NCBI GenBank assembly: GCA_903839085.1
Contig: CAIMBE010000038.1
Location: forward strand, 1-32,499
Length of the DNA: 32,499 bases
Direction of reading: 5' to 3'
Source: an uncultured beta proteobacterium
Lineage (GTDB): Bacteria; Pseudomonadota; Gammaproteobacteria; Burkholderiales; Burkholderiaceae_C
Part shown: one piece after another, positions 1-32,499 of the stretch
Position numbering within the stretch: the first letter of the stretch is position 1
Layout: the number at the start of each line of letters is the position of its first letter
The notes under the pieces: model-generated
Told to the model about the DNA's origin: nothing
Databases searched by the model: none
The model's input: the letters and a program-made list of their open reading frames with translations, nothing else
Position numbers and translations under genes: made by a program

Positions 1-574
1 GCTCGGCGTGAACCGCGCCGACATGCCCAACGCCAGCGACGCGGGCCAGGACCGCGCCGGCATCGATCCGGCGGAACTGTGTCCGCTCGACGAGGCGGTG
101 GTCGACACGCTCGACAAGATCAAGGCCGAGACGGTGATTCCAGTGCGCACGCGCGCCGCCCTGCCACCTCCACCTGCCTCCCCTGCGACCGCCAGCGCGC
201 CGGCCGCCGCAGCCACCAAGGTCAGCCTGGCCGCGGATGCATTGTTCGACTTCGACAAGTCGGTCCTCAAGACCGAGGGTCTGGACAAGCTCAATGCCCT
301 GGTAGAGCGCATGAAGGGCGTTCAGGTCGACATGGTGATTGCCGTCGGCCACACCGACGCGATCGGCAGCGAACAGTACAACAACCGCTTGTCGATGGCG
401 CGCGCCGAGGCGGTCAAGGCCTACCTGGTCAGCAAGGGGGTCGATGTCAAACGCGTCCGCGCCATTGGCAAGGGCAAGAGCGAACCGGTGGCCGACAATG
501 CCACCGCCGAAGGCCGTGCCAAGAACCGCCGGGTTGATGTCGAGGTCAAGCAGCAGGGTGCCGTCAAGCCGTAA
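1..574 (+). CDS. OmpA-family outer-membrane/peptidoglycan-binding protein, 3' part
   Basis: The frame is open from the first bases of the window, so this is most likely the 3' end of a longer gene; a GTG at base 8 is the first possible start inside the window. The visible product has a Pro/Ala-rich linker (about residues 50-70) followed by a C-terminal OmpA domain. This begins with the typical LFDFDKSVLK strand and contains the peptidoglycan-binding signature around NNRLSMARAEAV and the terminal NRRVDVEV. Proteins of this family sit in the outer membrane or periplasm and anchor it non-covalently to peptidoglycan. The N-terminal part, which would show a signal peptide and any barrel, is outside the window. 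It ends 8 bases from the convergent TPM gene. Confidence 0.85.
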   Translation, partial: LGVNRADMPNASDAGQDRAGIDPAELCPLDEAVVDTLDKIKAETVIPVRTRAALPPPPASPATASAPAAAATKVSLAADALFDFDKSVLKTEGLDKLNALVERMKGVQVDMVIAVGHTDAIGSEQYNNRLSMARAEAVKAYLVSKGVDVKRVRAIGKGKSEPVADNATAEGRAKNRRVDVEVKQQGAVKP

Positions 575-582
575 CGGCCACC

Positions 583-1104
583 TCAGCCAAGTGCCGGCGC
601 GTCCGGCAGTTCATTGGGATTGGCCTCTCCCGGGGCCAGCGGGAAATGTCGAACCAGCAGGTCCGACACCTCGTCGAGCGCGGTGGTGAGGCCCTGATCG
701 AACTGACCGCCCTTGAAAGCGGCGCTCATGCGTGACACCATGGCCTTCCAGATGGCCGGATCGACCCGTTCGTTCAGTCCCCGGTCGGCCACCACTTCGA
801 TCGCGCGTTCGGCCAGCAGCAGGTAGATCAGCACGCCGTTGTTGTGGGCCGTGTCCCAGACCCGCAGCTTGCCAAACATTGTCACGGCGCGCTGGCGCGT
901 GACCTGCCGGATGGGCGCTTTCCGCCAGAGGTCGTTCAGGGGCAGAGCGGCTTCGATATAGATGCGGATTTCGCCCGAGTGGCGCTGCTCGCTGGCAGCC
1001 ACCTGCAGTCCAAGCCGGCGCGTCAGGTTGGGCGCAATGGCCGCCCCGCTGGCGAACTGGCTGCGCCAGCCATGTTTGAGAAGCCTCTTGATGCGCACCA
1101 GCAT
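583..1104 (-). CDS. TPM-domain protein without signal peptide (third gene of lemA operon)
   Basis: A 173-residue product with a TPM domain: the core strands include SGEIRIYIE, FGKLRVWDT and NNGVLIYLLL, followed by the helical end of the domain. It has no signal peptide and no membrane segment, unlike the TPM protein encoded just upstream. The start was chosen because the ATG at 1104 overlaps the stop codon of the upstream gene (TAATG), which implies translational coupling. A longer open frame exists upstream, but it only reads the glycine-rich tail of the neighbouring gene out of frame. LemA plus one or two TPM proteins is a recurrent bacterial operon. TPM proteins have been linked to phosphatase activity or photosystem maintenance elsewhere, but the function here is unknown. 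Confidence 0.8.
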   Translation of the reverse strand: MLVRIKRLLKHGWRSQFASGAAIAPNLTRRLGLQVAASEQRHSGEIRIYIEAALPLNDLWRKAPIRQVTRQRAVTMFGKLRVWDTAHNNGVLIYLLLAERAIEVVADRGLNERVDPAIWKAMVSRMSAAFKGGQFDQGLTTALDEVSDLLVRHFPLAPGEANPNELPDAPALG

Positions 1105-2000
1105 TACCAGTCTCCCGAGGCGCCGCCGCCTCCAAAGTCGCCGCCACCGCCCGAGCTGAAACCGCCGCCGCCACCCGAGCCGGAACCCCAACCACCGCCA
1201 CCACCGCCCAAGCCGTAGCCAATACCCGTGCCGCGACCGGTTCCGAACGAGGAAAAGAGCGCGAACAGGAGGGCTCCGACGCCAGCCAGGATGGCGATCA
1301 GCAGGCTCGCGGTGAGCGCCAGCGCCACTGCGCCGACGAGCGTGCCGGTTGCCAGTGCGCCCAGCCCGGAGCCCAGAACCCGGCGTGCCACGCCCGCCAG
1401 CACCGGGATCGCGACGAACAGCAGAAGCGCCAGGTCCTGCCACCCAATACTGTCGAGCGCGCGCACCGCTGGCGAACCCGGCACGGGCAGGGCCTCGCCC
1501 CGGATCTGCGCCATCAGTTGCTCGGTTGCCGCGTCCAGCCCGCCAACGAAGTCGCCTTGTCGGAAATGCGGTGTCAGGGTCTGGTCGATGACGCGCCTGG
1601 CGGCCAGGTCAGGGACGGCGCCTTCGAGCGTTTTAGCCACTTCGATGCGAACCTTGCGGTCGTTCTTGGCGACGATCAGCAGCAGTCCGTCACCGACCTC
1701 CTTGCGACCGATCTTCCAGCTGTTGGCAACCCGATTGGCATAGCTGGCGATGTCTTCGGGTTGTGTGCTGGGCACCAGCAGCAGCACGATCTGGGTGCCC
1801 GCTTCACGCTCGAAAGCTGCGAGCTTGTTCTCGAGCTGCATCAATTGCGCGGCGTCGAGCGTGGCGGCCTGGTCGATGACATGGCCGGTCAGCGAGGGCA
1901 CCGCCTGCTGCGCCTGTGCCGGCGAGAGCATCAGGGCCAGGGTCAGCCAGAGCCCCGCGCACAGGCGGATCAGGCAGGCCGACCCGTTTGCCGGGCGCAT
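1104..2000 (-). CDS. TPM-domain membrane protein, YgcG-like
   Basis: The product of about 298 residues starts with a cleavable signal peptide (hydrophobic core, then SPAQA before QQAVPSL). A TPM domain follows at roughly residues 35-165 (the start is VIDQAATLDAAQL), then hydrophobic segments around 195-245, and a very glycine-rich, serine-containing tail ending GASGDW. This is the architecture of the YgcG family: an exported TPM domain anchored by C-terminal membrane helices with a low-complexity Gly tail. The ATG at 2000 overlaps the lemA stop (TGATG); a GTG one codon earlier (2003) is an alternative start. The gene is tightly coupled to lemA and to the second TPM gene, suggesting one envelope-associated complex. 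The biochemical role is not established. Confidence 0.88.
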   Translation of the reverse strand: MRPANGSACLIRLCAGLWLTLALMLSPAQAQQAVPSLTGHVIDQAATLDAAQLMQLENKLAAFEREAGTQIVLLLVPSTQPEDIASYANRVANSWKIGRKEVGDGLLLIVAKNDRKVRIEVAKTLEGAVPDLAARRVIDQTLTPHFRQGDFVGGLDAATEQLMAQIRGEALPVPGSPAVRALDSIGWQDLALLLFVAIPVLAGVARRVLGSGLGALATGTLVGAVALALTASLLIAILAGVGALLFALFSSFGTGRGTGIGYGLGGGGGGWGSGSGGGGGFSSGGGGDFGGGGASGDW

Positions 2001-2587
2001 CACTTCTTGTTGAAATCGACCACCGGCGGGGTCGAGATGGTGGCCTCGTTTGGCACCGCAAAGCTCGGTTTGGGCTGGTAGCTGAACACCATGGCGGTCA
2101 GGTTGCTGGGGAAACTGCGGGCTAGCACGTTGTAGGCCTGCACCGACTGGATGTAGCGATTGCGCGCCACCGTCACCCGGTTCTCGGTGCCCTCAAGCTG
2201 CACCCGCAGGTCGCGGAAACCTTCGTTGGTTTTGAGGCTCGGGTACTGCTCCGATACGGCGATCAGGCGCCCCAGCGCAGATCCGAGCTCGCCCTGCGCC
2301 GCCTGAAACTTCTGGAACGCCTGCGGGTTGTTGAGCGTTTCCGGCGTCACCTGGATCGAGGTCGCCTTGGCGCGCGCTTCGATCACCTTGGTCAGCGTTT
2401 CCTGCTCGAAGGCGGCCTCGCCCTTGACGGTGGCCACGATGTTGGGCACCAGATCCGCGCGGCGCTGGTACTGGTTGAGCACTTCGCTCCAGGCCGATGT
2501 GGTCTGCTCATCGAGGCGTTGAAAATCGTTGTAGCCACAACCGGTCAAGGTCGCGACACCCACAAGGATCAAAAACCAGCGCGTCAT
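2000..2587 (-). CDS. lemA: LemA family lipoprotein
   Basis: A 195-residue LemA-family protein. The N-terminus is a lipoprotein signal with the lipobox LTGC (Cys17), followed by the YNDFQRLDEQ segment and the long amphipathic helices typical of LemA (NQYQRRADLVPNIVATVKG region; Q/E-rich helices to about residue 150). The start at 2587 was preferred over in-frame ATGs further upstream because GGAGG lies 6 bases before it. LemA proteins are membrane-anchored helical-bundle proteins of unknown precise function that are often encoded next to TPM-domain proteins, as here. The three genes overlap by single bases, so they are almost certainly co-transcribed. The product is probably a periplasm-facing lipoprotein. 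Confidence 0.92.
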   Translation of the reverse strand: MTRWFLILVGVATLTGCGYNDFQRLDEQTTSAWSEVLNQYQRRADLVPNIVATVKGEAAFEQETLTKVIEARAKATSIQVTPETLNNPQAFQKFQAAQGELGSALGRLIAVSEQYPSLKTNEGFRDLRVQLEGTENRVTVARNRYIQSVQAYNVLARSFPSNLTAMVFSYQPKPSFAVPNEATISTPPVVDFNKK

Positions 2588-2724
2588 AGCCATCCTCCAC
2601 TTTTTGAATTGCAACCGTAGCATAAACCACATCCGCCCGGGCGACGGCACGCGCCCGATGGCGCCACCACGCTGGAAGCAATTCGGAAATCACGGCAAAA
2701 TCGGTCCACAATCGCGGACTCACC

Positions 2725-3174
2725 ATGTCAAAAACAAAAAAGCAAACAGCCGCCATGGGCGGCTCGGTCGATGATATCGAGGCCGCTTTCTATGAGGCCC
2801 TGCAAACCGGTGATCTTGAGAAACTGATGGCCTGCTGGGCCGATGAGGACGAACTCGTCTGCGTGCATCCGAGCGGGCCGCGGCTGGTCGGCGTGGCCGC
2901 CATTCGCAGCGCCTTCGACGCCATGTTCTCCAAAGGCAGCATCCGGGCCTGGCCCGAGTCGGTGCACCGGATCGAGTCGCTGGTCAGCAGCGTGCACAAT
3001 GTGCGCGAACGCATCGAAGTGCTGACCGACGAGGGACCGCGACTGGTCTATGTCATTGCCACCAACGTCTATCACAAGACGGCGCAGGGCTGGCGCATGG
3101 TGGCGCACCACGCCAGCCCCGGCGCGGACCAGGAACCGCAGGAAGTCACGCCAACGCCGCACCTCTTGCACTGA
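2725..3174 (+). CDS. NTF2-like / SnoaL-type small protein
   Basis: The 149-residue product has the layout of an NTF2-like cone fold: an N-terminal helix (SVDDIEAAFYEALQTGDLEKL), a WADEDELVCVHPSG strand-turn, the GVAAIRSAFDAMF helix, and C-terminal strands ending in GWRMVAHHASP. Members of this SnoaL/ketosteroid-isomerase-like group are annotated as DUF4440 or nuclear transport factor 2 family proteins. Their activities vary and cannot be predicted from sequence. It is divergent from lemA, with 137 bases between. The next gene begins 17 bases downstream on the same strand, so the two are probably co-transcribed. Confidence 0.8.
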   Translation: MSKTKKQTAAMGGSVDDIEAAFYEALQTGDLEKLMACWADEDELVCVHPSGPRLVGVAAIRSAFDAMFSKGSIRAWPESVHRIESLVSSVHNVRERIEVLTDEGPRLVYVIATNVYHKTAQGWRMVAHHASPGADQEPQEVTPTPHLLH

Positions 3175-3190
3175 GAAAGGCCCGGATCCG

Positions 3191-3727
3191 GTGGACAGCA
3201 TCGTCAGACAAGCCCTGGCCAAGTGGCCCGACGTACCGGATTGCCATGGCTGGCTCGGTCTGGATGCGCGCGGCAACTGGTATATGCGCGACGAGCAGGC
3301 GCAGGCCGAGGGGCCGTTCTCAGGCGGCACGCGGATCGGCAAGGGGGATTTGTTGAAGCACCGCAAACTGATCGACTTCATTGGCCGCAACTACGATCAC
3401 GATGCGCAGGGGCGATGGTTTTTCCAGAACGGGCCGCAGCGCGTCTATGTCGAACTCGAAGCCACGCCGCTGATCTGGCGCGTGGATCCGGATTTTTCGG
3501 TGCAGGATCACATCGACAGACCGGCTCGGGTGCAGGGCTGCCTGCTCGACGAGCGCGGCCGCCTGTATCTCGATAGCGACATCGGTTTTGGCCTGGTTCA
3601 CAGCATGGACATGGGCGACGCCGCAAGCGCCGTCGAGCACGGCGTCTGGCTGCCACAGAATGCGCTTTGCACCGAGTTGCCGGCGCGCTTCGGCTATGTC
3701 ATGAGTCCGCAGGCCTGGCGGGCCTGA
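3191..3727 (+). CDS. Conserved uncharacterised protein, 178 aa
   Basis: I recognise this as a conserved protein of Burkholderiales-type genomes, but cannot name a function; it may belong to the DUF2946-annotated group, though I am not sure. The start is a GTG at 3191, with GAAAGG about 11 bases upstream; the open frame further upstream only overlaps the preceding gene out of frame. Visible features are KWPDVPDCHGWLGLDARGNW near the N-terminus and repeated Trp/Tyr/Phe-rich strands (DAQGRWFFQNGPQRVYVELE, ATPLIWRV). There is no signal peptide and no membrane segment, so it is predicted cytoplasmic. It follows the NTF2-like gene closely and converges with the cytochrome gene with 7 bases between. 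Confidence 0.72.
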   Translation: MDSIVRQALAKWPDVPDCHGWLGLDARGNWYMRDEQAQAEGPFSGGTRIGKGDLLKHRKLIDFIGRNYDHDAQGRWFFQNGPQRVYVELEATPLIWRVDPDFSVQDHIDRPARVQGCLLDERGRLYLDSDIGFGLVHSMDMGDAASAVEHGVWLPQNALCTELPARFGYVMSPQAWRA

Positions 3728-3734
3728 ACCTGAA

Positions 3735-4268
3735 CTACTTTGCGGCCGGGGCCGCCGCTGCTGCCTTGGGCTCCTCGAACCTGGCACCGGCGGCGTTGGC
3801 CATGTAGACCACGGCGCGGCCGATTTCCAGCGCGTCGAAGCTGCCCCCGCCTTGCGGGGCCATGGCGTTCTTGCCCTTGAGGGCGGAGTTCAGCAGCGCG
3901 TCATAGCCGGTCTTGATGCGCGGCGCCCAGGCTGCAGCGTCAGCAAACTTCGGCGCGCCGACCAGCCCGGCGCTGTGACAGGTCGAGCATTGGGCCTTGA
4001 AAACCTCTTCGCCCGACTTGGGTGTGCGGTTGGCACTGAGAATCTCGACCGTGCCCACCTTTTGCAGGCGGGCCATGACGGCGCTCTCGGTGTACAGGGC
4101 GCTCGCAGCCTGCCGGTCGCCCGCGGCCAGGTCGTACAGAATGCCGATGATGGCGACAATCGGCACCACCGAGGCAAGGACCACGATCAGCAACAACTGC
4201 TTGCGGTTCAGGCCGGCGCCGGCGCGGGCAGAAGCATCGGCAGCAGGGGCCTGGTGTTTGTCGCTCAT
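3735..4268 (-). CDS. Membrane-anchored c-type cytochrome (cytochrome c5-like)
   Basis: The 177-residue protein has a charged N-terminus, one membrane helix at about residues 24-45 (LLLIVVLASVVPIVAIIGIL), a periplasmic linker, and a single class I cytochrome c domain. The haem site is CSTCH (Cys94, Cys97, His98) and a plausible axial Met lies in KGKNAMAPQGG (Met136). The Ala/Lys-rich C-terminus is low complexity. This is the layout of the small cytochrome c5-type electron carriers in betaproteobacteria, attached to the inner membrane with haem in the periplasm. The ATG at 4268 was chosen because the predicted protein then starts directly before the membrane helix; longer upstream extensions have no membrane or secretion logic. 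No oxidase or dehydrogenase partner is adjacent. Confidence 0.88.
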   Translation of the reverse strand: MSDKHQAPAADASARAGAGLNRKQLLLIVVLASVVPIVAIIGILYDLAAGDRQAASALYTESAVMARLQKVGTVEILSANRTPKSGEEVFKAQCSTCHSAGLVGAPKFADAAAWAPRIKTGYDALLNSALKGKNAMAPQGGGSFDALEIGRAVVYMANAAGARFEEPKAAAAAPAAK

Positions 4269-4409
4269 GGGTGTTCTCTGGTGTCGCAAGGCGTTGAAAT
4301 GAGCCGCGATTATAGCGGTGCCCCCTGTGAAAACACCCGCACCCGACGTGTCTGTCGCCCTGCACCTGGCAGCACGCCCGCCTTTACCGGCAATGCAACA
4401 AAACGGCAC

Positions 4410-4438
4410 TTGACGCCCTGCCATAGGTAGACTAACTT
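4410..4438 (+). promoter_or_regulatory. Candidate sigma-70 promoter for small ORF and sulfatase
   Basis: TTGACG at 4410-4415 and TAACTT at 4433-4438 are separated by 17 bases. The -35 is close to consensus and the -10 is weak but keeps the TA...T positions. The predicted transcript would start near 4445, about 35 bases before the ATG at 4480. Nothing else in the 211-base gap (4269-4479) stands out. Confidence 0.4.
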
Positions 4439-4479
4439 GGCACGCATTGAAATATGCCACAAACAACTGGAGTTCAACC

Positions 4480-4632
4480 ATGAAACTTCTACCGACCGCG
4501 TCTAAGGCACTGATGCTCGCCACCCTTCCTGCCAATTGGGCGGGTCCGGTGCACGGGCAAAGCCTTGGCATCGACAGGTGCTGTGCTATGGATCAGGGCT
4601 TGTGCGCACAGTTCGGGTTTGAGTCGCCATGA
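4480..4632 (+). CDS. Small ORF, 50 aa, coupled to sulfatase gene
   Basis: ATG at 4480 is preceded by TGGAG at a good distance, and the stop TGA (4630-4632) overlaps the sulfatase start ATG (4629), so translation would be coupled. The 50-residue product begins MKLLPTASKALMLATLPA, which resembles a weak signal peptide, and the rest contains three cysteines (RCCAMDQGLC) and no recognisable domain. It could be a genuine small secreted peptide, a translational leader for the sulfatase, or the remnant of a longer exported protein whose body has been deleted. I do not recognise a family. Confidence 0.4.
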   Translation: MKLLPTASKALMLATLPANWAGPVHGQSLGIDRCCAMDQGLCAQFGFESP

Positions 4633-6197
4633 GCAAGAACAATATGAATCGGCGTGGCTTGCTGAAAAATGTCGCTTTGGGAGGGTGTGTTGCCGGCGGG
4701 CTCGCTGCCATCGGTACTGAGGCCTATTTCTTGATTAATCGCCGGCCGATGGAGGATCTCTACGGACCGTACCCGGATCGTGCCAGCTTGAGGCCGCCCA
4801 AGCTTGTCAATTCAGACGCCGAAAAGCCCAATGTCATCGTCATCTACTGTGACGATCTGGGCTATGGCGACCTGGGCTGCTACGGCAGCACCTCGATTCG
4901 CACCCCCAACATCGACCACCTGGCCAAAGCCGGCCTGCGCTTGAGTGACTACTACGCATGCAGCGGCGTCTGCTCGCCCTCACGCGCTGGCTTGCTCACG
5001 GGTCGCTACCCATTCCGCTCGGGCATGACGGGCAACCCCTACCCTGCGAATGAGGCCCTCTCGCAGCGCATGCTGCGCAACTGGGCCGGTCAACTCGCCG
5101 TTCTTGGCAGCACCGACCTGCACGAGGCTTATGCCACCGAAGGCCTGTCCGACAAGGAACTGACGGTTGCCGCCGCACTCAAGGTGGCGGGCTACCGCAC
5201 GGCCATGATCGGCAAGTGGCATCTGGGCGACTTCAGTCAGCAAAGCGAGTTTCATCCGCACAAGTTCGGCTTTGACCGCTACTTTGGCGTTCCCCACAGC
5301 AACGACATGCGCCCCTGCCCGCTCTATCGCAATACGCAGCAAATCGAAGCCGACATTTTGAACATCCTGCCCGAAGTCACGGGGCGCTACACCACCGAAG
5401 CCGTTAAGGTGATCGAGGAGGCCAAAGGCCAGCCTTTTTTCCTGTACCTGGCGCATACCTTTCCGCACCAGCCGCTGGCGGCATCAGTCAACTTTGCCGG
5501 CAAATCGCAGGCTGGCAAATACGGCGACGCGGTGGAGGAAATCGACTGGAGCGTGGGCCAGATCGTCGCCGCGCTGGACCGCGCTGGCGTCAGCGACAAC
5601 ACCTTGCTCATTTTCACCAGCGACAACGGCCCGTGGTTTGAAGGCAGTGCCGGCGTTCTGCGCGGCGGCAAGGGCCAGTCCATGGACGGCGGCTTCAAAG
5701 TGCCATTTATTGCCAAGTGGCCAAAGCGCATCAAGGCCGGCGCTGAGTCGTCCGAGTTGATGACCAATCTGGACATCTTCCCGACCCTGCTCGATCTGGC
5801 CGGTTTGGAGCAACCGTCTGACCGCGTGATCGACGGCGTTAACGTGGTCGGGCTATTGACTGGAACGGCACCCAAGTCCCCACGAGACGCGTTCTTCTAC
5901 TACCACTACGATGAACTGCAAGCGGTGCGCATGGGCACGTGGAAGTACATCCGCAGAACCAACCGCTATGTCTGGCCCATACCGCTGGATGCCGAGGCCA
6001 TTTCGCGCAAGTTCGGCACCAAGCAACTCGGCAGCGAGCGCGCGCCGTTGCTCTACGACTTGCGCCGCGACCCCGGTGAACGCTATAACCTCATCGCCAC
6101 GCATCCCGAGATCGCTGCCAGGCTGGAAAAGGCAATGGCAGCCTGGGAGGCGAAAAACCAGAAGAATCCGCGCGGGTTCGTGGCACTCGCCCTGTGA
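4629..6197 (+). CDS. Tat-exported sulfatase (arylsulfatase-type)
   Basis: The 522-residue product is a type I sulfatase. The signature CSPSRAGLLTGR (Cys115-Arg126) carries the cysteine that is converted to formylglycine in active enzymes. The N-terminal metal-binding pair is in YCDDLGYGD (Asp75-Asp76), further conserved parts are MIGKWHLG and FTSDNGPW. The N-terminus has a twin-arginine motif (NRRGLLK, Arg8-Arg9), so the enzyme should be exported folded. ALGGC at residues 16-20 could act as a lipobox, making it a possible Tat lipoprotein. The substrate (aryl, alkyl or sugar sulfate) cannot be told from sequence. Maturation needs a formylglycine-generating enzyme, which is not in this window. 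A strong hairpin follows the stop codon. Confidence 0.92.
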   Translation: MSKNNMNRRGLLKNVALGGCVAGGLAAIGTEAYFLINRRPMEDLYGPYPDRASLRPPKLVNSDAEKPNVIVIYCDDLGYGDLGCYGSTSIRTPNIDHLAKAGLRLSDYYACSGVCSPSRAGLLTGRYPFRSGMTGNPYPANEALSQRMLRNWAGQLAVLGSTDLHEAYATEGLSDKELTVAAALKVAGYRTAMIGKWHLGDFSQQSEFHPHKFGFDRYFGVPHSNDMRPCPLYRNTQQIEADILNILPEVTGRYTTEAVKVIEEAKGQPFFLYLAHTFPHQPLAASVNFAGKSQAGKYGDAVEEIDWSVGQIVAALDRAGVSDNTLLIFTSDNGPWFEGSAGVLRGGKGQSMDGGFKVPFIAKWPKRIKAGAESSELMTNLDIFPTLLDLAGLEQPSDRVIDGVNVVGLLTGTAPKSPRDAFFYYHYDELQAVRMGTWKYIRRTNRYVWPIPLDAEAISRKFGTKQLGSERAPLLYDLRRDPGERYNLIATHPEIAARLEKAMAAWEAKNQKNPRGFVALAL

Positions 6198-6211
6198 GCG
6201 CGCCAGGCGCG

Positions 6212-6235
6212 GTCCTGGCCGCGCTGGGCCAGGAC
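6212..6235 (+). terminator. GC-rich hairpin after sulfatase gene
   Basis: A perfect 9-base inverted repeat, GTCCTGGCC / GGCCAGGAC, with a 6-base loop lies 15 bases after the sulfatase stop. It has no T-run after it, so it is either a weak or factor-dependent terminator or an mRNA-stabilising element. It separates the sulfatase from the following operon. Confidence 0.4.
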
Positions 6236-6335
6236 GGGCGCATCCGGAGCGCTCAATAATGGGTGCCTACACAGATTGATCAATTGAAGGCCTCGCTATA
6301 GAGTGCGCTTGGAACAAAGTAAATCGGAGGAACAC

Positions 6336-7955
6336 ATGCGCAGATGGAATGGATGGGGCGATGATGCCACTTCAATGGAACTGAGCGAAGGCGCGCGGAC
6401 CATGATGGCCGAGTTGCTGGGACCGGGCCGTCCCGGCCAGGATGCGCAGCGCGCCGGGATGCTGGCAAAAATTCCGCCATCCCGCCTGAGCGCCAAACAC
6501 GCCCTGATTCAAACCGACGCTGACACCCGTTTTGCCATGGCCTTGGGCGAAAGCTTTGCCGACTGGATCCGCAAACGCTTTGGAGCCATGCCGCCCGCAC
6601 CTGATGGCGTGGCATTTCCCGAGTCCACCGAACAGGTGCGTGAATTGCTCGCGCTGGCGCACAGCAACAACTGGATGGTCATTCCATTTGCAGGCGGCAC
6701 CAGTGTGTCGGGCCATCTGGATTGCCCTGTCAGCGAGCGGCCGATCCTGTCCATCAACCTCGGCCGCATGAACCGACTGCTGCACCTGGACAAACTAAGC
6801 CAGCTTGCCACCTTTGGCGCAGGCACACCGGGCCCGCAGGTCGAAGCGCAATTGCGCGCCCACGGCTACACGCTGGGGCATTTTCCACAGTCGTTTGAAT
6901 ACTCCACGGTGGGTGGCTGGGTGGTCACACGTTCCAGCGGCCAGCAGTCATTGCGCTACGGACGGATTGAACAACTGTTTGCCGGCGGTCACATGGAAAC
7001 CCCCGTCGGCACACTCACCATCCCCACGCTGCCCGCCGCCAGCGCCGGCCCCGACTTGCGCGAACTGGTGATGGGTTCCGAAGGACGTTTTGGCGTTCTG
7101 ACCGAGGTCACGGTGCGCGTCACCGCGCTGCCCGAGCACGAGAGTTTTCACGCCATTTTCCTGCCTGACTGGGACGCAGCCGAAGCCGCCGTGCGCACGC
7201 TGATCCAGCGCAGGCTGCCCTTGAGCATGATGAGGCTGAGCAATGCCATCGAGACCCAGACCAGCCTGACTCTGGCCGGCCACGCCACGCTCATCGGCTG
7301 GCTGGAACGCTATCTGGCCCTGCGTGGCTGCGGCGAGGGAAAATGTCTGCTGATGCTGGGTGTCACGGGCGAGCGGCGCAGCGCGCGCCACGCCCTGAAA
7401 GAAGCCCGGCGCACCCTGTCTTCGCATGGTGCGGTGTACATCGGGACGGCCATGGGGGCCAAGTGGGCGGGCAACCGTTTCAAGGGCCCTTACCTGCGCA
7501 ATACGCTGTGGGATCAGGGCTACTGTGCCGACACGATCGAGACGGCGGTGGACTGGCCCAATGTCAAGAAGCTGATGCTGGCCATGGAGCAGGCCGCGCG
7601 CGATGTCTTTGCGCCCTACGGCGAGCGCGTGCACGCATTCACCCACCTGTCGCACCTGTACCCGCAGGGCAGTAGCGTCTATTCGCAGTTTGTCTGGGCC
7701 ACCGCAGCCGGCGGCTTTGCGCCGAACTTCGAACGCTGGCAGAAGCTCAAGGCCGGCGTGGCCGCCACCATTGCGGCGCACGGCGGCACGGTCAGCCACC
7801 AGCATGGTGTGGGGCGCGACCACGCCGCCCATTTGAAGGACGAAAAGGGTCCGCTTGGCATGGCCACACTGGCGCAGTTGTGCCGCCACTTTGATCCAAA
7901 GAAGATCATGAATCCAGGCAAGCTGCTGCAGGACGAAGGACCATGGGCCACTTGA
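6336..7955 (+). CDS. Alkyl-DHAP (alkylglycerone-phosphate) synthase-like FAD enzyme
   Basis: The start at 6336 follows CGGAGG by 5 bases. The 539-residue product has a PCMH-type FAD-binding domain at about residues 85-270, with PFAGGTSVSG (117-126) and the long conserved block GHFPQSFEYSTVGG (181-194). A C-terminal FAD-linked oxidase domain ends in SHQHGVGRDH (His488, His490) and DPKKIMNPGKLL. This whole pattern is characteristic of alkylglycerone-phosphate synthases, which exchange the acyl chain of acyl-DHAP for a fatty alcohol to form the ether bond of ether lipids, rather than of generic D-lactate or glycolate oxidases. The stop overlaps the start of the next gene by 13 bases, and the two genes after that encode a GlpD-like and an FGGY enzyme. 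Direction (ether synthesis or cleavage) is not determined by sequence. Confidence 0.82.
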   Translation: MRRWNGWGDDATSMELSEGARTMMAELLGPGRPGQDAQRAGMLAKIPPSRLSAKHALIQTDADTRFAMALGESFADWIRKRFGAMPPAPDGVAFPESTEQVRELLALAHSNNWMVIPFAGGTSVSGHLDCPVSERPILSINLGRMNRLLHLDKLSQLATFGAGTPGPQVEAQLRAHGYTLGHFPQSFEYSTVGGWVVTRSSGQQSLRYGRIEQLFAGGHMETPVGTLTIPTLPAASAGPDLRELVMGSEGRFGVLTEVTVRVTALPEHESFHAIFLPDWDAAEAAVRTLIQRRLPLSMMRLSNAIETQTSLTLAGHATLIGWLERYLALRGCGEGKCLLMLGVTGERRSARHALKEARRTLSSHGAVYIGTAMGAKWAGNRFKGPYLRNTLWDQGYCADTIETAVDWPNVKKLMLAMEQAARDVFAPYGERVHAFTHLSHLYPQGSSVYSQFVWATAAGGFAPNFERWQKLKAGVAATIAAHGGTVSHQHGVGRDHAAHLKDEKGPLGMATLAQLCRHFDPKKIMNPGKLLQDEGPWAT

Positions 7956-9541
7956 ACGCGGGCACCGCGCGCGCCGACGAACTGGCGCGCATGCAGGCGC
8001 GTGAGTGGGACCTGATCGTCATCGGCGGCGGTATCACCGGCGCGGGTGTTGCCCAGCAGGCGGCACGGCGCGGCTGGAGCGTGCTCTTGATCGAGCAGCG
8101 CGACTTTGCATGGGGTACTTCGAGCCGCTCCTCCAAGCTGGTGCATGGCGGCTTGCGTTACCTGAAGGAAGGCGACATCAAGACCACGCTGCACTCGGTG
8201 CGCGAGCGCGAGCGCCTCATGCGCGAAGCGCCGGAACTGGTTGAGGTGCAAAGCTTCTTGTTCGCCGATTGCGCCGCTCGCAAGCCAGGTCGCTGGCTAT
8301 TCCAGTTGGGTCTGATGGTTTATGAACTGATGGCGGGCAAGCGTAGCCACTTCTATGCGAAGCTGAACGCGGCTCAGACTCTGGCGCCGGGGCTTGCGCC
8401 CGATCTGATGCGTGGTGCGATGGTCTATGCCGACGCAAAGACCGACGATGCAAGGCTGGTATGGCGAGTGCTGATGGAAGCCAGGCGCGATGGCGCCTTG
8501 CTGCTGAACTATGTTCATGCACAAAGCCTTCAGCACAGCAGCACGGGGGCATCCAACCTGACCGTGCGCGATGCCGTCTCGGGCCAGAGCTACCCGGTGC
8601 GCGCCAAAGCCATCGTCAACGCCACCGGTGCCTGGGCCGACCGCCTGCGTTCTGGGGTGGGCGGCAAGCCGATGCTTCGGCCTTTGAGAGGCAGCCATCT
8701 GGTGGTGCCGTTCTGGCGCCTGCCGGTTGCCCAAAGCATCAGTCTGATGCATCCCAGAGACGGCCGACCGGTGTTTCTCTATCCGTGGGAAGGCGCCACG
8801 CTGATCGGCACCACCGATCTGGATCACAAGGGCGACCTCGATATCGAGGCCAGCATCACACTGGCTGAAGTGGACTACCTCATTGAAGCGGTCAACGACC
8901 AGTTCCCTGCTGCCGCCCTCACGCCAGCCGACATCAGCGCCTGCTATGCCGGCGTGCGCCCGGTGGTGGCACAGGCCGAAGGTGACGCGTCCAAGGCCGC
9001 ACGCGACCATGCTGTGCTGGACGAATCCGGACTGATCACCGTGGCAGGGGGCAAGCTCACAACCTTCCGGCTGATGGCGCAGGACGCCTTGGCGCTGGCG
9101 GCAACCCACGCCGGCAAGCCGTTTGCGCGGGATGACGCGGCCCTGTTCACCCCCACAAGCGCGCTGAACCCGCACTGGAACGCACGGGTTCGGCACCGCC
9201 TGGCCGCGCGCTATGGCTACCTCGCGCAAACACGTGCGGGCGAGCCAGTTGATGCGGATTTGCAGACCGTTGCGGGCACCGACACCCTGTGGCTGGAGTT
9301 GTCGATTGCAGCCCGATATGAGGCTGTGCAGCATCTGGACGACCTGCTGCTGCGCCGCACCCGGCTCGGGATTCTGCTGCCACGTGGCGGCCTGGATCAT
9401 CTGGCGCGGATTCGTGTGCTCTGCGAGCCCCATCTTCAATGGGGTGATCAGGGCTGGGTCACGGAGATCGCTCGCTACCAGACGCTGATTGCCGCACACT
9501 ACCAATTGCCAAGCGCAAGACCCGAGGAACCCACACCATGA
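7943..9541 (+). CDS. glpD: Glycerol-3-phosphate dehydrogenase, FAD-dependent (GlpD family)
   Basis: The 532-residue product is a GlpD-type flavoprotein. It has an N-terminal dinucleotide-binding motif VIGGGITGAGVA (26-37), the family signature GTSSRSSKLVHGGLRYL (58-74), and the substrate-pocket segments LIGTTDLDHKGD and VAGGKLTTFRLMA. The family oxidises sn-glycerol 3-phosphate to dihydroxyacetone phosphate at the inner membrane and passes electrons to quinone. The gene overlaps the alkyl-DHAP-synthase-like gene by 13 bases and shares ATGA with the FGGY kinase gene, so these three are translationally coupled. Because the partners are ether-lipid-like rather than the usual glpF/glpK, the substrate may be a glycerol-phosphate derivative such as 1-alkyl-glycerol 3-phosphate; that is inference. 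Confidence 0.88.
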   Translation: MGHLNAGTARADELARMQAREWDLIVIGGGITGAGVAQQAARRGWSVLLIEQRDFAWGTSSRSSKLVHGGLRYLKEGDIKTTLHSVRERERLMREAPELVEVQSFLFADCAARKPGRWLFQLGLMVYELMAGKRSHFYAKLNAAQTLAPGLAPDLMRGAMVYADAKTDDARLVWRVLMEARRDGALLLNYVHAQSLQHSSTGASNLTVRDAVSGQSYPVRAKAIVNATGAWADRLRSGVGGKPMLRPLRGSHLVVPFWRLPVAQSISLMHPRDGRPVFLYPWEGATLIGTTDLDHKGDLDIEASITLAEVDYLIEAVNDQFPAAALTPADISACYAGVRPVVAQAEGDASKAARDHAVLDESGLITVAGGKLTTFRLMAQDALALAATHAGKPFARDDAALFTPTSALNPHWNARVRHRLAARYGYLAQTRAGEPVDADLQTVAGTDTLWLELSIAARYEAVQHLDDLLLRRTRLGILLPRGGLDHLARIRVLCEPHLQWGDQGWVTEIARYQTLIAAHYQLPSARPEEPTP

Positions 9542-11097
9542 GCAAGAGCTATCTGCTGGCCATAGACAACGGCACCCAGAGCGTGCGCGCCCTGTTGTTT
9601 GATCTGCACGGAAACCTGGTCGACAAGTCCCAGGTGACGATTGACAGCTACCAGTCGGCGCAGCCCGGCTGGCTGGAAAACGACCCGGAGGCCTTTTGGC
9701 AATCCTTGTGCCAGGCCTGCCAGCATCTTTGGGCCAACACCAGCGTGCCCAAGAGCGCTGTCGCGGGTGTGGTCATTACCACCCAGCGCGCCACCACCAT
9801 TGCACTGGACAAGGAGGGCAAGCCCCTGCGACCCGCCATGATCTGGCTCGATCAGCGCCGTGCCGACGTCACGCCCAAGCTCAAATGGTGGTGGGAAGCG
9901 GCGTTTCGCGCGATTGGCATGCGTGATACGGTGCGCTTTTTCCAAAAGGAAGCTGAGGCCAACTGGATCGCACAGCACCAGCCGGACGTCTGGGCGAAAA
10001 CCGACAAGTACCTGTTGCTCTCGGGCTACCTCAACTACCGCTTTACCGGCAAATTCGTGGACTCGGTGGCATCCCAGGTCGGCTACATACCGTTCGATTA
10101 CAGGAAGGGCTGCTGGGCTGCCAAGTCCGACTGGAAATGGCAGGCTCTGCCGATCCGTCCGTCCATGCTGCCCGAATTGGTGAGCGCGGGCACCATCATC
10201 GGCACGGTCAACGCCCAAGCCGCACTGGATACCGGGATTCCGGAAGGCCTGCCCGTGATTGCCGGCGCTGCCGACAAGGCCTGCGAGGTGATCGGAGCCG
10301 GTTGCCTCACACCCGAAATTGCCTGCCTGTCTTACGGCACGACGGCCACGATCAACACCACCACACCCCGCTATCTGGAAGCCACGCCCTTCATTCCACC
10401 GTATCAGGCGGCGGTGCCAAAGCACTACAACACCGAAATCCAGATCACCCGGGGATTCTGGATGGTGAGCTGGTTCAAGGAGCAGTTTGGCCTGCATGAA
10501 CAACTGATGGCGCAGCAGCGCGGCGTCGCACCGGAAGCCCTGTTTGATGAGTTGGTCAACGCCGTGCCGCCGGGGTCGCAGGGGTTGATGCTGCAACCCT
10601 TCTGGAACCCAGGCATCAAGGTCCCGGGGCCCGAGGCCAAGGGCGCCATCATCGGTTTTGGCGATGTGCACACGCGCGCCCATCTGTACCGCGCCATTCT
10701 CGAAGGCCTGGCTTACGCCCTGCGCGAGGCCAAGGAGCGCATCGAAAAACGCGGTGGCACACGCATCACCAAAGTGCGCATCTCCGGCGGCGGCTCGCAG
10801 AGCGACGCGGCCATGCAGATCACGGCCAACATTTTCAACTTGCCTTGTGAGCGTCCGCACCTGTACGAGACCAGCGGCCTGGGTGCGGCCGTGCTGGCCG
10901 CCGTGAGTCTGAAAATGCACCCGGACTTTGCGACCGCCATCGCCCGGATGACGCGCATCGGCCAGGTGTTCCAGCCCGAACCCGTGCACGCCCAGACCTA
11001 TGAGCAACTCTACCGCCGGGTCTACTGTCGCATGTACAAGCGTCTGCAGCCGCTGTATTTGGACATTCAGTCGATCACGGGGTATCCTGCCCGTTGA
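9538..11097 (+). CDS. FGGY-family carbohydrate/polyol kinase
   Basis: A 519-residue protein with the two-domain FGGY fold. The N-terminal phosphate-binding strand is AIDNGTQSVRALLFD (8-22), followed by ITTQRATTIALD and MIWLDQRRAD. The C-terminal domain contains VIAGAADKACEVIGAG and the adenosine-binding RISGGGSQSDAAMQ. Length is normal for the family. FGGY kinases phosphorylate glycerol, xylulose, ribulose, gluconate and related polyols. The GTQS start differs from the GTTS of classical glycerol kinase, so I do not assign glpK. Its 4-base ATGA overlap with glpD, together with the ether-lipid-synthase-like gene, suggests that the substrate is glycerol or a glycerol ether. Confidence 0.85.
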   Translation: MSKSYLLAIDNGTQSVRALLFDLHGNLVDKSQVTIDSYQSAQPGWLENDPEAFWQSLCQACQHLWANTSVPKSAVAGVVITTQRATTIALDKEGKPLRPAMIWLDQRRADVTPKLKWWWEAAFRAIGMRDTVRFFQKEAEANWIAQHQPDVWAKTDKYLLLSGYLNYRFTGKFVDSVASQVGYIPFDYRKGCWAAKSDWKWQALPIRPSMLPELVSAGTIIGTVNAQAALDTGIPEGLPVIAGAADKACEVIGAGCLTPEIACLSYGTTATINTTTPRYLEATPFIPPYQAAVPKHYNTEIQITRGFWMVSWFKEQFGLHEQLMAQQRGVAPEALFDELVNAVPPGSQGLMLQPFWNPGIKVPGPEAKGAIIGFGDVHTRAHLYRAILEGLAYALREAKERIEKRGGTRITKVRISGGGSQSDAAMQITANIFNLPCERPHLYETSGLGAAVLAAVSLKMHPDFATAIARMTRIGQVFQPEPVHAQTYEQLYRRVYCRMYKRLQPLYLDIQSITGYPAR

Positions 11098-11142
11098 GGC
11101 GGCTGGTTGCTGCTATGCCCGATTCATCATGAAAGTAACAAA

Positions 11143-11706
11143 ATGACCCGAGTACCCCACTTGTCACGGCGCAGCCTTCTCAAAGTGGGCTTCGGGTTTA
11201 CCGCTGCCGCCGCGTGCACCGCAATCCTCCCGGGCCTGGCCGGGTGCAGCAGCAGCGACAAAATCGCGGTGGCAGGATTCAGGTTCCTGAACGCGGGGGA
11301 TGTTGCACTCTTCAGCGCCTTGATTCCGGTGGTGGTCAGCGATGTCGCGGTTCTCGATGCGGCGCAAAGAACTCAGCGCATCCATACGGTTCTCGGCAAC
11401 ATAGACGCTGCCTGCTCCGACCTGGTCGTGCACCAGCAGGGCGAGTTGCGAAAACTGATGGATCTGCTGGCAATCGGACTGCTGCGCCGCCTGTTGACGG
11501 GTGTCGGAAACTGGAGCGACGCAAGCCGGCAGGACATCGAGGCCTTCCTTGTGCGCTGGCGCTCCAGCCGATTCGCAACGCTCACCGCGGGTGTCAATGC
11601 ACTGATGAAACTCACCTCGGTAGGCTACTACGTGTTGCCCGACGCGTGGCCGGCGGTCGGCTATCCGGGGCCGCTCAAATACGTTTACGACGCCGCCAAT
11701 TCCTGA
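11143..11706 (+). CDS. Tat-signal lipoprotein, likely small subunit of the GMC dehydrogenase
   Basis: The start at 11143 is favoured because it places a textbook twin-arginine signal at the N-terminus: LSRRSLLKVGFGF, a hydrophobic stretch, then lipobox LAGC with Cys35. The mature part of about 150 residues is helical (FRFLNAGDVALFSALIPVVV; RKLMDLLAIGLLRRLL; TAGVNALMKLTSVGYYVLPDAW). This resembles the small subunits (gluconate 2-dehydrogenase subunit 3 type) that accompany GMC dehydrogenases. The gene lies 45 bases after the FGGY kinase gene and 38 before the GMC oxidoreductase gene. By analogy with gluconate and fructose dehydrogenases, it could carry the signal-less large subunit through the Tat pore. 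I am fairly sure of the export signal and less sure of the family. Confidence 0.7.
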   Translation: MTRVPHLSRRSLLKVGFGFTAAAACTAILPGLAGCSSSDKIAVAGFRFLNAGDVALFSALIPVVVSDVAVLDAAQRTQRIHTVLGNIDAACSDLVVHQQGELRKLMDLLAIGLLRRLLTGVGNWSDASRQDIEAFLVRWRSSRFATLTAGVNALMKLTSVGYYVLPDAWPAVGYPGPLKYVYDAANS

Positions 11707-11744
11707 GTCCTGGCTGTCCACCACATCATTCGAGAGAGAAATCC

Positions 11745-13349
11745 ATGGCCTTTCCCAACATCTACACCACCGGCATCGCCTCGGGCTGGAAGGTCATCGA
11801 CGCCTCCAGTTTGAAGGCGCCCTTGACCCTGGATGCGGAGGTCGCCATCGTGGGCACCGGTGCCGGCGGCGGTGTGGCTGCCGAAATTCTGAGCCGGGCC
11901 GGATTGAGCGTGGTCATGATCGAGGAAGGACCGCTCAAGACATCGGACAGCTTCAAGGACATGGACGAGGCGCGCGCCTACCGGGACCTTTACCAGGAGG
12001 GCGCCGGACGCGCCACCTCCGACGGCGCAATTTCCATCCTGCAAGGGCGCTGCGTGGGCGGCAGCACCACGGTCAACTGGACCTCGAGTTTTCGCACACC
12101 GGGCCAGACGCTGGCCCACTGGGCCTCTCAGCATGAAGTGGCAGGGCACAGCGAAAAGGAGATGGCCCCCTGGTTTGCCAAGATGGAGGAGCGGCTCGGC
12201 ATTGCACCCTGGGCCATGGCGCCGAATGAGAACAACAGCATCCTTCAGCGTGGATGCAAGGCGCTCGGATGGGAGTCGCATGTCATCCCGCGCAACGTCA
12301 AGGGCTGCCTGGATGCCGGCTATTGCGGCCATGGCTGCCCCGCCAATGCAAAGCAGTCGATGCTGGTGACGACGATCCCGAGCGCCCTCGAACATGGCGC
12401 GACCCTGCTGCACCGCTTGCGCGTGCGGCAGGTTCAGCATGCTGCAAACAAGGTCGAAGGACTTGTCTGCGACGCGCTCGGACCGGACGGGCGCACCCCG
12501 ACCGGCGCCACGGTCAGCGTCAAGGCTCGCCACTATGTCATCGCCGGCGGCGCGATCAATTCCCCGGCGCTGTTGCTGCGTTCCCAGGTGCCCGATCCCT
12601 ACAAACTGCTCGGGAAACGCACCTTTATTCACCCGGTCAATCTTTCGGTGGCGACGATGCCCAAGCGCGTGGATGCGTTTTACGGCACACCGCAGTCGGT
12701 TGCTTCGGACCAGTTTCAGTGGAAGGATGGAGTGACCGGACCGATTGGCTACAAGCTTGAGGTGCCGCCGCTGGCGGTAGGCATTACCGCCGGCATATCG
12801 AATCTTTTCGGTCTGGAACTGAAGAAGAGCATGGCGCAACTTCCAAATTACAACGCCGTCCTGGCCCTGCTGCGCGACGGTTTTGTGCCCCAGAGCGAAG
12901 GGGGTCAGGTGCGCCTCGGCAGTGATGGCAGCCCGATACTGGACTACGAGGTCAGCCCCTATGTCTGGGACGGGATTCGCCGCGCTTTTCTCAGCATGGC
13001 GGAGCTTCAGTTTGCAGCGGGCGCCGCCAGTGTTCGCCCGGCCCACCTCGACAGCGCCAACTACACGACCTGGAACGAGGCGAGGGCAGCGATTTTGGCC
13101 CTGCCGCTCGAGAAATTCCGGGCCACCCTGTTCACAGCCCACCTGATGGGTGGCTGTGGCATGAGCGAAAACCCGCGCTCAGGGGTTGTGAACAGCCAGG
13201 GACGTCACCACCAGTTGGCCAACCTCTCGGTCATGGACGCTTCGACGTTCCCGACCAGCCTGGGTGTCAACCCGCAACTGACGATCTATGGGCTGGTGGC
13301 ACAGAACGTCTCGGCGCTGGCGGGCGAACTCGGTGCCAAGTTGCAATAG
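11745..13349 (+). CDS. GMC-family FAD oxidoreductase (fatty-alcohol-oxidase-like)
   Basis: The 534-residue product has an N-terminal FAD motif AIVGTGAGGGVAAEIL (34-49), the second GMC motif GRCVGGSTTVNW (101-112), and the C-terminal GMC domain with TAHLMGGCGM and GVNPQLTIYGLVAQ, which carry the catalytic His and Asn region. A cysteine cluster C-x5-C-x3-C-P (Cys188, Cys194, Cys198) lies in the middle. Similar clusters occur in long-chain fatty-alcohol oxidases and in the iron-sulfur-containing FAD glucose dehydrogenases. There is no signal peptide, whereas the preceding gene encodes a Tat lipoprotein that could escort it. In this operon the likely substrate is an alcohol, possibly the fatty alcohol exchanged by the alkyl-DHAP-synthase-like enzyme. 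The start at 11745 has GAGAGA upstream and fits the family length. Confidence 0.87.
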   Translation: MAFPNIYTTGIASGWKVIDASSLKAPLTLDAEVAIVGTGAGGGVAAEILSRAGLSVVMIEEGPLKTSDSFKDMDEARAYRDLYQEGAGRATSDGAISILQGRCVGGSTTVNWTSSFRTPGQTLAHWASQHEVAGHSEKEMAPWFAKMEERLGIAPWAMAPNENNSILQRGCKALGWESHVIPRNVKGCLDAGYCGHGCPANAKQSMLVTTIPSALEHGATLLHRLRVRQVQHAANKVEGLVCDALGPDGRTPTGATVSVKARHYVIAGGAINSPALLLRSQVPDPYKLLGKRTFIHPVNLSVATMPKRVDAFYGTPQSVASDQFQWKDGVTGPIGYKLEVPPLAVGITAGISNLFGLELKKSMAQLPNYNAVLALLRDGFVPQSEGGQVRLGSDGSPILDYEVSPYVWDGIRRAFLSMAELQFAAGAASVRPAHLDSANYTTWNEARAAILALPLEKFRATLFTAHLMGGCGMSENPRSGVVNSQGRHHQLANLSVMDASTFPTSLGVNPQLTIYGLVAQNVSALAGELGAKLQ

Positions 13350-13373
13350 CTGGGACCTGACCATCAGCCCACT

Positions 13374-13395
13374 CCTGTCGGCAGGCTGCGACAGG
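13374..13395 (+). terminator. Hairpin after GMC oxidoreductase gene
   Basis: CCTGTCG and CGACAGG form a perfect 7-base stem with an 8-base loop, 25 bases after the stop codon. A T-run is lacking, so termination is uncertain, but position and symmetry fit an operon end. Confidence 0.4.
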
Positions 13396-13407
13396 CCTCT
13401 TGCCTCT

Positions 13408-13554
13408 AGGGAAAGCCGGCCGGCCGAAGACCGGGTTGCGAATTGGCTGCCCGCGCCCGCTGACGACTTCGCGATGACCTTGCGCGCCTACTGGCCGGAC
13501 GACAAGCTGGTCAGGGGCGACTGGGTGCCGCCTGCAGTCGAACGGACGAAGTGA
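13408..13554 (+). pseudogene. 3' remnant of a DUF1214 (DUF1254/DUF1214) protein gene
   Basis: Translation of this stretch reads RESRPAEDRVANWLPAPADD, then FAMTLRAYWPDDKLV and GDWVPPAVERTK before a stop. This matches the well-conserved C-terminus of DUF1254/DUF1214 proteins (ANWLPAP, then a LRLYWP-type strand, then W-PP-V-R at the end). The upstream several hundred codons expected for the family are absent: the GMC gene ends at 13349 and the sequence between shows no homologous frame. It is therefore a truncated fragment, probably left by a deletion that joined the GMC operon to this locus. From 13555 to 13669 I see nothing recognisable. Confidence 0.75.
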
Positions 13555-13669
13555 ATGCCGATCGTTCAGTTGAGCGGTGATGAACCGCCCGCGAGCGCAT
13601 GTTGTACACAAGCGCAGGCAGATGAAACGGTACAACACCGTGTCACCGACCAAGCAGGGATTCTTGCTT

Positions 13670-13978
13670 TCAAGTTGAGAGCTTGCGACCGAGCTTTTGC
13701 TCGACCGACGCCGTTTTTGACTTCAGGCGCCCGCCAGGCCCGCTGCGTGCGTCAATCTTGATATTGACACTGACGCGTTCGCAGTCGGTGCTCATTGCTT
13801 TGTAGCAGTCGCTCACGACACCCATCACCTGCTCCCACTCGCCCTCAAGTATGGTGCCCATGGGAGTGAGCTGGTAAGGCACGCCGCTCCTGTCAATGAT
13901 ATCCAGAGAGCGCGCCACAAATGCGCTGACGCTGGTGCCTTTGCCCGCAGGGGCCATCGCAAATTCAAGCAAAACCAT
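13670..13978 (-). CDS. MTH1187-family thiamine-binding protein
   Basis: The 102-residue product has the layout of the MTH1187/YkoF-like thiamine-binding (DUF77) family: VLLEFAMAPAGKGTSVSAFVARSL, then YQLTPMGTILEG and WEQVMGVVSDCYKAM. The family forms small ferredoxin-like oligomers that bind thiamine or related ligands in the cytoplasm. AAGGAG lies 8 bases before the ATG, a strong ribosome site. The gene is on the same strand as, and 140 bases downstream of, acoC. It may therefore be expressed with the aco operon, whose E1 component needs thiamine diphosphate. Confidence 0.85.
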   Translation of the reverse strand: MVLLEFAMAPAGKGTSVSAFVARSLDIIDRSGVPYQLTPMGTILEGEWEQVMGVVSDCYKAMSTDCERVSVNIKIDARSGPGGRLKSKTASVEQKLGRKLST

Positions 13979-14118
13979 GGTCGAATCTCCTTTTCTAAAG
14001 TGCGGCTAACGGTACAGGGTTTCTGACTGCGTGACCTGGCGCAGCCGAACCGGCCAGCCCCTTGAGGCAAACGTTCTGCAGACGTGGATCGGCGCAGGAT
14101 GCAGCGCTGTCGGTGCTG

Positions 14119-15228
14119 TCAACCGCCGATGTGCCTAAGGATGAGGCGATTGACATCGCTGGCGCGCTCCATTTGCGCCATGTGGCCCGTGTTTTCAAAC
14201 ACCTCGACGGTGGCCCCTTGCGGTGCGTTGGCGGCGTGCGTCGCCGGAATAATCCGGTCCTCGCGCCCCCACAGCACCAGCAAGGGCGGCGTGCTGCCGA
14301 GCTCGCGCACGGGCTGCTCGCTCTGCTGGCCAGCGCCAAACAGGGAATGGCCCAGTTCAGTCAGCAGTTCGGTCACCCCGTCGAGTCGCTTGTACTTGAG
14401 CACGTCGTCCACCAGTTGGCGGTTGACCAGGCTGGGGTCAGCGAACAGCATCTCCAGCAAGGGCTTTAGCTCACGGCGCGAGGGTGCACGCGCGAAGCCG
14501 TCGGTGTAGTCAGCGTTGATTTCGCCGCCCATGCCAGCGCTGCCAATGAGGGTGAGCGAGGCCACGCGCCGCGCATCGACCAGCGCCATCTGGGCGGCAA
14601 TGGCGGCCCCCATGGAGTGCCCCACCAGATGCGCGCGTTCGACCTGGACGGCATCGAGAAAATTGGCCACAAAACCGGCCAGCGCCCCAAGACTGGCGCC
14701 GGGCAAACGGATTCCCGACTGCCCGTGCCCGGGCAGATCCAGAGCCAGCACCGGCGCTTTCTCGCCCACGGCATCGATGTTGAACAGCCAGTTGTCGAGG
14801 TCGCCCCCGAAGCCGTGGATGAAGAGCACCGGCGTGCCCTCGGCAGCACCCCTGCGCGCGTAGCGCGTGCGGATGCCCTGGACCTCGATAAACTGGTACG
14901 CGGGGGCCGCATCGTCCTCTTGCGCATCGGACGCTGGCGTGACGTAAGCCGCCACATAGGCGTCAATGTCGGCATCGCTCACGTCGTCCCCCGCCATCAC
15001 ACCCAACAGCGCCTTGACCGGCAGCAACTCGCCCACGGTGGCTAGCTTGCGCCGCAACCGGCCGGGGTCGGGTGCCTCGACCGCGCTGGCGATCTTGTCG
15101 GTTTCGACCTCAAGGATCGGCATGCCGACGCGGATGGTCGTACCCTCATCGACCAGCCAGGCGGTGACGGTGCCTTCCTTCATCGACAAGCCCCACTTGG
15201 GCATGACGATGGGCGTGATGCCAGTCAT
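14119..15228 (-). CDS. acoC: Acetoin dehydrogenase E2-like protein AcoC (lipoyl domain fused to alpha/beta hydrolase)
   Basis: The 369-residue product has an N-terminal lipoyl domain (about 4-80) with the modified lysine in VETDKIASAV (Lys45). A linker of roughly 40 residues and an alpha/beta-hydrolase domain (about 112-369) follow. The hydrolase has oxyanion segment HGFGGDLDNW (138-147), nucleophile elbow GHSMG (Ser205), acid in WGREDRIIP and His in ENTGHMAQME. There is no chloramphenicol-acetyltransferase-like E2 core. This is the architecture of AcoC from Cupriavidus and Pseudomonas acetoin dehydrogenase, where the acetyl group formed by E1 is carried on the lipoyl arm. The ATG overlaps the acoB stop by one base (TGATG). 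No dihydrolipoamide dehydrogenase gene follows. Confidence 0.92.
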   Translation of the reverse strand: MTGITPIVMPKWGLSMKEGTVTAWLVDEGTTIRVGMPILEVETDKIASAVEAPDPGRLRRKLATVGELLPVKALLGVMAGDDVSDADIDAYVAAYVTPASDAQEDDAAPAYQFIEVQGIRTRYARRGAAEGTPVLFIHGFGGDLDNWLFNIDAVGEKAPVLALDLPGHGQSGIRLPGASLGALAGFVANFLDAVQVERAHLVGHSMGAAIAAQMALVDARRVASLTLIGSAGMGGEINADYTDGFARAPSRRELKPLLEMLFADPSLVNRQLVDDVLKYKRLDGVTELLTELGHSLFGAGQQSEQPVRELGSTPPLLVLWGREDRIIPATHAANAPQGATVEVFENTGHMAQMERASDVNRLILRHIGG

Positions 15229-16244
15229 CAGTGCCTCCCCCCCTTGAGTGTGCGGCGCACCGCATCAGCGATTTGCCCGGCGCTGGGGATGTACATGTCT
15301 TCGAGGGTCGGCGAGAACGGAACCGGCGTATGCGGGGGCGCCACCATCTCGATCTGCGCCTTGAGCGCGCCAAAGGCGTGCATGGCAACCTGGGCCGAGA
15401 TATCGGTGGCAATGTTGCAGCGTGGGCTGGCCTCGTCCACACACACCAGGCGGCCGGTCTTGGTCACGCTCTCGAGCACGGTGTCCATGTCCAGCGGCGA
15501 AAGCGTGCGCAGGTCGACGATTTCGACCTCCACCCCTTCTTTTGCCAGCGCCGCTGCAGCTTCCAGCGAGCGGTGCACCATCAGGCCGTAAGTCACGATG
15601 CTGCAGTGCCTGCCCTCGCGAACCACGTTGGCTTCGCCCAGCGGAATGGCGTAGGATGCCTCGGGCACATCGCCCTCGAGCGCGTAGAGATTCTTGTGCT
15701 CGCAAAAGATCACGGGGTCGTTGTCGCGGATCGACTGAAGCAGCAGACCCTTGGTGTCGTAGGGCGTGCTTGGGCACACCACCTTCAGGCCCGGGATGTG
15801 CGTGAACAGCGGCGTGAGCATCTGGCTGTGCTGGGCCGCGGCGCGAAAGCCCGCCCCCACCATGGCGCGGATCACGACCGGGGTCTCGGCCTTGCCGCCG
15901 AACATGTACTTGAACTTGGCGGCCTGGTTGAAAATCTGGTCAAAGCACACGCCCATGAAGTCAATGAACATCAGTTCGGCCACCGGACGCATGCCGCAAG
16001 CGGCCGCGCCGACGGCCGCGCCGATGTAGGCGCTCTCGGACAGGGGGGTGTCGAGCAGGCGGTCGCCGTGCTTGGCGTACAAACCCTTGGTCACACCCAG
16101 AACGCCGCCCCAGGCGTCCTTCTCGCCGTGGGCGCCGGCGCCCCCGACGATGTCTTCACCCATGCAGATCACGCTCGGGTCTGCCGCCATTGCCTGGTCC
16201 AGTGCCTCATTGACGGCTTGTTTCATGCTGATATTTCGGGCCAT
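15228..16244 (-). CDS. acoB: Acetoin dehydrogenase E1 component, beta subunit
   Basis: A 338-residue transketolase-like E1 beta subunit: MKQAVNEALDQAMAADPSV, GEDIVGGAGAHGEKDAWGG, LDTPLSESAYIGAAVGAA and the C-terminal half VEIVDLRTLSPLDMDTVLES with KTGRLVCVDEA. It pairs with AcoA to form the alpha2beta2 thiamine-diphosphate enzyme that cleaves acetoin to acetaldehyde and a lipoyl-bound acetyl group. It lies 35 bases downstream of acoA and overlaps acoC by one base. The sequence differs clearly from the second E1 beta gene at 22448, so the two are old paralogues rather than a recent duplication. Confidence 0.93.
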   Translation of the reverse strand: MARNISMKQAVNEALDQAMAADPSVICMGEDIVGGAGAHGEKDAWGGVLGVTKGLYAKHGDRLLDTPLSESAYIGAAVGAAACGMRPVAELMFIDFMGVCFDQIFNQAAKFKYMFGGKAETPVVIRAMVGAGFRAAAQHSQMLTPLFTHIPGLKVVCPSTPYDTKGLLLQSIRDNDPVIFCEHKNLYALEGDVPEASYAIPLGEANVVREGRHCSIVTYGLMVHRSLEAAAALAKEGVEVEIVDLRTLSPLDMDTVLESVTKTGRLVCVDEASPRCNIATDISAQVAMHAFGALKAQIEMVAPPHTPVPFSPTLEDMYIPSAGQIADAVRRTLKGGRH

Positions 16245-16279
16245 GTTGGTCTCCTTCTAGATATGCTGTGCTGTTCGGG

Positions 16280-17266
16280 TTAGTAGCTGACGTACACGTC
16301 AGTGGTGAGGTCGGCCAGCGTGGGCAGGGGCGCCGCCTTGGCCTGCTCCACGGCGCTTTCGATCAGCGCCATGACTTCGGCGTCAATCGCGGCGAGTTCA
16401 CCCGCGCTGATGACGCCGGCGGCGGTCACCTGTGCGGCAAGCTTTTTCATGCAGTCGGAGTTGGCGCGGATGTCGTCAAGCTCACCCGGGGCGCGGTAGG
16501 TTTGCGCGTCGCCTTCAAAGTGGCCATGAAAGCGCACCATCTTGCATTCCAGCAGTGACGGGCCGCCGCCTTCGCGCGCACGGCGGATGATCTCGCCCGC
16601 CGCCTCGTACACCGCAAACAGATCGGTGCCGTCCACGGTGATGCCCGGCATGCCAAAGCCGGCGGCGCGATCGACGAAGCTATCGACCGCCGTGGCGTAG
16701 TCGCGCGAGGTGGATTCTGCGTAGCCGTTGTTCTCGACCACAAAGATCACCGGCAGATTCCACACCCCGGCCAGGTTCAGGCTTTCCAGGAACGTGCCCT
16801 GGTTGGATGCCCCGTCGCCGACGAAGCTGATTGCCACTTCGCCCTGTCTGCGGTACTTGGCCGCCAGGGCCGCGCCGCAGGCCAGCGGGGCGCCAGCGCC
16901 CAGAATGCCGTTGGCGCCCATCATGCCCTTGCTTAGATCGGCGATGTGCATGGAGCCACCCTTGCCCTGGCAGGAGCCGCCCTTCTTGCCGTAGATTTCC
17001 TTCATCATGCCAAACACATCGACCCCTTTGGCGATGCAGTGGCCGTGACCCCGGTGCGTACTGGCAATGCGGTCGCCGTCGCCCAGGTGCGCCATGATGC
17101 CGGTGGCGGCGGCTTCCTCACCGGCGTACAGGTGGACGAAGCCTGGAATATCGCCGCGACTGAAATCGACGTGCAAGCGCTCTTCAAATTCTCGAATCGT
17201 TCGCATCGTTCGGTACGCTTTGAGCAAGTCCTCGCGGGACAACGGGAAGGGATGGGTGCCTGCCAT
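16280..17266 (-). CDS. acoA: Acetoin dehydrogenase E1 component, alpha subunit
   Basis: A 328-residue E1 alpha subunit with the thiamine-diphosphate motif GDGASNQGTF through VVENN, the conserved STHRGHGHCIAKG and GGSMHIADLSKGMMGANGI segments, and FHGHFEGDAQTYR near the C-terminus. These are typical of AcoA. With AcoB it forms the cytoplasmic E1 of acetoin dehydrogenase. TGGAG lies about 9 bases before the ATG, and the gene follows acoX by 17 bases in the same operon. A second E1 alpha paralogue with a different N-terminal insertion is encoded at 21425. Confidence 0.93.
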   Translation of the reverse strand: MAGTHPFPLSREDLLKAYRTMRTIREFEERLHVDFSRGDIPGFVHLYAGEEAAATGIMAHLGDGDRIASTHRGHGHCIAKGVDVFGMMKEIYGKKGGSCQGKGGSMHIADLSKGMMGANGILGAGAPLACGAALAAKYRRQGEVAISFVGDGASNQGTFLESLNLAGVWNLPVIFVVENNGYAESTSRDYATAVDSFVDRAAGFGMPGITVDGTDLFAVYEAAGEIIRRAREGGGPSLLECKMVRFHGHFEGDAQTYRAPGELDDIRANSDCMKKLAAQVTAAGVISAGELAAIDAEVMALIESAVEQAKAAPLPTLADLTTDVYVSY

Positions 17267-17283
17267 GGTGAATGTCTCCAGTT

Positions 17284-18360
17284 TTAGGGGTTGGGGGAAG
17301 AATGGCGGAACAGGCCTTCGCGTGCAGCGGTCTGCAAGCAGCGGGCCACGTCCACCGTGGGGAAAGCGTCTTCGCGCAGGGTGACGCTGACCTGCTGGCC
17401 AACGTCAAAAGTGAACTCGCGCTCGCCGTCGAGCGCCACCACGCCGGCGCCCAGCGTCACCGCAAATGGCACGCCTGCGGGCATGATCGACCAGTCGGCA
17501 ATCGCAATGTCGCTGATCATTCCCGGCGCAATCGGCACGCTCAGGTGCAAGCGCGCCGAAGCGGCGTCAGGCGACAGGCGAATCACCAGGCCGCCGCGCT
17601 CATTGCGCCCCACCGGCTGCAGCAGGCCGCCGATGGCCGACAGGCCGATCACCTGCGGATCGGCAAACGTCAGGTAGACAGCGCTCAAGCTGTCAGTCTT
17701 CCACAGGGCGCGTGCGCCGATGAAACGGTCCGAACCAATGACAGCATCGACGATGGCGATGTCTCTCACCACGCCATCGACGCCGACCTCAAGCACCTTG
17801 TTGGGCAGCAGCGCCTGTTCGGCGCCGAGCCGTCCACTGGCATACAGGCCCACGGCCAACGCGGCAATGGTGGGTTCACGCATTTCAGGAAAGGCGTTGT
17901 TGGTCCCGGTGGACAAGCCTGCTATCGCCACCGCGGGCAAACCCTGGCGCGTACCGGCGATGAGTTCACGCGCCACGGCGCGATGGGTCCCATCACCCCC
18001 GAGCACCACGATGACCTTGACCCCGGCTTGCTGCATGGCCCGCGTCGCAGCAAAGGTGTCGTCGACGCTGGAAGTCACCGCCATATCAACGAATTCCACC
18101 TTCGGGAAACGATGGTGCAGGTTGCGCTCGCGCTGCAGGTTGCGCAGCAGCATGGCACTGATGCCAGCTTTGTCGGGCATCATCAAGACGTGCTCAATGC
18201 CGCCAGCGGCCAGAGTGGTCAGCACGCGCAAAACGATGTTGACACGCTCCGAGGTCTGCAGGTTGCTGGCGTTGGCGATGATGCGCCGGATGTCGCGCGC
18301 AGACACCGGATTGGCGATGATGCCAACGCTGGCAGTAGAACTCAACGGGGTCTCAGTCAT
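17284..18360 (-). CDS. acoX: AcoX, NAD-kinase-like protein of the acetoin locus
   Basis: The 358-residue product belongs to the AcoX group of the ATP-NAD/diacylglycerol kinase-like superfamily. It has VGIIANPVSARDIRR at the N-terminus, the nucleotide loop VVLGGDGTHRAVA, and GLSTGTNNAFP. AcoX is regularly the first gene of acetoin operons but its reaction is unknown. The start at 18360 was chosen because a perfect sigma-54 promoter lies at 18392-18407 and would start transcription near 18380; the more upstream in-frame ATG at 18387 would then lie outside the transcript. AGGA precedes the ATG. A paralogue is encoded at 24445-25509. Confidence 0.9.
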   Translation of the reverse strand: MTETPLSSTASVGIIANPVSARDIRRIIANASNLQTSERVNIVLRVLTTLAAGGIEHVLMMPDKAGISAMLLRNLQRERNLHHRFPKVEFVDMAVTSSVDDTFAATRAMQQAGVKVIVVLGGDGTHRAVARELIAGTRQGLPAVAIAGLSTGTNNAFPEMREPTIAALAVGLYASGRLGAEQALLPNKVLEVGVDGVVRDIAIVDAVIGSDRFIGARALWKTDSLSAVYLTFADPQVIGLSAIGGLLQPVGRNERGGLVIRLSPDAASARLHLSVPIAPGMISDIAIADWSIMPAGVPFAVTLGAGVVALDGEREFTFDVGQQVSVTLREDAFPTVDVARCLQTAAREGLFRHSSPNP

Positions 18361-18391
18361 GCGCGGATTTCCTAATTCCTCAGACATCACC

Positions 18392-18407
18392 AGCAAGGCC
18401 CGTGCCA
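18392..18407 (-). promoter_or_regulatory. Sigma-54 (-24/-12) promoter of acoXABC
   Basis: Read on the minus strand this is TGGCACG-GGCC-TTGCT, a full match to the TGGCACR-N4-TTGCW consensus with correct GG/GC spacing. It lies 32 bases upstream of the acoX start codon. A second TGGCACG copy lies 10 bases further upstream (18411-18417), but has no properly spaced -12 element. Confidence 0.9.
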
Positions 18408-18510
18408 TGTCGTGCCAAGCGCCAGGACGCGCCTTTGGCGGCACTCCAGCACCGAGATGAGCCTGATCAGCCTCGGTTATTGCTTGTGCTGATGCAGTTT
18501 CGTCTCACCC

Positions 18511-18551
18511 CTGCGACATCTGTCGCAGCAAAGACAGCAACACGTGTCGCA
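18511..18551. promoter_or_regulatory. Enhancer-like inverted repeats upstream of acoX
   Basis: A perfect palindrome, CTGCGACA-TC-TGTCGCAG (18511-18528), is followed by an imperfect copy AGCAACA-CG-TGTCGCA (18536-18551). Both have 7-base arms around a 2-base centre. They sit about 110-145 bases upstream of the -24 element, the usual distance for upstream activator sites of sigma-54 activators. The AcoR-like protein encoded at 25660 is the likely binder; this is inference. Confidence 0.7.
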
Positions 18552-18603
18552 CACGGGGCTCAGTTCAGGCGGGTGCCGTTCTCGTGACGTCGCCGGCCCG
18601 GTA

Positions 18604-19137
18604 CTACGGCACGATCCGCAGCGGCGCGGCGGGCCATGCGCCGGTAAGCAGTGGTTTGAGCAGCGCCGCGAGCTGGCGCGGAATGAAGGTCTCGCTGGAG
18701 GCAGCGATCTCGTCGGCGCTCCACCAGCGCAGCTCGCGGAAAATGTCGCGCTCCTCCTGGGTGAGCGCCGTCGGCACCGGCTCGAAGGCGGGCACGCGCT
18801 GGATATAGACTCGCGCCAGCGTGTCGACCGGTTGGCCATCGCGCACGATGCGCTTGGGCGAAGTCCAGACCCAGTGGCCTGGATGCCCGAGGCGCAAGCC
18901 GGTCTCCTCGAAGATCTCGCGCAGCAGCGCGTCCTCGAACGACTCACCCGGATGAAGGGAGCCGCCCGGCGTCAGCCAGAACGCCTGCGGCAAAGCCGGC
19001 GGTCCCGGCACCAGGCGCCCCAACGCCAGCTTGATCAGCAGAACGCGATCCTGCGGGTCGACCAGCAACGCGCGGGCAGATTCAATAACAGGCTTTTCGA
19101 TCACTTCAAGCCCAGTGTCAGCCTTTTGATCGGCCAT
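18604..19137 (-). CDS. NUDIX hydrolase
   Basis: The 177-residue product has a complete Nudix box, GGSLHPGESFEDALLREIFEE (58-78) followed by TGL, matching GX5EX7REUXEEXGU, inside a standard Nudix fold (ARALLVDPQDRVLLIKLALG before, ERDIFRELRWWSADEI after). Such enzymes hydrolyse nucleoside-diphosphate-linked compounds with Mg2+; the substrate is not predictable. The ATG at 19137 has no clear ribosome site, so a GTG about 11 codons inside is an alternative start. It is 72 bases downstream of the acetamidase gene on the same strand and may be the last gene of that transcript. Confidence 0.88.
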   Translation of the reverse strand: MADQKADTGLEVIEKPVIESARALLVDPQDRVLLIKLALGRLVPGPPALPQAFWLTPGGSLHPGESFEDALLREIFEETGLRLGHPGHWVWTSPKRIVRDGQPVDTLARVYIQRVPAFEPVPTALTQEERDIFRELRWWSADEIAASSETFIPRQLAALLKPLLTGAWPAAPLRIVP

Positions 19138-19209
19138 CTAGCAGCGGGAAAACCCTCGCTTCGCCGCGAACAGGTGATGTCGGGCGGTGTGGCTTTGGCA
19201 CCGGCCGGA

Positions 19210-20175
19210 CTATTCCGTCACGATACGGGGAAAATAGAGCGAGACCACCCAGTTTGGGACATCCACGATGGAACTGATGCGCAGATCGGCACAGACGCTG
19301 CAAAGCATGTAGGCGTCAATCGGCGAATAACCAAAGCGCCGACTCAACAGATCAATCATTTCCGAGACGGCGGCGCGTGCGCCCGTCATCAAGTCCGGAC
19401 CGATGCCGGTGGTGACCTCGTATCCCCTGGTATCAAAGTGATTGGTCACCGGCCCCGGTGTGGTGAAGCGAGGCGAACGCAAGTAGGCGCCTTTGATCAG
19501 TTCGAACTTCAACGCGACGTCAATCGGACTCTCGATGGCGGTGCCGCAGACTTCGCCGTCGCCCTGAACCGCGTGGGTGTCGCCGACCGAGAAGATCGCC
19601 CCATCCACCTCGACTGGCAAATACAATTCCACGCCCTCGCCGATGTCGCGAATGTCCATGTTCCCGCCCACGTTGCGCGGCGGGATGATGCTGTGCAGAC
19701 CCGGCTCCGCAGGCGCCACACCAATCGTGCCGCACATCGGCCGCAACGGGACACGTCCGCCCGGTCCATACATGACGGAGACCGCGCCAAGCGGGTCGTA
19801 GTTCCAGTGGTGCAAATGCGCGTCTGGAAATTGATCGGTCAGCAAACCAAAACCGGGGATATTGCCCGTCCAACCCCAGCCGGAAGGCTTGAACGAGAGA
19901 ATCGTGACCTTCAGTGCATCGCCGGGCTGGGCGCCATCGATGTAGACCGGCCCGGTCACCGGGTTGACCCGGGCCAGGTCAAGCCTGGCCAGATCGTTTG
20001 CGTCGGAGGTGCGGTTCAGCTGTCCAGACGAGGCGTCGAGCGTCTCAAACCGAATCGATTCGCCCGGCGCAATCTTGAGGCAGGGAGCAAACGAGTTATC
20101 CCAACCGTGGTGGATGTGCGCGCGGTGGATGGTGTGCTGGTGGCCATGGCTTCCAGCGTGGCTATGGGCGCTCAT
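19210..20175 (-). CDS. Acetamidase/formamidase (FmdA/AmdA family)
   Basis: The 321-residue product begins with a His-rich segment leading into HIHHGWDNSFAPCLKIAPGE, the usual start of acetamidase/formamidase proteins. It continues with PVYIDGAQPGDALKVTIL, PMCGTIGVAP, NVGGNMDIRDI and IFSVGDTHAVQGDGEVCGTA, all conserved in the family. These metal-dependent cytoplasmic enzymes hydrolyse formamide, acetamide or related short amides to ammonia and the acid. The ATG at 20175 is preceded by GGAG about 8 bases upstream. The gene is 11 bases downstream of the SDR gene, so the two form an operon driven by the sigma-54-like promoter at 21030-21045. The link to the E1 clusters is through shared regulation only. 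Confidence 0.9.
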   Translation of the reverse strand: MSAHSHAGSHGHQHTIHRAHIHHGWDNSFAPCLKIAPGESIRFETLDASSGQLNRTSDANDLARLDLARVNPVTGPVYIDGAQPGDALKVTILSFKPSGWGWTGNIPGFGLLTDQFPDAHLHHWNYDPLGAVSVMYGPGGRVPLRPMCGTIGVAPAEPGLHSIIPPRNVGGNMDIRDIGEGVELYLPVEVDGAIFSVGDTHAVQGDGEVCGTAIESPIDVALKFELIKGAYLRSPRFTTPGPVTNHFDTRGYEVTTGIGPDLMTGARAAVSEMIDLLSRRFGYSPIDAYMLCSVCADLRISSIVDVPNWVVSLYFPRIVTE

Positions 20176-20186
20176 GATCAAAGCTC

Positions 20187-20942
20187 CTACACGGCCACCG
20201 TCAAGGCGCCGTCAATCACCAGATTCGTGCCAGAAATGCGGCTGGCGACCGGGCTGCAGAGGAAGACCACGCCATTGGCGACTTCCTCGGGCGTACCAAA
20301 CTTGCCCGTTGGATTGACTTGAAGGGTGGTTGCGAACAGATCCGGCACGTTCTTCTCGATGTTTTGCCAGATACCGCCATCGAAATAGGTGTTCCCGGGT
20401 GAAACGCAGTTGACCCGGATACCTTTGGCCACCAATTGGCGACTCAGGCCTTTTGCGTAATGAATGAGCGCAGCTTTGATTGCGCCGTAGGAACCGGCAG
20501 CGAAGTCAATTTCAAAGCCGGAGACACTTGAGATCAGCACGATCGACGCAGAACTTGATTTTTCAAGGAACGGCATCGCCGCCTCAACCGCGTTAACCGT
20601 GTGCATCATGTCCGTTCGAAACGATTTCTCCCAGGTTTCAGCCGAGTTCCCGACCGCCAACGCACTGACGTTGCACACCAAGGCATCGATGCCGCCCAGT
20701 GCAGCCGCGCTTGCAGCAATCCAGGACTTCAAGGCATCGCCATCTGCAACGTCGACAGCGTCGCCATAAGCGTTGACACCCAACGCTTTCAAGTCAGCTA
20801 CGGCCGCCGCGACGTCACCCGCGTTGCGCGCGCAGATTGCCACATTGGCACCTTCTGCGGCAAAGCACCGTGCAACGGCGCGTCCAATTCCTTTGCTGCC
20901 ACCGGTGATGACCGCGTTTTTGCCTTTGAGTCCGAGATCCAT
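20187..20942 (-). CDS. SDR-family NAD(P)-dependent oxidoreductase
   Basis: A 251-residue classical short-chain dehydrogenase: cofactor motif TGGSKGIG (13-20), a CNVS variant of the NNAG motif (90-93), catalytic Ser in LISSVSG (about 138-141), Tyr152 and Lys156 in SYGAIKAAL, and PVASRISGTNLVIDGAL at the end. The substrate is unknown; candidates in this neighbourhood are acetoin, 2,3-butanediol or another secondary alcohol/ketone. AGGAG lies 9 bases before the ATG. It is first in an operon with the acetamidase gene, divergent from the second E1 operon. Confidence 0.9.
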   Translation of the reverse strand: MDLGLKGKNAVITGGSKGIGRAVARCFAAEGANVAICARNAGDVAAAVADLKALGVNAYGDAVDVADGDALKSWIAASAAALGGIDALVCNVSALAVGNSAETWEKSFRTDMMHTVNAVEAAMPFLEKSSSASIVLISSVSGFEIDFAAGSYGAIKAALIHYAKGLSRQLVAKGIRVNCVSPGNTYFDGGIWQNIEKNVPDLFATTLQVNPTGKFGTPEEVANGVVFLCSPVASRISGTNLVIDGALTVAV

Positions 20943-21029
20943 GCGTCAGTGCTCCTGTAGTTTTGAGAAAAGCCAACAACGCCTTCATCCGTTCCCGGAT
21001 CACTGGCTTCAAAGCATGGACGTTTGACA

Positions 21030-21045
21030 AGCACCAGCCGTGCCA
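21030..21045 (-). promoter_or_regulatory. Sigma-54-like promoter of SDR-acetamidase operon
   Basis: The minus strand reads TGGCACG-GCTG-GTGCT. The -24 half is perfect, the spacing is exact, and the -12 half has one mismatch (GTGCT for TTGCT). It lies 88 bases upstream of the SDR start codon. Confidence 0.6.
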
Positions 21046-21156
21046 ACAAGACGTGAAACGAAGAAGATGTTTGTTCTTCCCGTCCACCGGTTTAAACGGG
21101 CAGCAACAAACACAGGTCAACGCCAACTTTGCAGCAACGCGATGCCACATCTTTGC

Positions 21157-21181
21157 TGCAACAAATGCAGCATGTGTTGCA
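21157..21181. promoter_or_regulatory. Enhancer-like arms between divergent sigma-54 promoters
   Basis: Three 7-base arms with 2-base gaps: TGCAACA-AA-TGCAGCA-TG-TGTTGCA. The right pair forms a 7-2-7 inverted repeat (21166-21181) with 6 of 7 complementary positions, the same geometry as the palindrome upstream of acoX. It lies about 130 bases from the minus-strand and 150 from the plus-strand -24 element, so one bound activator could serve both promoters. Confidence 0.6.
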
Positions 21182-21320
21182 CCTCGCGCGACAGATCAAC
21201 CCTGAATTGCCGAATCCTTCATAAAGGCAATCCGACGGCAGCTTTGTGTTTATCCGGTCCTTGCGTCGCAGTCAGAGGTCGTCATCCCTCTTGCCCGGAC
21301 GAGGAACGATGCTTTGGCCT

Positions 21321-21336
21321 TGGCACAGAAGATGCT
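21321..21336 (+). promoter_or_regulatory. Sigma-54 promoter of second E1 operon
   Basis: TGGCACA-GAAG-ATGCT matches the -24/-12 consensus, with a perfect -24 half, exact GG-N10-GC spacing and one mismatch in the -12 half. It lies 88 bases upstream of the E1 alpha start codon. Confidence 0.7.
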
Positions 21337-21424
21337 GCCTCCGTCCCTGTTCTTGCGAGCCTGATTTGATATTGAGTTCGGCTGGGACAGCGTGGCAATC
21401 CGACAATCAACTGGAGAAGAAAGC

Positions 21425-22432
21425 ATGAATGCGAGCGACGAGCACAAGCTCTGGATGTACGAGAAGATGATCGAAATCCGGGAATATGAAGAGACGATGG
21501 CTGCGGTCTACCTTGAGGGCAAACTGCCTCCCGCCATTCAACGGGGATTGGCCTTTGACATCGGAAGCGGGCCGGTTCCGGGTGAAATGCACCTCTCAGC
21601 CGGCCAGGAACCGGTGGCAGTGGGGGTTTGCGCCCACCTGCGCCAGGAAGACACGGTGGTCGGAACGCACAGGCCGCACCACTTCGCCATCGCCAAAGGG
21701 GTCCCCCTCAAACCCATGACGGCCGAGATGTTTGGCAAGGACACCGGGCTGGGTCGGGGCAAGGGCGGTCACATGCATCTCTTTGATCCAAGCCACAAAT
21801 TCAGTTGCAGCGGCATCATTGGTGCCAGTCTGCCGCCAGCGTGCGGTGCCGCCCTGGCCGCCAAGAAGCGCGGCAAGGATTGGGTGGCTGTGGCATTTTT
21901 CGGCGATGGCGCGAGCAACCAGGGATCGTTTCATGAATCGCTCAACCTGGCTTCAATCTGGCGACTGCCGGTCATCTTTGTCTGCGAAGACAACAAATAC
22001 GCGATCTCGGTTGAGAAGGCGGACTCGACTTCCGTCGCCTGGAACGCTGACCGCGCCTCTGCCTATGGCATGCCCGGGGTCAGGGTGGAGACCAACGACG
22101 CCATGGAGGTTTACGAGGCAGCAGGCGCTGCGATCGCGCGCGCCCGCCGCGGCGAGGGACCGACCCTGCTTGAAGTCCGAACCGATCGGTACATGGGTCA
22201 CTTCCAGGGTGACGGCGAAGCCTACCGTCCGAAGAATGAAGTTGAGGAGTTGCGCAAGCACGATCCGATTCCCTTGCTTGGCGCCCATCTGCGCAAGCAC
22301 GGCCTTCTCGATGATGCCAAGGACGCTGCCCTGCGCTCGCGCGTGAGCGCCCGGATTGCGGAGGCCTATGAATACGGGCGAACCAGTCCCTATCCGAAGC
22401 CCGAAGACGCATTGCTGCACGTCTTTAACTGA
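21425..22432 (+). CDS. TPP-dependent dehydrogenase E1 alpha subunit, second acetoin-type system
   Basis: The 335-residue product is an E1 alpha subunit. The thiamine-diphosphate motif runs from GDGASNQGSF (160-169) to CEDN (187-190), with GTHRPHHFAIAKG (80-92), GRGKGGHMHLFDP and YMGHFQGDGEAYR. It differs from AcoA of this window by an insertion near residues 33-52 (KLPPAIQRGLAFDIGSGPVP). The family can use acetoin or other 2-oxo or acyloin substrates. GGAG lies about 9 bases before the ATG. It is first in a four-gene operon with E1 beta, a lone lipoyl domain and a lipoate ligase homologue, behind a sigma-54 promoter. Confidence 0.9.
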   Translation: MNASDEHKLWMYEKMIEIREYEETMAAVYLEGKLPPAIQRGLAFDIGSGPVPGEMHLSAGQEPVAVGVCAHLRQEDTVVGTHRPHHFAIAKGVPLKPMTAEMFGKDTGLGRGKGGHMHLFDPSHKFSCSGIIGASLPPACGAALAAKKRGKDWVAVAFFGDGASNQGSFHESLNLASIWRLPVIFVCEDNKYAISVEKADSTSVAWNADRASAYGMPGVRVETNDAMEVYEAAGAAIARARRGEGPTLLEVRTDRYMGHFQGDGEAYRPKNEVEELRKHDPIPLLGAHLRKHGLLDDAKDAALRSRVSARIAEAYEYGRTSPYPKPEDALLHVFN

Positions 22433-22447
22433 CCACAGGAGAACAAT

Positions 22448-23488
22448 ATGACAACTACTCGCAAGCTCACGATGGCCGCTGCCATCTCCGAGGCCATCAG
22501 TCAGGAACTCGACCGCGACCCGGAAGTCTTTGTGCTGGGTGAGGACGTCGGCAAGTACGGTGGCATTTTTGGCGCCACCGGTGGCCTGCTCGCCAAGCAC
22601 GGGAAAGACCGGATCATCGACACGCCGATCTCAGAGACGGCCTTCATCGGCACCGCGATCGGTGCCGCGGCCGAAGGCATGCGCCCGATCGTGGAGTTGA
22701 TGTTCGTCGATTTCTTTGGCGTCTGCATGGACATGATCTACAACCACATGGCCAAGAACACCTACATGGCTGGCGGCAACATCCAACTTCCCGTCGTCCT
22801 GATGACGGCCATCGGCGGCGGCTACAACGACGCTGCCCAGCACTCCCAATGTCTCTATGGAACTTTCGCCCACATGCCTGGCTTGAAAGTGGTCGTTCCG
22901 TCCAATGCCTATGACGCAAAAGGGCTGATGACGCAGGCGATCCGAGATAACAACCCGGTCATGTTCATGTTCCATAAGGGCATCATGGGCCTGCCTTGGA
23001 TGGCTTACTTTGAAGGCAGCACCAACGAGGTTCCCGAAGAGGCCTATACCATCCCGTTTGGCAAGGCCAACGTGGTTCGCAGCGGGACCGACATCACCAT
23101 CGTGACGCTAAGTCAGATGGTGCAAAAGGCGGTCATTGCTGCCGATCAATTGGCGGGATTGGGCATCAGCGCCGAAGTTATTGACTTGCGCACCGTCGTG
23201 CCGCTGGACCGGGCTGCCGTGCTTGAGTCGGTTAAGAAAACCGGGCGCTTGCTGGTGGCGGACGAAGACTACTTGAGCTTTGGTCTGTCTGGCGAGATAG
23301 CCGCCCTGATTGCCGAGAATCTGGACAGTGTTGCCTTGAAGGCGCCCATCAAGCGGCTCGCGGTGCCGGACGTTCCGATTCCCTACAGCCGGCCGCTTGA
23401 GCAATTCGTCATTCCGCAGGTGGACGCGATCGTGAAAGCGGTGCAACGCGTGATGCAGGCACGCAGGCCGGCAGGGGCCAGTGCATGA
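22448..23488 (+). CDS. TPP-dependent dehydrogenase E1 beta subunit, second acetoin-type system
   Basis: A 346-residue E1 beta subunit, with LTMAAAISEAISQELDRDP, GEDVGKYGGIFGATGG, IDTPISETAFIGTAIGAAAEG, AEVIDLRTVVPLDRAAVLES and KTGRLLVADED. It is the partner of the E1 alpha gene 15 bases upstream; AGGAGAAC precedes the ATG. An MGLPWMAYFEGSTNEVPEEAY segment replaces the shorter loop of AcoB, which may indicate a different substrate or carrier interface. The stop overlaps the lipoyl-domain gene by four bases (ATGA), so E1 beta and the carrier are translationally coupled. Confidence 0.9.
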   Translation: MTTTRKLTMAAAISEAISQELDRDPEVFVLGEDVGKYGGIFGATGGLLAKHGKDRIIDTPISETAFIGTAIGAAAEGMRPIVELMFVDFFGVCMDMIYNHMAKNTYMAGGNIQLPVVLMTAIGGGYNDAAQHSQCLYGTFAHMPGLKVVVPSNAYDAKGLMTQAIRDNNPVMFMFHKGIMGLPWMAYFEGSTNEVPEEAYTIPFGKANVVRSGTDITIVTLSQMVQKAVIAADQLAGLGISAEVIDLRTVVPLDRAAVLESVKKTGRLLVADEDYLSFGLSGEIAALIAENLDSVALKAPIKRLAVPDVPIPYSRPLEQFVIPQVDAIVKAVQRVMQARRPAGASA

Positions 23489-23736
23489 TCGACATCGCGT
23501 TGGTTGAGGAGGCCTGGAAGGATGTCGATGTCGGGACGGAGGCTTTGCTCGATGCCTGGAAAGTTCAAGAGGGCGACCAGGTCAAGCAGGGACAAACGCT
23601 TGCGGTGGTGGTATTGGTCAAGACCAGCTTCGATGTCGTTGCGCCCGCTGACGGAATCGTCGAGCAGATCCTGGTTGCCAAGGAGGACACCTTCAAACGC
23701 GGTCAGCCACTGGCCAGACTGAAGGCGTCCGGCTGA
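23485..23736 (+). CDS. Free-standing lipoyl-domain carrier protein, 83 aa
   Basis: The entire product is a single biotinyl/lipoyl attachment domain: VDVGTEALLDAWKVQEGDQVKQGQ in the first half, the hairpin VVLVKTSFDVVAPADG with candidate lipoylated Lys46, and GIVEQILVAKEDTFKRGQPLARL in the second half. The usual EXDKA/T context is replaced by LVKTS. There is no peripheral-subunit-binding domain, no E2 catalytic core and no hydrolase domain, unlike AcoC. It overlaps the E1 beta gene by ATGA and is followed two bases later by a lipoate-protein-ligase homologue, which is probably dedicated to loading it. A biotin carrier is an alternative, but no carboxylase is encoded nearby. Confidence 0.88.
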   Translation: MIDIALVEEAWKDVDVGTEALLDAWKVQEGDQVKQGQTLAVVVLVKTSFDVVAPADGIVEQILVAKEDTFKRGQPLARLKASG

Positions 23737-23738
23737 GC

Positions 23739-24479
23739 ATGTCGGGGATGCCCGCCCTTGAACCCGTTGCGGCGGCGTTGGAGCAGCGCTGGAACGAGGA
23801 GTCGCTCGCCCGCCCGGTGACGCAGCCGGACTGGCGGGTGTGGCTTTATCAGCATCCAGCCATCGTGCTCGGGCGGTCGCAACGGAGTCTGCAGAGCGAA
23901 ATTGAATCGCAGGATGGTCTGGGGATTTTGTCGCGCGCATCGGGCGGGGGCGCGGTCCTGGTGGGCCCCTGGATGCTCGGGCTCTCCGTGGTTCTTCCAA
24001 CCGATCACGCTTTTGCGAGCGCGGGCGCTGTCGAGACCTACCGTTGGTTGGGTGAGGGAATCGCCCGAGTATTGGTTCGGATCGGCGTCGGTGCCTGGGC
24101 GATTTCTCCTGCCGCGCTGCTGGCCCATCGTGCCAAGAACACATCATCCGTGGTGGACTGGGCCTGCTTTGGGGGCCTCTCGCCATGGGAGGTTCTGGTC
24201 GGCAAACGAAAGATCGGTGGTTTGGCCCAGGTCCGCCGCCGCCAGGGTATCTTGTTGGTCGCAGGCATTCTTGTTCAGGCTCCTCCATGGGAACTCTTGG
24301 CCCACTGCCTTGGCAAGCAAGCAATGGACGCGCACCGCCTGTCTGAAGTCACCACGAATTGCGCAGAGTTGTGTACGGACATGCCAGCAGGCCAGATCGC
24401 GGCTCGATTGGCTGCACTGTTGAACCGGGAGGTTCAGGCCGCCCTCACTGCCAAACCTGCATCGCTGCTGGCGGCATGA
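23739..24479 (+). CDS. Lipoate-protein ligase family protein
   Basis: The 246-residue product has the LplA/LipB/BirA catalytic fold. The lipoate-binding loop is RASGGGAVLVG (66-76), with LGLSVVLP after it, and the catalytic-lysine segment is VGKRKIGGLAQVRRRQGILL (Lys158 in KIGG). The WACFGGLSPWEVLV segment matches the strand before the catalytic lysine in LplA proteins. No separate C-terminal accessory domain is obvious. The enzyme would attach lipoate or octanoate to a lysine, most simply Lys46 of the 83-residue protein encoded just upstream. The last 35 bases overlap the 3' end of the convergent second acoX gene. Confidence 0.85.
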   Translation: MSGMPALEPVAAALEQRWNEESLARPVTQPDWRVWLYQHPAIVLGRSQRSLQSEIESQDGLGILSRASGGGAVLVGPWMLGLSVVLPTDHAFASAGAVETYRWLGEGIARVLVRIGVGAWAISPAALLAHRAKNTSSVVDWACFGGLSPWEVLVGKRKIGGLAQVRRRQGILLVAGILVQAPPWELLAHCLGKQAMDAHRLSEVTTNCAELCTDMPAGQIAARLAALLNREVQAALTAKPASLLAA

Positions 24480-25509
24480 AGAGCAAACCCTTGCGGGCCG
24501 CCTCGGAAAGAACCGGTCCTACCGCCAGAGTGAGCGGGCCGCCCCAATCGAGTTCGATCTTCAACTGACTATCCTGGTCGACCTCAAACTCACGTTCGCC
24601 ATCGAAGGCAAGCGTCCCCTGTCCTGGCTGCAAAGACACCGCAACCCCGATGGGCAGTTTGCCGACCTTGGCAATGCTGACGCAGGCCAAGCTGCCGGGC
24701 ATCACAATCGCATTGAGCAGACGCCCTTCACCGAAAGAGACATGGCTGCCAAAAGGATCTTCCCGTGAAACCGGGGAACTCAGGGCCGCAATCGATGACA
24801 GGCCCATGGCAGTGGGCTCGGCGAACGTGACAAAGAGTTCAACCAGATCTTCCGCTCGCCAGACCGCGCGCGCGCCGGTGCTGAGCTGACGCGAAAAACA
24901 GACGTCGACCAAGGCCAGTTCATCAACGCCCGGTCCGCTAACGCGCAAGCGCTTGTTGCGTCGCAATCCAAGGGCTGGCGAAACCTGACCCCTCAGAACC
25001 AATGCGCCAGCAATGCCGACCAGGGTGGCATCCCATGACTCAGGAAATGCGTTGTTGGTTCCTGTCGACAGCGTGGCGAGCGGCACATCGGCACAAGCGG
25101 TCGCGACGGCTCGGTGTGTGCCGTCGCCACCCAGAACGGCGATCATCTGTACCCCGTGTTGACGCATCAGACCGGCCGCAGTGGCGCTGTCGGCCTTGCC
25201 GTCTTCGAGCGCCATGTCCAGCAGCCTGACTTGGGGCATCGGGATGCCTCGGCTTGCGCGTGCAATATCGGCTGAATCCCTGACGTGACGGCCTATGCCG
25301 GCGGAGTCTGGAATCATCCAGGCCTCCTCAATGCCCAAGCTTCCCATGGCGGATAGAAGACGCAGAACGACGTTCACTTTCTCTGAAGATGGAAATACCG
25401 AAACCCAGCCCAATAAACGGCGCATGTCCCGACCTGATGCAGGGTTGACGATCACGCCAACAGCGCGGGGCGACTTCGATTGAGCGAGGCTGGTTTTGGC
25501 AATATTCAT
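24445..25509 (-). CDS. AcoX paralogue, NAD-kinase-like
   Basis: The 354-residue product is a second AcoX-type protein: VGVIVNPASGRDMRRLLGW, AVLGGDGTHRAVATACADVP, TLSTGTNNAFPESWD and a C-terminal LAFDGEREFEVD segment matching ALDGEREFTFD of the first AcoX. It is convergent with the second E1 operon, overlapping its lipoate ligase gene by 35 bases, and divergent from the activator gene. The start at 25509 gives the family-typical N-terminus, but its ribosome site is weak. I found no sigma-54 site for it in the 150-base gap upstream. Function is as unknown as for the first AcoX. Confidence 0.87.
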   Translation of the reverse strand: MNIAKTSLAQSKSPRAVGVIVNPASGRDMRRLLGWVSVFPSSEKVNVVLRLLSAMGSLGIEEAWMIPDSAGIGRHVRDSADIARASRGIPMPQVRLLDMALEDGKADSATAAGLMRQHGVQMIAVLGGDGTHRAVATACADVPLATLSTGTNNAFPESWDATLVGIAGALVLRGQVSPALGLRRNKRLRVSGPGVDELALVDVCFSRQLSTGARAVWRAEDLVELFVTFAEPTAMGLSSIAALSSPVSREDPFGSHVSFGEGRLLNAIVMPGSLACVSIAKVGKLPIGVAVSLQPGQGTLAFDGEREFEVDQDSQLKIELDWGGPLTLAVGPVLSEAARKGLLFMPPAAMQVWQ

Positions 25510-25659
25510 GAAATTCTGCAATAGTTGACCGGGTTGACGAATAAGCAAAAAATCGGAAGTGACATCCATTTTTGCCAGGCTTGCCGGCAACTCCGCCTTG
25601 GCGCAAAATGGCTCTCATATTAAGCGTCGATGAAAGACGCCAACATAAAGAGACAAAGC

Positions 25660-27627
25660 ATGATGCCCGCTCATAACCGGCAGATGACACCGCTGCAGGA
25701 TTTTCGTGTCAACGCATCGATAGCCAGCGTTGAAAACATCCTTGCCCGCTCGCGACAGCGGTCAATTGAAATCCATCGACTCGATCCGGCAAGCGGTCAA
25801 GCACGCGTGTTGACTGCCAGCGCAATCCGCGAGCATAGGGAGCCTTTGGAATCCCTGCTGTCCGTGGCCCGCAGCGGCATGCAGACGCTGTACCAGCAGA
25901 TTCGAGACGTTGGCTACGTTGTCCTGCTCACCGATGCGCACGGCGTAGCAGTTGAATTTATCACCAATCCCAGCATAGAGCGAGAAGCGCGCCGCGCCGG
26001 CCTGGCCGAGGGCGGTTGCTGGACGGAAGATCAGGAAGGCACTTGCGCCGTCGGTCTTGCCTTGATCGATAAGTTGCCCATGACGGTTCATCACCTGGAA
26101 CATTTCCGCGACACCAACCGGTCACTGACTTGCAGCGCCAGTCCGATTTTCGCGGGGGATGGCAGCCTGATTGCTGTTCTGGATGCTTCAGCGCTGGAGT
26201 CACCCGATGACCGGCGCAGTCAGCACCTGATTCTGAAAATGGTGGATGCCACGTCGCGCATGATAGGCGACGCCTACTTTCTGCGGCAGTACCAGAATCA
26301 GCTGGTGCTGAGAACCAGCGGTCGTCGTGACTTTCTTGAGATCACGACGGACGGTTTGCTGGCGTTCGACGCGGGTGGCCATGTCATTGGTGTCAATCAG
26401 CAATTTCAATACGACTACGGGCAGAGTCGGGACTCGCTGATGGGCTTGCACGTGCAGGAGTTGTTCGGGGTCAACTATCAGTCCCTTATCGCAACCGTCG
26501 ATAAGAACCCCCTTGATCCGATGCAACTGCGCCTCATGAAGACCGGCAGTCAGTGCTTTGCGTTGGCACGGGCGCCCAGGCGCGCGCCGGTGGCTCATGG
26601 TGTGAGGACAAGGGGCGTGATTCAGAGTCCACCCGAGTCCCGACTGACGGCACTTGCGGGTTTTGATGCAAAGATGCACGCCAATGTTCAGAAGGCGCTG
26701 CGCGTGATGGACAAGGGCGTCGCTGTCTTGCTGCAGGGCGAGTCGGGAACCGGCAAGGAAGAGTTCGCCAAAGGCATGCACGAGGCAAGCCAGCGTGCTG
26801 GCGCTCCGTTTGTGGCGCTTAACTGCTCGGCGATTCCCGAGACCTTGATCGAGAGCGAACTGTTTGGCTACAGTGAAGGCGCCTTCACCGGCGCCCGCAC
26901 CAAGGGGGCAAAGGGAAAGATTGTGCAGGCTCATCACGGCACCCTGTTTCTCGACGAAATCGGTGACATGCCATTGGCACTTCAGAGCCGGTTGCTTCGA
27001 GTATTGGCTGAACGTGAAGTCGTGCCACTCGGTGCCGAGCGCGCCACAGGAGTCGACTTTCAGGTGATCTGTGCAACCCACCATGACCTGCTCAAATTGG
27101 TTGAAACGGGTCGGTTTCGCCTTGACCTCTGCTACCGGCTCAACGGGCTGACCTTGACATTGCCTGCGCTGCGCGAGAGAACGGATTTATCGGCATTGAT
27201 CGACATCATCCTTGCCCAGGAGGCTGCCGCAGCGTTGGCATCTCCCGCAGATCTGTCTGCAGATGCCAGAACCCTGTTGCTGGGTTATTCCTGGCCTGGC
27301 AACATCCGGCAGCTCAAGAACGCACTGCGCTCAGCACTGGCCTTGTGTGAGGGCGGTCTGATCCAGGTGGAACACCTGCCGGAAGAAATCACCGGTTCTG
27401 TCCCACCTGTTTTTCCGCCGCAGAAACTCTTTTCAACGGGCTGGTCACCGGCGGCTCCCATCGCCAATGAGACGCGACAGGTGCCAGAAGAGGCTGCCCT
27501 TGTGCAGGCGCTCAAGGAGCACAACTGGAACATCAGTGATGCGGCTCGCAGCCTGAATCTGAATCGCTCCACTGTCTATCGACGCATGGCGGCACACAAG
27601 ATCGTTCAGCCCAACAAGCTTCAGTAA
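25660..27627 (+). CDS. acoR: Sigma-54-dependent activator, AcoR-like
   Basis: The 655-residue product has an N-terminal sensory part with a GAF-like domain (about 70-190) and a PAS-like segment (about 215-290; FLEITTDGLLAFDAGGHVIGVNQ). An AAA+ domain follows with Walker A GESGTGKE (360-367) and the sigma-54-contacting loop GAFTGA (407-412), and then a C-terminal Fis-type helix-turn-helix (LKEHNWNISDAARSLNLNRS). This is the AcoR architecture. It is expected to activate the sigma-54 promoters at 18392, 21030 and 21321. A start at 25660 has an AAAGAGA ribosome site; the more upstream ATG at 25630 lacks one. Confidence 0.9.
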   Translation: MMPAHNRQMTPLQDFRVNASIASVENILARSRQRSIEIHRLDPASGQARVLTASAIREHREPLESLLSVARSGMQTLYQQIRDVGYVVLLTDAHGVAVEFITNPSIEREARRAGLAEGGCWTEDQEGTCAVGLALIDKLPMTVHHLEHFRDTNRSLTCSASPIFAGDGSLIAVLDASALESPDDRRSQHLILKMVDATSRMIGDAYFLRQYQNQLVLRTSGRRDFLEITTDGLLAFDAGGHVIGVNQQFQYDYGQSRDSLMGLHVQELFGVNYQSLIATVDKNPLDPMQLRLMKTGSQCFALARAPRRAPVAHGVRTRGVIQSPPESRLTALAGFDAKMHANVQKALRVMDKGVAVLLQGESGTGKEEFAKGMHEASQRAGAPFVALNCSAIPETLIESELFGYSEGAFTGARTKGAKGKIVQAHHGTLFLDEIGDMPLALQSRLLRVLAEREVVPLGAERATGVDFQVICATHHDLLKLVETGRFRLDLCYRLNGLTLTLPALRERTDLSALIDIILAQEAAAALASPADLSADARTLLLGYSWPGNIRQLKNALRSALALCEGGLIQVEHLPEEITGSVPPVFPPQKLFSTGWSPAAPIANETRQVPEEAALVQALKEHNWNISDAARSLNLNRSTVYRRMAAHKIVQPNKLQ

Positions 27628-27824
27628 AAGGAATTTGCGACTACCCATTCAATGGTTTTGTGGCTTCCCGATCGGTGATGTCAATCTCAGGTCCCGCCGC
27701 CCAGGCGAATTCGCCGGTGCGCCTTGGGGGATACACTTTTCACGGTCGAAATGGCATTATTGAGCGGACACTTTCGGCCAAGCAGTGGTGCGACCCAACC
27801 GACCATCTTCGATGGAGAAGGCAT

Positions 27825-28661
27825 ATGACCCCAACCCTGATCTCGCGCCTGCTGGCGGCGCTACTTGCCGTCCTCGCGAGCCTCGCCGCATCCGGAGCCG
27901 TCGCGCGGGACTTTGCCTCCACGCGGCCCGAGGCCCGCGTGGAGTACTGGCAGCAGCGCCAGGCCACGATCGAGGCTCAGGTGGCTGACACGACGCGCTT
28001 GCGCGCCGTAAAGCTTGTGTTCGTTGGCGACTCGATCACCGATTTCTGGTTGCTCGGTGACGACCCATGGATCCCTGGCCGGATTCACGGCCGCCGCGTC
28101 TGGGACGAGTCCTTCGGCGGCGCCGTGCCGCAGAATCTCGCGCTGAACATCGGTATCTCAGGCGACCGCACTGAGCACCTGCTCTTCCGGCTTCTGCCGA
28201 AGGCGCAGGGGGGCCTGGGCGAACTCGACGCCGCAGCGCTGGCGCCCGAGTTCTTCGTGCTGATGGTGGGAATCAACAACTCCTACGCGCCCGAGGCGCC
28301 AGTTTCAGACAGCGTCTTCGAGGGCGTGCTCGCGGTGATGCGTTCGCTGCACGCGCGCAAACCTGGCGCACGGCTCGTGTTGCAATCGATCCTTCCCACG
28401 TCGGAGCCCGCGCGGGACAATGCGGTTGTGCGGCCGGTGAATGCGCGCTTGATGGCACTGGCGAGGAGCCCGGAGTTCGTGGGCTTCACCACCTGGCTCG
28501 ACCTGTATCCGTCGTTCGTTGACTCAAAGGGCCGGCAGAACGGGCGGCTGTTCGTCGACGGTCTGCACCCGGGCGAAACTGGCTACCGTGTTTGGCGTGA
28601 CCTGCTGGTGCCGGCCTTGGCGTCGGCGCGCGGCGAATCGGTGCTCAAGCGTGTGAAATAA
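27825..28661 (+). CDS. Exported SGNH/GDSL hydrolase (PAF-acetylhydrolase-like)
   Basis: The start at 27825 follows GGAGAAGG, and the product is 278 residues. It begins with a signal peptide (hydrophobic residues to about 27, then RDFAST). SGNH blocks follow in order: FVGDSITDFW (Ser70), NIGISGDRTEHLLFRL (Gly), MVGINNSY (Asn), and the Asp/His pair in VDGLHPGETGYRVW. The closest layout I recognise is the esterase group related to the platelet-activating-factor acetylhydrolase Ib catalytic subunit. It would act in the periplasm or outside on an ester. The next gene, another exported esterase, starts 11 bases later. The 197 bases upstream (27628-27824) hold no gene that I recognise. Confidence 0.88.
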   Translation: MTPTLISRLLAALLAVLASLAASGAVARDFASTRPEARVEYWQQRQATIEAQVADTTRLRAVKLVFVGDSITDFWLLGDDPWIPGRIHGRRVWDESFGGAVPQNLALNIGISGDRTEHLLFRLLPKAQGGLGELDAAALAPEFFVLMVGINNSYAPEAPVSDSVFEGVLAVMRSLHARKPGARLVLQSILPTSEPARDNAVVRPVNARLMALARSPEFVGFTTWLDLYPSFVDSKGRQNGRLFVDGLHPGETGYRVWRDLLVPALASARGESVLKRVK

Positions 28662-28671
28662 GGCGATCCAT

Positions 28672-29622
28672 GTGAAGCTGATTGTTCAACTTTTCCTGGG
28701 GGTCATGATGATGGCGGCAGCATCGTTGGGTCAGCTTGCGCCACTGGGGTCGCTGACGCAACCGGTGGTCAAGGTCGGCCGCATTGAGCGGCTCGATGAC
28801 TTTCCCTCCCGGTTTGTCGAAGCACGTCCCATCGACGTATGGTTACCCAGCGACTACTCACCAATGAAGCGCTATGCGGTGATCTACATGCAGGATGGTC
28901 AAGGCCTCTTTGACGCCGACCAAACCTGGAACAAGCAGGCCTGGAATGTGCATCTGGCGCTATCAAAACTGATGAACGATGGCAAGATTCAGGACGCCAT
29001 CGTGGTCGGCATTCCCAATGGAGGACAGCACCGCTACAGCGAGTACTACCCCGACAAGTACCTTGCACTGGCACCACAGGACGTGCGGGCGGACTACGTG
29101 CGCCGTGCCCAATGGGACAAGCCCCTGGCAGACGCCTACCTGCGATTCATAGTGGAAGAGCTCAAGCCCGCCATCGACCAGCGTTACGCCACGCGACGGG
29201 AGCCTGCAGGCACTTTTGTCATGGGCTCCAGCATGGGCGGCATGATTTCCATCTACGCCATTTGCGAGTATCCGCAGGTGTTTGGCGGCGCTGCCGGTTT
29301 GTCCACCCATTGGGTGGGGCGCCCCAGCAGCTGGGGTGCGCCTGAGAGGCTTCAAAATGCCAGCTTGCCATTGGCGGCATTCAATTACCTGCAGGGCCAC
29401 CTGCCGAGGGCGAATACGCGCCGTTTGTACATGGACCACGGCACCACTGGGCTGGATGCCATCTATGGGATTCACCAGGCGGTGGTGGATGAAATTGGAA
29501 GGGAAATGGGATATGACGCCGCTCATTGGCAAAGCCGTATTTTTGAAGGTGCCGGACACACCGAAACGGATTGGGCCTCCCGAGTGGAGATTCCGCTGAT
29601 ATTCTTGCTTGGCAACCGCTAG
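28672..29622 (+). CDS. Exported alpha/beta-hydrolase esterase (esterase D/enterochelin-esterase-like)
   Basis: The GTG at 28672 starts a 316-residue product with a short signal peptide (MKLIVQLFLGVMMMAAASLG). The esterase domain has DVWLPSDY, VIYMQDGQGLF, the nucleophile elbow GSSMGG (Ser187), and a C-terminal GAGHTETDWASR segment that holds the likely catalytic His. This is the layout of the putative esterase family that includes esterase D and siderophore esterases. It is in tandem with the SGNH hydrolase gene, so both probably work on the same extracellular or periplasmic material. The substrate is unknown. Confidence 0.85.
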   Translation: MKLIVQLFLGVMMMAAASLGQLAPLGSLTQPVVKVGRIERLDDFPSRFVEARPIDVWLPSDYSPMKRYAVIYMQDGQGLFDADQTWNKQAWNVHLALSKLMNDGKIQDAIVVGIPNGGQHRYSEYYPDKYLALAPQDVRADYVRRAQWDKPLADAYLRFIVEELKPAIDQRYATRREPAGTFVMGSSMGGMISIYAICEYPQVFGGAAGLSTHWVGRPSSWGAPERLQNASLPLAAFNYLQGHLPRANTRRLYMDHGTTGLDAIYGIHQAVVDEIGREMGYDAAHWQSRIFEGAGHTETDWASRVEIPLIFLLGNR

Positions 29623-29639
29623 CCCTTGGGCGTGTTGCC

Positions 29640-29950
29640 TTCATGAGGCTGGCCTTTGCTCCCACAGCCATCCTTCTTTCCGACCTTGCGTGGCTTGGAT
29701 TGGCGCCAGCGTCTGCAATCGCGTGGCGTGACGTTGCTTCCCGTTGGCCGCCATGGGCACTGCAGAGTCCGCGACCAGATCTTCGCCAAAGGAATTCAAC
29801 TTTCTTGCGTTGCAAAACTGTTTGGCGCACGGCGTTTTCAACGAATTCTGAAAGTGATTCGCCATGCTCAAGGACACCCGCAACTTCGATCCTGAACTCG
29901 GGTGCGACGCGAACCGGGGGAATGGTTGCGCCGAGCGGGGGCACGACCAA
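29640..29950 (-). pseudogene. Decayed ribbon-helix-helix antitoxin-like gene (YlcI/YnfO type)
   Basis: On the minus strand, from a TTG or GTG near 29950-29944, the frame reads ATIPPVRVAPEFRIEVAGVL, then HGESLSEFVENAVRQTVLQR, a good match to the N-terminal part of YlcI/YnfO-type antitoxins. After KKVEF the frame runs into unrelated sequence that would extend backwards across the esterase gene. Pieces resembling the expected C-terminus (for example TGSNVTPRDC) appear in another frame. I therefore read it as a frameshifted remnant. No intact toxin gene is adjacent. The rest of 29623-30101 shows nothing except the tRNA promoter. Confidence 0.5.
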
Positions 29951-30061
29951 TGGGGCGGGTCAGCGAAAATCGGCAGCCTGGGTCAAATCGGTGTCGTCGC
30001 GAACACGCGACAAACGTCTCCAGCAGGCCTTCATTGATCCCCAACTTCGTGCTCCAGTGTG

Positions 30062-30091
30062 TTGGTATTCACGACAGCGCACAGTTATAAT
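30062..30091 (+). promoter_or_regulatory. Promoter of tRNA-Arg gene
   Basis: TTGGTA (30062-30067) and a perfect TATAAT (30086-30091) are 18 bases apart, placing the transcription start a few bases before the mature tRNA 5' end at 30102. Confidence 0.6.
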
Positions 30092-30101
30092 GAAACGCGA
30101 T

Positions 30102-30177
30102 GCGGCTGTAGCTCAGTGGATAGAGTATCGGCCTCCGAAGCCGAGGGCCGTGGGTTCGATCCCCGCCAGCCGCACCA
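30102..30177 (+). tRNA. tRNA-Arg (anticodon CCG)
   Basis: This is a 76-base cloverleaf with encoded CCA. The acceptor stem GCGGCTG pairs with CAGCCGC, the D arm contains GCTCAGTGGATAGAGT, and the anticodon stem TCGGC/GCCGA encloses loop CTCCGAA, so the anticodon is CCG. The T arm contains GGTTCGATCCC. It reads CGG arginine codons. Confidence 0.97.
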
Positions 30178-30243
30178 AGCGCACTGTCTCTTGACGTGCG
30201 TTACCTCCCGGATGTCAAGAGTGAAGAACTTGTTCTGAGGCGC

Positions 30244-30822
30244 TCAAGGTCCTTTGTGGGGGCTTGTTTCTTGCGACGACAGCCCCAGCCACTGGTCAAG
30301 CATCCTCTCCAGTCCACCGATATCGGCGCCCCTTGTCAGGCGAAGCACACTGTGCGCGGCCTTGGCGTGTTCAGGGTGGCTGTCAATCAAACCAAGCGCC
30401 CATTCCCGCAGCCGTGTCAGGCGCCCGGCCCGCAACAGGTCCTGAAAAACCTGCAGTTCAGGGCCAGGCAATGGCAGCAATGCGACTGGCGTGACATTCG
30501 ATGATTCGGTGAGAAGTGATCTTGAAGGCCCCGACAAGGCAGACTGGCTGGAACTTTGATTCGCTTCCACAAAATCATCGATCAGCTTCAGGAGATTGTT
30601 GCCGCAGCTTTCAACGACCTCCAACTGCTCAAGAACTTCGTCCCTGGCATTGATTTGCAGCAACCTGGTAAAACCAAGCAGGGTGTGCAAGGTCGAGCGG
30701 AACTGGTGACTGAAGGTTGGCAGTGAACCGGGCTCGCTCGCGTCCATGGTGTCGGCGGCCGCCAAATACGGCTCTGCCGGCGAATCCGCCCCGTCGTGAT
30801 CGGAACGCGGCTTGTTCAGCAT
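30244..30822 (-). CDS. Histidine-kinase-like protein with HisKA-type helix but no ATPase domain
   Basis: The 192-residue product (start at 30822; MDASEP further inside is an alternative) has an H-box-like helix, TFSHQFRSTLHTLLGFTRLL, with His39 in the phosphoacceptor position. It is followed by a second helix (LEQLEVVESCGNNLLKLIDD) as in HisKA dimerisation domains. The N, G and F boxes of the kinase domain are absent. Instead a C-terminal helical segment (AGRLTRLREWALGLIDSHPE, then AKAAHSVLRLTRGADIGGLE) follows, a type seen at the very C-terminus of some hybrid sensor kinases. It may be an internally deleted kinase or a phosphotransfer partner. It lies 76 bases downstream of the response regulator gene on the same strand. 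Confidence 0.55.
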   Translation of the reverse strand: MLNKPRSDHDGADSPAEPYLAAADTMDASEPGSLPTFSHQFRSTLHTLLGFTRLLQINARDEVLEQLEVVESCGNNLLKLIDDFVEANQSSSQSALSGPSRSLLTESSNVTPVALLPLPGPELQVFQDLLRAGRLTRLREWALGLIDSHPEHAKAAHSVLRLTRGADIGGLERMLDQWLGLSSQETSPHKGP

Positions 30823-30898
30823 GACATGCTGGCCTCGCAAGGCGGCCGGCAAATGGTTTGCAGGACGGACACGGGGCGGGCTGAGAGCATGGCCAAGC

Positions 30899-31717
30899 TC
30901 AAGTCGCGGAATGGGGTGGTCTGCTCGAACCCATCGCAGGATGAGCGGCGTTGCCGACGCAGGCTTGTCGATACTGTCGCGGTCCCAAACCGTAGCGATG
31001 GCGAAATGCGCGCGAAAAATCGCTTGCGTTAAAGTAACCGCTCTCCTTGGCGATGATTTGGACTTGAGTCCCGCTATTGGCAAGTTTCCAGCGCGCGCCC
31101 TCAAGCCTTTGGTTCAGCAGGTACTCGCTCACCGTCATGTCAAACTGCTTTCGGAAGAGTGCCGTGAGCTTTTTTTCGTTGACGCCCAATTTGTGCGCCA
31201 GCGATTGGGTGCCGTCCCATTCGCTGCCGCATTCCTGCAGGAAGGCAATCGCTGTGGCGATGAGTTGGCTTTCACGGTCTTGTTCAGGAATTTGGTCCTG
31301 CAGGACCTGATCGTCAATGCCAGGTTCTGCGTTTGTCAGTTTGTGGCTATTCTTGAGGTGCACAAAAACGCGCGCCAGAACTTCCGCGGAGCTAAATGGT
31401 TTGCAGATGTAATCGACCGCTCCGACTGCGAAGCCCTTTAGTTTGTGCTGCAACGAAACATTGGCCGATAGAAAGATCACGGGGATGTCGGCTGTGTCAG
31501 GATTGTTCTTGAGTTGTCTGCAGACCTCGTAGCCATCTGGTTCTGGCATGAAAACGTCAAGCAGGATGATGTCTGGCCGACCCGTTTGAGCCTTTTGCAG
31601 ACCGTCCGTGCCGTCGAGTGCCACCACAACCTCGATCGCCTGCCTCTGCAGATACCTGAGAAGCAGTGCTACGGACAGCATCTGATCTTCAATGATGAGG
31701 ATGGCAGGTCGCTGCAT
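30899..31717 (-). CDS. Response regulator with AraC-type DNA-binding domain
   Basis: The 272-residue product has a receiver domain (about 4-120) with acidic Asp11 in ILIIEDQ, phosphoacceptor Asp54 in DIILLDVFMPEPDG, and Lys106 in YICKPFSS. After a linker it has an AraC-family double helix-turn-helix (LAHKLGVNEKKLTALFRKQF; AKESGYFNASDFSRAFRHRY; GLGPRQYR). It should be a transcription regulator controlled by phosphorylation. The start at 31717 leaves a normal receiver N-terminus; a GTG at 31744 is possible. No complete sensor kinase is in the window; the kinase-like gene downstream lacks an ATPase domain. Confidence 0.88.
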   Translation of the reverse strand: MQRPAILIIEDQMLSVALLLRYLQRQAIEVVVALDGTDGLQKAQTGRPDIILLDVFMPEPDGYEVCRQLKNNPDTADIPVIFLSANVSLQHKLKGFAVGAVDYICKPFSSAEVLARVFVHLKNSHKLTNAEPGIDDQVLQDQIPEQDRESQLIATAIAFLQECGSEWDGTQSLAHKLGVNEKKLTALFRKQFDMTVSEYLLNQRLEGARWKLANSGTQVQIIAKESGYFNASDFSRAFRHRYGLGPRQYRQACVGNAAHPAMGSSRPPHSAT

Positions 31718-32215
31718 GTACTTTGAAAAAAACAATCTCGCCACGAGTCAAAACTATCGGTCTTGCATCGGTGGATTGTTGCACCACTTCACCGCCTGAG
31801 CTAGTCGTCTGCGTTCAGAGCGTCAAAAAATAGGCGGAATGCGCATGCAAAAAGTCGACAAATGCATGGTTCTGACCACCCCCGTTTCTCATAATCACCT
31901 GAGTCATTGACGTGCATCGAACGCCAAAGTTGGGTAGCGCAGATTACTTATGTCCTTTGTGGCGGAAATCTCTCGAGGTCTGGGCACGAGTTCGCCACGT
32001 CACATTGCGTTGCATCTGTTACAGATCGTCGTAACCAAGTCCTCCAAACCGCCATAAGCTCGGCGGGCGCATACCCCGGCGTAAAACCGACGAGATGGCA
32101 GTTGGGAAGGAACTGATTGAAACGTCTTGGGGCACGATTTATGAGGAAACAAGCAGGTCATTTTTTTGGTTTTGGTCAGACCAGGAAAGATAAAGATGAA
32201 TGAAGGAGGTAGAAG
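31718..32215. other. About 500-base low-GC intergenic region
   Basis: No credible gene is seen. Short open frames on both strands (such as 31907-32116 plus) have no recognisable product and no good ribosome site. A weak promoter candidate, TTGAAA-N17-TATGAG (32117-32145), points towards the pilin gene. I could not match the leader to a known riboswitch. Confidence 0.4.
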
Positions 32216-32344
32216 ATGATGCCAACAAGTGACCAGCGTGCGCAAGCGTCCCATTCGCTTCATGTCTGCATGTTCGCGATCGATCTGTACTGTGCCTTTC
32301 GCGGACTTCGAGACACGAAATTACTGGCTTCGAGGTCAACAGCA

Positions 32345-32499
32345 ATGAAATTGTCCATGGCTTCAAACCGCTCATCGTGCGGTTTTACACTGATTGAACT
32401 GATGATTGTGGTGGCCATTGTGGGCATCCTGGCCGCCGTTGCCCTGCCGGCCTACACAGACTATGTCGTCCGCGGAAGAATCCCGGATGCAACCGCGAA
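32345..32499 (+). CDS. Type IV pilin / prepilin-like protein, 5' part
   Basis: Only the first 51 codons are in the window. The product begins with a short basic leader, then [22 protein letters not shown], the prepilin-peptidase site (cleavage after Gly, Phe at +1, Glu at +5) and the hydrophobic assembly helix, then [16 protein letters not shown]. This is typical of major or PilE-type pilins. The ATG at 32345 has CGAGG about 9 bases upstream and gives a 13-residue leader. However, the same frame is open back to ATG codons at 32216 and 32219 behind a stronger GGAGG (32205-32209), which would give an unusually long leader. Whether it is the major pilin or a minor pilin cannot be judged here. 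Confidence 0.9.

Follow-up and report, generated by a model that had tools for sequence, protein, structure and literature searches.

A conserved AGPS-like, GlpD-like and FGGY-kinase operon proposed to break down alkylglycerols in an uncultured beta proteobacterium

A gene cluster of an uncultured beta proteobacterium, at positions 6336–13349 of the 32,499-nucleotide stretch of DNA that was analyzed (the window), has as its core a conserved operon of three genes encoding an AGPS-like flavoenzyme, a GlpD-like dehydrogenase and an FGGY kinase. With modest confidence, we propose that the operon serves as a catabolic route for 1-O-alkylglycerols. The triad itself is partly known already, as PA3026-PA3024 of Pseudomonas aeruginosa; the breakdown role is a new proposal. 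Among the matches listed in the open-access literature, PMC8151288 was the sole paper on the triad, and we found neither a breakdown role for it nor biochemistry or an assay of any of its members.

Five open reading frames on the plus strand were confirmed across the region (Table 1), with overlaps of 13 and 4 bases followed by gaps of 45 and 38 bases, an arrangement that the earlier note had described and that the coordinates reproduce to the base. Its family assignments held for four of the five proteins, which passed the Pfam cut-offs for the domain pairs given in Table 1; the fifth, the Tat protein, matched no Pfam family at 0.001 (weak chance rows only) and no NCBIfam family. None of the five reached an NCBIfam cut-off among the matches listed (25 of 31 for the GlpD-like protein). 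A scan for promoters and terminators gave no signal, with one promoter-like site (1.1 in shuffles) and three terminator-like sites (6.8 in shuffles). A longer GTG frame is possible for the AGPS-like gene from 6303, and the sulfatase gene directly upstream was absent from the earlier five-gene description.

Table 1 Genes of the operon and its upstream neighbor, in window coordinates.
Feature	Coordinates	Strand	Remarks
Tat-exported sulfatase, CSPSR motif	4629..6197	+	Accessory upstream of the operon in this lineage
AGPS-like FAD enzyme	6336..7955	+	ATG after GGAGG; FAD_binding_4 + FAD-oxidase_C; proposed alkyl-DHAP ether-cleaving enzyme
GlpD-like FAD dehydrogenase	7943..9541	+	DAO + DAO_C; proposed alkyl-glycerol-3-phosphate to alkyl-DHAP
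FGGY kinase without glycerol-kinase signature	9538..11097	+	FGGY_N + FGGY_C; proposed alkylglycerol kinase
Small Tat-signal lipoprotein, GMC partner, no named family	11143..11706	+	Twin Arg and LAGC lipobox in translation
GMC oxidoreductase	11745..13349	+	GMC_N E 2.1e-50, GMC_C E 1.4e-22; proposed membrane/periplasmic fatty-alcohol oxidation

The three core genes lie on one strand in the order AGPS-GlpD-FGGY, as in the PA3026-PA3024 type operon. For 64 named loci, 5 kb or more of sequence is available downstream of AGPS; in 63 of these tblastn places a GlpD start no further than 1.5 kb from the end of AGPS, and in 57 a kinase within 6 kb (not near in 7/64). Some named loci are congener records that bear another name (L030, L031 and L044 have the lengths of contigs of G033, G029 and G034) and are not independent of the genome-search matches. 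All triad counts are from tblastn; the gene calls of the script are greedy ORF picks, which misplace some genes (e.g. in L154). Since the gene order of the window recurs in congeners and the triad is found in most relatives with sequence room for it, this order is far from chance.

Fold and catalytic residues, as judged from a structural model and alignments, place the AGPS-like protein in the AGPS/ADPS family. Its best PDB matches are ADPS/AGPS structures (2uuu, E 1.4e-71; 4bby, E 4e-55), and fold matches 1–37 of its model (pLDDT 84) are all AGPS/ADPS chains. The active-site residues, whose presence the earlier note had wanted checked, are in place: the equivalents of the Dictyostelium discoideum catalytic residues R352, R447 and Y508 (available text of PMC3509576) are R300, R388 and Y449 in the window and are kept in 81/81 sequences (residue numbers in the 2uuu chain are lower by 3 than those in the paper, as read off the alignment). 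Equivalents of H300 and H617 of the eukaryotic enzyme are also kept. Unlike eukaryotic AGPS, the triad proteins carry R for T370 (81/81), N for D516 (78/81) and Q for H616 (HQH for HHH; 77/81), which in the window are R251, N389 and Q489; HHH is kept in four of the 81 and in L148. Six AGPS paralogues retain T (5/6), D (5/6) and H (6/6). Features that we picked from conservation, and not from a published criterion, to mark ether-forming AGPS (an HHH loop, and T370 and D516 as in guinea pig) are thus not those of the triad AGPS, which forms its own clade (97/99), separate from eukaryotic AGPS and spread over records whose labels name six bacterial phyla.

The GlpD-like protein matches PDB entry 3da1 (E 3.7e-71). 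K47, H50, R54, Y55, R317 and R332 of E. coli GlpD are kept in 78/78 sequences and K354 in 77/78; we take all of these except K47 to be substrate-site residues. With NCBIfam model NF008899 the protein scores 297 bits, below the cut-off of 360, and the genome's other GlpD (contig C84) also scores 297 bits, so this cut-off cannot separate the two. Judged by the published glycerol kinase signature (R83, E84, Y135, D245 and F270; available text of PMC3245297), the triad kinase is not a glycerol kinase. Of the five residues, R and D alone are kept (64/64); E85 is replaced by G, A or S and Y136 by F or L (E. coli gene numbering with Met), and the signature F lies opposite a gap, each in 64/64. The best NCBIfam model for the kinase is xylulokinase (270 bits) and the GlpK model TIGR01311 gives 178 bits against a cut-off of 590, both below cut-off; the closest solved structures are glycerol kinases. 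Elsewhere in the genome, a contig ends in a partial GlpK gene that retains R, E and Y and has a GlpD adjoining, and a GlpA gene is present as well. Ordinary glycerol use was therefore rejected as the role of the operon, the kinase signature being lost and separate glp genes being present.

The GMC/Tat pair is accessory to the triad: it lies beside it in at least 4 of 80 named loci, and close relatives of the window account for two of these; as many loci end early, the count is a lower bound. Tat homologues adjoin GMC homologues in relatives. Among 369 genomes of the class, nine have the triad AGPS, five have the GMC and four have both, on different contigs (p = 8e-7, for sampled genomes that are not independent). 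The GMC was also found without the triad AGPS in 21/33 phylum-sample genomes and 6/12 relatives, and in the phylum sample outside family f168 only 3/8 AGPS genomes have it. An aldehyde dehydrogenase lies near GMC homologues in three of six loci with a scanned neighbor (L160, L164 and L166), and in NCBIfam the GMC protein scores best with a cholesterol oxidase model, though far under its cut-off. As it is probably exported together with its Tat partner, and thus periplasmic, the GMC enzyme would not be a simple next cytosolic step. Its earlier casting as the fatty-alcohol step of the chain needs correction in these two respects, accessory status and probable export. The Tat protein itself had no match in a PDB profile search (best E 0.5), and structure prediction reached pLDDT 46. 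By eye, its C-terminal GYPGP resembles gluconate 2-dehydrogenase subunit 3, but PF13618 has no match in the five A1 members or in the organism's own genome.

The recurring neighbor clusters listed number 45, comprising the three of the triad, three for GMC, Tat and sulfatase, and 39 others, of which 30 were scanned with one representative each. These 30 are mainly housekeeping or lineage-bound (GGDEF, MCP, aminotransferase, protease, transporter), and none is a lipase, beta-oxidation enzyme, GNPAT-type acyltransferase or fatty acyl-CoA reductase. Lipid links among them are a FadR_C gene and perhaps a P450. The FadR_C/GntR-cluster gene lies immediately upstream of AGPS in 7/80 loci, and an AraC-type cluster of minus-strand genes occurs in 35/80 relatives (one representative scanned for each). 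Sulfatase homologues are found upstream of the AGPS gene in four congener contigs (L116, L117, L118 and L119). In a single genome, congener G001 (L121), fatty-acid genes cluster with the triad: an enoyl-CoA hydratase adjoins it, and divergent genes encode dienoyl-CoA-reductase-like, Tat and GMC proteins and an acyl-CoA synthetase.

The P. aeruginosa operon, part of the GliR regulon, matches the window in its three families and in their order, judged by the names in the available text of PMC8151288. There it is read as ether-lipid synthesis, whereas we propose breakdown. According to the same text, its deletion had no phenotype, no alkylglycerol test being mentioned; the regulon includes a phospholipase and a lipid kinase besides the triad, and Rhodoferax ferrireducens has a counterpart. 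The window differs in having the Tat, GMC and upstream sulfatase genes and in that no divergent AraC-type regulator adjoins its operon. In P. peli (L056), the triad (58, 50 and 63% identity) is accompanied by a divergent AraC-type-cluster gene.

The proposed route would begin with 1-O-alkylglycerols, the ether cores that would remain of ether phospholipids or glycolipids once the acyl chain and the head group have been removed. Phosphorylation by the kinase would give 1-O-alkyl-sn-glycerol 3-phosphate, and the GlpD-like dehydrogenase would oxidize C2 to a ketone, yielding alkyl-DHAP. Because this ketone would make the C1 proton acidic, the AGPS-like enzyme could abstract it: Tyr449 would take the proton, C1 would be trapped on flavin N5 and the fatty alcohol expelled, after which water would enter the flavin adduct and free DHAP for glycolysis. 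The ether cleavage that we infer would amount to a reversal of the second AGPS half-reaction in which water is the acceptor and oxygen is not required. Oxidation of the fatty alcohol by the membrane-anchored GMC/Tat pair may then lead through acyl-CoA to beta-oxidation. More specifically, the distinct AGPS clade might be a flavin-dependent alkyl-DHAP ether hydrolase, an ether-forming enzyme that would run in reverse on the ketone provided by a dedicated alkylglycerol kinase and the GlpD homologue; we put this forward tentatively, at slightly less than an even chance.

The earlier note had suggested alkylglycerol metabolism and left its direction open; that idea and the families fit, so that its interpretation is partly supported, and comparative evidence now leans to breakdown. 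This direction appears to be favored by the recurring AGPS-GlpD-kinase linkage, the non-GlpK kinase signature together with separate GlpK and GlpD, the intact GlpD site, the separate AGPS clade, GMC co-occurrence and the L121 neighbors. The FadR_C gene upstream, the aldehyde dehydrogenase near GMC and the GliR-regulon phospholipase and lipid kinase also count for it. Against it count the non-recurrence of lipase and beta-oxidation genes beside the triad among the scanned clusters, the few loci with GMC and Tat beside the triad, the genomes that have GMC but not triad AGPS, the HHH exceptions, the loci without a kinase nearby and the xylulokinase model as best kinase match, and a probably periplasmic GMC fits awkwardly with a cytosolic triad. 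We also know of no AGPS that hydrolyzes alkyl-DHAP, and alkoxide is a worse leaving group than carboxylate, which likewise weighs against breakdown.

The same chemistry could act on a non-fatty glyceryl ether, the triad splitting R-O-glycerol with R an aryl, terpenoid or sugar-like group. We hold this to be unlikely: the lost glycerol contacts of the kinase do not name R, xylulokinase is the model that it matches best (below cut-off), the AGPS-like protein departs from fatty-alcohol AGPS at three residues, the best model for the GMC is a cholesterol oxidase (far below cut-off) and no recurring lipase stands beside the triad among scanned clusters, but the FadR_C regulator, the acyl-CoA synthetase and enoyl-CoA hydratase of L121 and the GliR-regulon phospholipase and lipid kinase (available text of PMC8151288) all point to lipids. 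Ether-lipid synthesis, in which kinase and GlpD would supply DHAP, an acyltransferase would acylate it and the AGPS-like enzyme would swap acyl for fatty alcohol, has the intact AGPS fold and catalytic residues on its side and is what the available text of PMC8151288 proposes for PA3026-PA3024. It nevertheless seems improbable here, given the other GlpK, GlpD and GlpA genes, a kinase without the glycerol signature, and GMC and aldehyde dehydrogenase activities that would use up the fatty alcohol. DHAP is, moreover, already produced by glycolysis. The missing GNPAT-kind acyltransferase and fatty acyl-CoA reductase in the 30 scanned of 39 clusters also tell against synthesis, although genes elsewhere could supply them; PF07993 has four matches in the organism's own genome (frames of 349–380 aa, best 62.5 bits), by which a reductase is neither shown nor excluded.

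A redundant pathway for glycerol or glycerol 3-phosphate, to which an AGPS-like oxidase of unrelated function had been added, would suit the conserved GlpD site and the glycerol kinases closest in structure. We consider it very improbable, however: three of the five GlpK signature residues are lost throughout, other glp genes are present, the AGPS-GlpD adjacency would be left unexplained and the PA3026-PA3024 deletion was normal on glycerol (available text of PMC8151288).

Among other known systems, the Myxococcus xanthus operon MXAN_1676-1674 for ether-lipid synthesis likewise has an AGPS-family gene in a bacterium, but its partners include FAR and GNPAT domains (available text of PMC9131029) and not GlpD and a kinase. 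The outcome proposed for the triad, breakdown of the alkylglycerol ether, is that of AGMO, a tetrahydrobiopterin-dependent monooxygenase (available text of PMC8147360) termed the sole known alkylglycerol-breaking enzyme in a 2021 review (available text of PMC7911779); unlike AGMO, the triad route would need neither oxygen nor tetrahydrobiopterin.

The breakdown reading would fit the silent PA3026-PA3024 deletion; its predictions are a simple growth phenotype and three enzyme activities that can be assayed separately. If it is true, a conserved operon without a named function would gain one, bacteria would gain an oxygen-independent use of ether lipids as food, and the triad would provide enzymes for O2-free ether-bond cleavage via covalent flavin chemistry.

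The five genes are placed and spaced as first noted: the first three overlap by 13 and 4 bases, and the later ones are separated by 45 and 38. Pfam upheld the families that the earlier note had assigned to four of them, while the small Tat protein had no match of weight. The window is one contig of a 3.78 Mb genome (98.6% complete), and the closest named relatives of its AGPS-like protein come from betaproteobacterial and Rhodoferax bins, which makes the source probably a betaproteobacterium close to Rhodoferax. Positions, including those of flanking features, are collected in the table.

Features of the window and of two further loci (L113, L117)
Sequence	Position	Strand	Feature
Window	2000-2650	-	MamQ model match, 95 bits against a 250-bit cut-off, far too low; presumably a LemA-type protein
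Window	4629-6197		Tat-exported type I sulfatase, CSPSR motif, immediately upstream of the triad
Window	6336-7955	+	AGPS-like (triad)
Window	7943-9541	+	GlpD-like (triad)
Window	9538-11097	+	FGGY kinase (triad)
Window	11143-11706	+	Small Tat protein
Window	11745-13349	+	GMC oxidoreductase
Window	14119-29622		Resembles an acetoin/2,3-butanediol region, with E1 genes of the pyruvate/acetoin-dehydrogenase type in two sets, E2 exceeding the acetoin-dehydrogenase cut-off, lipoate ligase-like gene, sigma-54 regulator, two esterase-family genes
L113 (contig G000:C292)	4973-7624		Second AGPS-like protein, T/D/H type, 32% identity
L117 (congener G029)	16131-18245		DUF1302 protein immediately 3' of the GMC gene

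The triad recurs widely. Among the 64 of 80 named loci with at least 5 kb 3' of AGPS, a GlpD-like gene starts within 1.5 kb of AGPS in 63 and an FGGY gene lies within 6 kb in 57; the seven lacking a near kinase are labeled as Chloroflexota groups (4), Deltaproteobacteria, Gemmatimonadetes and Proteobacteria (1 each). In the remaining 16 loci, GlpD (14/16) and the kinase (9/16) appear ahead of the contig end. An even class sample added nine genomes with a triad-type AGPS, and GlpD and FGGY genes were near AGPS in all eight fetched loci, the ninth AGPS lying at a contig end.

The top solved relatives of the AGPS-like protein are the D. discoideum and guinea-pig ADPS enzymes. The first 37 fold matches of its AlphaFold model are AGPS/ADPS chains (E 2e-43 to 8e-38), followed by D-lactate dehydrogenases (E 3e-26). 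R352, R447 and Y508 (D. discoideum numbering), named as important in the AGPS review PMC3509576, align with R300, R388 and Y449, which are kept in all 81 sequences (window plus 80 loci); the equivalents of guinea-pig H300 and H617 are also retained in the window protein. Three further residues are substituted: T370 by R251 (81/81), D516 by N389 (78/81; otherwise H) and H616 by Q489 (77/81; otherwise H), a role for which we infer purely from conservation. Six paralogues from the window's and related genomes (30–34% identity) carry T (5/6) or I (1/6), D (5/6) or E (1/6), and H (6/6) at these sites. In a 46-row tree, the triad proteins form a single clade (36 rows, support 97/99) separate from the six paralogues and two eukaryotic enzymes, which are weakly placed because of their long branches. 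Row labels span Pseudomonadota, Chloroflexota, Acidobacteriota, Thermodesulfobacteriota, Vulcanimicrobiota and Bacillota, several rows being metagenome bins whose phylum labels are possibly wrong. The second AGPS-like protein on contig G000:C292 belongs to a distinct paralogue clade in this genus, and no GlpD or kinase homologue surrounds it on that 16 kb contig.

According to PMC3245297, R83, E84, Y135, D245 and F270 form an extremely well conserved GlpK signature. With alignment numbering equal to signature numbering plus one, all 64 triad kinases replace E84 with G, A or S and Y135 with F or L, and align F270 to a gap; R83 and D245 are retained, and Q246 becomes K in 63. Judged by these residues, the triad kinase is not a glycerol kinase. 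A GlpK fragment of 158 residues in the window's genome retains R, E and Y and is adjoined by GlpD; GlpA lies at another place in that genome. Loss of residues contacting a free hydroxyl would be expected if that hydroxyl bears an alkyl group. A sugar-like substrate may also apply, since the top NCBIfam model is xylulokinase (270 bits, under cut-off). The GlpD-like protein retains the E. coli GlpD site residues in 77–78 of 78 sequences.

FadR_C is an acyl-CoA-sensing domain; a FadR_C/GntR-cluster gene lies just 5' of AGPS in 7/80 loci and an AraC-type-cluster gene on the minus strand in 35/80 (in 33 its end is no more than 600 bases from the AGPS frame), each family being taken from one scanned representative of its cluster. 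The latter placing matches that of GliR, regulator of the triad counterpart PA3026-PA3024 in Pseudomonas aeruginosa, whose regulon, according to PMC8151288, also includes a phospholipase and a lipid kinase.

Tat and GMC genes are collinear with the triad in congener loci L116, L117 and L118. In congener G001 (AGPS identity only 53%) they diverge from it, preceded by a dienoyl-CoA-reductase-like gene and followed by an acyl-CoA synthetase, and the gene for an enoyl-CoA hydratase lies 12 bases away from AGPS. L089 and L093, both unclassified bins, have a divergent Tat–GMC pair that immediately adjoins AGPS. The link is therefore seen in three arrangements. Across genomes, AGPS and GMC co-occur in the class sample (369 genomes without the window's own; AGPS 9 at E ≤ 1e-120, GMC 5 at E ≤ 1e-90, the two together in 4 but on separate contigs, p = 8e-7), the phylum sample (396 genomes; AGPS 17 at E ≤ 1e-110, GMC 33, both 12, p = 6e-11; by 231 genera 8, 14 and 5, p = 2e-5) and 59 relatives without the own genome (AGPS 7, leaving out weaker, paralogous matches, GMC 12, both 6, p = 1e-4), although the first two samples overlap (e.g. 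G065) and the p values take no account of common ancestry. Without family f168, GMC occurs in 3/8 AGPS genomes of the phylum sample. GMC seldom lies next to the triad and is often present where the triad is lacking. A Tat homologue directly precedes GMC in 9/12 fetched GMC loci (L157–L168), two of the nine being pieces of the window-type operon. An aldehyde dehydrogenase lies nearby in three of six loci with a scanned neighbour (L160, L164, L166), which fits GMC as an alcohol oxidase; a periplasmic GMC would need to draw alcohol out of the membrane.

Sulfatase homologues (74–93% identity) lie 5' of AGPS in four congener contigs, with two tandem copies in L117; that the enzyme strips sulfate from a sulfated ether glycolipid is pure guesswork. 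The window has no DUF1302-type frame after GMC. In seven Duganella/Rugamonas/Massilia loci (L060, L061, L063, L067–L070), a cytochrome P450 gene (one representative scanned) ends about 1.7–2.2 kb before AGPS and could prepare alkyl chains or be unrelated.

We compared breakdown of 1-O-alkylglycerols with ether-lipid synthesis. For synthesis, the kinase and the GlpD-like dehydrogenase appear superfluous because DHAP is at hand anyway, and a synthesis cluster is further disfavoured by the absence of a GNPAT-type acyltransferase and an acyl-CoA reductase in scans of 30 of the 39 other recurring clusters. Breakdown is likewise unaided by these clusters, which held no lipase or beta-oxidation enzyme. 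No assay of the triad enzymes was found in the open-access literature searched, and the substrate R group is putatively fatty.

Breakdown of alkylglycerols, the favoured reading, would run part of the AGPS reaction in reverse. In AGPS, as set out in PMC3509576, the C1 proton beside the DHAP ketone is abstracted, a flavin N5 adduct forms, the acid is lost and the alcohol attacks. Microscopic reversibility would allow the second half-reaction to run backwards on alkyl-DHAP, with water replacing the fatty acid as acceptor to give DHAP. Converting alkylglycerol to alkyl-DHAP would need a kinase and a C2 dehydrogenase, which is the pair of partner genes that travels with AGPS.
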